A stretch of DNA of 64,000 bases, from assembly GCF_009392895.1 (NCBI RefSeq), contig NZ_CP045488.1, forward strand, positions 3,038,001 through 3,102,000, given 5' to 3'. The stretch's first letter is position 1. Every line of letters begins with the position of its first letter. Origin of the DNA: Natronorubrum aibiense (GTDB lineage Archaea; Halobacteriota; Halobacteria; Halobacteriales; Natrialbaceae). The position numbers were made by a program, and so were the translations under genes. Under the pieces are notes generated by a model. It saw only the letters and a list, made by a program, of their open reading frames with translations. It did not search any database and was not told the DNA's origin. This document shows, one piece after another, positions 1-64,000 of this stretch.

Positions 1-1
1 C

Positions 2-469
2 CGCCGGCGCTATCTCGTTCGATACTCGCTGGTCGCCGCACTGATCGTCGCGGCCGTCTTCGCCGTGACGCGAGTGACTGTTCTCGAGCGCTGGTATCTC
101 GCCGCAATCGTCTTCGCGGCGGTGCCGCCAGCGGCCCACCTCAAGTACGTTCATCTCGGATACTACGTCGGTGACGACCATCTGGTCATCCGGCGTGGTT
201 TCTGGAAGCGCCGAACGACCGTGATTCCCTACTACCGAATCCAGACGGTCTCGACGCGACGGTCGATCTTCCAGCGCCGTCTCGGGTTGGCCTCGCTGGT
301 CGTCGACACTGCGAGTTCCCAGACGTTCGTCTGGGAGACGCCGACGATCTACGACGTCTATCTCGAGGACGCTCGAGACGTAAACAGTACGGGCCGTAGA
401 CGCCTCCAGTCGGCGCTTCGCGAACGCGCACACGATGACGACCTCGGGCTGTCGGCCGACTTCACCTGA
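2..469 (+). CDS. PH-domain (YdbS-like) membrane protein, C-terminal part
   Basis: The reading frame is open from the first bases of the window, so the gene begins upstream and only its 3' end is visible. The first ~45 visible residues are two hydrophobic stretches. They are followed by a bacterial-type PH fold (DUF304/YdbS family): a Gly-Tyr-Tyr-Val strand, then IRRGFWKRRTTVIPYYRIQ, then a VVDTASS strand. In this family the domain follows paired membrane helices and probably binds lipid or protein at the cytoplasmic face. No function can be assigned. An internal GTG at 65 is unlikely to be the true start because it would fall within the hydrophobic region. Confidence 0.75.
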   Translation, partial: RRRYLVRYSLVAALIVAAVFAVTRVTVLERWYLAAIVFAAVPPAAHLKYVHLGYYVGDDHLVIRRGFWKRRTTVIPYYRIQTVSTRRSIFQRRLGLASLVVDTASSQTFVWETPTIYDVYLEDARDVNSTGRRRLQSALRERAHDDDLGLSADFT

Positions 470-523
470 GTCCGTCGCGGGGTTTTCGGTGGGTTTTACC
501 TGACACGCCCCAACGGCTCACCT

Positions 524-1942
524 ATGGGTGACGAAGACACGGATTACCGTATCGAGGAGGACAGTCTCGGTGAGATGCAGGTTCCGACGGACGCCTACTG
601 GGGCGCACAGACCCAGCGTGCGATCCAAAACTTCCCTATCTCGGGAATCACGTTCAGTCGCCGCTTCGTCCGCGCGCTCGGTGTCGTGAAAAAGGCCGCC
701 GCACAGGCCAACCGCGACCTCGGACTGGTCGACGACGACGTTGCGGAGGCCATCATCGAGGCCGCAGACGAGGTCATCGCTGGCGAACACGACGAGCAGT
801 TCCCAGTCGACGTCTTCCAGACCGGTTCCGGCACATCCTCGAACATGAACGCAAACGAGGTCATCGCCAACCGTGCCGCCGAACTCATGGGTGCGGAGAT
901 CGGCGACCGCGTCGTTCACCCGAACGACCACGTCAACTACGGCCAGTCGAGCAACGACGTCATCCCGACCGCGATGCACGTCGCCGCCCTCGAGGCCGTC
1001 GAGAAAGACGTCATCCCAGCCCTCGACACGCTGCGTGAGGCACTCGAGGAGAAAGAGGAGGAGTTCGACGACGTCGTCAAGACCGGCCGTACGCACCTGC
1101 AGGACGCGACGCCGGTCACGCTCGGCCAGGAGTTCGGTGGCTACCGCACTCAGGTCGAGAAGGGACTCGGTCGCGTCGACAACGCTCGCGACCACCTCGC
1201 CGAACTCGCCCTCGGCGGCACCGCGACCGGGACGGGACTCAACACCCACGAGGAGTTCCCCGGCCGCGCCGCCGAATACATCACCAAAGAGACCGGCGTC
1301 CAGTTCCGCGAAGCCGACAACCACTTCGAAGCCCAGGCTGCCCACGACGCCATGTCCGAGGCCCACGGCGCGCTCCGCGTCGTCGCCGGCTCGCTGAACA
1401 AGATCGCTAACGACCTGCGCCTGCTCGCCTCCGGTCCGCGCAATGGCCTCGGTGAGATCGAACAGCCGGAAAACCAACCCGGTTCGTCGATCATGCCCGG
1501 CAAGATCAACCCCGTGATCGCCGAAGCCGTCAACCAGGTCCACAAGCAGGTCGTCGGCAACGACGCCGCCGTCTCCGCCGGCGCAGCCGAGGGTCAGATC
1601 GACCTCAACCTCTACAAGCCCGTGCTGGCGCACAACTTCCTCGAGTCCGCCGAACTGATTTCGAACTCGAGTCAGGTCTTCGCCGAGCGCTTCGTCGCGC
1701 CGCTCGAAGCCAACGCGGAGTACTGCGCCGAGCAGGTCGAGCAGTCGATGGCGATGGCGACGTCGCTGAACGTCCACATCGGCTACGACAAGGCCAGCGA
1801 GGTCGCAAAGACCGCGCTCAAAGAGGGCAAGACGGTCCGCGAAGTCGTCCTCGAGAAGGGCTACCTCGACGAGGACGAAGCCGACGAAGTGCTCGACCCT
1901 CGCAAGATGGCCCAGCGCGGTATCCTCGGGCAGGACGACTGA
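524..1942 (+). CDS. fumC: Fumarate hydratase, class II
   Basis: This 472-residue protein should interconvert fumarate and malate in the TCA cycle in the cytoplasm. It shows the fumarase/aspartase superfamily signature GSSIMPGKINP near residue 320, with the catalytic Ser loop, and a TGSGTSSNMNANEV block near residue 105. Length and collinearity match class II fumarases throughout. Aspartate ammonia-lyase shares the signature, but the HPNDHVNYGQSSND block and overall length favour fumarase. The ATG follows the upstream stop by 54 nt, so it is probably transcribed alone. A large imperfect palindrome lies just downstream (1975-2035). Confidence 0.96.
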   Translation: MGDEDTDYRIEEDSLGEMQVPTDAYWGAQTQRAIQNFPISGITFSRRFVRALGVVKKAAAQANRDLGLVDDDVAEAIIEAADEVIAGEHDEQFPVDVFQTGSGTSSNMNANEVIANRAAELMGAEIGDRVVHPNDHVNYGQSSNDVIPTAMHVAALEAVEKDVIPALDTLREALEEKEEEFDDVVKTGRTHLQDATPVTLGQEFGGYRTQVEKGLGRVDNARDHLAELALGGTATGTGLNTHEEFPGRAAEYITKETGVQFREADNHFEAQAAHDAMSEAHGALRVVAGSLNKIANDLRLLASGPRNGLGEIEQPENQPGSSIMPGKINPVIAEAVNQVHKQVVGNDAAVSAGAAEGQIDLNLYKPVLAHNFLESAELISNSSQVFAERFVAPLEANAEYCAEQVEQSMAMATSLNVHIGYDKASEVAKTALKEGKTVREVVLEKGYLDEDEADEVLDPRKMAQRGILGQDD

Positions 1943-2294
1943 CTCGAGTCACCGCCGCCGACTGAGACGGTCTGCTGTACCGATTTACCGGTGCGACCGC
2001 AGAGCGGTCGCGGTTGCACCGGAAATGACGTACAGGGTCCGTATGAAACGAGCACCGGTTCGACTGTCACGTACCATCTTTGTTACATAGACGCGAGTGG
2101 CAACTACAGCCGTTTCCGTCGTCGACACTGATGACAGCTACCGATGAATACGATTGTGAGTAACTAGCGAATACAGGCCTTCTTTTTTCCCAGATCGTCG
2201 ACGCCAAATCAGCACAGTGGAGCCGAATCAGGCGCGATTTCGGCGTAATAAAAGAACCCAAGCAGTTTTGATGGATGCTCGCGTCAGATGAAAC
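1943..2294. other. Spacer between fumC and the small zinc-finger gene
   Basis: Apart from the palindrome at 1975-2035 I see no gene. A T-rich stretch lies at about 2179-2187. A TATA-like AT-rich sequence at about 2246-2255 may serve the gene that starts at 2295. Confidence 0.5.
1975..2035. terminator. Nested imperfect palindrome downstream of fumC
   Basis: An outer pair CTGTAC (1975-1980) / GTACAG (2030-2035) encloses CCGGTGC (1988-1994) / GCACCGG (2016-2022). A perfect 8-bp inner stem GCGACCGC (1993-2000) / GCGGTCGC (2004-2011) has a 3-nt loop; it shares two bases with the middle arm, so the two pairings compete. It begins 33 nt after the fumC stop codon. It could be an RNA 3'-end structure, but there is no strong T-tract immediately after it. 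Confidence 0.4.
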
Positions 2295-2528
2295 ATGCAC
2301 ACCTGTCGTAACTGCAACCAGTCCTTCCAGACCGAACTCGCCCTCGAGTTACACCGAGACACGTGTACGAAAGGACAACTATTCTGTCAAGTCTGTGGCG
2401 ATCGATTCCGAGAAGGCGACGCAACGCAGGATGGCTGGCATTACGAGTGTCCATCCGAGGACTGCGAGGGAGAGGGGCTCCAACAAGACCTGTATCGCGT
2501 CGAAGACGTACGCACGGCGACCCACTAA
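2295..2528 (+). CDS. Small double zinc-finger protein
   Basis: A 77-residue protein with two putative zinc-binding units. The first is CRNCNQSF followed by an H-x4-C pair, resembling a C2H2/C2HC finger (residues ~4-24). The second is CQVCGDRF followed by HYECPSEDC (residues ~32-56). Small zinc-finger proteins of this size are common in haloarchaea and are mostly uncharacterised; nucleic-acid or protein binding is the usual guess. The ATG at 2295 lies immediately before the first finger, and no longer in-frame start is convincing. Confidence 0.75.
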   Translation: MHTCRNCNQSFQTELALELHRDTCTKGQLFCQVCGDRFREGDATQDGWHYECPSEDCEGEGLQQDLYRVEDVRTATH

Positions 2529-2955
2529 TCGACCAGCGAACTTGACGTAGGGCTCTTTTCGTCTGTTCCCTTGAGGCGAGCGCAGTTGTAGTGGTCGAAG
2601 TTGCCGTTGGGTGGTCCCGCTCTCATCTCGATCCCCATCATTTCGATATAGCAATATAGAGTATACCTGTTTGTTGGCGCTCGAATCAGCTGCCGAGGTA
2701 ACGAGTTGTGCACGTTTCAGACCAACCCGAGAGTGCCGAGAGTCTCACTGACCGATTGCCTGCGCGGTGCGTGCCCTCGGAAGCCGATCTACGCGTCGAG
2801 CGCACGGCCATCGACAGCGTATCTGCTGTACGGACTCACTGCGGTCCCTCCCGATCGCAAACGGTTACGGACCATCAACTATCCGGACAATCTCTTAGTG
2901 ACCTAACTAACGACTATGTATGCCGTTCCCATAGCACTCGCCGAAGGTGTTCCCT
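2529..2955. other. Gene-free spacer
   Basis: About 430 nt with no convincing coding sequence on either strand. Short open frames exist but lack haloarchaeal acidic composition. An AT-rich patch at about 2640-2680 could contain promoter elements. No tRNA-like T-loop was seen. Confidence 0.45.
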
Positions 2956-3549
2956 ATGAGCGACCAACAGATCCCCGGATACGCGTACGGCGACGAGTCC
3001 GTCCCCGACGCGCCGATCAGTACCGAGGAGCTCGACCACCTGAAGCAGTCCGTGATGTGGTCTGCGGACGACGACGACGCGCTTCAGCAGGCAGGAGACG
3101 TCCTCGAGCCACAGATCGACGAGATTTTGGATACCTGGTATGGATTCGTCGGCGACCACGACTTCTTGCTCCATTACTTCACCGACGTCGACACCAATGA
3201 ACCGATCGACGAGTACCTAGACCGTGTTCGTGCCCGATTTGGACAATGGATCCGAGACACGTGCGACACCCCTTACGACGAGGCGTGGCTCGCCTACCAA
3301 TTCGAGATCGGCCGCCGACACCACCACACGGGCAAAAACGAGGCCGACGACGTTTCTGCGGTCCCACACATCGACTTTCGCTACGTGAACGCGTTCATCT
3401 ACCCGATCACGGCGACGATCCGCGATTTCCTCGAGAACAGTGACCACTCCAGAGCGGAGATCGACGACATGTACCACGCGTGGTTCAAATCCGTCGTCCT
3501 GCAAGTGACTCTCTGGAGCTATCCGTATATTCCCGACGACGAGTGGTAA
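2956..3549 (+). CDS. Protoglobin family heme protein
   Basis: This 197-residue protein matches the single-domain archaeal protoglobins. These bind heme b and ligands such as O2, CO and NO through an extended globin fold. The diagnostic stretch is EIGRRHHHTGKN (residues ~117-128), containing the proximal histidine near 122. A VPHIDFRYVNAFIYPI helix follows, and a conserved WYGFVGDHDFLLHYF segment lies at ~61-75. I prefer the ATG at 2956 over the in-frame GTG nine bases upstream. There is no attached signalling domain, so it is not a globin-coupled sensor. Gas binding or nitrosative/oxidative protection is inference. Confidence 0.88.
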   Translation: MSDQQIPGYAYGDESVPDAPISTEELDHLKQSVMWSADDDDALQQAGDVLEPQIDEILDTWYGFVGDHDFLLHYFTDVDTNEPIDEYLDRVRARFGQWIRDTCDTPYDEAWLAYQFEIGRRHHHTGKNEADDVSAVPHIDFRYVNAFIYPITATIRDFLENSDHSRAEIDDMYHAWFKSVVLQVTLWSYPYIPDDEW

Positions 3550-4074
3550 CGAATAGGTGTGGACTCGAGAGCAGACGCCGACCGACCCGCACTTGTTCTA
3601 CCACACCAGTCTCGATCGCCTTGCCACTCGGGGTGTGTTCGAGTCACACACCTCTTGATAACTCGCCGCCATTCGTGATAGGTGTCAGACAGCTAATGCC
3701 GAGTTTCGGTGATATCTGTAGCCCTGTTTCCGGCACGTGACCCCTAGGGGTTACACCTCGAGAGTGGCGTTCAAATGTTCCGGATAGTTCCTCCTGATCA
3801 ACACGAATTCGAGTCTCCGCTACTGACCAGCGCGGGTTGGAATGCACTCAGCAATTGATTGGTTTCGATCACGATTGGTCGAATCGGGATTCCTCGACTG
3901 TTGCCGCTACATATTTTTAGATGTGTATCAAGGACTATACTGCACTATTTTTTGGGCCTGGAAATCAGGATAAGCTATACTGACCGGCCAAATTGGAGTG
4001 CCATAGATCAAAATAAATGCCCTTATTTGTGAATGTAGGATATATTGAAGTGTCTTCGCTGTGAGCACCAACGT
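3550..4074. other. AT-richer spacer upstream of the recombinase pair
   Basis: About 525 nt without a convincing gene. From about 3860 to 4070 the sequence is markedly more AT-rich than its surroundings. A near-perfect palindrome at 3737-3754 is listed separately. The composition shift next to a recombinase would suit old integration or a regulatory region, but no element ends were found. Confidence 0.5.
3737..3754. repeat. 18-bp near-perfect palindrome centred on CCCTAGGG
   Basis: The sequence GTGACCCC-TA-GGGGTTAC is symmetric with one mismatched pair and contains a CTAG core. It is preceded by C, giving CGTGACCC, an 8-mer that also opens the inverted repeat on the other side of the recombinase (5643-5660). 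It may be a protein-binding site; function unknown. Confidence 0.4.
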
Positions 4075-4464
4075 ATGGCAGCCGACGACCGTGTCGCCGT
4101 GAAGACGTACGTCCCACGGTACCAGAAAGAGCGCTGGCAGGCACAGGCCGACAACCTCGAGATGAGCCAAAGCGAGTTCGTCAGAACGATGGTCCAGGCA
4201 GGTCGACAGGAGTTCGAGATCCCATCCGGTCACGCCGACACTGCGTCTTCGACCAGCACTGCAGCAAAGGCCGACAACGAGTTCGCGGATCGAATCCTCG
4301 AGGTGCTCGACCGAAGGGGCGCGCTCGGCTGGGACGACCTCGTCGAGGCACTGGTCGACGACGTCGAAGCCGAACTCGACGCGGAACTCCAGCGGCTGCA
4401 AGACGAAAACACGATCCGATACAGCGGCCGCGACGGCGGCTACGTCCTCACAACCGATGACTGA
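4075..4464 (+). CDS. DUF5805-type DNA-binding partner of recombinase
   Basis: A 129-residue protein beginning MAADDRVAVKTYVP. Residues ~5-45 look like a ribbon-helix-helix unit (a strand VAVKTYVP followed by two helices with SQSEFVRTMV). A Ser/Thr-rich linker leads to a C-terminal winged-helix-like part (ILEVLDRRGALGWDDLVEAL...YSGRDGGYVL). It overlaps the downstream tyrosine recombinase by 8 nt, so the two are co-translated. From memory, this family commonly sits beside chromosomal haloarchaeal recombinases. It may load or regulate the recombinase; that role is inference. An in-frame start 30 nt upstream looks less likely. Confidence 0.75.
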   Translation: MAADDRVAVKTYVPRYQKERWQAQADNLEMSQSEFVRTMVQAGRQEFEIPSGHADTASSTSTAAKADNEFADRILEVLDRRGALGWDDLVEALVDDVEAELDAELQRLQDENTIRYSGRDGGYVLTTDD

Positions 4465-5491
4465 GCACAAGCAACAGCCGAACACGGTCGAGTACTTCCT
4501 GCAGGACATCGAACACCACGGCCGCAACGAACGAACCGCAGCGGCCTACGAGCGCGTGCTCTCGGAGTACGAGACGTTCCTCGACGAGCGATTCGACAAG
4601 ACACCACCTGCAGCGAGCTACAGGGACTGTATGGCGTGGGTGCACGACCTTCGGGCCACCCACTCCGAAAGCACCGTCGCGACGTATGCGTCGTATCTCA
4701 ACCGATTTTACAGCTATCTCGAGCGAGTCGGACACACCGAGGAGAACCCGATGACGGTCGTCCTAGAGGAGATGACCGAATCGATCGAATCGAACCCGAC
4801 TCGGCGCGACGTCACGTTGTCCGAGATGCGTTCGTTCGTCGCTGCCGTTCGTCATCCGCTTCACCGAGCGATCGTGACCACGCTGTTGAAAACCGGGATC
4901 CGGGCCGGCGAACTCTGTAATCTCGATCTGATCGATCTCAACCTCGCACACGAAGCCCAGACGTGGCAGCCACGAGCCCACATTGCGGGTCGTCCGGACT
5001 CGCTGTTTATCGCGACCGAACACACATACGGGCGCGAATCCGGCGGCGAGCGACGCACGGCGTCGAACAAGCGCAAACGCGAGACCGTCATTCCCGTCGA
5101 CGAGGAGCTGAAAACGGCGCTCGTGCGGTGGCTCGCCGTGCGACCGGATACGCCACAGCGAGCGACCGGGGCAGCGTCGGAGCCGCTGTTCGTGTCGACG
5201 GCCGACAACTGGGGACAGCGCCTGACCCCGAACGTCGTCCATCACGTCGTCGAACGGTACGCACGAGAGCGCGGCTGGTATCGGACCGGTGGTGGCGCGG
5301 CCGAAAACGTCACGCCGCACTATTTCAGACACTTCTTTACGACACACCTGCGGGATCGAACCGGCGACCGCGGTATCGTCCAGTATCTCCGGGGTGACGT
5401 CGCCAGCGACGTGATCGACACCTACACTCACAACTGGGGTGATCGCGTCCGAGAGACGTACCTCGAGCACATTTACTCCGTTGCCGAGTAG
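4457..5491 (+). CDS. Tyrosine recombinase / site-specific integrase
   Basis: A 344-residue XerC/D-like recombinase. The N-terminal SAM-like core-binding domain spans residues ~8-100 (TVEYFLQDIEHHGRNERTAA). The catalytic domain has Arg149 (KTGIRAGELCNL), a basic Lys stretch near 205-209, the H-x-x-R pair His288/Arg291 (HYFRHFFTTHLRD) and nucleophile Tyr323 (DTYTHNWGD). The usual LGH box before the nucleophile reads LRGD, so the expected third histidine is missing. No neighbouring att duplication or phage genes were found, so this may be a resident chromosomal recombinase rather than one on a mobile element. It is translationally coupled to the preceding gene. Confidence 0.88.
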   Translation: MTEHKQQPNTVEYFLQDIEHHGRNERTAAAYERVLSEYETFLDERFDKTPPAASYRDCMAWVHDLRATHSESTVATYASYLNRFYSYLERVGHTEENPMTVVLEEMTESIESNPTRRDVTLSEMRSFVAAVRHPLHRAIVTTLLKTGIRAGELCNLDLIDLNLAHEAQTWQPRAHIAGRPDSLFIATEHTYGRESGGERRTASNKRKRETVIPVDEELKTALVRWLAVRPDTPQRATGAASEPLFVSTADNWGQRLTPNVVHHVVERYARERGWYRTGGGAAENVTPHYFRHFFTTHLRDRTGDRGIVQYLRGDVASDVIDTYTHNWGDRVRETYLEHIYSVAE

Positions 5492-5892
5492 CGACGGAAG
5501 TTTGCGTCGCGTCGCCGTTCGTTCGTCCGATTCGGGTACGAATTTACAACTGCTGTACTCGTTTTGTTTGTCGGAACTCGACCCGATAAACAACATAACG
5601 ATATACAAAATTTGGCTAACGGATCATCCGCAATCACGTCGCGTGACCCGTTTTGGGTCAGGTCTCAGAGACAGCGCGCTCACGCCAGCGTAGTCACGGG
5701 TGTGAGTGCAGTGGCGACTCCTCGAGTCACTGGCCACGACAACAGTGTCGTCCGGACCACGCTGTGAGACGGGACTCCGCCAGCCGAATGGATGGCTAGA
5801 TCGACAACTCGAGTGCGACACCCGCCCGTGTTCGGTGGGATTGCGCCGCTACATGTCCGCGCGAGGGATCTTTGATGAAAAACAACACCGCG
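5492..5892. other. Spacer downstream of the recombinase
   Basis: About 400 nt without a convincing gene. It is AT-rich in its first ~130 nt and contains the perfect inverted repeat at 5644-5660. The next gene is on the minus strand, so this is a convergent intergenic region. Confidence 0.45.
5644..5660. repeat. Inverted repeat TGACCC-N5-GGGTCA
   Basis: Perfect 6-bp arms TGACCC (5644-5649) and GGGTCA (5655-5660) are separated by GTTTT. It lies 153 nt after the recombinase stop. The arm-spacer-arm architecture resembles recombinase or dimeric repressor sites. The shared CGTGACCC 8-mer with the palindrome at 3737 is suggestive only. Confidence 0.4.
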
Positions 5893-6828
5893 TTACTGTT
5901 CGACCGTCAGTTCCGTCTCGAGGTCGGCGCCGTTCAACAGCGAGCGAACGGCCCTCGTCGTGTCGGTCAGTTCCGGCGCACTCTCGAGTAAGACGGTCTC
6001 GCTGGGAAACAACTGCTCGCCGAGCAGTAGGCCGTGGTCTCGAGCTGTCGAGCCCGTCACAGTAAGATAGACGCCGAGTCCCGTGTCGGCGATGGCGGCC
6101 TCTTCTTCGCGGCCATCTTCGGGATAGACGAATCGAACCCCGTTGAGCGTCCGCGTTCCAACGACGGCCTGCACGAGCCGTTCGTACCGGGGTTCGATAC
6201 ACAGCGGGCCGTCGTACTGTTCGAGGAAGGCTCGATCGAGCGAGCCAGCCGACGGGGCGACTTCCGGAGTCGCCATTAACGTGTGATAGACTGTGTCACC
6301 GAGACCTGTGATGACGCGGACGTCGGTATCGGAGGGATTGATCCGGGCGTTGATCGCTTCGATCGTGTCGAGTGGTTCCGGACGGAGTTCGACGACTTCC
6401 TCCAGAATGAGGTCGGCGCTGTCGAACCCGAGCGCGAACTCGTGGGTTCGAAGCGCTCGAAACGGCTCCTCGCGGCCGATCAACTGGATCGCCGCATCCT
6501 CGGGAACGTCCTCGACGCCGTCGAGCGGAATCGTGACGCTATCGAAGACGATCCGCCGTGGTTTGCCGGCGCGATCGTCCCGCAAGAGCGTGTACTCGGG
6601 TTCGGTCGGATTATCGACGGAGCTGTAGGTGGCGAGACGATGGTAGACATCCTTGTTCGCATCGCTTTCCGGCTCGATCGTTCCCTTCGTAATCGCCTTC
6701 TCGTGACGCAGTGTGGATGTAATGTCGTCTGCGAGATCGGGAACGTCGAGCCGACGTGCGAGTCGATCGAGCACCGACTCGAGTGGTCGTCCTTTTCGTG
6801 GAACCGCGATCGGGATCGTCTCGCCCAT
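5893..6828 (-). CDS. Divergent HisG-like (ATP phosphoribosyltransferase fold) protein
   Basis: A 311-residue protein that I relate to HisG by pattern. It opens with IPIAVPRKGRPLESVLDRL, matching the HisG N-terminus (…IA-P-KGRL…). A SADLILEEV segment (~137-145) aligns with the domain-I end, and GPLCIEPRYERLVQ (~207-220) with the second-domain strand. GLGVYLTVTGSTARDHGLLL (~250-269) aligns with the HisG PRPP-binding loop (D-x-V-x-TG-x-T-L…NGL). The TG-S-T core is kept, but the acidic residue before it reads Tyr-Leu-Thr. No other his gene adjoins it, and hisF lies 15 kb away. It could be a paralog with another substrate or a regulatory relative; activity is unknown. Confidence 0.6.
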   Translation of the reverse strand: MGETIPIAVPRKGRPLESVLDRLARRLDVPDLADDITSTLRHEKAITKGTIEPESDANKDVYHRLATYSSVDNPTEPEYTLLRDDRAGKPRRIVFDSVTIPLDGVEDVPEDAAIQLIGREEPFRALRTHEFALGFDSADLILEEVVELRPEPLDTIEAINARINPSDTDVRVITGLGDTVYHTLMATPEVAPSAGSLDRAFLEQYDGPLCIEPRYERLVQAVVGTRTLNGVRFVYPEDGREEEAAIADTGLGVYLTVTGSTARDHGLLLGEQLFPSETVLLESAPELTDTTRAVRSLLNGADLETELTVEQ

Positions 6829-6888
6829 CGACCGATTCTCGACCGGCGACGGATAAACGAGTTCCGTTTCGGAAACGCCAACGTCGGC

Positions 6889-8532
6889 TTAGTTCGAGAA
6901 CATCGATCCGAGCTGGTCGCGCCAGTCCTGAATGTCGGTGACATCCGCTCGCACGTCTTCCAGTTCGTCTTCGACGGTCTCGAGGTCTTCCTCGACACCG
7001 TCGATGTCGTCTTCGAGGTCCTCGACATCGTCCGTGAGGTCGGTCACATCCTCCTCGAGCGCTTCGACGTCGTCGTCGACATCCTCGAGCTCGTTTTCGA
7101 CGGTCCCGAGGCGACCCTCGGTGTCGTCAACGCGGTCGTCCATCGCATCGAGGTCGTCCTCGATCGTCTCCAGATCGGCCTTCACGTCCTCGATGAGTTG
7201 CTTACCGGTGCCGTGGTCCTCGAGGAACTGCTCGAGTGCGTTGGTGTAGGCAGCGACTTCCTCGACGCGCGATTGGAGATGCTCGACTTTCGCGATGTCG
7301 GGGCCGGCCGGCTCGAGGTCGAGTGCCGACCGGAGCAGGTCCCGTTCGTCTTCCTCGAGGTCCGAATCGCGAAGTTCGGTCACGAGCTGGTCGACGACAG
7401 AACCCTCGACCGCCGCCGCTTCGGGCTCTGGCTCGGTGACTGCGTCGTCGGACTCGGCCGATTCGTCGGTGTCCGTTTCTGAATCTACAGCTACGTCGTC
7501 GGACGCCGTCGACTCGTCGACCTCCGGTTCCGCCTCGTCGTCCTCGAGCGACTCCTCGGCAGTGTCGTCAGCGTCGTCGACTGCGACTGCCGAATCGTCC
7601 TCGGAAGTTTCGTCCTCGGTGCCATCGTCGCCGCGCTCGATCTCGTCGTTGACCCCGTCCGTTTCGTCGTCAGCACCTGTTGCTTCATCGTCTTCGTCGG
7701 CTGCCGACGGCTCGAGGTCGAGATCGATGTCTTCGTCGGTGGCAGCCTCGGAATCACCGTCGTCGCTGTCGTCGTCCTCGAGCCCCGCCTCGTCCTCGGT
7801 GTCATCGTCGCCGAGTTCGATCTCGAGGCCGGAATCTTGCTCGGCGTCCGGCACGTCGTCTTCGCCGAATCCGAGGTCGATGTCCGGCGTGTCGTCGTCT
7901 TCGTCGGCTTCATCGTCGCCGACCGGATCCGGTTCCGCGTCGACGTCCTCGAGGTCGAGGTCGAGATCGAGTCCGCCGTCGTTCTCGTCGTCATCCTCGT
8001 CTTCCACCGCTGCATCGTCCGTAGCCGTCGTTTCGTCCTCGAGTCCGGGGACGGTGTCCGACTCGCCCGAAATCATGTCCTTGACGGGCTGGTTGCGGTC
8101 GTTTTCGACGATGTTGCCGATGACATCGTCGTCGAGTGCTTCGGCGTCGGAACCGCCGTCGCCCTCGGAGCTGACCTCGACGATCGTCGGCTCCGTCATG
8201 AACGGTTCCGCCTCGCTGTCGTCGTCGATTCGAATGCCGTATACGGTTACGAGCGACTCGTCCGGTTCGATCCGGCCGGTGAACTCGACGTGGTTGTCCT
8301 GAAACGCCGTCCAGTCGTCGCTGTGATAGTCCGGATGGAAGCCGACCTTGTCCATCGGAAACGAGCCGGGAATGTCTTCGGAGAGTCGGAACGCGACCTG
8401 TTCGTCGTTGTCCGACTCGATCTCGAAGCGGATCGCGGGGACGGGAAACTCGTCCGCCGTGAACGTCTTCTGGACGGAGAGGCCATCGGCACTGACCTCG
8501 ATAACGTCGTCCGTATCAGCGGTGGTACTCAT
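6889..8532 (-). CDS. Very acidic coiled-coil protein with N-terminal beta domain
   Basis: A 547-residue protein of unknown function. Residues ~1-115 form a compact, beta-rich domain (VSADGLSVQKTFTADEFPVPAIRF…VEFTGRIEPDESLVTVYGIRID). Residues ~120-380 are an extremely Asp/Glu-rich, low-complexity linker. Residues ~395-545 are heptad-like coiled coil with repeats of the type VEALEEDVTDLTDDVEDLEDD. No membrane segment or signal peptide is visible. The start ATG at 8532 sits 27 nt from a TATA box (8556-8563), indicating a leaderless mRNA. It could be a structural or scaffold protein. Long open frames on the opposite strand are artefacts of its GAC/GAG codon bias. Confidence 0.8.
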   Translation of the reverse strand: MSTTADTDDVIEVSADGLSVQKTFTADEFPVPAIRFEIESDNDEQVAFRLSEDIPGSFPMDKVGFHPDYHSDDWTAFQDNHVEFTGRIEPDESLVTVYGIRIDDDSEAEPFMTEPTIVEVSSEGDGGSDAEALDDDVIGNIVENDRNQPVKDMISGESDTVPGLEDETTATDDAAVEDEDDDENDGGLDLDLDLEDVDAEPDPVGDDEADEDDDTPDIDLGFGEDDVPDAEQDSGLEIELGDDDTEDEAGLEDDDSDDGDSEAATDEDIDLDLEPSAADEDDEATGADDETDGVNDEIERGDDGTEDETSEDDSAVAVDDADDTAEESLEDDEAEPEVDESTASDDVAVDSETDTDESAESDDAVTEPEPEAAAVEGSVVDQLVTELRDSDLEEDERDLLRSALDLEPAGPDIAKVEHLQSRVEEVAAYTNALEQFLEDHGTGKQLIEDVKADLETIEDDLDAMDDRVDDTEGRLGTVENELEDVDDDVEALEEDVTDLTDDVEDLEDDIDGVEEDLETVEDELEDVRADVTDIQDWRDQLGSMFSN

Positions 8533-8555
8533 GAGGCCAACGTTACCACACCATT

Positions 8556-8563
8556 ATTATAAA
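8556..8563 (-). promoter_or_regulatory. TATA box of the acidic coiled-coil gene
   Basis: On the minus strand it reads TTTATAAT, centred ~27 nt upstream of the start codon at 8532. This is the spacing of a leaderless haloarchaeal promoter. The same octamer with the same spacing precedes the actin gene at 12747. Confidence 0.65.
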
Positions 8564-8602
8564 TTGTACGGACAATCCCACGAACAAGTTATTCGGTTTC
8601 GA

Positions 8603-9436
8603 CTAGACGTTCACCCGATCACCGATCTCGACGAGCTCGAGTCGCTGTGGTGACTCGAAACTCTTCGCATGGTGGTGGAGCGCTTTCGGATCGGCGGTGA
8701 GTCCGCGCCACATATCCCAGTGACTCGGCAGCACTCGATCGAGGGATAGCGCCGAAGCGGCTTCGACGAGTTGGTTTTCGTCGTTGTACCAGCGGGTTCG
8801 TTTCGGCTCTCGCGTCTGCTTGTCCGGAATCTGGCCGACGGTGCCGAAGGCGAGCACGCCGAGGTCGATGTCGTAGGCGTCGCCGACGCGTTCGAACTCG
8901 TCGGTCGGTTTCGTATCGCCGCCGTGGAAGACCGTACCGGCGTCGTGCTCGATGACGTAGCTGACCGGATGCGTCGCGTCGGGGTCGTGTGCCACTTCGA
9001 CGTGGACCGTAAACTCGCCGATATCGACTGTGTCGCCCTCGCTGACTTCGGCGAACTGATCGTCAGAAATGTCCCACTCGCTGGCCCACGCTTCCTCCTC
9101 GCGGGCGACGGTGAGGCTGTCGTCGGGTGCATACAGAGTCGCACCCGTCGACTCGAGGATCGGGGCCTGACTTTCGCCGTGGACGTGATCTGTGTGTTCG
9201 TGGGTCGCGAGAACGGCGTCGGCCTCGGTGACGTCTTCGGGATCGAACGGCACGGGAATCATCCGGACGGTTCGTGGCGGATCGCCCAGTCCGAGGTAGG
9301 GGTCGATGTAGATCGTCGTCCCCTCGGACCCTTTAATAACGAAGCCGTTACAGCCGAGATACCAGACGGCGACGCCGTCGGGGTCGGCATCTTCGATGTC
9401 ACGGACGAGCCAGTCTCCCCAGTCGCTTTCAACCAT
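8603..9436 (-). CDS. UlaG-like metallo-beta-lactamase-fold hydrolase
   Basis: A 277-residue metal-dependent hydrolase. The signature H-x-H-x-D-H is THEHTDHVHG (residues ~78-86). Further metal-ligand candidates are His in HDPDATHPVSYVIEH (~155-170) and Asp in FHGGDTKP. It begins WYLGCNGFVIK…IYIDPYLGLGD, as in the ascorbate-6-phosphate lactonase (UlaG) and YtkL/UPF0173-like branch. The real substrate cannot be told. I chose ATG 9436 (MVESDWGDWL) because the 33 residues upstream are not family-like. It is transcribed in the same direction as the coiled-coil gene but has a ~70-nt gap with a separate downstream promoter. Confidence 0.85.
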   Translation of the reverse strand: MVESDWGDWLVRDIEDADPDGVAVWYLGCNGFVIKGSEGTTIYIDPYLGLGDPPRTVRMIPVPFDPEDVTEADAVLATHEHTDHVHGESQAPILESTGATLYAPDDSLTVAREEEAWASEWDISDDQFAEVSEGDTVDIGEFTVHVEVAHDPDATHPVSYVIEHDAGTVFHGGDTKPTDEFERVGDAYDIDLGVLAFGTVGQIPDKQTREPKRTRWYNDENQLVEAASALSLDRVLPSHWDMWRGLTADPKALHHHAKSFESPQRLELVEIGDRVNV

Positions 9437-9599
9437 ATGGGTGGGTGAGCGGACTGTGCGGGTAAGTGTTATTGTCTCGGTAGCCACTCGGCGTGGGAGG
9501 AACTCGAGACCGAGCAAGGTGGCAGCGGAAACCAATCGTCGGTCCGATCGAATCGAGAGGAGAGAACGGGAGAGTCGAAACGAACGCCTTCGATCAGGC

Positions 9600-10343
9600 T
9601 CACCGGCTGCTGGCGGATCGGAGAACCGCCGTGGCGGCTTTCAGCGCCTTGCCTCGAGTCGCATCCGACCGGCGGTCCCGCGTGTCGGCGAGCCAGCGCT
9701 CGCACAACGCCGGGTGGTCGTCGTACGAGACCAGTCCCGACTCGGCGTCGTATCCGATGATGCCGGCGTCGTTCAGCACGGGGAGGTGAACGTGTTTCAG
9801 CATCGAGTGGACGCGCTCGAGACGTTCCTGCGCGACGTCACGTGGGGTCGTCCCCGTCTCGCTGGCCGCGACGGCTCGAGCGAGCGCGTCGGTCGAGTAT
9901 GGCTCGTGTTGGTCCGCGAGGACGGACAGGAGCGTCCGGCGTCGCGTGTCCGAAAGCGCCTCGAAGAGCGCGTCGAGATCGGTCTCGGCGTCATCCGTCG
10001 ACCCGTCGATGGCGGCCACGAGGTCGGCGTCGTCGAACGCCCAGTGGTCCGTCGCGACGAGTCGACCGTCGTCGGTTTCCTCGAGGAGTCCCGCCTCGAA
10101 GAGCGCGGGCAGGGTCCGGTGGTGACAGTCGACGAGCAGGCGCTGTCGATCCTCGTCACGGACGGCCGCAGGTGTGCGGTCAGTCGTTCTCGCGGCGAGT
10201 TCGGTGGCGAGATCGACTTTCGTGATGCCAGCCGGCGAGCGCTCGCTGACGATCCGGATGATCCCACGCCGGGTCTCGTCCGCGAGCACGTCGAACAGCT
10301 CGTCTCGAGCATGCGGCAGTCGGCCGTTGCCTGAATTACTCAT
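9600..10343 (-). CDS. Double DUF7344-like winged-helix regulator
   Basis: A 247-residue cytoplasmic regulator with two tandem winged-helix units. Unit one begins ELFDVLADETRRGIIRIV (~15-32) and unit two DALFEALSDTRRRTLLSVL (~124-142). Each is followed by a recognition-helix region and a wing, for example HRTLPALFEAGLLEETDDGRLV and HVHLPVLNDAGIIGYDAESGLVSYDDHP. This architecture is typical of haloarchaeal ArsR-related regulators of unknown regulon. It has its own promoter region carrying an inverted repeat (10364-10385) around a TATA-like sequence, which suggests autoregulation. Confidence 0.82.
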   Translation of the reverse strand: MSNSGNGRLPHARDELFDVLADETRRGIIRIVSERSPAGITKVDLATELAARTTDRTPAAVRDEDRQRLLVDCHHRTLPALFEAGLLEETDDGRLVATDHWAFDDADLVAAIDGSTDDAETDLDALFEALSDTRRRTLLSVLADQHEPYSTDALARAVAASETGTTPRDVAQERLERVHSMLKHVHLPVLNDAGIIGYDAESGLVSYDDHPALCERWLADTRDRRSDATRGKALKAATAVLRSASSR

Positions 10344-10363
10344 CGACTACCGATCGGAGCCAC

Positions 10364-10385
10364 TTGGGCAAAAGAACTCGCCCAA
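10364..10385. promoter_or_regulatory. Inverted repeat flanking the regulator's TATA region
   Basis: Arms TTGGGC (10364-10369) and GCCCAA (10380-10385) flank a 10-nt spacer that reads TTCTTTT on the minus strand, about 27-34 nt upstream of the start at 10343. Position and symmetry fit an operator that would occlude TBP. Binding by the gene's own product is inference. Confidence 0.4.
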
Positions 10386-10538
10386 ATCAGTTTGGAATCA
10401 GCATCGGATTACCAAATTATTGTTGAATATCAGTACTGAGGACTAAATATTATTTTATAGTAGTACAGTATTTCGATACCGGTTTTGGATAGTCAACTTT
10501 CGAAGGCTGTCTCTCGAGCAGTACTGTCGGGTCGTCGA

Positions 10539-11588
10539 CTACCAGGTGCCGTGGAACGTATCGAACGAGAGGCTGTCGAGGGGCTCGTCGCCGACGGCGA
10601 TTCGGTACTCGCCGGGGGTAAGCATGGGTTTGTGGAACTGCGGGCCGTCGTCGGTCGTGATCCGTGGACAGCCGGTGTTGACGAACGCGTCCATGTCGAA
10701 GTTCCGGAGGCGGTCGGGGGTGACCTCGTCCATCGTGATGAGATAGGCGTTCTCGTTGTCATCGAGGATCTCCTGGGCCTGTTCCCAGCGGCCCTGTCCG
10801 ATCTTGGTACAGAAGATGACGCCCCACTTCTCGGCGTCCATCGCGCGGTGGACGGCACCGTAGCGCTGTTTCATGAACTTCTCCGTGTCCGCGACGGTGA
10901 CGACGTTGTTGACGGGGTCGGCGATGACGACATGTTTCTCGGGGTACTCCATCGCCAGCCCGAGCGGGTGGAACTTCCCGCCACCGACGTAGAGCACCTG
11001 GTCGGCAGGTACGTCTGCGCTCGCGTAGTTACAGCCCAGCACCTGTCCCTCGTGGGTCAGCCGCTCGTCGCCGCGACGACTATGGACCTCGTAGCCGTGC
11101 TCTTCTAAGAACTCGGCCATCTCCTCGTAGCGGTTCATGTGCTGGGCGGTGGTGACGAGTCCGACGTCTGCGGTCTCCTCGGGCGGTTCCAGAGTCTCCA
11201 GCGCCTCCTCCATGATCGGCGTCACTTCGACGTTCGAGAACAGCGGCACGTAGATGACCTTGTCCGTGTTCTTCATCGGCGAGTGGCCGAAGTGGACGAA
11301 CACGTCGGTGCGTTTCATCAGATAGGTGTCGAGGTCACAGGCACCGTAGCAGGGTTGGCCCGACAGCATGAACGTTACGTCGTCGTCGGCCAGTTCCCGC
11401 AGATCGTCGGCGACGGCGGGTCCGCGTCGCTTCAGTCCCTCGGGGAACTGCAGGCCGACCTTTTTCGCGTCTCGCTCCTCGATCGCCTCGACGATCTGTT
11501 CGAGTTCGTAGTCCCACTCGCGATCGTGTTTGAGACGCATTCCGGTGTTCCGGAGGTCCCCTTCGGTGTACTCCGACTCCTGACTCAT
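10539..11588 (-). CDS. dph2: Diphthamide biosynthesis radical enzyme Dph2
   Basis: A 349-residue protein for the first step of diphthamide synthesis on elongation factor 2. There, a 4Fe-4S cluster cleaves SAM to give a 3-amino-3-carboxypropyl radical, by non-canonical radical-SAM chemistry. Cluster cysteine candidates are in GQPCYGACD (Cys80/Cys84), VLGCNYAS (Cys186) and VNTGCPRIT (Cys307), one per repeat domain as known for archaeal Dph2. Archaeal enzymes work as homodimers, so no Dph1 is needed. A second start 16 codons downstream (MRLKHDREW) is possible. It is transcribed divergently from the membrane protein at 11751. Confidence 0.95.
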   Translation of the reverse strand: MSQESEYTEGDLRNTGMRLKHDREWDYELEQIVEAIEERDAKKVGLQFPEGLKRRGPAVADDLRELADDDVTFMLSGQPCYGACDLDTYLMKRTDVFVHFGHSPMKNTDKVIYVPLFSNVEVTPIMEEALETLEPPEETADVGLVTTAQHMNRYEEMAEFLEEHGYEVHSRRGDERLTHEGQVLGCNYASADVPADQVLYVGGGKFHPLGLAMEYPEKHVVIADPVNNVVTVADTEKFMKQRYGAVHRAMDAEKWGVIFCTKIGQGRWEQAQEILDDNENAYLITMDEVTPDRLRNFDMDAFVNTGCPRITTDDGPQFHKPMLTPGEYRIAVGDEPLDSLSFDTFHGTW

Positions 11589-11750
11589 TGACCGTCCTAA
11601 CGGCCACGGACGTATAACGGCGGCGCTTTGCCAATTTCGACACTCAGTATAAAGCGGCGACTCGAGCGTGTTGGTGAGCAGTCAAATCAGTTTCGTGGAC
11701 AGTCACAATTGTCCCAACAGTCATAGTACTGGAGTGTAAACGAGGGGCTA

Positions 11751-12650
11751 ATGTCAGCGGAACAGCCTGCAGACGGGTATCTTTTCGACCTCTACCGTCG
11801 ATACATCGGAGAACCGGAAGACCGGACCGACGTCTACATCGGGTTCGGTCTGTTCCTCGGCGGGATCGGCCTCGCGCTCGTCGCGTTAGTGCTCTTCTTC
11901 TGGAGTGGCACTTTCGAGGCCCGCAGCGTCGCCCACGTCACGTGGGCCGAACCGGCGTACGCGATCGCCATGGTCGCGCTGCCGCTGTTGATGCTCGGGA
12001 TCGTGGTCCTGTTGCCGTCGGAACGCCGAGTCCTGTACGCATCGATCGCCGGCGTCACCATCACGCTCGCGGCCGTTGCCGGCTTTCTCTATGCCTACCC
12101 CGACGACTGGAACGGCTACGGGAACGACTACACGGCAGAGATCGTCGCCGTCTACGCCGTCGGACTCGCCGGACTCACCGCCTCGACGGGTGCGGCGCTG
12201 ATCGCCCACTATCTCGATATGGCGCGAGCGGTCACGCAGGTCGACGACAACGAAGATGACGACGAGGGCGAACCCGATTTCGACGTCCAACAGGACATCG
12301 ACGACGCGATGGAAGACGTCGAACTCTCCTGGGGTGGCGTCGAAAAGACCGAACACAAACGGCTCAGTTTCTCCGAAAACGAGTTCGACGACGTCTCGGT
12401 CAACACCGATGGCGCGGCGAAGACGACCCGCTCGACCGGCGTCGACGCACAGGTCGCTGGTCTCAAGGGACTGAAAGGCGGCGAGACGAAACAGACGACC
12501 TCGCAATCGACGGTCGACGATCAGACGGCGAAACTCAAAGAACTGCGCGAACAACAGCGCATCGACGAGCTGGCGACGGCGAACGACGACGACCCGTCGC
12601 CGATTTCGGGGCTGCTCGAGCGGTTCCGTTCGCTCCTTCGGCGGGAGTAA
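11751..12650 (+). CDS. Four-helix membrane protein (DUF7139-like) next to actin
   Basis: A 299-residue protein beginning MSAEQPADGYLFDLYRRYIGEPEDRTDVY. Four transmembrane helices are visible at ~28-52, ~65-85, ~90-112 and ~128-150. The remaining ~145 residues are acidic and cytoplasmic-looking, ending in a charged amphipathic segment (TAKLKELREQQRIDELA) and a short basic tail (LLERFRSLLRRE). It lies 96 nt upstream of the actin homolog in the same orientation, though the actin has its own TATA box. A membrane partner or anchor for the actin is a reasonable inference from position. I believe the family is uncharacterised. Confidence 0.75.
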   Translation: MSAEQPADGYLFDLYRRYIGEPEDRTDVYIGFGLFLGGIGLALVALVLFFWSGTFEARSVAHVTWAEPAYAIAMVALPLLMLGIVVLLPSERRVLYASIAGVTITLAAVAGFLYAYPDDWNGYGNDYTAEIVAVYAVGLAGLTASTGAALIAHYLDMARAVTQVDDNEDDDEGEPDFDVQQDIDDAMEDVELSWGGVEKTEHKRLSFSENEFDDVSVNTDGAAKTTRSTGVDAQVAGLKGLKGGETKQTTSQSTVDDQTAKLKELREQQRIDELATANDDDPSPISGLLERFRSLLRRE

Positions 12651-12696
12651 TTCCCTCCTTGTGCAGTTAAAATAGGCATATCGTCTCTTAGTTGAG

Positions 12697-12713
12697 ATGT
12701 GGATATTCCACAT
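12697..12713. promoter_or_regulatory. Palindrome upstream of the actin TATA box
   Basis: Perfect 7-bp arms ATGTGGA and TCCACAT are separated by TAT. The site ends 3 nt before the TATA box and overlaps where the BRE/TFB contact would be. An operator controlling the actin gene is the obvious reading. Confidence 0.5.
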
Positions 12714-12716
12714 AGA

Positions 12717-12724
12717 TTTATAAT
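12717..12724 (+). promoter_or_regulatory. TATA box of the actin gene
   Basis: TTTATAAT is centred ~26 nt upstream of the ATG at 12747. This implies a leaderless transcript and supports 12747 as the start rather than the in-frame codon at 12699. Confidence 0.65.
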
Positions 12725-12746
12725 CCATCGGTGGCCTTTCTCGACT

Positions 12747-13778
12747 ATGGCAAAAGGCCTAGACGTTGGGACGATGAACATCCTGTCTGCTCAACAGGAT
12801 GGCAACGACACGGTGTTCGTACAGCAGCGAAACTCCTTCGTAGAGATCGAGTACTCGGATATGGCCGAGCAGATGCTCTCGCGAAGCGAGGTGTTGCACA
12901 TTCGCAAAGACGACAAAGTGTACGTCGTCGGCGACGACGCGCTGAACTTTGCGAACATCTTCAACAAGGAGACCCGCCGACCGATGAAACACGGGATCCT
13001 CTCGAACGACGAGAAGAGCGCGATTCCGATGATGAAACTCATCATCGAACAGGTCGTCGGCGAACCGGCCTACCCCGACGAGAAGCTGTATTTCTCGTCT
13101 CCAGCGGATCCGATCGACTCGGACCTGTCGACGCTGTATCACCAGAAGACGATCGAGTCGTTCCTCGACGATATGGGGTACGACTCCGAGCCGATCAACG
13201 AGGGAATGTCCGTCATCTACAGCGAACTCGCGGACAACAACTTCACTGGGCTCGGCATCAGTTTCGGTGCCGGGATGACGAACGTTTGTCTGTCCTACTA
13301 CGCCGTGCCCGTTATGAAGTTCTCCGTCGCCCGCGGTGGGGACTGGGTCGACGAACAGGCTGCCCGCGCGACCGGCACGCCCGTCGACAAAGTCACCTCG
13401 ATCAAAGAGGACGACTTCGAACTCGACTTCACGACCGACGTCGGCGGCGTCGAGGGGGCGCTCTCGATTTACTACGAGAACCTGCTGGACTACGTCATCG
13501 ACAACATCGTGCAGGAAGTCGACGAGGAAGACGTCGAGGAAGGCCTCGATGTCCCCGTCGTCGTCACCGGCGGCACCTCGAGTCCGCGCGGCTTCGAGGC
13601 GCTGTTCCGAGACCACCTCGCGGACGCGAACATTCCGTTCTCGATCAGCGGCGTGACCCACGCCAACGAGCCACTCTACAGCGTGGCACGTGGTGGCCTC
13701 GTCGCTGCTCGCTCGGACGAAGACATCGACCACGACGCCGACGAGAAAGAAGTCGAAGCGGCCGCTGCAAACGAGTAA
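12747..13778 (+). CDS. Actin-fold cytoskeletal ATPase (salactin/volactin type)
   Basis: A 343-residue actin/Hsp70-superfamily protein. Visible motifs are phosphate-1 [11 protein letters not shown] (~5-15), phosphate-2 [13 protein letters not shown] (~170-182) and the adenosine motif [16 protein letters not shown] (~272-287). The unusual Met-Asn-Ile in phosphate-1 and the MAKGLDVG start match what I recall of salactin, the dynamically unstable haloarchaeal actin; volactin of Haloferax is the related name. A role in polar or shape-related filaments is established for relatives, not shown here. It is preceded by a membrane protein, its own TATA box and a palindrome, and is convergent with a zinc-ribbon gene. 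Confidence 0.88.
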
Positions 13779-13792
13779 CGTCGCAGTGTTTG

Positions 13793-13820
13793 CCGTGAGT
13801 GTCACCGGCGACGCTCACGG
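13793..13820. terminator. Hairpin between convergent actin and zinc-ribbon genes
   Basis: An 11-bp stem (one G-T wobble) pairs 13793-13803 with 13810-13820 around a 6-nt loop; the outer arms are CCGTGAG and CTCACGG. It sits 14 nt after the actin stop and 11 nt from the stop of the convergent gene, so it could serve both transcripts. Confidence 0.45.
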
Positions 13821-13831
13821 TTCGGCTATTC

Positions 13832-14029
13832 TCAGTGCTCAGTGGCGTCTTCGCGAGGGGTGGTGTCCTCGTAAAACCGGTTGAACGCGTCCCGCCAGGA
13901 TTCGGGCTCGTCTTCCTCGCGGATGTGGTCGACAGGGACGTCCGCAAACCCACAGTGTGGACACGCCACTGTCGAGACGTCACCGAGCGAGAGTTCCTCG
14001 AGCGAGCCCTGACACCGTGGACACTTCAT
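13832..14029 (-). CDS. Small zinc-ribbon protein
   Basis: A 65-residue protein with two CxxC knuckles: MKCPRCQGSL (Cys3/Cys6) and VACPHCGFADVPVDH (Cys23/Cys26). Together they make one treble-clef or zinc-ribbon unit, followed by an acidic helix (ESWRDAFNRFYED). Such CPxCG proteins are abundant in haloarchaea, and most have no known role. It is convergent with the actin gene. Confidence 0.8.
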   Translation of the reverse strand: MKCPRCQGSLEELSLGDVSTVACPHCGFADVPVDHIREEDEPESWRDAFNRFYEDTTPREDATEH

Positions 14030-14159
14030 ACGCCACTGTTAGACGGACTCTTCTTAACTCTATTCGAACTTGTCATGTCCACAGAACACCGCGTCACCAG
14101 GCTGTACGCGAGTCCCGAACCCGACGGAGCTATGACACTCGAGGCGAAACCCCCTCGAA

Positions 14160-14789
14160 ATGGCCGGTCCGTCCCAACGAACCCTCGCTCGAGCGCTCGA
14201 GACGCTTGCGGATTTTCCCGAGCCATCGGCCGCCCTCGAGCAGTATCTCACGCCGCCGGAGATCGCCGCCCACATCTGCCATCAGACACGGTTACAGGGC
14301 GATCTGGATCGCTGGGTCGTCGACCTCGGGACCGGCACGGGGATGATCGCGATCGCGGCCACACTCGCGGGGGCCGAGCGGGTAGTCGGGATCGATATCG
14401 ATCCCGACGCGCTCGCCGTCGCTCGGCAGAACGCCGCCCGAATCGACGAGGCGGGCCACGGGACGCTCGAGTGGCTCCGTGGTGACGTGACTCGGCCACC
14501 GCTTTCGCTTACCGATGCCACCGTCGTCTCGAACCCACCGTTTGGCGCCCAACGGGGCAACCGCCACGCCGACCGCGACTTCCTCGAGACGATCAGTTCG
14601 ATCGCGAGCGTTTCCTACACGATCCACAACGAGGGCAGTCAGGATTTTGTCGAATCGTTTGCAACTGACGAGGGTGGCGAGGTGACCCACGGATTCAGCG
14701 CCGAGTTCCCCATCGAAAAGCGATTCGAGTTTCACACCGAAGCGGAGCAGACGCTCGAGGCGGAAGTGTTTCGAATCGAGTGGGACTAG
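14160..14789 (+). CDS. METTL5-type SAM-dependent RNA adenine methyltransferase
   Basis: A 209-residue Rossmann methyltransferase. SAM motif I is VVDLGTGTGMIAIAA (~53-67), the acidic ribose contact is VVGIDIDPDA (~75-84), and the catalytic tetrapeptide is NPPFG (125-129), typical of N6-adenine enzymes. The family, called METTL5 in eukaryotes, modifies a single adenosine in small-subunit rRNA; that target is inferred here. The LEQYLTPPEIAAH start block is typical. Its TAG stop interlocks with the TAG of the convergent ABC permease gene in one CTAG (14786-14789). Confidence 0.9.
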   Translation: MAGPSQRTLARALETLADFPEPSAALEQYLTPPEIAAHICHQTRLQGDLDRWVVDLGTGTGMIAIAATLAGAERVVGIDIDPDALAVARQNAARIDEAGHGTLEWLRGDVTRPPLSLTDATVVSNPPFGAQRGNRHADRDFLETISSIASVSYTIHNEGSQDFVESFATDEGGEVTHGFSAEFPIEKRFEFHTEAEQTLEAEVFRIEWD

Positions 14790-16030
14790 TCGAGGTGCTC
14801 GAGGCGAGCGTAGCGACCGGCCCGCCAGCCGGTGACGAGGGCGACGACCGTCCCGACGACGATCGCGAGCGCGAGGCCGGCGACGTAGACCTCGAGTGGC
14901 GTCTGCAGGAGTGATTCGAAGCCGACGACCGACGACGCGAGGTGGTTGAGTCCCCTCGCGAGGACGGGTGTCGCCGCGAGGCCGGCGAGGCCACCGAAGA
15001 GGCCGATTACGAGTCCCTGCACGCCGATCGTGCCCGCGAGCACCCATCTCGAGAGTCCGATCGCCCGGAGCGCGGCGAGTTCGTCCCGTTGTTGGTAGGC
15101 GACGAGTGCGAACAGGTTGATCGTCAGGACGATGCCACCGACGAAGGCGAGGCCGACCAGCGTTGCCCCGCTGGCCAGCACGAGTGGTCGTTCTTCGAAC
15201 ATCGCGCTGACCTGCTCGTCGCTGGTGCGGACGTCGTATTCCGGGTACTCCTCGGCGAGATCGTCTCTGACAGCGTCCCGGTCGGCTCCGTCCTCGACGC
15301 TTGCGGTGATGAACGTCGCTCGATCGGTCCCGGTGGTGCCGGCGACGGCCTGCAGGTCGGTCAGCGGGACGGCTTCAGCGTCCGACCCCAGATACTGCGA
15401 GTAGTACCCAGCGATCCCGACGACGGTAAACTCGTGGTCTCGTGCCGTCTCCCGGCTGGTTCCGAGCGTGACCGTGTCGCCGACCGAGACGCCGAGTGCG
15501 TCGGCCGTGTTGGGGTCGAGAACGATCTCTTCGTTCCGCGGTTCGTCGCTGCGTTGGTGCGCTAAGTATTCCCCAGCCGAAACGTTGAGTTCGGTGTCGA
15601 ACCCGCCGCCAGCCTCGAAGTCGAAGTCGTCGTGCGTTTTGTGGACGCCGACTGCGGACGTCCGTACGAGGTCGCCGTCGTCGGTTCCGACGTACACCTC
15701 GTGCATCGCCATCGGCGACGCCGAACTGATGTCGTCGCGCTCGGTCAACTCGGCCGACACGCCGTGAGCGCCGACGATCGGGTTCTCCGTCCCGCTGGCG
15801 GCGGGATCGATCGGATCGCTCGAGATCCAGATATCTCGATTCGCGTTCTCGAGGCCGTCTTCGCCCGTTTCGACGACGCCGACGCCGAGGCTGGCGAGCA
15901 GCGTCACCGAAAGCACGGCGAGCATGACGGCGAGGACGGTCAGCGCGGTTCGGCCCGGCGAGCGCCGAAGTTGGGCGAGTGCGAGGCCGACGACGGCGCG
16001 CAGCCGAACGACGGCGCGTCGCGGGCTCAT
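14786..16030 (-). CDS. FtsX/MacB-type ABC permease (second)
   Basis: A 414-residue permease with the MacB/LolCE/FtsX layout. An N-terminal helix (ALTVLAVMLAVLSVTLLASLGVG) precedes a ~230-residue extracellular domain. Three C-terminal helices follow (ASGATLVGLAFVGGIVLTINLFALVAYQ; WVLAGTIGVQGLVIGLFGGLAGLAATPVLARG; VYVAGLALAIVVGTVVALVTG). The conserved cytoplasmic loop RDELAALRAIGLSR couples to the ATPase. The ATG at 16030 overlaps the upstream permease stop as ATGA. It is last in a three-gene operon with that permease and an ATPase. Export of a lipophilic or peptide substrate, or mechanotransmission, is possible; the substrate is unknown. Confidence 0.88.
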   Translation of the reverse strand: MSPRRAVVRLRAVVGLALAQLRRSPGRTALTVLAVMLAVLSVTLLASLGVGVVETGEDGLENANRDIWISSDPIDPAASGTENPIVGAHGVSAELTERDDISSASPMAMHEVYVGTDDGDLVRTSAVGVHKTHDDFDFEAGGGFDTELNVSAGEYLAHQRSDEPRNEEIVLDPNTADALGVSVGDTVTLGTSRETARDHEFTVVGIAGYYSQYLGSDAEAVPLTDLQAVAGTTGTDRATFITASVEDGADRDAVRDDLAEEYPEYDVRTSDEQVSAMFEERPLVLASGATLVGLAFVGGIVLTINLFALVAYQQRDELAALRAIGLSRWVLAGTIGVQGLVIGLFGGLAGLAATPVLARGLNHLASSVVGFESLLQTPLEVYVAGLALAIVVGTVVALVTGWRAGRYARLEHLD

Positions 16031-17310
16031 CGACCCACCTCCGAGAGGACGGACGTGCGAGCGGCGACCGCGAGCGGATACGGCACGGCGACGAGCCCCG
16101 AAACGATCGCGACGCCGATGGCGTAGGGGACGATCACTGGATGTACCTGTGCGACGGCCCCCGGCGCGACGGTCGCGCTGGCCGCGGCGTTGAGGGCGTG
16201 AATGCCACCGATTCCGAGGATGACGCCCACCAACGCCCCACACAGCGTGGTGAGCAGCGTCGACACCGCGATGATGGTGAGCCGACTGTGCGTGGGATAG
16301 CCGACCGACTCGAGGACGGCGAGGGTTCGCCGGTCCTCGTTGACCGTCATCCCGGCCGTCGTCGCGACGAACGACGCACAGATCGTCACGCCGACGACGA
16401 GCGCGAGCAGGCTCGTCGCGAACGCGAGACCGTCGCCGAACAGCGCGGATGGATCGGTGCCGCCGGTCGACTGAACCGTCGCGTCGGGGTACGCTTCGGT
16501 TGCAGCTGTCGTGGCCGCGTCGGACTCGCCCCAGACGAGCACGTGGTCGGCGAGCTGGCCGTCGGAAGCGCCGGCGATCGTCTGGAGGTCGCTCAGGTGG
16601 ACGAGCGCGACGGGGGAAGCGGCGTCGTCAGTGTTGCCGTCGCCTGTCTCGACGGCCGTCGCGGTAAACGACGACGCTGGCGTCTCCGACGAGCGATGCG
16701 GACCGGAGACCGTGAGGGTCGCGTCGGTATCGGCCTCGAGGCGGTCCGCAGCGGTCGCCGAGAGGACGATCTCGCCCGTTCGTGAGCCGTTGTACGAGCC
16801 GTTCGCGTACTGCGGATCGCCCGGCTCGAGCGACTCGGTCGAGAGGCCACCGACGGTTCGTGGCTCGTCGTCGGGGACGACGCCAACGAACAGGATCGTC
16901 CGCGCCTCGCCGTCCGCCGCCTCGAGTTGGACCGGCTCGACGAGCACCGGCGATGCGTGTGCGACGCCGTCGTCCGCGCGGATCGTCTCGGCGCGCTCGT
17001 TCGTCGCGCCGAGTCGCGGCCCTTCGACGCCGTCGACGGCCGACAGCGTGGCGCTCCCCTCTGGCGTGATTCGAACGTCAGCGTCGTCGTGGGTGACTGC
17101 GCTCCCGTCGGCGAGTCCCAGTGCGATGCCCGTGACGATCACCAACAGCGCGATCGTCAGCGCGACGGCTCCGATCGTCGCCACGAGTCGGCCGGATCTG
17201 GTTCGGATCGTGCGTCGCCACAGCCGAACGACCTCGAGGCCGACGAGGCCGCGCCAGCGGGCGCGACGCGTGCCGGTCGACGCCACGTCGAACCGATCGT
17301 CAGCGGCCAT
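16027..17310 (-). CDS. FtsX/MacB-type ABC permease (first)
   Basis: A 427-residue permease of the same family as its downstream neighbour. It has one N-terminal helix (LVATIGAVALTIALLVIVTGIAL), a large external domain, and three C-terminal helices. Between the first two of these lies the coupling loop NEDRRTLAVLESVGYPTHSR. The two permeases are only distantly alike, which suggests an asymmetric heterodimer with a shared ATPase dimer. The start overlaps the ATPase gene end by 11 nt, and its end overlaps the next start by 4 nt, so the three are one translationally coupled operon. Confidence 0.88.
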   Translation of the reverse strand: MAADDRFDVASTGTRRARWRGLVGLEVVRLWRRTIRTRSGRLVATIGAVALTIALLVIVTGIALGLADGSAVTHDDADVRITPEGSATLSAVDGVEGPRLGATNERAETIRADDGVAHASPVLVEPVQLEAADGEARTILFVGVVPDDEPRTVGGLSTESLEPGDPQYANGSYNGSRTGEIVLSATAADRLEADTDATLTVSGPHRSSETPASSFTATAVETGDGNTDDAASPVALVHLSDLQTIAGASDGQLADHVLVWGESDAATTAATEAYPDATVQSTGGTDPSALFGDGLAFATSLLALVVGVTICASFVATTAGMTVNEDRRTLAVLESVGYPTHSRLTIIAVSTLLTTLCGALVGVILGIGGIHALNAAASATVAPGAVAQVHPVIVPYAIGVAIVSGLVAVPYPLAVAARTSVLSEVGR

Positions 17311-18064
17311 CCGTAACCACCTGTCCGTCGCGCAACCCGACCACGCGGTCGGCGACTGACAGCGTCGCGTCGTCGTGTGAGGCGACCAGCACGGCCCGGT
17401 TGCGACCGATATCGGTCAGGAGCTCGAGCACGTCCGCGCCGGTCGCCGTGTCGAGTTCGCCCGTCGGCTCGTCGGCGACGATGACGTCCGGATCAGTCAC
17501 GAGCGCCCGCGCGATGGCGACGCGCTGGCGTTCGCCGCCGCTGAGTTCGCCCGGCAGGTGGCCCGTGCGATCAGCGAGTCCGACTCGCTCGAGCAACGCT
17601 TCGGCGCGCTCGCGTCGCGTCGCCGTTGGCACGCCCGCCTGAACGAGCGGCAACGCGACGTTCGCCCGCGCCGACAGCGACGGCAGGAGATGAAACCGCT
17701 GGAAGACGATGCCGATGTGCTGGCGGCGCAGTCGCGTTCGTTTCCGATCCGAGAGGGTAGTGATGTCGGTACCGAGTAGTTCGACGGTGCCGTCGGTCGG
17801 GACCAACAGCCCGGAGACCGTATGCAGGATCGTCGACTTGCCGCTCCCGCTCGGCCCCTTCAGCCCGACGATCTCGCCCGCACGAACCTCGATCGAGACG
17901 TTTCGAAGCGCCGTCACCGTTCGATCGCCGCCCGACCCAGCGCGGCCACCGCTCACGCCGTACTCGTGGGTGACGGCCTCGAGCCGAACGGCCGTCGTCG
18001 GTTCGGTGTCAGTACTCGTCCGACCGTCCGAGGAGACCGCCTGCTCCAGTGCGTGATTGCTCAT
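17300..18064 (-). CDS. ABC transporter ATPase, MacB/LolD type
   Basis: A 254-residue ATP-binding subunit. Walker A is GPSGSGKST (~70-78), Q-loop VFQRFHLLP (~120-128), signature LSGGERQRVAIARAL (~174-188) and Walker B VIVADEPTGELD (~194-205). The H-loop is ASHD. The FQxFHLLPxLxxxENV-like block is characteristic of LolD/MacB ATPases paired with FtsX-type permeases. It is the first gene of the operon. ATG 18064 is preferred; an in-frame alternative lies 15 nt upstream. The ~25 residues before the ABC domain are polar and non-conserved. Confidence 0.92.
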   Translation of the reverse strand: MSNHALEQAVSSDGRTSTDTEPTTAVRLEAVTHEYGVSGGRAGSGGDRTVTALRNVSIEVRAGEIVGLKGPSGSGKSTILHTVSGLLVPTDGTVELLGTDITTLSDRKRTRLRRQHIGIVFQRFHLLPSLSARANVALPLVQAGVPTATRRERAEALLERVGLADRTGHLPGELSGGERQRVAIARALVTDPDVIVADEPTGELDTATGADVLELLTDIGRNRAVLVASHDDATLSVADRVVGLRDGQVVTDGR

Positions 18065-18509
18065 CTGTCCGGAGTTCAACTCGGTCGGACCGATGGCACA
18101 GTCGGGTATTGTTTCTCTCCGGCTTCCGACAGCAAGGTCCTCGTTAACTCCGTGTCACGGCTACAACGAACTGGTTTCGTGTCACTACTGTCCGCCTGTT
18201 ACGATCGTCAACGCCAGCGACGTGTTTGGGGCCGACAACCGTCGGAAGCGCCGGTGAAACGTGAACGTACTGGCGACTATTCGGACTCTGTATACGTCCG
18301 GCCGCCGTCGGTCGTCGGTGTCCCGTAAACTCGCCGTCGAAGCGTCTCGTTCCTCCCCCCGTTCTCACGCCTGCGGCCCGAACGAGCGACTCGAGTGCGG
18401 GTTCCGTGACGCCGAGTTGATCCGCTACGATCGCCAGAGTAGACAATAGTCTGCCACGTACGCACGGCGTTACGATCGGAGGAACGCTCCCAGCAGCCAC
18501 AACTCGGTT
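18065..18509. other. Spacer between the rhomboid gene and the ABC operon
   Basis: About 445 nt with no convincing coding sequence. It should contain the operon promoter, but no clear TATA box at the right distance from 18064 was recognised. Confidence 0.4.
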
Positions 18510-20318
18510 TCAGTCGTACGTTTCCGCGCTCGCAACGGCGATCCGTGTGCCGTCCGAACTCGCGTAGATCGTCTCCTCCTCGCGCTCGAACGTCAGCCCA
18601 CCTGCCGTCGTCGACGCTCCGTCGTCGGGTATCGGCGTCGTCTCGACGGTCCCGCTCTCGAGCGATTCCACGTTGAGGACGAACGTGCCGTCGTCGGACG
18701 CGATCGTTACGGTTCGGTTGTCGATGCGGACGTCGGCCCGTGAGGCATTGGATTCGTGTGCGAGTTGTCGGTCGTCGCCGTCGGCCCAGATCTCGACCTG
18801 ATAGACGGTGTCGTTGCCGACCGGCTCCCAGCCGGTCCGTTCGACGTGGACGGTCTCGCGCCAGCCGGGACCGCCGACGACGATCGACTCCTCCCCGGTA
18901 AACGCGAGTCGTCGGGTCGGCACCGACTCCGCCCAGAGCTGGCGGCGCTCGCTCGCGACGATGACGCCGCTCGAGTCGATCGAGACGGCGTTCTCGAGCG
19001 GGCCGATCTGGACCGGTGCGGTCAGTTCGTTCTCGACACCTTCGGCGTACTGGACCGTGTAGTCCTCGATCTCGATTGCCGTGTCCGAGGACGCGGTGGA
19101 ATCGTCCAGCACGAAGAAGTTGAGCGGGACCGCCATCCCCGCGAGAACCGCGAGCACGAGGAGGACGAGTGCGGACGCGGTCCGTCGGCGGTCGATGGTC
19201 GATTCGGTTCGGGTGCCGGCCGCGAGGTCGCCGATACGCTCGAGCCGTGGTCTCGCGGCCGCCGTGTGCTCGCCGGCGGCGCGGGCGATCTCGAGCGGTC
19301 GATCGACGGGTGAGTCGGAACGGGGACGGATGCGACCGAGTGCTCGCTCGAGTCGTCGTGGGAAGACGGCGTCCCGCGGATCGGCGGCTGCGAGTGTGAT
19401 CACGAGCGCGAGCACGATGACGAGAAGCACGCCAGGACCTTGATAGAGGATAAAGGTGTCCTCGCTGCCGAACCAGTAGAGCTGCCACAGGCCCTGAACG
19501 AAGCCGTAGAGCAGGACAGCAGCCCAGAGCCGAAGCGGGTTCGGATAGCGGCTGCGCGAGCGAAGCAACGCGAGCCCCAGTACGAGGCCGATGAAGAAAC
19601 CGAGCGCGTGGCCCTGAATGGCGATCCCAGCCCACGACGGGGCCGACGGTGGGCGCGGCTCGGCGACGTAGACCCGGATCGGGGTCTGAAGCGCTCGATA
19701 CAGTATCAACGCGACGCTCTGGACGCCGAGCACGCCGACGATGGTGGTGATCGGATACTGGACGAGCGCGAACGCGGCGAAGGCGAAGACGACCCCCGAG
19801 AACCCGATCACGGGGCCGAGTGCGAACAGACTCGTGAGCAGTCCGATCCCGACCACGGCGAGCGGAAAGAGAATCAGCGCGCGCACCCACGGATCGGCCC
19901 GCCACGAGTCACCTGCTTCCGAATCGCGTCCGTTCGGATAGTGCCCCCACGCGTACTCCGCGATCGGGGCGACGACGAGGGTTCCGGAGAGGTTCCCGAT
20001 GAGGTGGCCTGAACTGGCGTGGGAGAACGGTGCCGTCAGCATTCCGAGCGGGTAGAAGTACGAGTACGCCCGATAGGGAATCGTCACCGGGTCATCGAAC
20101 GCCGTGAGCCCGTCTTGAACGAACAGATAGACGCTGCAGACAAAGGCGATCACGACCAGCGAGCCCCACGGAACCCCCATCACGAGCCGCGAGCGCGCGA
20201 CGGCCAACCACCCGCGCTCGGAGCGGTGCAGTCGACTGACGACCGCCAGCGAGACGAGCAGCGCCACTACCGTGAGCAGCGCCAGTCCACCCCGCAGGAG
20301 CGCCCCAGTCGAGAACAT
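18510..20318 (-). CDS. Rhomboid-family intramembrane protease with C-terminal extracellular domain
   Basis: A 602-residue membrane protein. The N-terminal half carries the rhomboid core: [17 protein letters not shown] (~98-113) resembles the HxxxNxxG region, GFSG holds the nucleophile Ser174, and [10 protein letters not shown] holds the partner His237. After further helices and a basic cytoplasmic stretch, one more helix (~390) precedes a ~200-residue beta-rich, probably external domain with many [15 protein letters not shown]-type turns. That tail is not part of ordinary rhomboids. The start at 20318 is supported by a TATA-like box at 20341-20348. It is divergent from rpoL. The substrate is unknown. 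Confidence 0.82.
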
Positions 20319-20340
20319 ATCCTGTGGTTCGGGCGAGGCT

Positions 20341-20348
20341 GTATATGG
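20341..20348 (-). promoter_or_regulatory. TATA box of the rhomboid gene
   Basis: The plus strand reads GTATATGG, i.e. CCATATAC on the minus strand. It is centred ~27 nt from the ATG at 20318, a leaderless spacing. Confidence 0.5.
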
Positions 20349-20377
20349 ATTTCTTCTCCGGCTCACTCGTCCGGGGG

Positions 20378-20418
20378 CCGTCCGCCCGAAAGGAAAGGTA
20401 CAAGCGGCCGACGGACGG
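20378..20418. promoter_or_regulatory. Inverted repeat spanning the rpoL promoter
   Basis: Arms CCGTCCG (20378-20384) and CGGACGG (20412-20418) bracket a 27-nt segment with a weak TATA-like element near 20395-20402, about 30 nt before the rpoL ATG. It could be regulatory or coincidental in GC-rich DNA. Confidence 0.25.
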
Positions 20419-20428
20419 AAAAGGGACT

Positions 20429-20713
20429 ATGGAACTGCGGGTCACCGAGAGCAGCGAGGACGAACTCTCGATCGAAATCACCGGCGAGGACCACACGTTC
20501 ATGAACGTCCTCAAGGGTGCACTGCTCGAGCACGAAGACGTAAGCGCCGCCACCTACGACGTCAACCCCGAACAGTCGGGCGGCCAGACCGAACCGATCC
20601 TGACGATCAAAACCGAAGGCGGCGTCGACCCCCTCGAGGCGCTCGAGGACGCAGCGGTCACCGTCCGCGAGAAGGCCACCTCGTTCCGGGACGCGTTCGA
20701 AGCCGCTGCGTAA
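20429..20713 (+). CDS. rpoL: DNA-directed RNA polymerase subunit L (Rpo11)
   Basis: A 94-residue subunit homologous to eukaryotic Rpb11/AC19. It dimerises with subunit D in the polymerase assembly platform. It shows the family block [30 protein letters not shown] (about residues 20-49), followed by the acidic C-terminal helix. The start at 20429 gives the standard MELRV beginning. It is a single gene, divergent from the rhomboid. Confidence 0.95.
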
Positions 20714-20830
20714 GCGCGATACAGACCCGAATCGAGCGCTGAGCGTTTTTGCGGTTTTCCGATTTTCCCTCGAGACACGTGGCTGTCGATCGACAGCAAG
20801 GGGACTCGAGTCGACGCGACTCGTATCGCC

Positions 20831-21655
20831 TCAGCACGTCGCGTAGAACACGTAGACGGTGCCGTCGGCGACGTGGAGATCGAGCCCTTCGCGGTCGTAG
20901 TCGCCGTCGTCGGTGCTGTCACGGAGGGCCGCCGCGACGTCGTCGGCGAGTGCCGCCTCGTCGTCGTAGTCGGCGATCGATAGGGTTCCCGCCGGGAGCT
21001 GTCCCGCGTAGGGCTCGCCCCGACAGTCGACGCCGAAGTCGCTCGGCTCCACCGGCTCGGGCCTGGACTCCTCGTACTCGATCGCCACGAAAGCGCGGTT
21101 CATGTACTCGGCGTAGGCCGCGAGGTCGTCGTCGTACGTTCGTGACGCGTCTCCACTACGATTGGCCTCGAGTCGGTCGTGTACCTCGCGTTCCGTCGCC
21201 TCGAGGTCGATACCGGCGGCTTGCGTGCCCTCGCCGGGTGCGTCGGGCGGCGACGGTGCGCCGAGACCGGGGATGATCGAGAGCGGGATAATCCCGGTCG
21301 CAAACAGTGCGACGACCACGCCGAACACGAGGAGAATCGGGGCGTAGGGTCTGGCGACCTCGAGCCAACTCGGCGTCTCGAGGTCGCGGTCGACGTCGTC
21401 GTAGGCCTGTTCGGTCTTTTCGAGGTCGGGATTGCCACAGCGCGAACACGGCGGGTTGTTTTTGACGTGCTGGCGACCGCAGTTCGGACACTGCCAGACG
21501 TACGTCGTCCCGGTGTCGACCGTTTCGGTCCTCGGGACCGTCGGCTCGTCACCTTCGCGGACGACGGCCTTCTCGAAGGTGTTGTGTCCGCAGTTCTCAC
21601 AGGGAGGGTCGTTCTCCGCGTGTGGTTTGCCACACCACGTACACCGCCACTTCAC
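20831..21655 (-). CDS. Double zinc-ribbon membrane protein with CAP-like domain
   Basis: A 274-residue protein. Two near-repeated zinc ribbons open it: CTWCGKPHAENDPPCENCG (~5-23) and CPNCGRQHVKNNPPCSRCG (~56-74). Each has a CxxC-x10-CxxC pattern and a shared NDPPC/NNPPC turn, pointing to internal duplication. One transmembrane helix follows (APILLVFGVVVALFATGIIPLSII, ~109-132). The external C-terminus contains a segment resembling the start of SCP/CAP domains (LEATEREVHDRLEANRSG), but it is short. The TATA-like CTTATACC about 27 nt upstream of 21655 supports the start. Function unknown. Confidence 0.72.
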   Translation of the reverse strand: MKWRCTWCGKPHAENDPPCENCGHNTFEKAVVREGDEPTVPRTETVDTGTTYVWQCPNCGRQHVKNNPPCSRCGNPDLEKTEQAYDDVDRDLETPSWLEVARPYAPILLVFGVVVALFATGIIPLSIIPGLGAPSPPDAPGEGTQAAGIDLEATEREVHDRLEANRSGDASRTYDDDLAAYAEYMNRAFVAIEYEESRPEPVEPSDFGVDCRGEPYAGQLPAGTLSIADYDDEAALADDVAAALRDSTDDGDYDREGLDLHVADGTVYVFYATC

Positions 21656-21733
21656 TGGTTGTAGAGCACGACCGTGTCGGTATAAGCGTATTGGAAAACG
21701 GAATGCGTCACTGCGTCGGCTCGTCGTCGCGGC

Positions 21734-22549
21734 TCAGCGTCGGACCGGAACGTCCCGCTCGTCGAGGTATTCCTTGACGTCTTCGATCGAGTACTCGTCG
21801 AAGTGGAAGATCGATGCGGCGAGGCCGGCGTCGGCGTCGGCCTCGGTGAACACCTCGTACATGTCCTCGGGACTGCCACAGCCCGAGGAGGCGATAACCG
21901 GGGTGTCGACGGCCTCGGTGACGGCTGTCGTCAGCGGGATGTCGTAACCGTCTTTCGTCCCGTCCTTGTCGATCGAGTTGACGAACAACTCGCCCGCACC
22001 CCGCGTTTCGGCCTCTTTGGCCCACTCGAGGACGTCGATCCCGGTCCCTTCGCGGCCGCCTTTTTTGGTACACTCGAACCAGCAGGATTCGCCGTCGATT
22101 TCGACGTAGTTCTCACCCTGCTCGTCGAACCGCCTGCGGGCGTCGACGCTGATGACGATACACTGGCTGCCGAACGCTTTCGCGCCCTCGTTGACCAGTT
22201 CGGGGCGCTCGAGTGCGCCCGTCGTGATCGAGACTTTGTCCGCACCGGCGCGGAGGGTCTCTTTGATGTCGTCGGTGGTGCGGATGCCCCCGCCGACGGT
22301 CAGCGGAATAAAGACCTCGTCGGCGACGCGCTCGACGACGTCGAGCATGGTTTCGCGCCCCTCCGCCGAGGCGGTGATGTCGAGGAAGACGAACTCGTCG
22401 GCTCCGGCCTCGTTGTACGCTTTGGCCATCTCGACCGGATCGCCGGTGTACTTGAGATCCTCGAAGTGAACGCCAGTGTAGACCGCCGGATTCCCGTCGT
22501 CGTCCAGATCGACGTCGATACACGGGATGATTCGCTTCGTCAGTGTCAT
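21734..22549 (-). CDS. hisF: Imidazole glycerol phosphate synthase, cyclase subunit
   Basis: A 271-residue (beta/alpha)8 barrel enzyme. With glutaminase HisH it converts PRFAR and ammonia to imidazole glycerol phosphate and AICAR in histidine synthesis. The start IIPCIDVDL carries the first catalytic Asp, and the second lies in the ISVDAR strand. Phosphate-binding loops are [23 protein letters not shown] and AASIFHF. HisH is not adjacent; scattered his genes are normal in haloarchaea. A TATA-like TTTACTATCC lies ~26 nt upstream of the ATG. It is divergent from the small membrane protein at 22665. Confidence 0.97.
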
Positions 22550-22664
22550 TTACTATCCGTGCGTTCGCACCCGGGATAGTAAAGCCGTCTGGATCGAACA
22601 GTTCCTGCTCGAGTCTCGAGCCGTTGCAGGTGCCTTTAAGATGCCCAGTCGGCAACACCTGCAT

Positions 22665-22853
22665 ATGGCAGACGATACGGAGCAATCGGTGGATGAGGAT
22701 TCGGGTGCCGACGTCGGTCACGACCTCGAGGCCGAGCGAACGACGGCCCCGATGAGCGACTACTCCTCGAGCGCGGTCGCGATCGGCTTCGTGGTCATGC
22801 TCGTCGGCGCGGCGGTGGCATTCGGCGTCCCGCTGCTAACGATCGGACTGTAG
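22665..22853 (+). CDS. Small single-helix membrane protein
   Basis: A 62-residue protein with an acidic N-terminus (DDTEQSVDEDSGADVGHDLE) and one C-terminal transmembrane helix (SSAVAIGFVVMLVGAAVAFGVPLL). The start is supported by a TTTAAG box centred ~28 nt upstream of the ATG at 22665, which suggests leaderless transcription. Similar short proteins recur in haloarchaea as a DUF family. Function unknown. Confidence 0.7.
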   Translation: MADDTEQSVDEDSGADVGHDLEAERTTAPMSDYSSSAVAIGFVVMLVGAAVAFGVPLLTIGL

Positions 22854-22882
22854 CGAACCACCGATCACGCGAAACGGAGAAG

Positions 22883-23107
22883 TTAGAAGACGTACTCGTC
22901 GTCGTGGCCCATCATGCCGTCGTCTTCGAGGCCAGTGCCGCCTGTTCCCTCTTCTTGATCCATCGGTCCGCTGGTCTTGTAGGCCTTAATGCCCGTCGAC
23001 AGGAGATCCTCGATCGCTTCTTCCCGGTTGACGAACTCGCCGCGTTCGACCATCTGGGCGATCTGCATCTCGAGGTGCTCCGGTATGGTGATCTCTACTT
23101 TCGGCAT
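22883..23107 (-). CDS. Ribbon-helix-helix protein (DUF7120-like)
   Basis: A 74-residue protein. It starts MPKVEITIPEHLEMQIAQMVERGEFVNREEAIEDLLSTGI, a classic ribbon-helix-helix (CopG/Arc-like) strand and two helices. A Gly/Asp/Met-rich tail ends in DDEYVF. It could be a DNA-binding regulator or an antitoxin-like protein, but no toxin gene adjoins it. A TATA-like CTAAATAC is placed ~25 nt upstream of the ATG. Confidence 0.75.
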   Translation of the reverse strand: MPKVEITIPEHLEMQIAQMVERGEFVNREEAIEDLLSTGIKAYKTSGPMDQEEGTGGTGLEDDGMMGHDDEYVF

Positions 23108-23308
23108 CTGATTCGGCTTTCGGCGAGGGGGTATTTAGGTTTGACGGGGACACCAGACTGGACAGCTGCTCCCGTCGCCTGCAGGACGGCCTCGACCGAC
23201 TACTCGTCGCTTCTCGCTTGACTCGTCTCGCTGTGAAAAACCGGTGGGACGGTCGTGTAGCGGTTCAGGACGGCGATTGCCAGTAGTCGTACTCGTGGTT
23301 GCCGAGGA

Positions 23309-23608
23309 TTACTTGTTCCCCATCATCGAATCCAACGCGTTCTTCAGCGTCGTCCCCGGCTGGGTGATTGCCTCGAGTTGCCGGCGCATCTTTCGCTGGT
23401 TGAAGTAACTCGCGAACGCGAGGATGGTCGGCGGCCAGAGACCGACGAACAGCCCTCGTTCTCGGTCACCACGCAGGAAGAAGTAGTACCATGAGAGTCC
23501 GACCGACGCGGCCGATGCGAGGACTGCCGGGCCGATGGCTTGCTCGCCGGCGTCTGTCGGTGCCTGTGCGGAGACGTCTCGTTCGCTCAGTTGCTGTTTG
23601 CTCGCCAT
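23309..23608 (-). CDS. Small two-helix membrane protein
   Basis: A 99-residue protein of unknown function. It has a polar N-terminus, then two hydrophobic segments (AIGPAVLASAASVGLSWYYFFL and GLFVGLWPPTILAFASYF), then an amphipathic basic helix (NQRKMRRQLEAI). It is separated by ~200 nt from neighbours on both sides, so it is a monocistronic gene. Codon use and composition look haloarchaeal. Confidence 0.7.
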   Translation of the reverse strand: MASKQQLSERDVSAQAPTDAGEQAIGPAVLASAASVGLSWYYFFLRGDRERGLFVGLWPPTILAFASYFNQRKMRRQLEAITQPGTTLKNALDSMMGNK

Positions 23609-23832
23609 ACAGCACGCACGTCGCCGAGACGGTACTAAGGGGTGGCGAGGGTTTCGAACGGTAGTGCCCGACTTGTGACGGGTGGCTAATCATTTCGTGC
23701 TGTTTCGATCTCCGTTCCGTCCTCGAAATCCGGCGTTGTACACGGTCGATCGGTCGCTCGAGTGGCTCGTCCTCGGCTGCCCGTGCCGACGGCAGGCGCC
23801 ACAGCTACAGTCGTCGAGGCGAACGAACGCAT

Positions 23833-24486
23833 ATGAGCGACAAGAGCACGGACGTGACGGATCTCTACGAGGAGTTTGGCGACGAGCGCCTTCCGCCGGG
23901 ACAGCGCGAAACGTCGGCGTTTCCGGTGCTGTCGAAAGGCCCGACACCGGACTGGGATCCCGAGACGTGGGAGTTTACCGTCACCGGCGCCGTCGAGACC
24001 GAACTTTCGTTTTCGTGGGACGAGTTCCGTGAACTGCCGAGCGTGACCCAGCGCCAGGATTTTCACTGCGTCACCGGCTGGAGCAGGTTCGACTGTTCGT
24101 TTACCGGCGTACCGTTCCTCGAACTCGCCGAGCGCGCGGGCGTCATCGACGACGCCGACGCCGGCGAACAGCGGTCGACGGGCAACCCGACGGCGTCGGG
24201 ACAAGCCGTCCACGTCATGTTCTCGGCGCTCGACGGCTACACGACGGATCTCCCGCTCGAGGACTGTCTTCGCGAAGAGGTGCTGTTCGCGTGGGGGTAC
24301 GACGGCGAGCAGTTGCCGACCGACCACGGTGGGCCGCTGCGAGTCGTCACCCCGCACCGATACGCCTACAAGGGGGCAAAGTGGGTCGACGGTATCGAGT
24401 TCCTCACGGACCCTCAACGTGGCTATTGGGAACGGCGTGGCTACTCGCGAACGGCAGATCCGTGGCAGGAAGAACGATACAGCTAA
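23833..24486 (+). CDS. Sulfite-oxidase-like molybdopterin oxidoreductase
   Basis: A 217-residue protein with the oxidoreductase molybdopterin-binding fold (sulfite oxidase/YedY family). The Mo-ligand cysteine is in FHCVTGWSRFDCSFTGVPF (Cys79). YTTDLPLEDCLREEVLFAWGYDGEQLPTDHGGPLRVVTPHRYAYKGAKWV is the family block with cofactor-contacting residues. There is no signal peptide or Tat motif, so it is cytoplasmic, unlike MsrP. It has no heme domain, and the partner and substrate are unknown. It stands alone upstream of the men cluster. Confidence 0.88.
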   Translation: MSDKSTDVTDLYEEFGDERLPPGQRETSAFPVLSKGPTPDWDPETWEFTVTGAVETELSFSWDEFRELPSVTQRQDFHCVTGWSRFDCSFTGVPFLELAERAGVIDDADAGEQRSTGNPTASGQAVHVMFSALDGYTTDLPLEDCLREEVLFAWGYDGEQLPTDHGGPLRVVTPHRYAYKGAKWVDGIEFLTDPQRGYWERRGYSRTADPWQEERYS

Positions 24487-24535
24487 CCGCGGCAGTTCTC
24501 TGGAATAGTTAGGCTGAAGACGCGGCGGTCCTGAG

Positions 24536-25891
24536 ATGCGGTCAATGGATGGATCGTCGGGTGGGCGTCGACTGACGGCTGATACGGAGTCACCGCCAGC
24601 CGACGAACCGACCGATCTCGTTAGCTACAGCCGCGAACTCGAGGACGTTTCGTTCAGCGCGATCATCGACGCCGACGGCGACGCTCGAGTTCTGTGGGCC
24701 ACCCCCGACGGCCTCGAGGTCGTCGGACGGGGTATCGCCGCGCGACTGTCCGCACGCGGACCGGACCGGTTCGAGCATATTCGAGCGACTGCCGATCGAG
24801 CGTTCGACGGGCTCGATCACGTGGGACCGCACGTCGCTCGCCCGCGAGCGTTCGGCGGGGTGTCGTTCCACGACGAACACGAGCCCGGCCCGCCGTGGAC
24901 CGACTTCGATGCGGCCGCGTTCGTCGTTCCACGGGTCCTCGTCGTTCGTAGCGAGGACGGAACCTGGCTGACTGCCGTTGGAGACGACTCCGACGCGACA
25001 CAGGACCGCCTCGAGCGCTGGCACGACCGGCTGGCCGACATGCCGGCGATGCAGCCAAGCGGCACCGGTCCCGGCGTCGAATCGACACGGCGGACGACCT
25101 CGCAGGCCGCCTGGACCGAGCAGGTCGAGGCCGCCCTCGAGCGCATCGAGCAGGGGACGATCACGAAGGTCGTCCTCGCACAGTCACTGTCTGTCGCCCT
25201 CGAGGAGCCGATCGACGTCCCCGGCACGCTCGAGCGCCTGCGCCGGCAGTATCCGAACTGCTATCGGTTCCTGATCGGCCCCGACGACGGCGGGACGTTC
25301 TTCGGTGCGCCGCCGGAACGTCTCGTCTCGAAACGCGGGACACACGTCGAAACGGAGGCGCTCGCCGGCTCGGTTCCACGCGGCGAGACGCCCGAAGCGG
25401 ACGACGCTCACGCCGAGGAGATGCGCGACAGCGAGAAGGTCCAGCGCGAACACGGCCTCGTCGTCGAGGCGATTCACGACCAACTCGATCCCCTCGCCTC
25501 GGTCGACGTCGCCGACCAGACGATCAGACGGCTCGCGACGATTCAGCACTTACAGACGCCGATCACGGCGACGCTCGAGGACGATCGCCACGTCCTCGAA
25601 CTCGTCGAAGCGCTGCATCCGACGCCTGCCGTCGGCGGCGTGCCGCCCGCGGCGGCGTGGGAGACGATCCGTGAGACGGAGACCTTCGACCGCGGCTGGT
25701 ACGCTGCGCCGATCGGCTGGTTCGACGCCGCCGGCGACGGCGAGTTCGCGGTTGGCCTCCGATCCGGGGTCGCAAGCGACGACACGGTGACGCTCTTTGC
25801 CGGCAGCGGTATCGTCGCCGACAGCGACCCCGACGACGAGTGGGACGAGGTACAGCTAAAGTTCCGACCGATCCTCGACGAACTGCGGTGA
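24536..25891 (+). CDS. menF: Isochorismate synthase
   Basis: A 451-residue chorismate-binding enzyme that converts chorismate to isochorismate, the entry to menaquinone synthesis. The C-terminal domain shows KVVLAQSLSVAL, then FLIGPDDGGTFFGAPPERLVSKRGTHVETEALAGSVPRGET. It continues with EHGLVVEAIHDQL, LQTPITATL and an HPTPAVGG loop, all typical of isochorismate/anthranilate synthases. Identity as MenF rests on the adjacent menD, 4 nt downstream. A second in-frame ATG at 24545 is also possible. The pair is the first part of the men locus. Confidence 0.94.
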   Translation: MRSMDGSSGGRRLTADTESPPADEPTDLVSYSRELEDVSFSAIIDADGDARVLWATPDGLEVVGRGIAARLSARGPDRFEHIRATADRAFDGLDHVGPHVARPRAFGGVSFHDEHEPGPPWTDFDAAAFVVPRVLVVRSEDGTWLTAVGDDSDATQDRLERWHDRLADMPAMQPSGTGPGVESTRRTTSQAAWTEQVEAALERIEQGTITKVVLAQSLSVALEEPIDVPGTLERLRRQYPNCYRFLIGPDDGGTFFGAPPERLVSKRGTHVETEALAGSVPRGETPEADDAHAEEMRDSEKVQREHGLVVEAIHDQLDPLASVDVADQTIRRLATIQHLQTPITATLEDDRHVLELVEALHPTPAVGGVPPAAAWETIRETETFDRGWYAAPIGWFDAAGDGEFAVGLRSGVASDDTVTLFAGSGIVADSDPDDEWDEVQLKFRPILDELR

Positions 25892-25895
25892 TCCG

Positions 25896-27704
25896 ATGAG
25901 TGCACCGAACCCTGCGACGCTGTGGGGCCGCGTTCTCGTCGACGAACTTGCGAAGGGCGGCCTCGAGGCCGTCTGTATCGCCCCCGGCAGTCGCTCGACG
26001 CCGCTGACAGTCGCCTTCGCGGCCCACCCCGAGATCGACGTCTACTCGCATCTCGACGAGCGCTCGGCGGCCTTTTTCGCGCTCGGTCGTGCTCGACGCA
26101 CGGGAGAGCCGACGGCGCTGGTCTGTACGTCGGGCACAGCGGCGGCGAACTTCCACCCCGCCGTGATGGAGGCCGATCAGGCCCGCGTGCCGCTGCTCGT
26201 GTTGACGGCCGACCGGCCCGCCGAACTCCGCGACAGCGGCGCGAACCAGACGGTCGATCAGGTCAAACTCTACGGCGACGCGGTCCGCTGGTATGCGGAA
26301 CTGCCCGACCCCGAAGCCGACGAGCGCAAGGTCCGAAGTCTTCGGACGACCGCCGCACGAGCGCTCGCCGAAACCGGCGGTCCAGATCCCGGTCCCGTCC
26401 ACCTGAACTGCCCCTTTCGAAAGCCGCTCGAGCCACTCGAGGTCCCGGATGCCGTCCCCGACGCATTCGCGGAGACGCTGGCCGGGACGGGCCGGGAGGA
26501 CGCGTTCGTCGAGACCGAAACGGGGTCGATGACCCTCGAGGCCGACCGTCTTCGGCCACTTCTCGCCGCCTTAGAGGACGCCGAGCGTCCGCTGATCGTC
26601 GCGGGGCCGGCCGATCCCGCGGCGATCTCCGGACTCAACCCTGAACACGTCGTCGCGGTCGCCGATCGCGTCGGGGCACCGATCCTCGCCGACCCGCTTT
26701 CGAACCTGCGATTCGGGCCGCACGTCGAAACCGGCTCCGACTACCGCTGCGTCTACGGCGGCTACGACGGCTACATAAGCGAGCTGCCGGCACCGGACGT
26801 CGTCGTCCGCGTCGGTGCCTCACCGACCTCGAAACCGCTGCGCCACGCCCTGCGAGACAGCGACGCCCGCCAGTTCCTGCTCGACCCCGCCGGCGCGTGG
26901 CGCGAGGCGACGTTCACCGCGACGGAACTGCTCGCAACCGACCTCGGCTCCGCCTTCGAGACGCTGGCCGAGTTGTTCGAGAACGGAGCAGCGATCGAGA
27001 CGGACGTGGATGAAGAGTGGCGAGCCCGGTTCGACGCCGCCGAACGCACCCACTGGCGCGTTCGTGACGATGCCCTCGCCGCGGACGCCCTCGAGTCCGT
27101 CGACGAGCCCTTCGAAGGCGCGGTCCTCGCGACCGTCTTCGAGGCAGCGACCGATCCGGCGACCATCTTCGTCTCCAACAGCATGCCGATCCGAGATGCG
27201 GACCGGTTCGCTCGACCACAGCGCGCCGACCTGACGGTGCTCGGCAACCGTGGTGCAAGCGGTATCGACGGCATCACGAGCACGGCGCTGGGTGCCGGCA
27301 GCGCGACCGACGATCCGCTGGTGCTCGTCACCGGCGATCTGGCCTTCTATCACGACTCGAACGGGCTGCTCGCTGTCGACCGCTGTGACGTCGACGCGAC
27401 CATCGTCCTGCTGGACAACGACGGCGGCGGTATCTTCCACAAACTCCCGATCGAGGACTTCGAGCCGCCGTTTACGGCACAGTTCAAAACGCCCCACGGC
27501 CTCGAGTTCGAGCCGCTGGGCGACCTTTATGGCCTCGAGTTCGACCGCGTCGAGCCGCACGAATTCGGCGACGCGTATCGCGAGTCGCTCGAGTCCGCGG
27601 GCACACAGGTACTCGCCGTCGACTTCGAGTCGGAAGCGAACCACCGACGACGGGACGCGCTCCAGACGCGCGTACTCGAGGACCTCACCGTCACCGACCA
27701 ATGA
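25896..27704 (+). CDS. menD: SEPHCHC synthase (2-succinyl-5-enolpyruvyl-6-hydroxy-3-cyclohexene-1-carboxylate synthase)
   Basis: A 602-residue thiamine-diphosphate enzyme that joins isochorismate and 2-oxoglutarate. The N-terminal catalytic Glu block is IDVYSHLDERSAAFFALGRAR, and the substrate-binding loop starts CIAPGSRSTPLT. The ThDP/Mg motif is VTGDLAFYHDSNGLLAVDRCDVDATIVLLDNDGGGIFHKLP (GD-x~27-NN-like). Length matches MenD. The start overlaps a perfect Shine-Dalgarno-like GGTGATCC (25887-25894), which also contains the menF stop. Downstream, the men order is broken by pseudogenes. Confidence 0.96.
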   Translation: MSAPNPATLWGRVLVDELAKGGLEAVCIAPGSRSTPLTVAFAAHPEIDVYSHLDERSAAFFALGRARRTGEPTALVCTSGTAAANFHPAVMEADQARVPLLVLTADRPAELRDSGANQTVDQVKLYGDAVRWYAELPDPEADERKVRSLRTTAARALAETGGPDPGPVHLNCPFRKPLEPLEVPDAVPDAFAETLAGTGREDAFVETETGSMTLEADRLRPLLAALEDAERPLIVAGPADPAAISGLNPEHVVAVADRVGAPILADPLSNLRFGPHVETGSDYRCVYGGYDGYISELPAPDVVVRVGASPTSKPLRHALRDSDARQFLLDPAGAWREATFTATELLATDLGSAFETLAELFENGAAIETDVDEEWRARFDAAERTHWRVRDDALAADALESVDEPFEGAVLATVFEAATDPATIFVSNSMPIRDADRFARPQRADLTVLGNRGASGIDGITSTALGAGSATDDPLVLVTGDLAFYHDSNGLLAVDRCDVDATIVLLDNDGGGIFHKLPIEDFEPPFTAQFKTPHGLEFEPLGDLYGLEFDRVEPHEFGDAYRESLESAGTQVLAVDFESEANHRRRDALQTRVLEDLTVTDQ

Positions 27705-27732
27705 TTGGCGCAGTCAGGGCCGAAGCGTCCAC

Positions 27733-28041
27733 TAGAGCCCGAGAGCGTACCCGAACGGTAGCCAGACGAAGCCGATTGCGAGTACTCCGATAACCGAAAC
27801 CGGGGCGACGACGCCGCTCCAGAATCCGAACAGGACAACCGCGATTCGCGGTCACGAACACACCCGCGAGTGCGAGCGTACACGCGGCGACGAAGACCGG
27901 GTACAGAAGCCAGAGCCCACCGAGTGCCACCGCTGTCGTGTGACTGATCGGGCGGCCCTCCCACTCGAAGTCGCCGTCCTAGTCGTGGATGGCATACCGG
28001 ACGTCGGTCGTCGAGTCTTCGGTGGTTTCGTTGGCCAGCAC
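27733..28041 (-). pseudogene. Disrupted small membrane protein gene
   Basis: On the minus strand a coherent membrane protein can be read only by repairing two lesions. From GTG 28041 it reads VLANETTEDSTTDVRYAIHD, then an in-frame TAG (27981-27979), then DGDFEWEGRPISHTTAVALGGLWLLYPVFVAACTL through VFVTA. A one-base insertion near 27845-27850 shifts the frame. The shifted frame continues IAVVLFGFWSGVVAPVSVIGVLAIGFVWLPFGYALGL and a TAG at 27733. Three hydrophobic helices are evident. Both lesions together indicate a decayed gene rather than a sequencing slip. The parent family was not recognised. Confidence 0.72.
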
Positions 28042-28155
28042 TGCCAAAAGCCGTATCGAATTGATATGTAGTTTGGCGTGATCGACCGTCAGTTAGTGGT
28101 AGCTGGCCGCCATATGAATCACTTACTGCTATACAAAATGCTGCTCGAGTCGTGA

Positions 28156-29156
28156 GCCAAGACAGTCTCTGAAACCTACTACGACCGCCCGCGGTCGGCT
28201 GTCGAGGGGAAGACGGACGTCGAACTCCTCCCCGACGACGAGCAGGCCCGTCGCTTCCACGAGGACGACCTCGAGGTCATCAAGTCGGGCGAATCCCTGT
28301 TCATCCCCGAGGAAGCGCTCACGACTGCTGACGGCGAGACGCGGATCTTCCAGACGACCAAACTCCCGTACGAAATCGCCGGAACCGGAGAACTAGTCGT
28401 GCTGGGGTACGCTCGCGACGTGACCGAACTCAAAGCATACGAACGCCAACTCGAGACCCAGCGCGACAATCTCGAAGTGCTCAACCAGGTCGTTCGCCAC
28501 GACATCCGAAACGACCTCCAGTTGGTGTTGGCCTACGCGGAGACCCTCGAGGACGTCGTCGACGAGGCGGGCCGCGAGTACGTCGAGCAGGTACTCGCGA
28601 GCGCACGCGATGCCGTGTCGATCACTGAAACGGCCAGAGACGTCGCTGAGGTACTGTTACAGGCCGATGCCGAGCCGACGCAGATGCGGCTTCGATACAC
28701 GCTCGAGCACGAACTCGACGAGGTCCGATCGACGTACGAGCACGCGGTCGTGACGACCGAGGGCACGATTCCGAGCGTCGACGTCGTCGGCGACGACATG
28801 CTCGAGTCGGTGTTCCGAAACCTGCTGACGAACGCGATCGAGCACAACGATGCGGCGATTCCGGAGGTGACGGTATCCGCGGGCATCGAGGGTGACGACG
28901 TCGTCGTTCGGATCGTGGACAACGGATCGGGAATCCCGACGAGCGCAAGGCGACGATCTTCGAGGAGGGGGAGAAGGGCCTCGAGAGCGACGGCACCGGG
29001 CTGGGGCTGTATCTGGTTCGGACGCTCGTCGACCGATACGACGGCGAGGTCTGGGTCGAGGACAGAGCTGAACACTGGCCCGCGGACGACCGAGAGGCTG
29101 CCGAGGGCGAACCCACGGGCAGCGTCTTCGCCGTTCGGCTCCCGGTCGCGTCGTGA
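28156..29156 (+). pseudogene. Truncated, frameshifted PAS-histidine kinase
   Basis: The frame opens after a stop at 28153-28155 and lacks any plausible start. It begins within a PAS domain (ETYYDRPRSAVEGKTDVELLPDDEQ…), so the 5' part of the gene is gone. Then come the PAS end (EIAGTGELVVLGYARDVTELKAYE), the dimerisation box VVRHDIRNDLQLVLAYAETLED with the phospho-His, the N-box NLLTNAIEHND and the G1 box DNGSGIP. At 28937 a one-base deletion moves the remainder into the next frame. There DERKATIFEEGEKGL and the G2 box GTGLGLYLVRTLVDRYDGEVWVED continue to a TGA at 29154. No functional kinase can result. Confidence 0.82.
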
Positions 29157-29206
29157 TCGGTGACGACGCGAACCTATTTCAGCCGCCGCGGTCCAACTGC
29201 GAACCG

Positions 29207-30211
29207 ATGGTTTCGGAACTCTTCGACGACACACTGTGGGAACCGGTCGCAGAACTGAACGACGAGTTCACCGATATTACGTACCACCGCGCGGTCGACT
29301 CGGGCACGGTTCGGATCGCGTTCGACCGACCCGACGTTCGCAACGCGTTCCGGCCGGGGACGGTCGACGAACTGTACGACGCCTTGGACCACGCTAAACG
29401 CCAGACTGACGTGGGCTGTATCCTGCTGACCGGCAACGGCCCCTCCTCAAAAGACGGCGGCTGGGCGTTCTGTTCCGGCGGCGATCAGACGGTCCGCGGC
29501 GAGGACGGCTATCAGTACGAAGGGGACGAGGAGAGCGAGGCGCAAAGCGTTCGAGAATCGCAAGGCGATTCTCGCAGCCCATCAGAAGTGCATTGCACTT
29601 CTGAGGACGCCTCGGAAGACGCGAGCGGGCAGGGCCCGCGAGCGCGTGCCTCCGAGCAGGGTCGACTGCACATCCTCGAGGTCCAGCGCCTCATTCGCCA
29701 CATCCCGAAAGTCGTCGTCTGCGTCGTGCCGGGCTGGGCCGTCGGCGGTGGCCACTCGCTGCACGTCGTCTGTGATCTCACGCTCGCGAGCGAAGAGCAC
29801 GCGAAGTTCCTCCAGACCGACCCCGACGTCGCGAGCTACGACGCCGGCTTCGGTTCGGCCTACCTCGCCAAGCAGATCGGCCAGAAGAAGGCTCGAGAGG
29901 TGTTCTTCCTCGGAAAGACGTACTCGGCCGACGAGGCGGCGGAGATGGGGATGGTCAACGAAGTCGTTCCCCACGAGGAGTTAGAAGAGACGGCCCTCGA
30001 GTGGGGCGACCGAATCAACGCGAAGAGCCCGACGGCGATGCGGATGCTCAAGTACGCGTTCAATATGACCGACGACGGGCTGGTTGGCCAGCAGGTCTTC
30101 GCCGGCGAGGCGACCCGGCTCGGGTACATGACCGACGAGGCCAAGGAGGGACGCGACGCGTTCGTCGAGGGGCGCGACCCCGAGTTCGACGAGTTCCCGT
30201 GGCACTACTGA
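29207..30211 (+). CDS. menB: 1,4-Dihydroxy-2-naphthoyl-CoA synthase with an in-frame palindromic insert
   Basis: A 334-residue crotonase-fold enzyme that cyclises o-succinylbenzoyl-CoA. Family blocks are AFRPGTVDEL, the oxyanion region GWAFCSGGDQTVRG, VVCVVPGWAVGGGHSLHVVCDLTLASEEHAKFLQTDPDVASYDAGFGSAYLAKQIG and the C-terminal FAGEATRLGYMTDEAKEGRDAF. Residues ~109-151, between GYQYEGDE and GRLHILEVQRLIR, are a Ser/Glu-rich, low-complexity insert absent from ordinary MenB. It is encoded by three successive DNA palindromes (29552-29656). It keeps the frame and sits in a surface loop after the substrate-binding segment, so activity is probably retained. The start at 29207 leaves family-like residues at the N-terminus. 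Confidence 0.94.
   Translation: MVSELFDDTLWEPVAELNDEFTDITYHRAVDSGTVRIAFDRPDVRNAFRPGTVDELYDALDHAKRQTDVGCILLTGNGPSSKDGGWAFCSGGDQTVRGEDGYQYEGDEESEAQSVRESQGDSRSPSEVHCTSEDASEDASGQGPRARASEQGRLHILEVQRLIRHIPKVVVCVVPGWAVGGGHSLHVVCDLTLASEEHAKFLQTDPDVASYDAGFGSAYLAKQIGQKKAREVFFLGKTYSADEAAEMGMVNEVVPHEELEETALEWGDRINAKSPTAMRMLKYAFNMTDDGLVGQQVFAGEATRLGYMTDEAKEGRDAFVEGRDPEFDEFPWHY
29552..29656. repeat. Three consecutive palindromes inside menB
   Basis: First: arms CGAGAATCGC (29552-29561) and GCGATTCTCG (29565-29574) with loop AAG. Second: 11-bp arms TCAGAAGTGCA (29582-29592) and TGCACTTCTGA (29594-29604) with a single-base loop. Third: a longer interrupted stem with CTCGGA (29611-29616) / TCCGAG (29651-29656) outside, then ACGCG/CGCGT, then CGGGC/GCCCG inside. 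The block length keeps the menB frame open. It looks like an inserted palindromic element that is translated. Confidence 0.85.
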
Positions 30212-30350
30212 CGGACGCTGCTCGAGAGTCAACCTCCACAGGTTCGTTTTCATGACTCGGCTGTAGCGACCGCGAACGGCCGCACACGTTCGGTTTCTGT
30301 CGTGTCGGCATCGACGCGAAGGATAACGCTTTGGACGATTCGGGACGAAA

Positions 30351-31622
30351 ATGCCGGCAGTGACACTCCCCGATCGGTCCGCACTGTCCCGTCGGGACTA
30401 CCTCCGAACGCTGGTCGCCATCGGCGGCGCAACTGCACTCAGCGCCTGCGTCTCCGAGAGCGACGAGATCGACGTTCCTGCCGGAACTGACGACCCGGAC
30501 TCGCTCCCGGAGCGACAGCACGCCTGGAACGACACGCTCACTCGAGACGACGATGGCAACGTCAAACCGCCCGAACATCACGTGCTGGTGCCGTTATCAC
30601 TGGTCGGCGAGCCGACCGACGAACGGCGAGCACAACTCGAGGACGCGCTGCGAACGCTCGAGCGCGCCTACGAGTGGAGCAACGACGGGCTGGTCTTCAC
30701 CATCGGCTACACGCCGGCGTACTTCGATCGGTTCGACGAGCCGTTGCCCGAGTCGGTCGCGCTCCCCAACCCCGAACCGCTGGCCGCCGGCGAGGACCCG
30801 GCGTTCGACGAGTTCGACGCCGTTCTCCATCTCGCGAGCGATCACTCACAGGTCGTCCTCGAGGCCGAGGAGGGGCTGTTCGGCGACCACGACGAACTCA
30901 ACGGCATCGAGATCGAAACCGACCTGTCTGGCGTGTTCGATCGCCTCGAGGACCAGCGCCGAACGGGGTTCGTCGGCGCGGGGCTTCCCGCCGAACACAC
31001 CGACCTTTCGGGCGTCCCCGACTCGATTCCCGAGGACGCGCCCTTTTTCATGGGCTTTCGCTCGGGATTCGCGGACAGTCAGGCGACCGAAGACCGGGTG
31101 ACGATCGAGGACGGCCCGTTTGCAGGTGCAACGACCCAACACATCGAGTCGCTGGACCTTCAGCTGCGAACGTGGTTCGAACAGGACAGCCAGTCCATGC
31201 GTGTCCGGAAGCTGTTCAGCCCGGCACACGCCGACGATGACCGCGTCGGCGAGGTCGGGGAGAACCTATCGGCGTCGAACGGGTTGACTGACGAGCGGAT
31301 CGACGCGACCGCGGCAGACGCCCGCACTCGCGGCGTCGTCGGTCACGCCCAGAAGGCCGCTCGAGCGAGAGACGACGACGGCCCACCACTGCTGCGCCGG
31401 GATTTCAACACCGTCGACGGCGACGCACCCGGCGTCCACTTTCTCGCGCTCCAGCGCAGCATCGACGACTTCGTCCGCACTCGCGAGGCGATGACGGGTG
31501 CGGATCTCGACGTCATGCCCGCGAACAACGGCATTCTCAGCTACATCTTCGTCACCCGGCGCGGGAACTACTTGCTCCCGCCGCGGTCGCTGCGGGCGTT
31601 GCCGCGGGCGAACCCGCAGTAG
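30351..31622 (+). CDS. Tat-exported lipoprotein with DyP-type peroxidase-like domain
   Basis: A 423-residue secreted protein. The N-terminus has a Tat motif (SRRDYLRTL, Arg14-Arg15) and a lipobox LSAC with Cys33, so it should be a lipid-anchored exoprotein. The mature part resembles dye-decolourising peroxidases/EfeB: FMGFRSGFADSQATEDRVTIEDGPFAGATTQHIESLDLQLRTWFEQ and, near the end, GVHFLALQRSIDDFVRTREAM. The canonical GxxDG motif is not clear, and the heme-ligand His cannot be assigned with certainty. With the P19-like gene 23 nt downstream it suggests iron acquisition. A peroxidase role remains unproven. Confidence 0.75.
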   Translation: MPAVTLPDRSALSRRDYLRTLVAIGGATALSACVSESDEIDVPAGTDDPDSLPERQHAWNDTLTRDDDGNVKPPEHHVLVPLSLVGEPTDERRAQLEDALRTLERAYEWSNDGLVFTIGYTPAYFDRFDEPLPESVALPNPEPLAAGEDPAFDEFDAVLHLASDHSQVVLEAEEGLFGDHDELNGIEIETDLSGVFDRLEDQRRTGFVGAGLPAEHTDLSGVPDSIPEDAPFFMGFRSGFADSQATEDRVTIEDGPFAGATTQHIESLDLQLRTWFEQDSQSMRVRKLFSPAHADDDRVGEVGENLSASNGLTDERIDATAADARTRGVVGHAQKAARARDDDGPPLLRRDFNTVDGDAPGVHFLALQRSIDDFVRTREAMTGADLDVMPANNGILSYIFVTRRGNYLLPPRSLRALPRANPQ

Positions 31623-31645
31623 GCTTCCAGCCCACGACCAGACCC

Positions 31646-32848
31646 ATGTACGACCCCGATCTCGATCGACGAACGTTTGTCCGGCGGGTAGGCGCGGCAA
31701 CCGGAGCCATCGCGCTGGCGGGCTGTCTGGAACCCGGCGCCGACGACGAAGTCGGCGACGGCAGTGCCAACGACTCAAGCGAATCCGCTGGCGACGCGAT
31801 GCCGCGATTCCCGGAGATCGACGACCGGCCGGCGGCGGTCTATCGCCCGACCCACCGCGAATCGATGCGGGTGCTCGAGCCGATTACGGCCGGCGAGTAC
31901 ACCCTCGCGCCGATGCTGTCGTACCCGCATCCGTTCTGGCTCGTCACCGGCGGCGACGGCGAGGACGAGATCGAGCGCGTCGACCCCGAACAGGGACGGG
32001 GCGTCCACCTGATGGTGACCCTCTGGGATGCAGAAAGGGGGATCGTCCTCCCCGTCGATTCCAGCGCCACGATCACGGTCTTTCGGGACGGCGAGCGGGT
32101 CGGCGCGCCACGGTCGCCGTGGCCGATGCTCTCGCAGGAGATGGGCTTTCATTTCGGCGACAACGTCCCGCTCGCGGACGACGGCACCTACACAGTCGAG
32201 ATCGAGATCCCGCCGGTCCCGACGCGAACGACCGGCAGCCTCGAGGGCCGATTCACCGACCGCGAGACGGCGACGTTCAAGTTCACGTACGATCAGGCGT
32301 TTCGCGACCAGGTCGTCGGCGGCGTCGAATATTTCGACGAATCGGTGTGGGGTGAGCCGGGCGCGCTCAAGCCAATGGGCCACGGAGGCGTTCCGTACTC
32401 CGCGCTCCCGCCCGCCGAGGAGTACCCCGGAACTCGACTCGAGGCGACCGACGGGTCCGACACTGACCTCCCTCGGAGCGGCGATGCGGCGATTCTCGTG
32501 ACGCTGCTCGAGTCCGGTTCCCGACTCGCTGCCGGCGACGACCGGTACCTGCTGGTCTCGCCGCGGACGCCGTACAACCGCGTGCCGCTCGCGGCGATGG
32601 CTATTCGCGCGACGGTCGAACGCGACGGCGAGCCGGTCGACGGCGCGAACGGAATCGCCCTCGAGGAGACGATCGACGGCGAGTACGACCACCACTACGG
32701 CGCGTCGTTCGCGGATATCCGACCGGGTGATGCGGTCACGATAGAGATCGAGTCGCCGCCGCAGGTCGCTCGCCACCGTGGGTACGAGACGGCGTTTCTC
32801 GAGATGCCGCCAATCGACCTCGCCGTTCCGGAGGGTCCGGACCGATGA
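31646..32848 (+). CDS. Tat lipoprotein, P19/Tpd-like iron-binding family
   Basis: A 400-residue exported lipoprotein with Tat motif DRRTFVRRVG (Arg8-Arg9) and lipobox LAGC (Cys27). The first half has P19-like beta-sandwich features: a metal-site-like GFHFGDNVPLADDGTYTVEIEIPPVPTRTTGSLEGRF, then FKFTYDQAFRDQVV. The second half repeats a similar layout (VPLAAMAIRATV…YDHHYGASFADIRPGDAVTIEIESPPQVARHRGYETAFLEMPPI). P19/Tpd proteins bind periplasmic iron or copper. Pairing with a DyP/EfeB-like lipoprotein supports iron uptake, by inference. It overlaps the next gene by 4 nt. Confidence 0.72.
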   Translation: MYDPDLDRRTFVRRVGAATGAIALAGCLEPGADDEVGDGSANDSSESAGDAMPRFPEIDDRPAAVYRPTHRESMRVLEPITAGEYTLAPMLSYPHPFWLVTGGDGEDEIERVDPEQGRGVHLMVTLWDAERGIVLPVDSSATITVFRDGERVGAPRSPWPMLSQEMGFHFGDNVPLADDGTYTVEIEIPPVPTRTTGSLEGRFTDRETATFKFTYDQAFRDQVVGGVEYFDESVWGEPGALKPMGHGGVPYSALPPAEEYPGTRLEATDGSDTDLPRSGDAAILVTLLESGSRLAAGDDRYLLVSPRTPYNRVPLAAMAIRATVERDGEPVDGANGIALEETIDGEYDHHYGASFADIRPGDAVTIEIESPPQVARHRGYETAFLEMPPIDLAVPEGPDR

Positions 32849-33492
32849 TGGGTGCGAGGCGGGGCCGGCTCTCGGCCGTCCTCGTCGCGGTGGTGATCTG
32901 TGCGTGCACACTCGGCGCGGTTGCCCCCGTGGTCGACGGAGCTGACAACGCGACGACGTTGTACTTCGAACCGAGCAAGGTCGACGCCGATGCCGGCGAA
33001 ACCGTCACCTTCGAGCTCGTCGCGAGCAGCCACGGCGATTACGTCGGTGACGGCATCGACGAACTCTCGCTGACACTCGCGTACGATTCCGACGTGTTCA
33101 CCGTGACCGACGTCGAGCACGGGCCGATGCTGGCCGCGGGCGATTCCGACGCCGAGGTCGACGGCACGGCCGAAATCGACGACGCGGCCAGCACGGTCAC
33201 GATCGAGCAAGCGCGAACGCCGTCGGGCAACGGCGCGAAAGCGACCGAGACGGCCGCGACGATCACGCTCGAGGTCGCCGAGGACGCCCCATCGACGACC
33301 GAGACGGTCGAAATCACAGACGCGACGGCGATGCTCGTCAGCGACTACCCGCAGGCGTCGGTCGAGCGGGGGGCGACGATTACGATCGACGGCACTGACG
33401 GTGGGGACGATCCCGTCTCCGGGTTTACGCTCCCGGCAGCGCTGTTCGCAGTCGGCGCGGTGCTGCTGGTCGCCGTCCGTCGCTGGGACTGA
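32845..33492 (+). CDS. Cell-surface cohesin-like domain protein
   Basis: A 215-residue protein. A signal-peptide-like N-terminus (RLSAVLVAVVICACTLGAVAPVVDG) precedes a cohesin/CARDB-like beta-sandwich (YFEPSKVDADAGETVTFELVAS…ELSLTLAYDSDVFTVTDVEHGPML…ITLEVAEDAPSTTETVEI). It ends in a Gly/Asp linker and a C-terminal anchor GFTLPAALFAVGAVLLVAVRRW, resembling an archaeosortase-type or simple tail anchor. The ATG overlaps the P19-like gene stop (ATGATG), so it belongs to that operon. It probably acts as a surface adaptor; no dockerin partner is visible. Confidence 0.75.
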   Translation: MMGARRGRLSAVLVAVVICACTLGAVAPVVDGADNATTLYFEPSKVDADAGETVTFELVASSHGDYVGDGIDELSLTLAYDSDVFTVTDVEHGPMLAAGDSDAEVDGTAEIDDAASTVTIEQARTPSGNGAKATETAATITLEVAEDAPSTTETVEITDATAMLVSDYPQASVERGATITIDGTDGGDDPVSGFTLPAALFAVGAVLLVAVRRWD

Positions 33493-33580
33493 CGACCCCC
33501 GTTTCGGCGGTTGCTGTCGGCGACGCGTCAGCCGACCGCAATGCCAACGTTGACACGTCCGCGAGTCGGATACTCGAGTA

Positions 33581-34522
33581 ATGAGTACGGCCGAGATCGA
33601 CATCTCACGGACGAAGGCATGGTTGCTGGCTGCACGGCCCCAGACCCTGCCCGCGGCCGCAGCCCCGGTGATCGTCGGTACGGGACTTGCGATCCACGCG
33701 GACGTCTTCGCCCCGCTGCCGGCGGTGATGGCGTTTATCGGTGCGACGCTGATCCAGATCGGGACCAACTTCGCGAACGACTACTACGACGCGATCAAGG
33801 GCGCAGACACCGAGGATCGAGAGGGGTTCACTCGAGTCACACAGGCGGGGATCATCCCGCCCGAACAGGTGAAACTGGCGACGATCGTGACGTTCGCGCT
33901 GGCGATTCTCTCGGGGACGTACCTCGTCTACATCGGCGGGCTACCGATCCTCGTTATCGGCTTGGTGAGCGTCTTCTGTGGGTGGGCCTACACCGGCGGT
34001 CCCTACCCGCTCGGCTATCACGGACTCGGCGATCTGTTCGTTTTCGTCTTCTTCGGCATCGTCGCCGTAATGGGGACGTTCTACGTCCAGGCCGCGGCGA
34101 CCGTCGCTGACCCGCTGACGACGACGATCCCCGCGAACACGGTCACGCTCGAAGCGTTCGTCGCCAGCCTCCCGGTGGCCGGCATCTCGACGGCGATCAT
34201 CGTCGTCAACAATATCCGCGACCGGGAAACCGACGTCGAGGCCGGAAAGCGAACCCTCGCGGTCCGACTCGGTTACAAGTGGAGTCGCGCGGAGTACGTC
34301 GCCCTCCTCGCGCTCGCCTACGTCACGCCGCTGTGGTTCTGGCTCGCCGCCGGCTTCGGCCCGACGGTCTTGCTCCCGCTCGTGTCGCTGCCCTACGCCG
34401 CCGTCGTCGCCCAGACGATCCTGACCCGCACCGACGGCGAGGCGCTGAACCCGGCGCTGGAGGGCACCGGGAAGTTGCTGGCGATCTACTCGGTGCTGTT
34501 CGCCGCGGGGGTGGTGCTGTGA
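33581..34522 (+). CDS. menA: 1,4-Dihydroxy-2-naphthoate polyprenyltransferase
   Basis: A 313-residue UbiA-superfamily membrane enzyme that prenylates dihydroxynaphthoate to demethylmenaquinone. The first Asp-rich motif is NFANDYYDAIKGADTEDREG (~67-86) and the second NNIRDRETDVEAGKRTLAVRLG (~208-229); both bind the Mg-prenyl diphosphate. Eight or nine membrane helices are evident, and the start SRTKAWLLAARPQTLPAAAAPVIVG is typical. It opens the second men operon, overlapping menC by 4 nt (GTGA). Confidence 0.96.
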   Translation: MSTAEIDISRTKAWLLAARPQTLPAAAAPVIVGTGLAIHADVFAPLPAVMAFIGATLIQIGTNFANDYYDAIKGADTEDREGFTRVTQAGIIPPEQVKLATIVTFALAILSGTYLVYIGGLPILVIGLVSVFCGWAYTGGPYPLGYHGLGDLFVFVFFGIVAVMGTFYVQAAATVADPLTTTIPANTVTLEAFVASLPVAGISTAIIVVNNIRDRETDVEAGKRTLAVRLGYKWSRAEYVALLALAYVTPLWFWLAAGFGPTVLLPLVSLPYAAVVAQTILTRTDGEALNPALEGTGKLLAIYSVLFAAGVVL

Positions 34523-35619
34523 CCGACCGCGCGGATGCCGATCAGGAACTCGAGTTGGCCCTCGTGTACCGGCCGTTTTCGCTCCCGCTTGCGTCTCCGC
34601 TCGAGACGGCCGCCGGAACGATCGACTCACGCGATGGGTTTCTGATCCGAATCGTGGGCACGGCACCTGACGTAGACGGGCAGGCCGTCGGCTACGGCGA
34701 AGCGACGCCGCTTGCGGGCTGGACGGAGTCGCGCGCCGACTGCGAGGCCGCGCTCGAGCGCGCGAGCGACGCGATCCGCGACGGGCCGACTGCGGCGCTC
34801 GAGGCCGTCGAAAAACAGGTCGCGGCCAGACACGCGATCACGCTCGCGCTCGCGGATCTACGGGCGCGTCGGGTCGCGACGCCGCTGTATCGGTACGTCG
34901 GACAGGGCCCGATGGTCGGACGGGTGCCAGTCAATGCGACGATTGGCGACGGCACTCCCGAGGAGACCGCTCGAGCAGCCGGCGAGGCTGTCGACCGCGG
35001 TTTCGATTGCTGTAAAATAAAGGTCGGCGCCCGAGATGTCGAGACGGACATCGAACGGCTCCGGCGGACTCGCGCGGCCGTCGGCCCCGACGTCGAACTG
35101 CGAGTCGACGCGAACGAGGCCTGGACCTACGACGAGGCGACGACGTCGCTTGCGGCGTTTGCCGACCTCGACGTCTCGATCCTCGAGCAACCCCTGCCGG
35201 CAGGCGCACTCGAGGGCCACGCCGCACTTCGGGAGTTCGAACCCGGCGAGGGAGTCGCGATTGCCATCGACGAAGGGCTGCTCGAGCACGGCGTCGATGC
35301 GATCTGTGAGGCGGGCGCGGCCGACGTGCTCGTCCTCAAACCCATGGCGCTCGGCGGGATCGATATCGCTCGTCAGATCGCCGCGTGGGTACAGGAACTC
35401 GAGATCACACCGATCGTGACGACGACGATCGACGGCGTCGTCGCCAGAACGGGTGCGGTGCACCTCGCCGCATCGATCCCGAACGTGCCGGCCTGTGGGC
35501 TGGCCACGGCCTCGTTGCTCGCCGACGATCTAGGCCGCGATCCCGTCCTGCTCGAAAAAGGGTCGGCGGTCGTCCCACAGGCGAAGGGCCTCGGCGTCGA
35601 GGGGGTGTGGGCCGAGTGA
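34519..35619 (+). CDS. menC: o-Succinylbenzoate synthase
   Basis: A 366-residue enolase-superfamily enzyme that dehydrates SHCHC to o-succinylbenzoate. Catalytic acid/base lysine candidates are in CCKIKVG, metal ligands in LRVDANEAW (Asp), ILEQPLP (Glu) and AIDEGL (Asp), and the second lysine in VLKPMALGG. GTG at 34519 is the start, overlapping the menA TGA. A longer in-frame extension upstream lies inside menA and is rejected. The stop overlaps the menE start. Confidence 0.95.
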   Translation: MTDRADADQELELALVYRPFSLPLASPLETAAGTIDSRDGFLIRIVGTAPDVDGQAVGYGEATPLAGWTESRADCEAALERASDAIRDGPTAALEAVEKQVAARHAITLALADLRARRVATPLYRYVGQGPMVGRVPVNATIGDGTPEETARAAGEAVDRGFDCCKIKVGARDVETDIERLRRTRAAVGPDVELRVDANEAWTYDEATTSLAAFADLDVSILEQPLPAGALEGHAALREFEPGEGVAIAIDEGLLEHGVDAICEAGAADVLVLKPMALGGIDIARQIAAWVQELEITPIVTTTIDGVVARTGAVHLAASIPNVPACGLATASLLADDLGRDPVLLEKGSAVVPQAKGLGVEGVWAE

Positions 35620-37217
35620 TGGGCCACCCCGTCGACTGGCCGACCCGCGATCTGCTCTCCCATCGGGTGGCCGTGACGCCCCAGCGAACGGCGCTGCTCG
35701 ACGAGGAGACGGGGGCGACGTGGACCTACCGGGAGCTGGATCGTCGGGTCGATCGGGTCGCCGCGTCGCTCGAGGAGTTCGAGACGGGCCGGGACCAGCC
35801 ACGACTCGGCGTCCTCATGGACACCAGACCCACGTTCGTCACCGTCTTCTTCGCGGCGATGCGGGCGGGGTTGACGGTCGTCCCGTTAAACGTCCGCGAA
35901 ACGGTCGCCGAACTCGCCGGGAAAGCCGAGCGCACGGCTCCCAACGCCGTCGTCTGCGAGCGCGACACCGAATCGATGGCGCTCGAGGTTGTCGACGCAT
36001 TCGAATCCGACGCAGCGACCGAGTCACCTGCCGTCTTGACCGTCGACGAGCCAGCCAACGGACGGACGCGACGACTGCGTGCAAGTGTGGACGCTGGCGA
36101 GCCGGACGCCACGCCGTTGGTCGAACCAGTCTCGCTCGAGCGCGACGATCCGTTGGTGATCATGTTCACGTCGGGCACCTCTGGCGAGCCCAAAGCCGTC
36201 CGGCTGACCGTCGGTAATCTCGTCGCGAGCGCGACCGCGTCGGCGTTCCGGCTAGGTGTCGATCCCGACGACCGCTGGCTGTGCTGTCTCCCGATGTACC
36301 ACATGGGTGGGCTGGCCCCCGTCCTGCGGTCGACGCTGTACGGCACGCCGGTCGTCGTCCAGCGCTCGTTCGACCGCCACGAGACCGCTCGCGTCCTCGA
36401 CGAGTACGAAATCACGGGCGTCTCCCTAGTGCCGACGATGTGCAAACGGCTGCTCGATGCGGGCTGGGTGTCCACCGAATCGTTGCGATTCGTCCTTTTG
36501 GGCGGCGCGCCGGCCTCGAGCGAACTGCTCGAGCGCTGCCGGACGGCCAGCGTGCCGGCGTACCCGACCTACGGGATGACCGAAACGGCCTCACAGATCG
36601 CGACGGCGACACCCGCGGAGGCAGCGAGTCACGAGGGGACGGTCGGCCAGCCGCTGGTGTTCACCGACGTGACGGTCGTCGACGACGCGGGCGAGCCGGT
36701 CCCGGCCGGCGAAACGGGCGAACTGGTCGTCTCCGGGCCGACGGTGACGCCGGGCTATCTCGAAGACGAGCACACGGACACCGCATTCGGCGAGCACGGC
36801 CTCTACACGGGCGACGTCGGCTATCAGGACGAGGACGGCCGGCTGTGGGTGCTCAACCGTCGGAGCGACCGGATCGTCACGGGCGGCGAGAACGTCGATC
36901 CCGGCGAGGTGATCGCGGTGCTCCGGGCTCATCACCACGTCGAGGACGCTGCCGTCGTCGGCCTGGCAGACGACGAGTGGGGTGAGCGGGTCGCGGCGCT
37001 CGTCGTTCCGGACGCGGAACTGGGCTCAGACGGCGACGGCGCGCTCGAACCCCATTCCCTCCTCGCTCACTGCACGCCCCATCTCGCCGGGTTCAAGCGG
37101 CCGAAGACGATCGGGGTTGCCGATTCGCTTCCCCGGACGGCCTCGGGAACCGTCGACCGCGATGCGGTTCGGGACCGACTGCTCGAGGACGGAGTCGACG
37201 TGAGCGGGGCGGCGTAG
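35619..37217 (+). CDS. menE: o-Succinylbenzoate-CoA ligase
   Basis: A 532-residue adenylate-forming enzyme that activates o-succinylbenzoate with ATP and CoA. Motifs are the P-loop MFTSGTSGEPKAVRLT, YPTYGMTETAS, GLYTGDVGYQDEDGRLWVLNRRSDRIVTGGENVDPGEVI, and the C-terminal GFKRPKTIGVADSLPRTASGTVDR with the catalytic lysine. The ATG overlaps the menC stop by one base, making menA-menC-menE a tightly coupled operon. Length is normal. Confidence 0.95.
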   Translation: MGHPVDWPTRDLLSHRVAVTPQRTALLDEETGATWTYRELDRRVDRVAASLEEFETGRDQPRLGVLMDTRPTFVTVFFAAMRAGLTVVPLNVRETVAELAGKAERTAPNAVVCERDTESMALEVVDAFESDAATESPAVLTVDEPANGRTRRLRASVDAGEPDATPLVEPVSLERDDPLVIMFTSGTSGEPKAVRLTVGNLVASATASAFRLGVDPDDRWLCCLPMYHMGGLAPVLRSTLYGTPVVVQRSFDRHETARVLDEYEITGVSLVPTMCKRLLDAGWVSTESLRFVLLGGAPASSELLERCRTASVPAYPTYGMTETASQIATATPAEAASHEGTVGQPLVFTDVTVVDDAGEPVPAGETGELVVSGPTVTPGYLEDEHTDTAFGEHGLYTGDVGYQDEDGRLWVLNRRSDRIVTGGENVDPGEVIAVLRAHHHVEDAAVVGLADDEWGERVAALVVPDAELGSDGDGALEPHSLLAHCTPHLAGFKRPKTIGVADSLPRTASGTVDRDAVRDRLLEDGVDVSGAA

Positions 37218-37308
37218 TTCCGTCGCCGTCAGCTGTACCGACTGCCGCGGCGATGAGTGTTCCACGAAAGTAGTTTAGGGGCAGGATCGCCTGCGCCGAC
37301 GAGGTCGG

Positions 37309-38898
37309 TTAGTCGTCGTCGACTGCGCTCCGGGACGCTGGCTGCGGACGGGGCGTCCGTGAGTCCGACTGAGGTCGCTCGTCGTCGGTGACGGAGTCTC
37401 GAGCGACGACGTAACTGCCGTACAGGACGAGCAACAGGAACAGCGAGAACGGGAGCGCCATCGTTACCGAGAGCGACTCGATGGCGCTGAACTCCTCGAG
37501 TCGGAGCGACATCATTCCGAACACCGCCAGCAGCCCGCCCCACCACGCGCGATTTCGCGGGTTCGGATTCTCGTCGCCCAGCGTGATCGCGGAGATCATA
37601 AAGACCGCCGAGTCGAGCGACGTGATGATGTAACCGGCGATGATGAAGACGAACAGCACTGCAAGCGCCGTCCCGAACGGCGTAATCTGGAGCGCCCTCG
37701 CGATCGCCGCGGGGTTGCCCGCTGCGGCCATCGCCTCGGCGACCGGTCCCTGATAGCCCGGTGCGAGCACCCAGCCGCCGATGAGGCCGTGTTGGATCCA
37801 GGTGAAGACCGTCGGGACCACGACGAGCACGGCGAACATCTCCCGGATGGTCCGCCCTTTCGAGACGCGGGCGACGAAGCTCCCGACGAAGATGCTCCAG
37901 GCGGCCCACCAGGCCCACCAGAAGCCGGTCCAGTTGGCTGCCCAGTTACTGCCGGTTCCCGGGGCCGTATACAGCGTCAGGCGGAACATATTGCTGAGCC
38001 AGACGCCCGTCGCGTCCAGACTCAACTCGAGCATATAGAGGGTCGGGCCGACGACCACGAGCACGCCCATTGCGATGCCGATGAGGACCACCGTCGCGCG
38101 GGCCGCGTTTCGGATGCCCTTCCGCAGCCCGAGCCAGACGTCGCCGAGGAAGACGACACCGATGAGTGCGAACACGACGTAGGTCAAGACCGTCGCATCG
38201 AGCCCGAACACCCGGCCGAGGATCGCCGACATCGTCTGTGCACTGAAGCCGAGCGTCGTCGAAATACCACCGATCGTCGCGATGAGTGCCGCCAGATCGA
38301 CCAGCCAGTAGAGGCCGGGGATCCGATCCTCGTCGACGACGCCGGTGAGCAGCGAACTGATCTTGTAGTCGCCGACGCCGTCCGTATAAACCACGATCCC
38401 GAAGGCGATCGCGACGGGGAGATACCACATCGCCAGCCCCGGAAACACCTCGTGGATGAACATGAACGCCAGCGCCATCGATTCGATGGACGCACCCTGC
38501 ACGGGAGCCGGCTCCGGCGGCGGGTGCTGGACGATCGAGATCGGTTCCGCGACGCCCCAGATAAGCACCGATGCGCCGAACCCGACGGTAAACACCATCG
38601 CCAGCCACGAGAACAGGTCGAACTCCGGTTCGGCATCGGGCCCGCCGATACGGAGTCGGCCGTATTTCGAGACGGTAAAGGCGACCACGGCGACGAGCAG
38701 GACGAACCCGAGGAGAATAAACCACCAGCCGAAGTAGGTGAGTATCCACCCTTTTGCACCGGTGAGCGCACTACTCAGCAGCGACGGGCGGACCAATCCG
38801 AACCCGCCGAGTGCGAGCATCACGCCCATCGTCACGACGAAGAGAACTCGCTCCGCCCGTGAGGCTGCCTCGAGTCCGAAGAGTTTCGCACTGTTCAT
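37309..38898 (-). CDS. BCCT-family compatible-solute transporter
   Basis: A 529-residue, ~12-helix secondary transporter of the betaine/carnitine/choline family. Diagnostic stretches are GFGASVLIWGVAEPISIVQHPP and the aromatic substrate site NWTGFWWAWWAAWSIFVGSFVARVSKGRTIREM. These betaine-type residues fit glycine-betaine uptake for osmoprotection, but substrate prediction is inference. The C-terminal tail is polar and short, without an obvious osmosensing domain. A minus-strand TATA-like ATATTTT near 38913-38920 fits a leaderless start. Confidence 0.92.
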   Translation of the reverse strand: MNSAKLFGLEAASRAERVLFVVTMGVMLALGGFGLVRPSLLSSALTGAKGWILTYFGWWFILLGFVLLVAVVAFTVSKYGRLRIGGPDAEPEFDLFSWLAMVFTVGFGASVLIWGVAEPISIVQHPPPEPAPVQGASIESMALAFMFIHEVFPGLAMWYLPVAIAFGIVVYTDGVGDYKISSLLTGVVDEDRIPGLYWLVDLAALIATIGGISTTLGFSAQTMSAILGRVFGLDATVLTYVVFALIGVVFLGDVWLGLRKGIRNAARATVVLIGIAMGVLVVVGPTLYMLELSLDATGVWLSNMFRLTLYTAPGTGSNWAANWTGFWWAWWAAWSIFVGSFVARVSKGRTIREMFAVLVVVPTVFTWIQHGLIGGWVLAPGYQGPVAEAMAAAGNPAAIARALQITPFGTALAVLFVFIIAGYIITSLDSAVFMISAITLGDENPNPRNRAWWGGLLAVFGMMSLRLEEFSAIESLSVTMALPFSLFLLLVLYGSYVVARDSVTDDERPQSDSRTPRPQPASRSAVDDD

Positions 38899-39217
38899 TG
38901 TTCGATCCGACCGAAAATATCGTCTCGACCACAGTCGTTCGACCGCGCGCCGTTGCTACTCACGATTTTGTGAGCCACCATCAGATGTGTCTCGGAAGCC
39001 ACCACTAAGCACTCAAGTACCCTTTGTCTCGAGCCCCGAGACAGTGATGGTACCATACCTGAAAGTGCGGTCCGCGATGCCCCACTCGAAGGCACGTCGC
39101 TCGAGTCCCGGTGAGCGCTGGACAAACCCGACCGACGCGCGTGACAACCGAATCCGTGGCCCGAAACGGATTGCCGCCGGACACGAAGTTAAGCCGCTGG
39201 CGTTCCTACCCGGACGT
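38899..39217. other. Divergent promoter region of the BCCT and NRDE genes
   Basis: About 320 nt with no convincing gene. It holds the BCCT TATA-like element at ~38913-38920 and an inverted repeat GTCTCG (39027-39032) / CGAGAC (39038-39043). A weak TTAAG at ~39189-39193 lies at leaderless distance from the GTG at 39218. Confidence 0.45.
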
Positions 39218-40015
39218 GTGTGTACGCTCACGCTTGCCTGGCAGGTCTTCGACGACGCGCCAGTGGCGGTCGCCGCCAACCGTGACGAGTCGCTCGAGCG
39301 CGAGTCGCTTCCGCCCGGCGTCTACCGCGAGGAGCCACTGACCGTCGCGCCCACGGACGCCGAAGCCGGCGGCACGTGGATCGGCTACAACGAACACGGC
39401 GTCTTCGTCGGCATTACGAACAAGTGGACCGACGCCGACCTCGCTGCCGAGCGATCGCGCGGGCTGCTCGTCGCCGACGTGCTCGCCGCCGACTCCGCCG
39501 CGGACGCGGCCGCGACGCTCGAGGCGGCGACCGAGACGGACGAGTACGACGCGTTCAACCTCGTCATCGCCGACGCGTCGGCGGCGTACTGCTACCAGTG
39601 GAACGGCGACCTCTCGCGTCTCGAGTTCGAGCCCGGCGTTCACGTCGTCGTCAACGCTGCCGTCAATGAGCTCGTCGACGTGCCGTCGGCTCGCCCCGAC
39701 GTGGCCCGCCAGCAGGCCGACAACGCGCTCGCGGTCCGCGAGGCGCTTGCCGTCGAGGCCGACGAGTCGGTCTCACAGTGGCTCGAACGCGCCGGCGACG
39801 TCCTCGGTGATCACGAGTACGGCGTCTGTCTCCACCGCGACGGCTTCGGCACGAAATCGTCGTCGCTGATCGCCATCGGACCCGAGACGACACGGTATTC
39901 GTTCGCACCGGGGCCACCCTGTGAGACGGCGTACGAGCCTGTCTCGCTCGAGTCGCCCGCGGACGTCGTTTCGTCCGGGGCCGACACAGACGGCGACGTC
40001 GAAGGGCACATTTAA
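39218..40015 (+). CDS. NRDE-family (TANGO2-like) protein
   Basis: A 265-residue protein of the NRDE/TANGO2 family, named after the Asn-Arg-Asp-Glu in VAANRDESLER (~18-28). I start it at GTG 39218, which gives M-C-T-L-T-L-AW. Family members begin with Met-Cys, and Cys2 could be an Ntn-hydrolase-type nucleophile after Met removal. Further blocks are GGTWIGYNEHGVFVGITNKW and GVCLHRDGFGTKSSSLIAIG. The TANGO2 role in heme or lipid/CoA metabolism is debated. The long upstream in-frame extension is non-coding in composition. Confidence 0.85.
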   Translation: MCTLTLAWQVFDDAPVAVAANRDESLERESLPPGVYREEPLTVAPTDAEAGGTWIGYNEHGVFVGITNKWTDADLAAERSRGLLVADVLAADSAADAAATLEAATETDEYDAFNLVIADASAAYCYQWNGDLSRLEFEPGVHVVVNAAVNELVDVPSARPDVARQQADNALAVREALAVEADESVSQWLERAGDVLGDHEYGVCLHRDGFGTKSSSLIAIGPETTRYSFAPGPPCETAYEPVSLESPADVVSSGADTDGDVEGHI

Positions 40016-40087
40016 GCGCCTCGCCCCATCTCATATGCACATGGACGCACTCCTGCCTGTAGCGACGAGTACGGAGAGGTGGTCACC

Positions 40088-40438
40088 GTGAGCGTTTCTG
40101 CGGCCGAAGCCGAACTCTCCGAGGACGAACGGGCCGGACTCGAACTCGTTCGCCAGACCGGCGGCATTCATCAGAGCGATTTCTGGAAGGAACTGGACGT
40201 CTCCTCGCGAAAGGGCAGCCGGATCGTCGAGTCGCTCGTCGAGAAGGAACTGGTCGACCGAGAGGAGACAGTGTACGACGGCCACAACACTTACTACATC
40301 ACGCCGACCGCACGTGACCTCGATTTCACCCTGCTGATGGCCGGCGACATGCTCTCGCCGTTTATCGGCGAAGAAGAGGTCGATCCCAACAGCGACGCCT
40401 TCTCGCAGTGGATCATGAACCTCGCGTACGAACAGTAA
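40088..40438 (+). CDS. Winged-helix transcriptional regulator
   Basis: A 116-residue single-domain DNA-binding protein. The winged helix spans ERAGLELVRQTGGIHQSDFWKELDVSSRKGSRIVESLVEKELVDREETVYDGHNTYYITPT. The recognition helix is SSRKGSRIVESL, and the wing TVYDGHNTYYITP. A C-terminal segment (LLMAGDMLSPFIGEEEVDPNSDAFSQWIMNLAY) probably dimerises. It resembles MarR/ArsR-type archaeal regulators. GTG 40088 (MSVSAAEA) is preferred over GTG 40079. It lies 72 nt after the NRDE gene and may be co-transcribed. Confidence 0.78.
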   Translation: MSVSAAEAELSEDERAGLELVRQTGGIHQSDFWKELDVSSRKGSRIVESLVEKELVDREETVYDGHNTYYITPTARDLDFTLLMAGDMLSPFIGEEEVDPNSDAFSQWIMNLAYEQ

Positions 40439-40528
40439 TTCGATCGACGCCGCGGCGTGTTTCACACTTTCTCGGCGAGTGCCTCGAGAACGGAACCAGC
40501 GCAGCGGTTCAGCCGTGGGTCGCGTGCG

Positions 40529-41797
40529 TTACTCGAGCGCGCTTGCGGCGCGAATCAGGCGTTCTTCGCCGAAGGCCGGGCCAACGAGTTGGAGACCGAC
40601 GGGAAGGCCGTCGGTCTCGCCGGCGGGTACCGAGATCGCCGGCAGATCGGCGAGGTTGACGGGAACGGTGTTCGCGTCGGCGAGGTACATTTTGAGCGGA
40701 TCGTCGAGACTCTCGCCGAGTTCGAACGGCGGGACCGGCATCGTCGGCGACGCGAGCACGTCGACGTCCGACAGCGCCTCATCGAAGTCCTGTTTGACCC
40801 ACGCGCGAGCGTCCTGGGCCTTCTTGTAGTACTTGTCGTGGTAGCCGGCCGAGAGCGCGTAGGTGCCGAGTAAGATGCGGCGTTTGACCTCGTCGCCGAA
40901 CCCTTCCTCGCGCGTCTGGGCGAAGGCGTCGTTCCAGTTGCCGTCAGCCTCAGCGTCGTGGCCGTAGCGCACGCCGTCGAACCGCGCGAGGTTCGACGAG
41001 GCTTCCGACATCGCGATCACGTAGTAGGCTTCGACGGCGTGTTCGACTGAGGGCAGCGAGACTTCCTGGTACTCCGCGCCCTGTGCCTCGAGGTCGGCGA
41101 TGGCGTCCCAGAACGTCTCGACGACGCCCTCGTCGGCGCCCTCGAGCAGTTCCGTGGGGACGCCGATCTTGAGTCCGTCGACGTCGCCGGTAGCGGCGTC
41201 GGCGTAGCTCGAGTCGTCGCCCTCGGTGTGCGTTGTCGCGTCTCGGTCGTCACTCCCAGCGATGACGTCGAGCAACTGGGCAGCGTCTTCGACGGTGTTA
41301 CCGAAGGGACCGATCTGTTCTAAGCTGTTGCCGTAGGCGACGAGCCCGTAGCGCGAGACCAGCCCGTAGGTGGGCTTGATGCCGACGACGCCGCAGAATG
41401 CGGCGGGACAACGGATCGAACCGCCCGTGTCGGAGCCGAGTGCGACGTCGGCTTCGCCCGCGGCGACGGCAGCGGCCGAGCCACCCGACGAGCCGCCGGG
41501 AACGTGGCCCGGCGCGGCCGGGTTGTCCGTCGACCCAAAGTAGGACGTTTCGGTCGTCGTTCCCATTCCGAACTCGTCCATGTTCGCCTTCCCGACGATG
41601 GTCGCGCCGGCGTCTTTGAGCCGGGAGACGACCGTCGCGTCGTACGGCGGGACGTACTCCTCGAGCATCCGCGAACCACAGGTCGTCCGAACGCCTTCGG
41701 TCGAGATGTTGTCCTTGACGGCGACGGTCGTGCCCGCCAGCGGCCCGTCATCGTCGCCCTCGATCGTCTCCTCGGTGATGAAGATCTCGTCCGACAT
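40529..41797 (-). CDS. gatA: Asp/Glu-tRNA amidotransferase subunit A
   Basis: A 422-residue amidase-signature enzyme that releases ammonia from glutamine for Gln-tRNA or Asn-tRNA formation. The Ser-cisSer-Lys triad is seen as AVKDN (Lys28), [10 protein letters not shown] (Ser103/Ser104) and [15 protein letters not shown] (Ser127). ATG 41797 lies 2 nt after gatC, so the two are coupled. gatB, which completes the complex, is not in the window. The upstream in-frame extension overlaps gatC and is rejected. Confidence 0.95.
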
Positions 41798-41799
41798 GA

Positions 41800-42078
41800 T
41801 CAGGAGACGTTCGGGCCTTTGAAAAAGCCGTCTTCGGTTTCGGAGGCGTTCTCGAGGGCCGACTCGCGCTCGAGCGAGTCGCGGACCTCGTCGGGTCGCA
41901 TCACGTTCGTCAGGTCGGCCTCTCGGTCGACTTCGGGTACCTCGTCTAACGTCTCGAAATACTCGAGGATGTCCGCGAACTGTCGCGTGAACTGGTCGAC
42001 CTCGTCGTCGTCGAGGCCGACGCGAGCCAGTTCCGCGACGTGGCGGACCTCCTCGGGACTGACGGCGTCGTCGCTCAT
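41800..42078 (-). CDS. gatC: Asp/Glu-tRNA amidotransferase subunit C
   Basis: A 92-residue small subunit that stabilises GatA and bridges to GatB. It shows the family start VSPEEVRHVAELARVGLDDDEVDQFTRQFADILEYFETLDEVPEVD and the C-terminal MRPDEVRDSLERESALENA…DGFFKGPNV. The ATG at 42078 gives normal length. It is the first gene of a gatC-gatA operon. Confidence 0.94.
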   Translation of the reverse strand: MSDDAVSPEEVRHVAELARVGLDDDEVDQFTRQFADILEYFETLDEVPEVDREADLTNVMRPDEVRDSLERESALENASETEDGFFKGPNVS

Positions 42079-42300
42079 GCTTGCTCGCACTTGCCAGTAG
42101 GGAGTAAGGGTTTCGATACATCGATCCAGTCGCACCCGTCTGTCGCGCTGTGTCGAACCGAACGGTCAACGGCTGGCCGAAATCGACACCCCCGAAGCTC
42201 CGCGTTCATCTCGCGATACTATCGAAGAATTTAAGTGAAGACGAGACTAGGGTACAGTCCACGATAGAGCGTTTTCCAGCGATCGTTGTGACCTACCACG

Positions 42301-43278
42301 ATGACTGATACCACGATCCGAACGCGGAGCGGCGAGCGCAGTCAGCGCGAATCGACCGAGTCGAGCGAGCGAGCGACCGAACGAGAACAGTGTCCGGAGT
42401 GTGGCGGCCGCCTCGTCTCCGATGCAGAACACGCCGAAACCGTCTGTGACGACTGTGGACTCGTCGTCGACGAAGGCGAGATCGACCGCGGCCCCGAGTG
42501 GCGGGCGTTCGACGCCAGCGAGAAAGACGAGAAATCCCGCGTCGGCGCCCCCACGACGAATATGATGCACGATCAGGGGCTCTCGACGAACATCGGCTGG
42601 CAGAACAAAGACGCCTACGGGAAATCCCTCTCGAGTCGCCAGCGAAAGAAGATGCAGCGCCTCCGTACGTGGAACGAGCGCTTTCGCACCCGCGACTCGA
42701 AAGAGCGCAACCTCAAACAGGCACTGGGCGAGATCGACCGCATGGCGTCGGCGCTCGGGCTCCCCAAGAACGTCCGTGAGACGGCGAGTGTCATCTATCG
42801 CCGCGCCTTAGAGGAGGACCTGCTGCCGGGTCGTTCGATCGAAGGCGTTGCGACGTCCGCGCTGTACGCTGCCGCCCGCCAGGCTGGCACGCCACGGAGC
42901 CTCGACGAAATCGCGGCCGTCTCCCGCGTCGAGAAAGACGAGATCGCCCGCACCTACCGCTACGTGATCCGGGAACTCGGCCTCGAGGTCCAGCCGGCCG
43001 ATCCCGAAAACTACGTCCCGCGCTTTGCCAGCGAACTCGATCTCTCCGACGAGACCGAACGCCGCGCTCGCAGCCTCCTGTCGTCCGCGAAAGAACAGGG
43101 TATCCACAGCGGCAAGTCGCCGGTCGGCCTCGCCGCCGCCGCCGTCTACGCCGCCGCACTGTTGACGAACGAAAAAGTCACCCAGAACGATGTCAGCGAC
43201 GTCGCCAGCATCTCGGAAGTGACGATCCGAAACCGCTATCACGAGTTGCTCGAGGCCGAAGACAGCGGGCTGGCCTGA
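42301..43278 (+). CDS. tfb: Transcription initiation factor IIB (TFB)
   Basis: A 325-residue general transcription factor. The N-terminal zinc ribbon is CPECGGRL…VCDDCGLVVDEGEIDRGPEW (Cys31, Cys34, Cys49, Cys52). The B-reader region is RAFDASEKDEKSRVGAP. Two cyclin folds follow (NLKQALGEIDRMASALGLPKNVRETASVIYRRALEEDLLPGRSIEGVATSALYAAARQ and the second ending EVTIRNRYHELLEA). Haloarchaea carry several TFBs, and this one has a standard length with a polar, Ser/Arg-rich N-terminus. A TATA-like TTTAAG lies ~65-70 nt upstream, so its mRNA probably has a 5' leader, unlike many neighbours. Confidence 0.96.
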   Translation: MTDTTIRTRSGERSQRESTESSERATEREQCPECGGRLVSDAEHAETVCDDCGLVVDEGEIDRGPEWRAFDASEKDEKSRVGAPTTNMMHDQGLSTNIGWQNKDAYGKSLSSRQRKKMQRLRTWNERFRTRDSKERNLKQALGEIDRMASALGLPKNVRETASVIYRRALEEDLLPGRSIEGVATSALYAAARQAGTPRSLDEIAAVSRVEKDEIARTYRYVIRELGLEVQPADPENYVPRFASELDLSDETERRARSLLSSAKEQGIHSGKSPVGLAAAAVYAAALLTNEKVTQNDVSDVASISEVTIRNRYHELLEAEDSGLA

Positions 43279-43400
43279 CGGTTCGGAGGAAGGATTTTCT
43301 CGCGGTAAGGATATGTTGACTCGAGTTATTCGGTGGCTATCGGTCACGCAGTCGTGACAGTCACACCATACTGAATATCCTCGCTCAGGACTGCTCTCGT

Positions 43401-43526
43401 ATGCCCTGTGATAACTGTGCGTCAGAGGAGGTCGCGTACACGCTCACGACTCACGTCTCGAACGAGCCCGGCAAGCAGATCGATCTGCACTTCTGCTCGA
43501 GTGAGTGCCTGCGCGTCTGGACCTGA
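43401..43526 (+). CDS. 41-residue mini zinc-binding protein
   Basis: A very small open frame with a coherent protein signature: MPCDNCASEE at the start and HFCSSECLRVW at the end. The pattern C-x2-C-x25-C-x3-C is reminiscent of TRASH or DUF7576-type treble clefs that bind a metal. The codon bias is haloarchaeal and the frame fills the gap between tfb and the hydrolase. Function unknown; metal sensing or protein binding would fit. Confidence 0.65.
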   Translation: MPCDNCASEEVAYTLTTHVSNEPGKQIDLHFCSSECLRVWT

Positions 43527-43570
43527 GGTCACGTCTCGAGCGAGGAACGCTACTCGGCTGTGGACCGACA

Positions 43571-43579
43571 GTATATCAC
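43571..43579 (+). promoter_or_regulatory. TATA box of the alpha/beta hydrolase gene
   Basis: GTATATCAC is centred ~27 nt upstream of the ATG at 43602, consistent with a leaderless mRNA and supporting that start. Confidence 0.55.
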
Positions 43580-43601
43580 GCTCCCCGTTGGCACACGGAG
43601 T

Positions 43602-44513
43602 ATGGTTATGACGTCGGCCGAGCACGTCGGGACGGATGCGGCGAGTTGCTCGACGGTCGATGCGGAATCGACGGTGCGACACGTTAACGGAGTGGAACTG
43701 CACGTCGTCGAAGCCGGCGACGATGACGGGCCGCTGGTCGTCTTGCTCCACGGCTTCCCCGAGTACTGGTACGGCTGGCACCGCCAACTCGAGCCGCTCG
43801 TCGACGCCGGCTATCGCGTTATCGTCCCCGACCAGCGCGGCTACAACCTGAGCGAGAAGCCGACGGGAGTGGGCGCGTATCGAGTTCGAGAGTGTTCTCG
43901 GGACGTCGCCGCGCTCATCTCGGGGGCGGGTCGCGAGCGGGCACACGTCGTCGGCCACGACTGGGGCGGGATGGTCGCCTGGGACCTCGCACTCCGAGAG
44001 CCGTCCACGGTTGATCGACTCGGCATCGTCAACGCACCCCAGCCGAGCGTCTTTCGCCAGCACCTCCGCTCGAACCCCGAGCAGTTGCGCCGAAGCTGGT
44101 ACGTGTTCTGGTTCCAGCTTCCGTGGCTGCCCGAGCTCGCCGTCCGTGTCAGCGACTTTCGCCTGCTCGAGCGAGCGCTTCGAGCGACCGCTGCTCCGGG
44201 AACGTTCAGCGAGACGGATCTCGAACGCTATGGTTCGGCGTGGCGTGTCGACGGCGCGCTCACCGGCATGCTCAACTGGTATCGTGCAGCGGCTCGCTAC
44301 CCGCCGACGTATCCTCGAGCGCAGGTCGACGTGCCGACTATGATCGTCTGGGGCGAGTCGGATACCGCACTGACGACCCCGTTGGCAGTCGACAGCGACC
44401 AACGGTGTCCGACCAGCCGCCTCGAACTGCTGCCCGAGACGAGCCACTGGGTGCAACACGAACGGCCAGAACGACTGTCCGAACTGCTACTCGAATGGCT
44501 TTCGGGCGCGTAA
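43602..44513 (+). CDS. Alpha/beta hydrolase, epoxide-hydrolase-like
   Basis: A 303-residue hydrolase. The oxyanion motif is HGFPEYWYGWH (~50-60), the nucleophile elbow VVGHDWGGMVAWDLA has Asp120 (an Asp, as in epoxide hydrolases and haloalkane dehalogenases), the acid lies in IVWGESDTALT, and the base is His in ETSHWVQHERPE. The HGxP motif favours epoxide hydrolase over esterase. Substrate unknown. It is monocistronic with its own TATA box. Confidence 0.88.
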   Translation: MVMTSAEHVGTDAASCSTVDAESTVRHVNGVELHVVEAGDDDGPLVVLLHGFPEYWYGWHRQLEPLVDAGYRVIVPDQRGYNLSEKPTGVGAYRVRECSRDVAALISGAGRERAHVVGHDWGGMVAWDLALREPSTVDRLGIVNAPQPSVFRQHLRSNPEQLRRSWYVFWFQLPWLPELAVRVSDFRLLERALRATAAPGTFSETDLERYGSAWRVDGALTGMLNWYRAAARYPPTYPRAQVDVPTMIVWGESDTALTTPLAVDSDQRCPTSRLELLPETSHWVQHERPERLSELLLEWLSGA

Positions 44514-44577
44514 GCGACGTCTCTGAGTCTGCCGATAAACGGCGAAGACGTTCTGGTCGCGTTCTCACTCGGCGACC

Positions 44578-44596
44578 GTTCCCAGCGGCTGGGAAC
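44578..44596. promoter_or_regulatory. Perfect 19-bp inverted repeat upstream of the HTH_10 gene
   Basis: Arms GTTCCCAG (44578-44585) and CTGGGAAC (44589-44596) are separated by CGG. The site lies 27 nt upstream of the TATA box and 65 nt after the hydrolase stop. It could be an operator, an activator site, or a 3'-end hairpin of the upstream transcript. Confidence 0.5.
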
Positions 44597-44623
44597 CGAC
44601 TTTACTATATTCGACGGCACGAG

Positions 44624-44630
44624 TATATAT
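44624..44630 (+). promoter_or_regulatory. TATA box of the HTH_10 regulator
   Basis: TATATAT is centred ~25 nt before the ATG at 44652, as in leaderless haloarchaeal promoters. Confidence 0.65.
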
Positions 44631-44651
44631 CTCCGAATTGAACACGTTCGT

Positions 44652-45326
44652 ATGGCCCAGGCGACACTCACAATCACGATGCCCGAACAGGTCTGGATCC
44701 AACAGCTGTCGACGGCGTATCCGGCGGCGACCTTTCGGGTACTCGCGGCCGTCCCCGGCTCCGAGACCGGATTCGCCCTCGTTCGGATCTCCAGCACCGA
44801 AATCGACGACGTGATCGCGGACATGCGCGACCACCCCCAGATCCTCGAACTCACGCTCGCCGAGTCGAGCGAGGACGAGGCGACGGTTCATTTCGAGACG
44901 ACCGCCCCGCTGCTGTTGTTTTCCGCGCGGGAAGCCGGAATGCCGATCGAACTCCCCGTCGAAGTGGTCGACGGCGAGGCGACGATCGAAGTCACCGGTT
45001 CCCGGGACCGCCTCGCCGAACTCGCCGAACAGTTCGAGCGATTCGGTCTCTCGTATCGGATCGAGCACGTCCGCGAGCACCTCCACGAGAGTCAGTTACT
45101 CTCGGACCGCCAACTCGAGGTCGCCGTGGCCGCCGTCGAAGAGGGCTACTACGATACGCCTCGTCGCTGCTCGTTGACGGAACTCGCTGAGCAACTCGGA
45201 ATCGCAAAATCGACCTGCAGTGAGACACTCCACCGAGCCGAAGAGGGGATCATCAAACGGTTCGTCGAGGACCTCCCCGACCCCGATACCGAAGAGCCGC
45301 TCGAGGACCAGCTCGCACACAGCTGA
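44652..45326 (+). CDS. Bat-like HTH_10 transcriptional regulator
   Basis: A 224-residue regulator. The N-terminal ~150 residues form the sensor-like domain seen in bacterio-opsin-activator (Bat) relatives. The C-terminal HTH_10 domain starts LSDRQLEVAVAAVEEGYYDTPRRCSLTELAEQLGIAKSTCSETLHRAEEGIIKRF, with recognition helix AKSTCSETLHRAE. There are no GAF or PAS domains, so the inducing signal is unknown. It has its own promoter, and a perfect 19-bp inverted repeat precedes the TATA box. It ends directly against the convergent cupin gene. Confidence 0.88.
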   Translation: MAQATLTITMPEQVWIQQLSTAYPAATFRVLAAVPGSETGFALVRISSTEIDDVIADMRDHPQILELTLAESSEDEATVHFETTAPLLLFSAREAGMPIELPVEVVDGEATIEVTGSRDRLAELAEQFERFGLSYRIEHVREHLHESQLLSDRQLEVAVAAVEEGYYDTPRRCSLTELAEQLGIAKSTCSETLHRAEEGIIKRFVEDLPDPDTEEPLEDQLAHS

Positions 45327-45653
45327 TTACTCGCGACGGTGTGCCAACACGAGTAGCGCCGTCGTCTCGGTCCGTGCTGTGGGCTCGATCTCCTGTGCGC
45401 CATCGAACCGGATCACGTCTCCCGTTTCAACCTCGTAGTTCTCATCTCCGAGCGTTAACTCGAGGACGCCGTCGACGACGAAACACACGATTTCTCTGTC
45501 GGGATGTCGGTGTGCCGGTACTCGCTCACCCGCGGCGAGGCTGAGTCGGACTGTTTTGGGTTCGCCGTCGAACACGTGTGCGTGGGGGGTATCGTCGAGT
45601 GACTCGAGTTGCTGTCGTTCGGTCGACGTCGGCGGCTGATCGATGTCAGTCAT
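45327..45653 (-). CDS. Small cupin protein
   Basis: A 108-residue single-domain cupin. Motif 1 is SLAAGERVPAHRHPDREIVCFVVDGVLELTLG, with metal-ligand candidates His in HRHPDRE and the Glu that follows. Motif 2 is YEVETGDVIRFDGAQEIEP. The motif-2 histidine is replaced, so the metal site may be incomplete. The start at 45653 (MTDIDQPP) removes a non-conserved 20-residue extension. Convergent with, and abutting, the HTH_10 regulator gene. Substrate unknown. Confidence 0.82.
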   Translation of the reverse strand: MTDIDQPPTSTERQQLESLDDTPHAHVFDGEPKTVRLSLAAGERVPAHRHPDREIVCFVVDGVLELTLGDENYEVETGDVIRFDGAQEIEPTARTETTALLVLAHRRE

Positions 45654-46045
45654 GTGAGCGACCGTTCGGCCAGTTCCACTATTCGTATTGGGGCGAATAT
45701 GTTCGACTGGCACGAGACGGAAGCAACGCGGCTCCCTATCGACGAACCGGGTCCCGATCGGGAAGTGAATAAACTCTACTATAGTTGTTGATCACAGATC
45801 GCGGTATCTGTACATTGGTAACACACAGTGAACACCGGCTACTGCAGGCGAAATGCATTATATAGCTACTTATACTACCGATGATGTTCGCATCCATTCT
45901 CACGAGGTGGAAATCGGGTCTATACTTCAACCTGATCTAGTTGTGAGTCCGGGGTAGAGGATCCACACATGACCGTATTCAATTGCGTGTCGGCGTGTAA
46001 CTACTTTGCATCGACCGGATTCTCGTCCGGAGGTGTTCGAACCGA
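45654..46045. other. Long leader/promoter region before the Fe-S/NrfD operon
   Basis: About 390 nt with no convincing gene. AT-rich TATA-like elements occur around 45766-45785 and 45855-45875. A good Shine-Dalgarno GGAGGTG (46029-46035) lies 10 nt before the ATG at 46046. The operon mRNA therefore probably has a real 5' leader. Confidence 0.5.
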
Positions 46046-47833
46046 ATGAGCACGGACGACGAATCATTCCACCCACTCGGTCAAGAGTGGGAAGGCGAAC
46101 TCGAGGAGATGCTCGATGACACCGAGTACGACAGCGACCTGGGAATGAAGATGGCCCAGGACGCGATGCGGGTCACGAAAGGCGAGCTCTCCGAGGCCGA
46201 ATTCCACGAAATGTATCACGACGATGTGATGGATGAATTCGGCGTCGACGACCGCCCAACCGAAGCCGCCTACGAGCAGGCTCAAGAAGAGCAGAAGGGA
46301 ACTGCGACCCGGATGCTCGAGGCCTTCGAGGGCGACGGCGAACAGAGCCGCCGCGAGACGATGAAGAAAATGGGTGCCGGTGCAGCGGCCGTCGGTCTCG
46401 GTGCGTGGGGCACCGCCGACGACGGTCCGGAGGCGAACCTCGCCGCGGCCGACGACCACTCCAGCTACGGGAAGGTCGAAAACGACGGCACCCAGCTCGG
46501 GATGGTTATCGACCTCGAGCGCTGTGACGGCTGTCTCTCCTGTGTTGCTGCCTGTCAGGAAGAGAACAACACCGACCAGGGTGTCAACTGGATGTACGTC
46601 CTCGATTACGAGGAACCCGACGGGGACAACTCCGGGTCGCGAAACCGACTCGTCCGACCGTGTCAGCACTGTACTGACGCGCCCTGTGAGAAGGTCTGTC
46701 CGACGACGGCTCGACACACCCGTGACAAAGACGGCCTCGTCTTGACCGACTACGACGTCTGTATCGGCTGTCGCTACTGTCAGGTCGCCTGTCCGTACGG
46801 CGTCAACTACTTCCAGTGGGACGAGCCGTCGGTTACGACGGACGAGATCGAACAGGAAGCCCAGGACATGGGCATGGACGGCGACCACATGACCGACCAC
46901 CGCGGTCGCTGGGTCGACAGTCGCGCTCCCCGTGGTGTGATGAGCAAGTGTACCATGTGCCCGACCCGACAGGACGGTCACATGGGTGACGAGAAGGTCG
47001 GAACGACGGCCTGTGAGGACGCCTGCCCGCCGGAAGCGATCAACTTCGGCGACATGAACGACCCCGAGAGCAAACCGCAGCAGTATCTCACCAACGTCGT
47101 TCAGACCCGTGCAGAGCGCATGGTTGACGGCCAGAGCCCCAACCGCGAAGACGTCCAGGAGTCGTACGACTTCCTCGAGGGCGACGTCGAACTGCTCGAC
47201 ATGGAGTACCTCGAGAACGGCGAGCAGGACGAAATCGAAGCTGCGTTGTTCATTCAGGGTGAACTCTCCGAGAGCGAGCTGACGCTCGAGGACGAGGAAC
47301 TCCGCGACATCGTCATCGACATCATCGGCGAGGCCGATGCACTCGCCGAACTCGAAGAGGAGGAACTCGGCACGCTCGCCGACGTCCTGCTCGGCGATGC
47401 AAGCGAGAACGACGTCGATTCGGACGACCTTGACGCTGCCAACGCAGCGATCGACACCGTCATCACGGACGCCGAGGAAGGCATTGAGGCTGTCGTCGAC
47501 CGATACGAATCGCGCGAGATCACGCCCGCCGAAGTCGAAGAGTCGCTGGCGCTGCTCGACGGCGAAGAGGAGCCGTGGGTGACCGAAGAAGGGATCACCG
47601 ACGAAGACAGCGCCCGGAGCGTGCTCGAGGCCTACGCCGGCGGCGAAGCGTCGACGTTCAAACTGCTCGAGGACGTTGGGACGAACCCGAACGTCACCTA
47701 CATCGGCAACGAACCCGGCCCAGAGGCCGAACAGGTCGAAGGCCCCGTTGCATACTCTGACATCGGCGGGACGGACAACCGCAAAGACGTGCTCGACGAG
47801 AAGACCGTCGGTAACGCTGGGGTGAGCCTATGA
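46046..47833 (+). CDS. Four-cluster 4Fe-4S respiratory subunit with late Tat-like motif
   Basis: A 595-residue PsrB/NrfC/DmsB-like protein. After a ~100-residue acidic N-terminal domain comes SRRETMKKMGAGAAAVGLGAWG, a Tat-like stretch. Four cluster motifs follow: CDGCLSCVAAC (160-170), CQHCTDAPCEKVCP (206-219), CIGCRYCQVACP (239-250) and CTMC…CEDACP (302-328). The last ~250 residues are an acidic helical extension not found in ordinary PsrB. It is the first gene of an operon with NrfD (4-nt overlap). An electron-transfer role between a quinone site and an unknown partner is inferred. No molybdopterin subunit is present. Confidence 0.88.
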   Translation: MSTDDESFHPLGQEWEGELEEMLDDTEYDSDLGMKMAQDAMRVTKGELSEAEFHEMYHDDVMDEFGVDDRPTEAAYEQAQEEQKGTATRMLEAFEGDGEQSRRETMKKMGAGAAAVGLGAWGTADDGPEANLAAADDHSSYGKVENDGTQLGMVIDLERCDGCLSCVAACQEENNTDQGVNWMYVLDYEEPDGDNSGSRNRLVRPCQHCTDAPCEKVCPTTARHTRDKDGLVLTDYDVCIGCRYCQVACPYGVNYFQWDEPSVTTDEIEQEAQDMGMDGDHMTDHRGRWVDSRAPRGVMSKCTMCPTRQDGHMGDEKVGTTACEDACPPEAINFGDMNDPESKPQQYLTNVVQTRAERMVDGQSPNREDVQESYDFLEGDVELLDMEYLENGEQDEIEAALFIQGELSESELTLEDEELRDIVIDIIGEADALAELEEEELGTLADVLLGDASENDVDSDDLDAANAAIDTVITDAEEGIEAVVDRYESREITPAEVEESLALLDGEEEPWVTEEGITDEDSARSVLEAYAGGEASTFKLLEDVGTNPNVTYIGNEPGPEAEQVEGPVAYSDIGGTDNRKDVLDEKTVGNAGVSL

Positions 47834-49194
47834 GTACCAAGACCCCATCCGAAGCGGACATTCTCCGACCGGTCAACAACGTCTCGAAGAAGTACTTCAT
47901 GCTGTTCGGTGCCGCCGCGTTGGCACTCGGTGCGTTCCTCGTCGCCTGGATGTACCAGTTGGCAAATGGGATGGCCGTCACTGGCCTCTCGGACTGGGGA
48001 TCCGGTGGCGGTGTGACGTGGGGGCTGTACATCGGTGCGTTCATTTGGTGGGTCGGGATCGCTCACGGGGGGATTATTCTCTCTGCAGCCGTCCGCCTGC
48101 TCGACATGGACCGTTATATGCCGGTCGCCCGACTGGCCGAACTGCTGACGATTGCCGGCCTTTCCGCTGCTGGATTTTATATTCTGGTCCACATGGGTCG
48201 ACCGGACCGAATGGTCACGAGCGTGCTCGGTCACTACCACATCACGGTCAACAACTCGCCACTGGTGTGGGACGTGACGGTCATTACGGCGTACTTCGTC
48301 CTGACAGCGACGTACCTCGCGCTGACGCTCCGGTATGACATCACGCGACTGCGTGATCAGCTGCCGGACTACTTCGAGCCGGTCTACAAGGTCCTGACCC
48401 TCGGCTACACCAAAGACGAAGACGAGATCGTTGAGCGGATGGTCTGGTGGCTCGCACTCGCGATCATCATCATGGCACCACTCCTGCTTCACGGCGGTGT
48501 GATCCCGTGGCTGTTCGCGGTGCTCCCCGGTATGCCCGGCTGGTTCAGTGCCGTGCAGGGACCACAGTTCCTGACTATCGCGCTGACCTCCGCGATCAGT
48601 GGCGTCATCATCGTCGCCGCCGCGTTCCGCCGTGCCTACGACTGGGACCACATCATGACTGACGACGTCTTCCGTGGCCTGCTCCTGTGGCTCGGATTCT
48701 TCTGTCTGCTGTTCCTCTGGTTGCAGCTCCAGCAGAACGTCGTCGGCCTGTTCAAGGCCCCGGTCAACGTCGGCGTCGCACGGCAGGCGACGATCGGACA
48801 CCCACTGTACCAGCTCTCGATGGGCATGGTCTTCCTGACGCTCGCGTTCATCTTCGCACAGACGGTCCGTCCATCGTTGTTTTCGAGGACTCGAGCCATT
48901 GTCGCTGCATTCGCAGTGCTCACGGCAACCCTGATCGAGAAGATGTTGTTCGTCGTCGAGGGCTTCTTCCACCCGACGTTCGAAATCTACGCCGCAACGC
49001 CCGGAGAGTACTTTCCGAGTGCGATCGAGTGGCTCTCGCTGCTCGGCACGACGGGACTTGTCGTGTTGATCTTCCTCGTCGTCTCCAAGCTCGTCCCCGT
49101 GGTCGAACTCCACGCGGTCGAACACCTTCGTGGCGATCACGGACACGGCCACGAGGCAGATGAAACCGAGACGACCAAGGAGGTGAAAGCATGA
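47830..49194 (+). CDS. NrfD/PsrC-type quinone-interacting membrane subunit
   Basis: A 454-residue integral membrane protein with about ten helices, in the polysulfide-reductase NrfD family. Family marks are the early WGLYIGAFIWWVGIAHGGIILSAAVRLL, where the Gly/His-rich helix lines the quinone site, and LLTIAGLSAAGFYILVHMGRPDRM. These subunits exchange electrons between membrane quinone and the Fe-S partner. A His-rich tail (HGHGHEADE) ends it. Both ends overlap neighbouring genes by 4 nt (ATGA). Heme-binding motifs are absent, as usual for NrfD. Confidence 0.93.
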   Translation: MSTKTPSEADILRPVNNVSKKYFMLFGAAALALGAFLVAWMYQLANGMAVTGLSDWGSGGGVTWGLYIGAFIWWVGIAHGGIILSAAVRLLDMDRYMPVARLAELLTIAGLSAAGFYILVHMGRPDRMVTSVLGHYHITVNNSPLVWDVTVITAYFVLTATYLALTLRYDITRLRDQLPDYFEPVYKVLTLGYTKDEDEIVERMVWWLALAIIIMAPLLLHGGVIPWLFAVLPGMPGWFSAVQGPQFLTIALTSAISGVIIVAAAFRRAYDWDHIMTDDVFRGLLLWLGFFCLLFLWLQLQQNVVGLFKAPVNVGVARQATIGHPLYQLSMGMVFLTLAFIFAQTVRPSLFSRTRAIVAAFAVLTATLIEKMLFVVEGFFHPTFEIYAATPGEYFPSAIEWLSLLGTTGLVVLIFLVVSKLVPVVELHAVEHLRGDHGHGHEADETETTKEVKA

Positions 49195-49529
49195 GTACCG
49201 CACTTCCAGCACTTATGGATGCCGTCCTCTACCACGGCTACAGCGGCACTGAAGGATTGACTGGTTTCCCCAACATCGGGACCTACCTGATCTTCGCAGT
49301 CATCCTGGTGCCGGTCTACATCATGGTCATCTCGTGGTTCGCCGGCGAACCACGTGATACGAAGACCGGAATGCTCGGCGTCTCCTACCTCATCGGTATC
49401 ACCGCGCAGATGTGGATCGGGATGTTCATCCTGACCGTGATCATCGGTCTCGTCTTCTACGGCGGAATGCCGGAACCGCTCGGGGCAGCCGGCCCGTCGA
49501 ATGACTCGCCGATCTTCAGCTTCCTGTAA
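49191..49529 (+). CDS. Small two-helix membrane protein, NrfD operon
   Basis: A 112-residue protein with two helices (IGTYLIFAVILVPVYIMVISWFAG and MWIGMFILTVIIGLVFYGGM) linked by EPRDTKTGMLGVSYLIG. A strong Shine-Dalgarno GGAGGTGA (49179-49186) lies just before the ATG, which overlaps the nrfD stop. A close paralog follows at 49726. It is likely an accessory subunit of the NrfD complex. No family function recognised. Confidence 0.82.
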   Translation: MSTALPALMDAVLYHGYSGTEGLTGFPNIGTYLIFAVILVPVYIMVISWFAGEPRDTKTGMLGVSYLIGITAQMWIGMFILTVIIGLVFYGGMPEPLGAAGPSNDSPIFSFL

Positions 49530-49697
49530 GCCACTCGGCGACCTATGACCGGTCGTGGTGGCCGGTTTTCGACGGATTCCATTTTTGCGCGTACTATCCG
49601 GCAGCTATGCAGCCAGTGTGCCCGACTCGAGTTCGTCTGCGACGTTAGCACTATGGTCCTTATTGTCCTGATATACCTGCACACTCAGGGGAAACCA

Positions 49698-49713
49698 CGA
49701 CCCGCCCGGGTCG
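49698..49713. promoter_or_regulatory. Palindrome CGACCCG-CC-CGGGTCG before the paralog gene
   Basis: Perfect 7-bp arms at 49698-49704 and 49707-49713, centred ~20 nt upstream of the ATG at 49726 and downstream of an AT-rich TATA-like patch at ~49668-49675. It fits an operator or a leader hairpin. Confidence 0.4.
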
Positions 49714-49725
49714 CAAACCGTACGT

Positions 49726-50010
49726 ATGACACTTCCTGCGACACTGGCGACGGTCCTCTATCACGGGTACGAGGGCACTGCAGGGTGGACTGGGTTTGCT
49801 AACGAGGGGACGTATATCATCTTCGGCGTCATCTTGGTCCCGATCTACGTCATGGTCGTCGCGTGGTTCGCCGGGTCGCCTCGAGGCACGAAAACGGGGC
49901 TACTCGGCGTCTCCTATCTCGTCGGCATTGCGACGAGCATGTGGGTTTCGATGCTCGTCCTGACGGTCCTGATCGGGCTGATCTTCTACGGCGAGTTACC
50001 GGGCGTCTAA
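49726..50010 (+). CDS. Paralog of the small NrfD-operon membrane protein
   Basis: A 94-residue protein clearly homologous to the gene at 49191. The shared pattern runs VLYHGYEGTAGWTGFANEGTYIIFGVILVPIYVMVVAWFAGSPRGTKTGLLGVSYLVGIATSMWVSMLVLTVLIGLIFYG with two membrane helices. It lacks the 18-residue C-terminal tail of its sister. The ~200-nt gap, an AT-rich patch and a palindrome suggest a separate promoter, so the duplicate may be expressed differently. Confidence 0.82.
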   Translation: MTLPATLATVLYHGYEGTAGWTGFANEGTYIIFGVILVPIYVMVVAWFAGSPRGTKTGLLGVSYLVGIATSMWVSMLVLTVLIGLIFYGELPGV

Positions 50011-50128
50011 CGGGTTTCGAACCGCTTTGCCGTCTTCCACCGCGAGTGCTGGTGTGTGGTTCGATTAGCGAACCATCACACGTATCCCGTTCGGATCCCT
50101 TACTCTCGAGTAACGCACACCACGCACT

Positions 50129-51223
50129 ATGAGTATCACAGAACACGAACTCAAGATCGAACTCGAGGGGATCGAAGATCCGGACATCGGCGAGGACATC
50201 GTCTCGCTCGGGTTGGTCAACGACGTCCGCATCGAGGACGAGACGGCCAAGATCTCGCTTGCACTGAACGCGCCGTATGCGCCCTCCGAGATGGAACTCG
50301 GCAACCGAATTCGTGAAGTCGTCAGTGAGGCCGGGCTCGAGGCCGACCTACGTGCCCACGTCGGTTCGGAACACGGGTTCGACGACGAAGTGTTGCCCCG
50401 CGTGCGAAACGTCATCGCCGTCTCCTCCGGGAAAGGCGGTGTTGGGAAGACGACGGTCGCTGCAAATCTCGCTGCGGGCCTCGAGAAGCGCGGTGCCATG
50501 GTCGGCCTGCTCGACGCCGACATTCACGGGCCGAACGTCCCACGGATTCTGCCGGTCGAGACCGAGCCCGGAGTCACCCCGAGCGAGGATATCGTTCCAC
50601 CGCGCTCCGACGGCGTCCGGGTCATCAGTATGGGCTTTATGATGGAAGAGGAAGACGACCCCGCGATCCTCCGCGGCCCGATGGTCAACAAGTTCATGCT
50701 GAAGTTCCTCGAGGGTGTCGAGTGGGGCCGACTCGACTACCTCATCGTCGACCTGCCGCCGGGAACGGGTGACGCGACGCTGAATCTGTTGCAGTCGATG
50801 CCCGTGACGGGGGCCGTCGTCGTCACGACGCCCCAGGAGATGGCGCTCGACGACACGCGGAAAGGCATCCAGATGTTCAACAAACACGACACACCAGTGC
50901 TGGGCGTCGTCGAGAACATGAGTTCGTTCGTCTGCCCGTCCTGTGGCGACGAACACGGCCTCTTTGGCACCGAGGGTGCCCAGAGCATCGTCGACAAGTA
51001 CGACATCCCGCTGCTCGGCCAGATTCCGATCCACCCCGACTTCGGTGCCGAGGGCAGCGAAGGTGCGCTGGTCAAAGACGATTCGAGTCCGGTCCAAGAA
51101 ACCGTCGAGGAGTTCGTTGCGGAAGTGTCCGACCGCGTCGGCGAGACCAACCGCCGGACGGTCGCCGAACACGTCGGTGGCGGCGAACCGGACGACGCGC
51201 TCCCGACCGAAACGGAAGACTAG
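50129..51223 (+). CDS. mrp: Mrp/ApbC-type Fe-S carrier ATPase
   Basis: A 364-residue P-loop ATPase that binds and transfers Fe-S clusters. The N-terminal DUF59/MIP18-like domain spans residues ~1-80. The deviant Walker A is SSGKGGVGKTTVAANLA (P-loop ~101-109). DADIHGPNVPRIL follows, then VDLPPGTGDATL, and the cluster-bridging CPSC at 269-272 (SFVCPSCGDEHGLFG). A C-terminal acidic tail ends it. It lies downstream of the respiratory Fe-S genes, which may or may not be meaningful. Confidence 0.95.
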   Translation: MSITEHELKIELEGIEDPDIGEDIVSLGLVNDVRIEDETAKISLALNAPYAPSEMELGNRIREVVSEAGLEADLRAHVGSEHGFDDEVLPRVRNVIAVSSGKGGVGKTTVAANLAAGLEKRGAMVGLLDADIHGPNVPRILPVETEPGVTPSEDIVPPRSDGVRVISMGFMMEEEDDPAILRGPMVNKFMLKFLEGVEWGRLDYLIVDLPPGTGDATLNLLQSMPVTGAVVVTTPQEMALDDTRKGIQMFNKHDTPVLGVVENMSSFVCPSCGDEHGLFGTEGAQSIVDKYDIPLLGQIPIHPDFGAEGSEGALVKDDSSPVQETVEEFVAEVSDRVGETNRRTVAEHVGGGEPDDALPTETED

Positions 51224-51244
51224 CTCTCGAGTGCTCGTCCGTGT

Positions 51245-51493
51245 TCAGGGCTCTTTTTCCAGTTTCCACTCGAGCGTTACCGTGATTTTTTCGCGCGGGC
51301 CACGGAGCATCGGCGAGCGCTCTTCGACCTCGACTTCGTACTCGAGTTCCGGCGGCGGCGAGAGCGTCAGCAGCTTGTTGCCGACGCCGACCTCGGCGGG
51401 GCCCTCGCCTCGAATCTCCTGAGCGAGTTCCTGTACCAGATCGGCAGCCTCGTCTCGTGACAGTTGCGCACTGTAATCGGTTTTCTCCGCCAT
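51245..51493 (-). CDS. Amphi-Trp domain protein
   Basis: An 82-residue protein with the amphi-Trp layout: a helix (SRDEAADLVQELAQEI) followed by beta strands ending in ITVTLEWKLE with the namesake Trp. The family is small and of unknown function, widespread in haloarchaea. ATG 51493 has a TATA-like CTATTTATGT ~26 nt upstream (51515-51524), indicating leaderless transcription. It is convergent with mrp. Confidence 0.82.
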   Translation of the reverse strand: MAEKTDYSAQLSRDEAADLVQELAQEIRGEGPAEVGVGNKLLTLSPPPELEYEVEVEERSPMLRGPREKITVTLEWKLEKEP

Positions 51494-51514
51494 GCAAAAC
51501 CGTCCACCGAGTAG

Positions 51515-51524
51515 ACATAAATAG
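51515..51524 (-). promoter_or_regulatory. TATA box of the amphi-Trp gene
   Basis: Minus strand CTATTTATGT is centred ~26 nt from the start codon at 51493. Confidence 0.55.
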
Positions 51525-51685
51525 ATTGGCGGCGAAGCGGCAGGTAACCCGACCGCTGTCCGGATCTTCTAGAATACATATCAGACTTCAAGACAGAGTT
51601 GATGGGCGGAATTCGAGGACAGCGAGTGACAATATCGCCGTCGACCGACGTGCGTGCGGCACTCCCTCCGATGGCGAACGCGTTC

Positions 51686-52813
51686 TCACGCCGGGGCGTT
51701 GGGCTCGTCTTCGAGCAGCGAGCGGACGTACTTCGTGACGTGGTCGTCGATGCGGCGTTTGTAGCCGGCCTGTCGGGCGAGCCGATCCAGTTCACGGGCA
51801 ACGAGGCTGCCGTACTGGACGGCTTTTTTATCTCGCGTGGAGACCGATTCGGGGAGCACGTCGGCGGCGACGAGCCGCAGTGCGCGTTTGCGCTGTTGCT
51901 CGTCGGCCAGCAGGGCGTCCGGGAGTCGCAGTGCGGCGTCGACGACGGCGTCGTGGAGCAGGGGCGCGACTGGCTCGAGTCCTGTCGCCTCGATTGCGTG
52001 GATATCACGGGGGAGCTGGTCGGGTAGCGTCGCGATTCCCTCGCGAACGGCTCCGCGGGTCGTCTCGGCGTCGACACGGTGATCGAGACGGACGACTTTC
52101 TCGTAGCCGCCGAACAGTTCGTCGGCTCCCTGCCCGACTGCCAGCGCGTCGAAGCCCTCGGCGGCGACGTGTTCGCCGACCAGATACAGCGGCAGCGCGA
52201 TCTGAACGTCCATGGCGTTCGTTCGCCCGATCGCGCGGGCGACCCGCGGCGTGGCTCGCTCGAGATCCGCCGGCTCGAGTTCGACGACGGTCAGCTCGCG
52301 TCCCATCGCGTCGGCGGCCGTCCGGGCGGCCTCGACGTCGTGGCTGTCCGGGAAGCCGACGACGAAAAGCGGCGCGTCGAGGAGTTCGGCGACCAGCGCG
52401 GAGTCGACACCGCCGGAGAAGGCGACGGCGACCTCACGGTCTGGCGCTCGAGCCGCGTCGGTCGCCGTTCGAATCGCATTCGAGAGCCGTTCGAGTGCCG
52501 CGTCGTGGTCCGTCTCGAGCGGCGGCTCGGGAAGCGTCCACCGGCGCTCGGAGTCGGTCTCGGCTGTCAAATCCAGCGTCGACCCCGGCGGGACGAGTTC
52601 CGGCGTCTCGAGGGCGGCGGGCTCGAACGCCCACTGGGAATCGGGGCTCGAAGGGTCGTGATCGGCCTCGACGTACAGTGGCACACGGCCGAGGACGTCA
52701 CGGACGACCATCTCATCGAGTTCGCCGGCGAAGCCGACCGTCCCCGGTAACGGCTCGTCGTCTTCGAGCGCTAGACGGACGGTTTCGACGTCGGTGCCGC
52801 GGATCGCTGTCAT
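51686..52813 (-). CDS. Asparagine-synthetase-like PP-loop ATPase without glutaminase domain
   Basis: A 375-residue protein. The C-terminal synthetase domain is complete: PP-loop AFSGGVDSALVAEL (SGGVDS ~133-138), VGQGADELFGGYEK and a terminal STRDKKAVQYGS block. The first ~120 residues keep only a remnant of the amidotransferase half (VGFAGELDEMVVRDVLGRVPLYVEADH). They have no N-terminal catalytic Cys, since the protein begins Met-Thr. It therefore cannot hydrolyse glutamine itself. It overlaps the PHP gene by 4 nt. An ammonia-dependent or different adenylation reaction is likely; the substrate is unknown. Confidence 0.85.
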   Translation of the reverse strand: MTAIRGTDVETVRLALEDDEPLPGTVGFAGELDEMVVRDVLGRVPLYVEADHDPSSPDSQWAFEPAALETPELVPPGSTLDLTAETDSERRWTLPEPPLETDHDAALERLSNAIRTATDAARAPDREVAVAFSGGVDSALVAELLDAPLFVVGFPDSHDVEAARTAADAMGRELTVVELEPADLERATPRVARAIGRTNAMDVQIALPLYLVGEHVAAEGFDALAVGQGADELFGGYEKVVRLDHRVDAETTRGAVREGIATLPDQLPRDIHAIEATGLEPVAPLLHDAVVDAALRLPDALLADEQQRKRALRLVAADVLPESVSTRDKKAVQYGSLVARELDRLARQAGYKRRIDDHVTKYVRSLLEDEPNAPA

Positions 52814-53496
52814 CGGAACAGCCCCAGAAACCCGTTTCTGACGCGACGTGAGACGCCGCCGGCGGCCTGTCGAAAGCTGATCCGCCACGGGGTACGCTTG
52901 CCTTCGACGGAGGTGCGACCGTCGCGAATCGCGTCGAGGATGGCGTCGACGGAGCGGTCGTCGGCGTCGACGCGGGTGACGGCTTGCCCGACCATCTCGC
53001 TGATGTGAGCGTCACTGCCCGCGGTCGCCGGCAGCCCGCGGGAGTTCGCGAAACGCTCGGCCTGCCGGTTCGCGCGGCCGGTCAACAGCCGGGAGTTGTA
53101 GATCTCGATCGCGTCGCCCTTGGCAAGTTCGTCGCGAGAGATCCGGGCCATCACGCCGTGGCGCGACTCTTGGAACGGGTGAGGGATCACCGCGAGTCCG
53201 CCCTGGTCGTGGATCGCTTCGAGCGTCGACTCGTAGGAGAGTCCGGGCGGGACGGCTTCCTCGAGTCCGAAGCCCAGAATGTGGCCGGCCTTGCTCGAGA
53301 TTTCCATCGCCGGAATGCCGATCAGGCCGTACTCGGGGGCGCGTTCGGCGGCGGCGAGGCTGGCGTCGATTTCGTCGTGGTCGGTCACGGCGATCGCGTC
53401 CAGGCCGACGGCGTCTGCCTGTTCTAAGATCAGTTCGACCGGGTCCCGACCGTCATAGGACAACGACGAGTGAGCGTGGAGTTCAACCGACAGCAC
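52810..53496 (-). CDS. PHP-domain metal-dependent phosphoesterase
   Basis: A 228-residue PHP hydrolase. The motifs are ELHAHSSLSYDG (first His pair), AVTDHDEIDASL, GIPAMEISSKAGHILGFG, VIPHPFQ and ATAGSDAHISEMVG, together giving the usual trinuclear metal site. Members include nucleoside 3',5'-phosphate and RNA 5'-end phosphoesterases. It is translationally coupled (ATGA) to the downstream asparagine-synthetase-like gene. Confidence 0.9.
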   Translation of the reverse strand: MLSVELHAHSSLSYDGRDPVELILEQADAVGLDAIAVTDHDEIDASLAAAERAPEYGLIGIPAMEISSKAGHILGFGLEEAVPPGLSYESTLEAIHDQGGLAVIPHPFQESRHGVMARISRDELAKGDAIEIYNSRLLTGRANRQAERFANSRGLPATAGSDAHISEMVGQAVTRVDADDRSVDAILDAIRDGRTSVEGKRTPWRISFRQAAGGVSRRVRNGFLGLFR

Positions 53497-53561
53497 GTGT
53501 ATGGAACACGGTTAGAGTGGATCGATCAAAAACACCCCGGTCCGTGGTGTGCCCACGAGAG

Positions 53562-54008
53562 CTACTCGTCGGGATCGAGTTCGACCAACTCGAGCGACCG
53601 ATTCAGATGACAGACCTCGTGCGGTGGATCACCGACGATGTCGCGGATGCGGTACTCAGTGTCGAACTCGATCGCGTCGGGCTCGCAGTACTCGTGGCTC
53701 GGACAGTCGACGTACGGGCAGGGGCCGGGCAGGCTCGTTTTGCTGCCGGCGAACGCGCCTTTCGACGTGATGTTCGCGCGCACGGAGACGGGTTCGACTT
53801 CGACGGCGCGGACGCCGCCGTCGTGCATGGCACACTCGAGGGTCTGGGCGTTCTCGCGGACGGACGTGATGCGGTATTTGATACCGTCGTCCAAGTTGAG
53901 ACACTGACTCCGGTAGGGGCAGCCGGCGCAGGCATCGGCCTCGCCGTGATAGACGAACTCGGTTCCCGGCTCGGCGAGCCGAGTCCCAATGAGCGTAACG
54001 GTGGACAT
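53562..54008 (-). CDS. UPF0179 family cysteine-rich protein
   Basis: A 148-residue archaeal protein of unknown function. It has eight or so conserved cysteines: ACAGCPYRSQCLNL (~25-38), LECAMHDGG, and GPCPYVDCPSHEYCEPDAI (~93-111), followed by HEVCHLNR. They probably bind zinc or a Fe-S cluster. The start MSTVTLIGTRLAEPGTEF at 54008 is typical for the family. It is separated from the upstream DUF5820 gene by ~70 nt and may share its transcript. Confidence 0.88.
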   Translation of the reverse strand: MSTVTLIGTRLAEPGTEFVYHGEADACAGCPYRSQCLNLDDGIKYRITSVRENAQTLECAMHDGGVRAVEVEPVSVRANITSKGAFAGSKTSLPGPCPYVDCPSHEYCEPDAIEFDTEYRIRDIVGDPPHEVCHLNRSLELVELDPDE

Positions 54009-54075
54009 GGACGTGGGTACTCTCCGGTTGCGGTTAAGGCTCACGTCCGAACGTGTGGAATTCGGAGCCAGCGGC

Positions 54076-54516
54076 TTACGCGGACTCGCCGTTGGCCGAT
54101 CCGGTTAACTCGTCGAGTTGTTCGAAGTACCTCTCGCGCGGCACCTGATAGAGGCCGCGGTAGTCGATCTCGCCGTCGGTGAACGCTCGAGCGAGCTCGA
54201 GCGCGCGGGAGACGGCGTCGTCTCGCGTCGAAAATCGCTCGTTCTCGGCTGAGACGTCGGGCTCGAGATAGAGCGTCACGTACCAGTCGGTCTCACCGGT
54301 TCGGCTGGTCGGATTCGTCCCGGGGCGGCGAGTACGTTTGCCGTGGGTCACGTACAGCGTTGGGAGACAGGCCGCGGGAAAGTCGTCGGCGTTGAACACG
54401 TCAGGACGGTACGCGAGGACGAGTCGGCCGTCGTCGCCGTGGCTCCAGACGTCCCAGCCGTCCGCCAGTCCGGCGAGCGAGCCGTCGGAGTCGTCGGTGG
54501 ACGCCGTGTCGGTCAT
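54076..54516 (-). CDS. DUF5820-like haloarchaeal protein
   Basis: A 146-residue soluble acidic protein. It contains GWDVWSHGDDGRLVLAYRPDVFNADDFPAACLPTLYVTHGKR, then GETDWYVTLYLEPDVS and a helix-rich C-terminus (SRALELARAFTDGEIDYRGLYQVPRERYFEQLDEL). It resembles a haloarchaea-specific DUF family, from memory DUF5820. The TATA box GTATATAC (54539-54546) is ~27 nt from the ATG. Function unknown. Confidence 0.8.
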   Translation of the reverse strand: MTDTASTDDSDGSLAGLADGWDVWSHGDDGRLVLAYRPDVFNADDFPAACLPTLYVTHGKRTRRPGTNPTSRTGETDWYVTLYLEPDVSAENERFSTRDDAVSRALELARAFTDGEIDYRGLYQVPRERYFEQLDELTGSANGESA

Positions 54517-55128
54517 ATCTCGGGTTACGCCTGCATCCGTATATACTGTCGGACGACGGTCCGATGCCGATCGTCTCGGCTCCTATCGGCTGACTCGAGT
54601 GGGGTTCGCGGGCCAGCCGCGCGCGAGCGTCCCCGGCCGTTGCAGGCCGGTAATTTATGCCACGATCGCCCGAATATGGTCCATGGTACCGAATATCTAT
54701 ATACAGTTCTGGTAGAATTTGCCTGCAATAAGGTCCTGATAAATATCTTTTGGGGCTAAAGCTAAGTAGCTGGATTACTCACTCATTAAACACTATCGGT
54801 ATCCGTCCGACGGACCGATTCACCCTGCGTCCGTCCCCGGCGCACCGTTGTTCGAGTCCCTGATACGGGCCTCGCGCAACGATGAGTGGTGATCGATCAC
54901 ATATGACACGACAGACCGCCGCCCACTGCGGTTCGGAGCGCGCTGCGAGCCTGCCACTCGAGGAGCGATCCGAGCATGACGGTGATCTGTGTCTGTCGAA
55001 CGATGCAGTTCGACGGATTCCGACGGTTCGACCACGATGCCACGGCTGGTCGGACGACGTCCGCTCCGAACACGGTCCGTGTGACCACGGACGATGCAGA
55101 CGGGGGAACCGCAACTGGCAATGATACC
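54517..55128. other. Long region upstream of the PrkA operon
   Basis: About 610 nt with no convincing gene. AT-rich TATA-like patches occur at ~54688-54706 and ~54735-54760. The PrkA frame remains open upstream to an ATG at 54976, but those 51 residues are Arg/Thr/Cys-rich and unlike the family. I read the segment as promoter plus a probably long 5' leader. Confidence 0.45.
54539..54546 (-). promoter_or_regulatory. TATA box of the DUF5820-like gene
   Basis: The self-complementary octamer GTATATAC is centred ~27 nt upstream of the minus-strand start at 54516. Confidence 0.6.
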
Positions 55129-57201
55129 ATGACCGGTGACATCGAGACACTCGAGAAGCTCAGTACGGATTACAAGGAATCGATGCCCGCAGACCTGCGG
55201 GAAACCAAGTCTTTCGACTGGTACCTAGAGGAGGTCTACGAGGACCCGAAGATCACCCGCAACGCCCACCAGCGGGTCGCGGATATGTTCGACTACTACG
55301 GGACGACTTACGACGAGACCGAGGGAATGGTCGAGTACAAACTCGCCTCGGAAGACCCGTTGAACGACGGTGAGAACACCTTCTACGGGAAGGTGATCCA
55401 CCAGTCGATCCACGAGTTCGTGAACAAGGTTAAGTCGGGTGCCCGCCGCCTCGGGCCGGAACGGCGGATCAAACTCTTACTCGGGCCGGTCGGCTCCGGC
55501 AAGTCCCACTTCGACAAACAAGTGCGGCGCTACTTCGAGGATTACACGCTCCGCGAAGACGGACGGATGTACACCTTCCGCTGGACCAATCTCTGTGACG
55601 TCATCAAAGATCAGGACCCAGCCGACGACACCGTCCGATCCCCGATGAACCAGGATCCGCTCGTGCTCTTGCCTGTCCAGCAGCGCCAGCAGGTGATCGA
55701 CGACCTAAATGAGCGTCTCGACGCACCCTACACCATCCAGAACGAGCAGGCGCTCGATCCGGAAAGCGAGTTCTACATGGACAAGCTGCTGGCGTACTAC
55801 GACGACGACCTCCAGGCCGTCCTCGAGAACCACGTCGAGATCATCCGACTCGTCGCCGACGAGAACAAACGGCAGGGACTGGAGACGTTCGAGCCCAAAG
55901 ACAAGAAAAACCAGGACGAGACGGAGCTGACGGGCGACGTCAACTACTCGAAGATCGCCATCTACGGCGAATCAGACCCGCGGGCGTTCGACTACTCGGG
56001 GGCGTTCTGTAACGCAAACCGCGGCATCTTCTCCGGTGAAGAACTGCTCAAACTCCAGCGGGAGTTCCTCTACGACTTCCTGCACGCGACCCAGGAGCAG
56101 ACGATCAAACCCAAGAACAACCCGCGGATCGACATCGACCAGGTGATCGTCGGGCGGACGAACATGCCCGAGTACAAAGACAAGAAGGGCGACGAGAAGA
56201 TGGAGGCCTTCAACGACCGCACCAAGCGGATCGACTTCCCGTACGTCCTCTCGTACGAAGACGAGGCCAAGATCTACAACAAGATGCTCAACAACGCCGA
56301 CGTCCCCGACATCAACGTCGAGCCACACACGCTCGAGATGGCGGGGCTGTTCGGCGTGCTCACCCGGATCGAAGAGCCCGACACCGAGACGATCGATCTG
56401 CTCTCGAAGGCGAAAGCGTACAACGACGAGATCGACGAAGGCGACGACATCGACGTCAAAAAGCTTCGCGAAGAAGCCGCCGCGAAAGCCGAGATCGGCG
56501 AAGGGATGGTCGGCATCTCGCCGCGGTTTATCGGCGACGAGATCGCCGAGGCGATCATGGACTCGAAACACCGCCAGCGCGGTTTCCTCTCGCCGCTGAC
56601 GGTGTTCAACTTCTTCGAGGAGAACTTAGAACACCACGGCTCGATCCCCGAGGACAACTTCGAGAAGTACTACCGCTACCTCGAGACGGTCCGCGAGGAG
56701 TACAAAGAACGTGCGATCGAGGACGTCCGCCACGCGCTGGCCTACGATATCGACGAGATCCAGCGCCAGGGCGAGAAGTACATGGACCACGTGATGGCCT
56801 ACATCGACGACGACACGATCGAGGACGAACTCACGGGCCGCGAGCAGGAACCCGACGAGACGTTCCTGCGCAGCGTCGAGGAGAAACTCGATGTTCCCGA
56901 GGACCGTAAGGACGACTTCCGTCAGGAAGTGTCGAACTGGGTCTCTCGGCGCGCCCGTGAGGGCGAGGCGTTCAACCCACAGGACAACGAACGCCTGCGC
57001 CGCGCCTTAGAGCGCAAGCTCTGGGAGGACAAGAAACACAACATCAACTTCTCGGCGCTGGTCAGCGCCAACGAGTTCGACGACGACGAACGCTCGTCGT
57101 GGATCGACGCGCTGATCGAACAGGGCTACTCCGAGGCAGGGGCCAAAGAAGTACTCGAGTTCGCCGGCGCGGAGGTCGCCAAAGCAGAGATGGAAGACTA
57201 A
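55129..57201 (+). CDS. prkA: PrkA-family serine protein kinase (canonical copy)
   Basis: A 690-residue protein kinase of the PrkA/YeaG family, with an AAA-like domain and an unusual kinase domain. Walker A is GPVGSGKS (119-126), and IFSGEELLKLQREFLYDFLHATQEQTIKP is a typical mid-protein block. The C-terminal PrkA domain contains RFIGDEIAEAIMDSKHRQRGFLSPLTVFNFFEENL and EKYMDHVMAYIDDDTIEDELTGREQEPDETFLRSVEEKL. Bacterial homologs act in starvation and sporulation responses with YeaH and SpoVR. It is first of a four-gene operon, with 1 nt between it and the next kinase. Confidence 0.93.
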   Translation: MTGDIETLEKLSTDYKESMPADLRETKSFDWYLEEVYEDPKITRNAHQRVADMFDYYGTTYDETEGMVEYKLASEDPLNDGENTFYGKVIHQSIHEFVNKVKSGARRLGPERRIKLLLGPVGSGKSHFDKQVRRYFEDYTLREDGRMYTFRWTNLCDVIKDQDPADDTVRSPMNQDPLVLLPVQQRQQVIDDLNERLDAPYTIQNEQALDPESEFYMDKLLAYYDDDLQAVLENHVEIIRLVADENKRQGLETFEPKDKKNQDETELTGDVNYSKIAIYGESDPRAFDYSGAFCNANRGIFSGEELLKLQREFLYDFLHATQEQTIKPKNNPRIDIDQVIVGRTNMPEYKDKKGDEKMEAFNDRTKRIDFPYVLSYEDEAKIYNKMLNNADVPDINVEPHTLEMAGLFGVLTRIEEPDTETIDLLSKAKAYNDEIDEGDDIDVKKLREEAAAKAEIGEGMVGISPRFIGDEIAEAIMDSKHRQRGFLSPLTVFNFFEENLEHHGSIPEDNFEKYYRYLETVREEYKERAIEDVRHALAYDIDEIQRQGEKYMDHVMAYIDDDTIEDELTGREQEPDETFLRSVEEKLDVPEDRKDDFRQEVSNWVSRRAREGEAFNPQDNERLRRALERKLWEDKKHNINFSALVSANEFDDDERSSWIDALIEQGYSEAGAKEVLEFAGAEVAKAEMED

Positions 57202-57202
57202 C

Positions 57203-59491
57203 ATGACGGGCAACGACTACGTCACCGAGGCTGACCGCACGCTGGAAGAGACCTACGAAGAGCCGATGAGCCTCGCGGCGTACGTCGATCGGATCTTCGA
57301 GAACCCGACGATCGCCTCCCACGCCTCGAAGTACTTACTCGAGGCGATCGAAGCCGCGGGCACCCGGACCGTGGTCGAAGAGGGCGAAGAGAAAGAGCGG
57401 TATCGCTTCTTCGACGATCCGCACAACGACGGCGAGCACGCAATCTTAGGTAACACCGAGGTGTTGAACCGGTTCGTCGACGACCTGCGGTCGATCGCCG
57501 CGGGCCGGGCGAAAGACGAGAAGATCATCTGGTTCGAGGGGCCGACTGCGACGGGCAAATCCGAGCTCAAGCGCTGTCTGGTCAACGGGCTGCGCGAGTA
57601 CTCGAAGACGCCCGAGGGACGGCGCTACACCGTCGAGTGGAACGTCACCACGGCCGGTCCCGAAGAACGGGGGCTGAGCTACGGCGACAGCGATCCGACC
57701 GCGACGGACGACAAACACTGGTACGAAAGTCCCGTACAGGCACACCCGCTGTCGGTGTTCCCCGAGGAGGTCCGCGAGCAGGTGCTCGCAGATTTGAACG
57801 GCGAGCTCGAGGACCACGTCCCCGTCCGGGTCGACTCGCAACTCGATCCGTTCTCGCGGGAGGCGTACGACTTCTTAGAGGAACGGTACCGCCGGGAGGG
57901 CAAAGACGCGCTGTTCTCGGCGATCGTCGACGACGACCACCTGCGGGTGAAAAACTACGTCGTCGACGTCGGCCAGGGTGTCGGCGTCCTCCACAGCGAG
58001 GACGACGGCCCACCCAAAGAGCGACTCGTCGGTTCGTGGATGCACGGCATGCTGCAGGAACTGGATTCGCGGGGCCGAAAGAACCCGCAGGCGTTCTCCT
58101 ACGACGGTGTCCTCTCCCAAGGCAACGGCGTCCTGACGATCGTCGAGGACGCAGCCCAGCACGCCGACTTGCTCCAGAAGCTGTTGAACGTCCCCGACGA
58201 ACAGTCGGTCAAACTGGACAAGGGGATCGGGATGGACGTCGACACCCAGATGCTGATCATCTCGAACCCCGATCTCGAGGCCCAGCTCAACCAGCACGCC
58301 GACCGAAACGGAATGGACCCGCTGAAAGCGCTCAAGCGCCGGTTGGACAAACACCAGTTCGGCTATCTGACGAATCTGAGCCTCGAGTGTGAACTCATCC
58401 GCCGGGAACTGACCAACGAGACGTCGGTCTGGGAAGCCGAGAGCTACGCCGAACTCGAGGAGCGGATCCGCGAGCCGGTGACGGTGACGGTCAAAGATCA
58501 GGCCGGCGAGACGCGAACGCAGGAGTTTGCACCCCACGCGATCGAGGCAGCTGCGCTGTACGCGGTCGTTACCCGACTTGACGAGGAGAACCTGCCGAAC
58601 GGCCTCGATCTGGTCGACAAAGCGTTGATCTTCGATCAAGGCTTCCTGCAGGAAGGCGACTCCCGCAGGGAGAAAGACGAGTTCGACTTCGACGACGACG
58701 CCCATGACGGCGAACACGGGATTCCCGTGACCTACACGCGAGATACCCTCGCGGAACTCCTCCAGACGGACCGGGATCGACACCACCCCGAATTGTCGGT
58801 CGAGGACGTCGTGATGCCACGGGACGTGTTGAACACGATGGCGGAGGGACTCGCGGACGCACCCGTCTTCTCGATGGGCGAGCGCTCGGAGTTCGAAAAC
58901 CGGATCGTGCCCGTGAAAAACTACGTCTTCGACCGCCAGGAGTCGGACGTCATCGAGGCGATCATGCACGACAAACGCGTCGACGAGGAGACCGTCGCCG
59001 AGTACGTTGAAAACGTCTACGCGTGGGAGACCGACGAACCGCTGTACAACGACCGCGGCGAGCGCGTCGAGCCGGACCCGCTGAAGATGAAGCTCTTCGA
59101 GGTCGAACACCTCGGCCGCTTCTCCGAGGCCGAGTACGACGGCAACGTGCCACGCGAGAGCGTCCGGAACTTCCGGCGCGAAAAGGTCATCACGTCGCTG
59201 AACCGCCACGCCTGGGAGCACCGAGACGAGGACTTCGCCGTCGAAGACGTCGATCTCACCGCGATTCCGGTGATCAAGTCCGTCCTCGAGAGCCACGACT
59301 GGGACGACGTCGAACGAACGTTCGAGGACTTCGACCCCCGCCAGTGGGACGACCCGCCGAGCGGGACGCAGACGGCAGCGGTCAAAGACCGCACGATCGA
59401 GACGATGGTCGAGCGCTTCGACTACTCCGAGGCGTCGGCCGAACTAACCAGCAGACACGTTATGGGACAGGTGAGCTACCGATGGGACTGA
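57203..59491 (+). CDS. Second, divergent PrkA-family kinase
   Basis: A 762-residue paralog. The Walker A motif [14 protein letters not shown] (GPTATGKS 113-120) and the order of domains match PrkA. The sequence has diverged and carries extra segments, such as [56 protein letters not shown]. Middle blocks [60 protein letters not shown] resemble AAA sensor regions. It may form a hetero-complex with, or phosphorylate, the first kinase; this is inference. It overlaps the DUF444 gene by 10 nt. Confidence 0.88.
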
Positions 59492-60807
59492 GAGACGACC
59501 TCGAGCGATTCCGTGAGGTGGGCGAACAGCGCCGCGAGGATCTGGCCGACTTCATCCAGTACGGCGATCTCGCCGGTGGACAGGGATCGATCCAGATCCC
59601 GGTCAAGATCGTCTCGCTGCCGGAGTTCGAGTACGATCAGCGCGATCAGGGTGGCGTCGGTCAGGGCGACGGCGGAACGCCCGACACCGGCCAGCCGGTT
59701 GGCCAGCCCCAGCCACAGCCGGGCGACGACGACGGCGACGATGGCGAGCCCGGCGAGGAGGGTGGCGACCACGAGTACTACGAGATGGACCCCGAGGAGT
59801 TCGCCGAAGAACTCGACGAGGAACTCGGGCTCGACTTAGAGCCGAAAGGCAAGCGCGTGATCGAGGAGAAAGAAGGGCCGTTTACCGACCTCACCCGGTC
59901 GGGTCCCGACAGCACGCTCGATTTCGAGCGGATGTTCAAGGAGGGTCTCAAGCGAAAACTCGCGATGGACTTCGACGAGGAGTTCCTGCGCGAACTCTGT
60001 AAGGTCGAGGGCATCGAGCCCCGCGAGGTCTTCGAGTGGGCCCGCGGCGAGAACCTCCCGGTGTCGATGGCCTGGGTCGAGGAGGCCTACAGCGAGATCC
60101 CCGACGAGGAACGGAGCACGTGGGACTCGATCGAGGAGGTCGAAGCGAACGTCGAACGCGAGAGCGTCCAGCAGAAGATTCGTCGGGAAGGGATCAAACA
60201 CGTCCCCTTCCGCCGCGAGGACGAACGCTACCGCTACCCCGAGATCATCGAGGAAAAAGAGAAGAATGTCGTCGTCGTCAACATCCGCGACGTCTCGGGG
60301 TCGATGCGCGAGAAGAAACGCGAACTCGTCGAACGGACGTTCACGCCGCTGGACTGGTATCTTCAGGGTAAGTACGACAACGCCGAGTTCATCTACATCG
60401 CCCACGACGCCGACGCCTGGGAGGTCGAACGCGACGACTTCTTCGGCATCCGCAGCGGCGGTGGGACGAAGATCTCGAGTGCGTACGAACTCGCGGCCGA
60501 ACTATTAGAGGAGTACCCCTGGAGCGACTGGAACCGGTACGTCTTCGCCGCGGGAGACTCCGAGAACTCGAGCAACGACACCGAAGAGCGCGTCATTCCG
60601 AGAATGGAAGAGATTCCCGCCAACCTTCACGCCTACGTGGAGACCCAGCCAAGCGGCAACGCCATCAACGCGACCCACGCCGAGGAACTCGAGCGCCACT
60701 TCGGGACCGATTCCGACGACGTCGCGGTGGCGTACGTCAACAGCAAAGACGACGTGACCGACGCGATCTACGAGATCCTCTCGACGGAGGGTGAAACAGA
60801 TGAGTAA
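59482..60807 (+). CDS. DUF444 (YeaH/YhbH) von Willebrand A-like protein
   Basis: A 441-residue protein that accompanies PrkA in bacteria and archaea. A central Gly/Gln/Pro/Asp-rich linker (~55-97) divides a helical N-terminus from a long acidic helical region. The C-terminal VWA-like fold shows the MIDAS motif NIRDVSGSM (Asp270, Ser272, Ser274) and later [18 protein letters not shown]. The ATG at 59482 is preceded by a good Shine-Dalgarno AGGTGA (59469-59474) and overlaps the kinase end. It overlaps spoVR by 8 nt. Confidence 0.92.
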
Positions 60808-62827
60808 ACGCAACTCCAACGCGGATCGATTCCGCAAACAGGCGATCGCCAGCGACTTAGAGGAGCCGGTTACGGAGGCCAGAAACCTGGCCCAAAAGCT
60901 CGGCCTCGAGCCGTACCCAGTCAAGTACTGGATCATCGACTACGACGAGATGAACGAACTCATCGCCTACGGAGGGTTCCAGAGTCGATACCCTCACTGG
61001 CGGTGGGGGATGCAGTACGACAAGCAACAGAAACAGGGCCAGTACGGCGGCGGAAAGGCCTTCGAAATCGTCAACAACGACAACCCGGCCCACGCGTTCC
61101 TCCAGGAGTCGAACACGATCGCCGACCAGAAGGCCGTCATCACCCACGTCGAAGCCCACTCCGACTTCTTCGCGAACAACGAGTGGTTCGGCCTCTTTAC
61201 CGGCGGTCGGGTCGACGAAGACGCGGTCAACGCCGCGGCCATGCTCGAGCGCCACGCCCGGGCGATCGACGAGTACATGTCCGATCCCGAGATCGACCGT
61301 GCGGCGGTCGAAAAGTGGATCGACCACTGTCTCAGCCTCGAGGACAACATCGACCAGCATCAGGTGTTCAAACGGCGACTCGACGTCGACGGCCCGGCCG
61401 ACGCGATCGACGAGGACATCGCGGAGAAACTGGACGAACTCGGCCTCTCCGACGAGATCAAAGGCGAGGTCTTCGACGACGAGTGGCTCGAGAAACTCGA
61501 GGAGAACGACGTCCAGACGACGTTCCCCGAGGTACCCCAGAAAGACCTCCTCGCGTTCGTCCGCGAACACGGCAAGCAGTACGACGACGAGTCGGGACGG
61601 GCGGTCGAGATGGAAGCGTGGCAACGCGACATCCTCGATATGATGCGGGCGGAGGCGTACTACTTCGCCGCCCAGAAGATGACGAAGGTGATGAACGAAG
61701 GCTGGGCTGCCTACTGGGAGTCGACGATGATGACCGACGAGACCTTCGCCGGCGACGACGAGTTCATGAACTACGCCGATCACATGGCGAAGGTGCTCGC
61801 CTCCGGCGGGCTCAACCCCTACAGCCTCGGGATGGAGCTCTGGGAGTACGTCGAAAACCGAACGAACCGCCGCGAGGTCTTAGAACGCCTGCTGCGCATC
61901 GAGGGCATCTCCTGGCGGAACCTGATGGACGTCGTCGACTTCGAGGGCGTCCTCGAGACGCTCGAGGCACCCGACGCGATCGATACGATCACCGCCGAGA
62001 CGCTCGACGACATCGAGGCCATGCCCGACGAGTGGGTCGACCACGAGGCGCTTGCAGCGGCCAGAGCGGGTGAGATCGATGTCGACCAGTATCCCTGGAA
62101 GGTGTTGACCTACGAGGGGCTGGCCCGACGGCACTACTCGCTGGTTAAACGCCAACACCGCGGCTTCCTGACTCGAGTCAGCCAGCAGGAGCTAGAGCAG
62201 ATTGGCCGCTATCTCTTCGACGACGCACGCTACGAGAGCGTCGAGGAGGCGCTCGCGGACGTCGAGTTCACCGCGGGTTGGGATCGGATGTTCGACATCC
62301 GGGAGAGTCACAACGACGTGACGTTCCTCGATGAGTTCCTGACACAAGAGTTCATCACGGAGAACAACTACTTCACCTACGAACACTCCAAGGCGACCGG
62401 CCAGTTCCACGTCGCAAGCGACGCGGCCGAGGACGTCAAAAAGAAACTGCTCTTGCAGTTTACCAACTTCGGGAAGCCGACGATCGCGGTCTACGACGGC
62501 AACTACAACAACGCGAACGAACTCCTGTTGGGCCACCAGTACAACGGCGTCATGCTCGATCTGGGACAGGCCCGCGAGACGCTCAAACGTATCTTCGAGT
62601 TGTGGGGCCGACCGGTGAACCTGCTGACGATCGTCAAGGAGGTCGACGACCACGATATCGAGGTGGCGAAACGTCGAAACCGCGAACCCGAACCCGAAGA
62701 GCGCGGGAAACTGCTCCGATACGACGGCTCCGAGGTGACGATCGAGGACGTGCCGTGGGACGAGGTCGACCATCTCGCGGCCGACGACGTCGATTACGAC
62801 ACCAAGCCGGACGAGTGGCTCGCTTGA
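60800..62827 (+). CDS. SpoVR family protein
   Basis: A 675-residue soluble protein of the SpoVR/YcgB family, which in Bacillus affects spore cortex and elsewhere follows PrkA and YeaH. Conserved blocks are [89 protein letters not shown] and [14 protein letters not shown]. His/Glu residues there could bind metal. ATG 60800 is chosen over GTG 60791 because GGAGG (60786-60790) is properly spaced only for the ATG. Haloarchaea do not sporulate, so the shared role is probably stress or stationary-phase signalling. Confidence 0.93.
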
Positions 62828-62902
62828 TATTTATTTTGTTCATCGACGTTCGAATCAAATCCCGGAAAGCTTTTACCGTCGATCACACATCCTCGGGACG
62901 TA

Positions 62903-63934
62903 ATGGATGGGCATGGGGGGAAGACGATGCAGCAGCGACGAACCGCTGGGGACGCGTTCGAGCTGCCGTCAGTTCTCGCACAACTCGATACGGATGATCC
63001 GACCGAGCAGCGGGCGGCCGTCGAAACGATCCACGACGCCATAGGAGACCAGCCGAAGGCGTGTATTCCGACTGTTCCGAAACTCCGCGGACTGCTCGAG
63101 CAGCCCTCGTTCGACGACCACGAACGGGTTGCGTACTGTCTGGCTGAACTCGCAGCCGAATCGCCGTCCGACGTCGCGCCGTCGGTCGACGTGCTCGTCT
63201 CGTTTGCTGCGGACAACCCGACCGAGCCGGCGACGCGCGAACTCCTTCGCGGACTCGAGACGCTCGCGGCCGAACAGTCGGCTGCCGTCGTCGATCACGT
63301 CGAGACGCTCGCGGCGATCGTCGACCGCCGTTCGAACGACGACCGCTGGGGCGTTCGTGTCTTCGCACAGCTCTCGAGGGAGCGGCCGGCGGCGCTCGAG
63401 CCGGCCGTCCCCGTACTGACCGATGCACTGGCGACGACTCCGGAAGTCAACGGGACGCCGGCGTTGTCGGCGCTGGGCCGACTGTCAAAATCCGAAGCAT
63501 CGCTGCCGACGCTCGAGTTCGTCGAGCACGCGGTGGCGCTGATCGACCACGACGAGGCCTCGCTGCGGAACAACGCCATCGGCTGTCTCGCCGATGTCGC
63601 CTACGTCGCACCCAGCGCAGTCGAACCGGCTCGAACCGAGCTCACGGACGCCCTCGAGTGCGACGACCCGGACACGCGAGCCAACGCCGCGGTCGCGCTC
63701 GCTCGCATCGCTATCGAGTCGCCGGTGACGATCGAAGACGCACGCGAGTCGCTGCTCGCATTACTCGAGGACGATCACGAGCGCGTACGGGCGAGCGCGT
63801 GCGTTGCGCTCGGCCACGGCGGCCTCGAGGCGGCCGCGGATCGGCTCGCGGCGCTCGCGAGTTCGGATCCATCCTCGACCGTCCGTGAGCGGGCCGACTG
63901 GGCTCTGGCTCGCGTCTCGGAGACCCCAAACTAG
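62903..63934 (+). CDS. HEAT-repeat scaffold protein
   Basis: A 343-residue soluble protein made of ~35-40-residue helical HEAT repeats. Examples are DDPTEQRAAVETIHDAIGD, SFDDHERVAYCLAELAAESPSDVAPSVDVLVSFAADN, DEASLRNNAIGCLADVAYVAPSAVEPARTELTDALECDDPDTRANAAVALARIAIESP and DDHERVRASACVALGHGGLEAAADRLAALASSDPSSTVRERADWALARV. It is likely a protein-protein interaction scaffold. It lies 75 nt after spoVR with a weak TATA-like TTTTACCG upstream, so it may have a separate promoter. Confidence 0.85.
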   Translation: MDGHGGKTMQQRRTAGDAFELPSVLAQLDTDDPTEQRAAVETIHDAIGDQPKACIPTVPKLRGLLEQPSFDDHERVAYCLAELAAESPSDVAPSVDVLVSFAADNPTEPATRELLRGLETLAAEQSAAVVDHVETLAAIVDRRSNDDRWGVRVFAQLSRERPAALEPAVPVLTDALATTPEVNGTPALSALGRLSKSEASLPTLEFVEHAVALIDHDEASLRNNAIGCLADVAYVAPSAVEPARTELTDALECDDPDTRANAAVALARIAIESPVTIEDARESLLALLEDDHERVRASACVALGHGGLEAAADRLAALASSDPSSTVRERADWALARVSETPN

Positions 63935-63961
63935 TGGTCGCTGGCCCGCGTCGGGGTCCGT

Positions 63962-64000
63962 ATGACACGGACGACGTTTTCGGTCGAGACCGACTCTTGG
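63962..64000 (+). CDS. Start of an unidentified gene, cut by the window end
   Basis: An ATG at 63962 opens a frame that runs to the window end and reads MTRTTFSVETDSW. Thirteen residues are too few to identify it. It begins 27 nt after the HEAT-repeat gene stop, so co-transcription is possible. Confidence 0.35.
   Translation, partial: MTRTTFSVETDSW

Follow-up and report, generated by a model that had tools for sequence, protein, structure and literature searches.

A three-subunit Fe-S/NrfD operon as a candidate menaquinol:halocyanin oxidoreductase in haloarchaea without cytochrome b

The window analysed here, a 64,000 bp stretch of the Natronorubrum aibiense genome (contig NZ_CP045488.1, 3,038,001 bp–3,102,000 bp), encodes, in succession, an Fe-S protein, the membrane protein NrfD and a second, small protein of the membrane (Table 1). 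Every stop codon in this series overlaps the next start codon (ATGA), and the three genes form one translationally coupled operon. A sequence-only reading of this DNA had described an operon for a four-cluster Fe-S protein and an NrfD subunit, which the cysteine motifs, the PF03916 match and the overlapping genes bear out. The 112 aa small membrane protein had no Pfam match and no family worth naming in Pfam or NCBIfam, and an NCBIfam search with its 94 aa paralogue gave no match. The HTH_10 regulator gene was present just 5′ of the operon in 41 of the 46 named operon loci and the Mrp/ApbC gene was no more than three genes downstream in 44 of them.

Table 1. Features of the operon and its flanks, in positions of the window
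Feature	Position (bp)	Strand	Evidence or remark
HTH_10 regulator, bacterioopsin-activator-type	44652–45326	+	PF04967, E=7e-20
Fe-S subunit, Tat-type, four-cluster, 595 aa	46046–47833	+	16 Cys in four motifs
Ferredoxin_N domain, residues 9–73, N-terminal to twin arginine	46070–46264	+	PF16947, E=4e-34
Twin arginine R102-R103, Tat-like SRRETMKKMG	46349–46354	+	invariant in orthologues
Four [4Fe-4S] cluster motifs, residues 160–327	46523–47026	+	all 16 Cys
Variable acidic insert, residues ~346–533	47081–47644	+	32% D+E; missing in shorter orthologues
ActC-like NrfD membrane subunit, 454 aa	47830–49194	+	PF03916, E=7e-19
Small membrane protein, 112 aa	49191–49529	+	directly 3′ of NrfD, 46/46 named operon loci
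Tandem paralogue of small membrane subunit, 94 aa	49726–50010	+	60/90 aligned residues identical
Mrp/ApbC-type Fe-S carrier ATPase	50129–51223	+	PF10609, E=3e-91

The Fe-S protein contains exactly 16 cysteines, none of which lies outside the four cluster motifs (residues 160–170, 206–218, 239–249 and 302–327). Its best relatives in the PDB were ArrB, the Fe-S domain of ActB and PsrB. The second cysteine of the third motif is another residue in the aligned ActB chain; where ActB has a [3Fe-4S] cluster, all four cysteines are present here, so the potential of this cluster may be low. The first 100 residues are 32% aspartate and glutamate. The earlier description of an unusual acidic domain of ~100 residues before the twin arginine was correct as to acidity and position, but the N-terminal domain is one known to Pfam, Ferredoxin_N. 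The same domain was also found as a separate open reading frame directly 5′ of Tat-type molybdopterin subunits (7/7 such loci read). The late twin arginine (R102 and R103), with K108, was unchanged in 16/16 and 28/28 orthologues. Towards the other end of the protein, what had been taken for an acidic C-terminal extension of ~250 residues is acidic but is mostly an insert preceding a conserved C-terminus (residues 534–595), and orthologues without the insert are ~412–428 aa long. A plain C-terminal extension was rejected because the last ~60 residues are conserved. The AlphaFold model of this subunit was poor (pLDDT 53, pTM 0.38, with only the helical N-terminal region at ~65–80) and was therefore left out of the structure search.

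A sequence search of the PDB with NrfD matched four ActC chains only (E 9e-19 to 9e-14). The corresponding profile search gave ActC at 5e-29 to 5e-27, with the next match at 0.62. The AlphaFold model of NrfD (pLDDT 74) aligned to ActC with Z 34.4–35.6 over 421–428 residues, to ActF with Z 26.8 and to PsrC with Z 16.0; PDB chains other than ActC, ActF, bd oxidases and PsrC had Z <8 and were ignored. Foldseek placed ActC at E 5e-14 to 1e-11 and PsrC at E 5e-3. The quinol-site residues of R. marinus ActC include His139 and Asp169 (PMC5928083). These align with H121 and D148 of NrfD, which were invariant in 17/17 and 40/40 relatives, and the putative menaquinol site comprises the invariant residues H79, H121 and D148. 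At the position of ActC Asp253, another residue of that site, the haloarchaeal NrfD is not acidic. Judged by alignment and model, the NrfD is ActC-like, with PsrC much more distant.

Neither flank of the operon contains a molybdopterin gene, in agreement with the sequence-only reading, which had seen no adjoining catalytic subunit. It had also proposed a search for molybdopterin or cytochrome genes elsewhere in the genome, and had stated that a dedicated, co-purifying molybdoenzyme encoded elsewhere would make this an ordinary split Psr-type complex. Genome-wide, PF00384 matched two proteins only, the formate dehydrogenase alpha subunit FdhA (TIGR01591, 730.7 bits against a cut-off of 666) and the assimilatory NasA (haloarchaeal NF041323, 1176 bits against a cut-off of 1000), and PF00033 cytochrome b had no match. 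No twin-arginine signal was found at the start of FdhA or NasA in the gene calls of this analysis, and no PF00384 match was found within the Fe-S protein. A Psr/DMSO-reductase-type complex whose molybdoenzyme partner is shared or encoded elsewhere was rejected because FdhA and NasA are the sole PF00384 proteins of the genome. We regard it as extremely unlikely, although the Fe-S subunit belongs to the Psr/Arr/ActB superfamily and some related operons of haloarchaea do encode a molybdopterin subunit. In the molybdopterin operons examined the twin arginine is on the catalytic subunit, whereas here it is on the Fe-S subunit, and the NrfDs of those operons lie outside the clade (95/90), on very long branches. 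The ActC-like NrfD and the lack of a molybdoenzyme partner fit both of the possibilities raised earlier, a stand-alone quinone-linked complex and a relative of alternative complex III (ACIII).

The distribution of the NrfD was compared with that of cytochrome b in 292 haloarchaeal genomes, with strong NrfD defined as E<1e-100 and cytochrome b as PF00033, which may count NarC-type cytochrome b besides PetB. By this measure cytochrome b was missing from 70/292 genomes. Strong NrfD was present in 68 of these 70 genomes versus 29 of the 222 that have cytochrome b (Fisher 2e-40, without correction for kinship), and in view of the latter 29 the NrfD is not only a replacement. The two cytochrome b-less exceptions have neither COX1 nor COX2. 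Since 57 of the 70 cytochrome b-less genomes belong to one family, the association could reflect shared ancestry; the operon would then simply mark Natrialbaceae and certain further lineages, and its role would be unrelated. The pattern recurs, however, in at least five other genera, which belong to three other families. Outside the window's family, strong NrfD was found in 11/13 genomes without cytochrome b and 21/204 with it, and among genera of uniform state in 20/21 and 13/54 respectively; within the family none of the 57 cytochrome b-less members lacks the NrfD. The test by independent contrasts has too little statistical power. In the first marker-gene tree, which had one row, probably misoriented, on a very long branch, 4–5 of 7 supported pairs were concordant and none discordant. 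When the tree was rebuilt on codons, where support was weak and the branches of G218 and G129 were long, 3–4 of 4 supported pairs were concordant and none discordant (p 0.125–0.25), which also argues against shared ancestry as the explanation. We consider that explanation very unlikely.

PF00127 copper proteins are encoded immediately 5′ of the Fe-S gene in five loci and divergently to it in another; among the named operon loci, 4/46 had one immediately 5′ of the operon. The window's own operon has no adjoining halocyanin, and seven PF00127 proteins are encoded elsewhere in the genome. NirK was found within 13/46 operon loci versus 0/34 orphan-NrfD loci. At the genome level, by hand count from the tables, NirK was over the cut-off in 23/29 genomes with cytochrome b and strong NrfD versus 100/193 that have cytochrome b but lack strong NrfD, so that across genomes the association of NirK with strong NrfD is only moderate. 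The CuA motif was kept in 30/30 COX2 loci from genomes without cytochrome b, which implies a one-electron donor. For two of the five COX1 genes in the genome under study no adjacent CuA subunit was found, so the electrons may instead run through oxidases that take them directly from quinol, cytochrome bd among them. Genome G129 has the operon and neither COX1 nor COX2.

These neighbourhoods could also be explained by a donor serving denitrification only, which would pass electrons from menaquinol through halocyanin to NirK, while the oxidases of cytochrome b-less species take electrons from menaquinol directly. In several loci the operon is grouped with genes for NirK, halocyanin and DUF2249-like proteins, one NrfD subclade (support 99/100) consists of cytochrome b-bearing genomes only, and natronoarchaeal oxidases were concluded to be quinol oxidases (PMC6176080). 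The present genome, however, keeps the operon with no NirK over the cut-off (best 1.3e-8), and both the retention of NrfD throughout the cytochrome b-less members of its family and that of CuA stand against a role confined to denitrification, which we think rather unlikely.

We consider it probable, from sequence comparison and modelling, that the operon encodes a minimal ACIII-like complex, free of heme and molybdenum, which transfers electrons from menaquinol to halocyanin and takes the place of complex III. This reading builds on the computed composition of the operon, the ActC kinship, the lack of a molybdoenzyme partner, the replacement pattern with cytochrome b, the gene neighbourhood and the retention of CuA. 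The ActC-like NrfD would oxidise menaquinol close to the external surface of the membrane and pass electrons to the four [4Fe-4S] clusters of the Fe-S subunit, which would be exported by Tat, and the small membrane subunit would be a fixed partner in the complex. The final acceptor of the module would be a halocyanin-type blue copper protein, which may in turn donate to terminal oxidases that bear CuA and, in certain species, also to the copper nitrite reductase NirK. Halocyanin as the electron partner, and complex III as what is replaced, have fair support. For the wider proposal, that the long-missing complex III of bc1-less haloarchaea is a three-subunit oxidoreductase derived from ACIII, which contains no cytochrome, transfers electrons from menaquinol to halocyanin and may pump protons via conserved ActC half-channel residues, we put the chances at even. 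The operon stands as the leading candidate for the complex III that is missing from the organism of the window and from the approximately one quarter of sampled haloarchaea that are without cytochrome b.

Papers of 2012 and 2021 (PMC3403918, PMC8305020) describe as unresolved how electrons reach halocyanin from the quinone pool in bc1-less haloarchaea, and the natronoarchaea were concluded to have neither complex III nor its alternative homologues (PMC6176080). A literature search, with most subscription journals outside its scope, found no published report of the proposed role in the text it reached. The operon may explain how small copper proteins receive electrons of the quinone pool in many haloarchaea without complex III, and it offers a concrete, deletable candidate for the missing quinol to halocyanin step.

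Of the known DsrMKJOP, QrcABCD and Hmc complexes, the first two provide the nearest NCBIfam models, all of which scored below their curated cut-offs: DsrO (142/200 bits) and QrcC (120.9/400) for the Fe-S protein and DsrP (90.5/350) for NrfD. These matches, and four [4Fe-4S] clusters that fit low-potential transfer, would suit a complex running in reverse as a Qrc/DsrMKJOP-like quinone reductase, in which an outside donor feeds the Fe-S chain and menaquinone is reduced. The remaining subunits of such complexes, including DsrMK, a cytochrome or a Qrc-like catalytic subunit, are absent beside the operon, however; ActC is closest to the NrfD among relatives with structures, and cytochrome b-less genomes require a quinol-oxidising step. 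We therefore find the reverse direction improbable and retain menaquinol oxidation as the preferred reading. Psr-type molybdoenzymes (PsrABC, CISM) also pair a four-cluster Fe-S subunit with an anchor of the NrfD family but have a molybdopterin subunit, which is absent from this operon, with none that fits in the genome; they also differ from the module in its Tat-like signal on the Fe-S subunit, and PsrC is much further from the haloarchaeal NrfD than ActC is (Z 16 vs 35), although PF03916 matches. With cytochrome bc1/b6f (haloarchaeal petABD) only the proposed role, from menaquinol to a one-electron carrier, is shared; the proteins are unrelated, this genome lacks cytochrome b and a Q-cycle is not expected.

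Canonical membership of bacterial ACIII (ActABCDEF) was rejected because ActD is absent (PF11821 over the cut-off in 0/292 haloarchaeal genomes, this one included), and the Fe-S protein corresponds to the Fe-S half of ActB without the MopB-like half. No heme subunit was seen near the operon, the genes of the window and of the 46 named operon loci including no apparent ActA or ActE. The operon also differs from ACIII in having no ActF-like second NrfD, in its four cysteines at the [3Fe-4S] position of ActB and in the lack of conservation at Asp253 of ActC. To our knowledge, neither the Ferredoxin_N domain nor the small membrane protein occurs in ACIII. Shared with ACIII are the ActC-type ten-helix NrfD with equivalents of His139 and Asp169, the resemblance of the Fe-S subunit to the Fe-S domain of ActB, the occurrence where cytochrome b has been lost and the presence of CuA oxidases. 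A blue copper acceptor would be a further common feature, as auracyanin is the proposed electron acceptor of ACIII in Chloroflexus (PMC3150298). If the proposal is correct, the haloarchaeal complex would rank as the smallest ACIII-type complex known, and the Fe-S wire, whose role in bacteria is unclear, would be able to conduct all of the electrons to a copper protein. The operon would also amount to a natural test of which ACIII parts are truly needed.

The sequence-only reading had placed an Fe-S/NrfD module at 46046-49529, and this region was indeed found to hold three ORFs on the + strand with overlapping stop and start codons. The nearest named relative of the NrfD at this locus was from Natronorubrum thiooxidans (96% identity). 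A PF00384 search of the whole genome (99.98% complete) revealed two proteins, a cytoplasmic-type FdhA and a haloarchaeal NasA; neither is a Psr-type partner, which agreed with the earlier claim that the module lacks a molybdoenzyme subunit. The 80 named loci comprised 46 operons and 34 orphan NrfD genes. A small membrane gene was present 3′ of NrfD in 46/46 operon loci, Mrp within three genes in 44/46 and HTH_10 close upstream in 41/46. Genes of menaquinone biosynthesis preceded the operon by ~9-20 kb; among these, isochorismate synthase (370 bits, cut-off 225), MenD (454, cut-off 244) and MenA (223, cut-off 102) passed their cut-offs, MenE fell just under (328, cut-off 330) and a MenC-like protein also scored under its cut-off.

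Features of the window (C1, 3038001-3102000) and of the compared loci (L-numbers), each with its own coordinates
Feature	Locus	Position	Remark
HTH_10 regulator	window	upstream of operon	
Fe-S protein gene	window	46046-47833	
NrfD gene	window	47830-49194	
Small membrane protein gene	window	49191-49529	
Second small membrane protein gene	window	49726-50010	tandem paralogue of the first
Mrp/ApbC-type ATPase gene	window	after the paralogue	
Cupin gene	window	45327-45653	opposite strand
Menaquinone biosynthesis genes	window	24545-37217	
Second Fe-S subunit, own genome	L003	7147-8739	C1 ~64 kb; 530 aa; orphan
Second NrfD, own genome	L070	8077-9426	C1 ~523 kb; orphan
COX1-bearing ORF, own genome	L103	7357-9798	813 aa
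COX1-bearing ORF, own genome	L107	6009-9314	1101 aa
Operon beside copper protein	L076	11408-14815	genome G129; 46.6% GC
CtaA-like/UbiA fusion	L085	1827-3230	between NirK and operon
CtaA-like/UbiA fusion	L087	13143-14576	between NirK and operon

A structure model of the NrfD, built from 40 relatives (pLDDT 74, pTM 0.80) and also compared by Foldseek, gave Z scores of 34.4-35.6 against four chains of ActC and 26.8 against ActF, the NrfD-type subunits of bacterial alternative complex III (ACIII), as opposed to 16.0 against PsrC, the polysulfide reductase NrfD; bd oxidases scored 15-20. The charged quinol-site residues described for Rhodothermus marinus ActC include His139, Asp169 and Asp253 (PMC5928083). 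His139 and Asp169 aligned with H121 and D148 of the NrfD, both invariant in 40/40 relatives, whereas Asp253 aligned with a non-acidic residue. A likeness to ACIII, raised as a possibility from sequence, was supported by the fold and by two of these three residues. Alignments read by eye also gave counterparts of several ActC half-channel residues (H79, S85, R101, E104, T107, Y155, D170 and R175). In the gene tree, a 95/90 split set the NrfDs of these operons apart from the molybdoenzyme-operon ones; the branches there are very long. The genome encoded a second NrfD, 74% identical, of a kind common in Natrialbaceae (34/80 named loci). It was distant from the second Fe-S gene, whose neighbours, judged by eye, include paired ETF-like genes and one resembling FixC; these two orphans may form a second complex.

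All 16 cysteines of the Fe-S protein fell within four motifs. The protein consisted, in order, of Ferredoxin_N (PF16947), an invariant twin arginine, the cluster domain, an acidic insert and a conserved C-terminus. The previously described acidic C-terminal extension therefore stands as an acidic stretch (~190 residues, missing from shorter orthologues) and not as an extension, as the conserved C-terminus follows it. Ferredoxin_N was a free-standing ORF of 77-121 aa in seven loci (L114-L117 and L119-L121); in 7/7 it was directly followed, often with overlap, by a large twin-arginine-signal ORF and then by Fe-S and NrfD genes. The large ORFs of L114 and L121 matched NCBIfam molybdopterin families, the other five being assigned by likeness. 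This adjacency indicates that Ferredoxin_N travels with the exported subunit and, as it is fused to the window's Fe-S subunit, that subunit seems to be the exported head itself, its export being predicted. It also suggests that PF16947 acts more generally in the handling of Fe-S or Mo proteins that are exported.

Among 292 Halobacteria genomes, cytochrome b, scored by PF00033, was found in 222, a count that may include NarC, for which homology to the bc1-complex cytochrome b has been described (PMC8301774). NrfD of the window's type (E<1e-100) was present in 97/292 (counted by hand): 68/70 genomes without cytochrome b versus 29/222 with it. The proportions were 57/57 versus 8/18 in Natrialbaceae, 11/13 versus 21/204 in all other families and 20/21 versus 13/54 for genera of uniform state; the Fisher tests of this association take no account of kinship. 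On a marker tree of 30 genomes (the first-listed of every Natrialbaceae genus plus seven others), 3-4 of 4 supported independent contrasts were as expected and none opposite, too few for significance. No COX1 or COX2 was found in the two genomes with neither cytochrome b nor NrfD (G007 and G093). One NrfD subclade (99/100) comprised five sampled genomes, all with cytochrome b, and included L080, where NirK adjoins the operon. We infer that this is a denitrification version, which would explain in part why NrfD and cytochrome b occur together.

NirK was within 13/46 operon loci versus 0/34 orphan loci. A halocyanin-type gene was immediately upstream in 4/46 operons, anywhere in the locus in 7/46, and in 2/34 orphan loci. 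A PF00127 (plastocyanin/azurin family) copper protein directly preceded the Fe-S gene in L075, L077, L084, L085 and L087 and was divergent from and adjoining it in L076; an L079 candidate was slightly under cut-off (20.1 versus 21.2 bits). The window's locus held neither a halocyanin-type gene nor NirK, and its genome encoded seven PF00127 proteins and no NirK above cut-off. The cupin gene occupies the slot that holds halocyanin in several relatives, and a relative of it was also near the operon in L084. In L076 an ATPase resembling a copper P-type pump was also present; this genome retained the operon yet had no COX1, COX2 or cytochrome b. The L085 fusion matched PF01040 (UbiA prenyltransferase; E=3e-57), its CtaA-like part being weak and under cut-off.

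COX2 was present in 25/28 genomes without cytochrome b (26 of which had strong NrfD), and the CuA motif, C-x3-C-x3-H-x2-M, was kept in all 30 COX2 loci examined from this set, mostly the best-scoring ones. Five COX1 genes of the window's genome were above cut-off, three adjoined by a CuA-motif subunit II, which in one case scored above the CoxB cut-off. A motif scan found no adjacent CuA subunit for the other two (L103 and L107), and no NCBIfam model matched the longer ORF at 1e-10. CuA sites take up electrons singly; with CuA kept, one would expect a step from quinol to a one-electron carrier.

How electrons pass from quinones to halocyanin was described in 2012 as unresolved in bc1-less species, among them Htg. 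turkmenica, Nmn. pharaonis and Nab. magadii (PMC3403918), and the same gap was stated in 2021 for about a third of haloarchaea (PMC8305020). Natronoarchaea were reported in 2018 to be without complex III and alternative homologues, with quinol oxidases inferred (PMC6176080). An NrfD-halocyanin link was not found among the open-licence papers searched. Auracyanin, a blue copper protein, has been proposed as the electron acceptor of ACIII in a paper that cites another on menaquinol:auracyanin oxidoreductase activity (PMC3150298). In our judgement the operon probably works like ACIII with a putative copper-protein acceptor, the direction of electron flow being predicted. It differs from ACIII in its subunit set, as neither ActD nor the MopB half was found when both were looked for; the most fitting description is a minimal ACIII-like variant.
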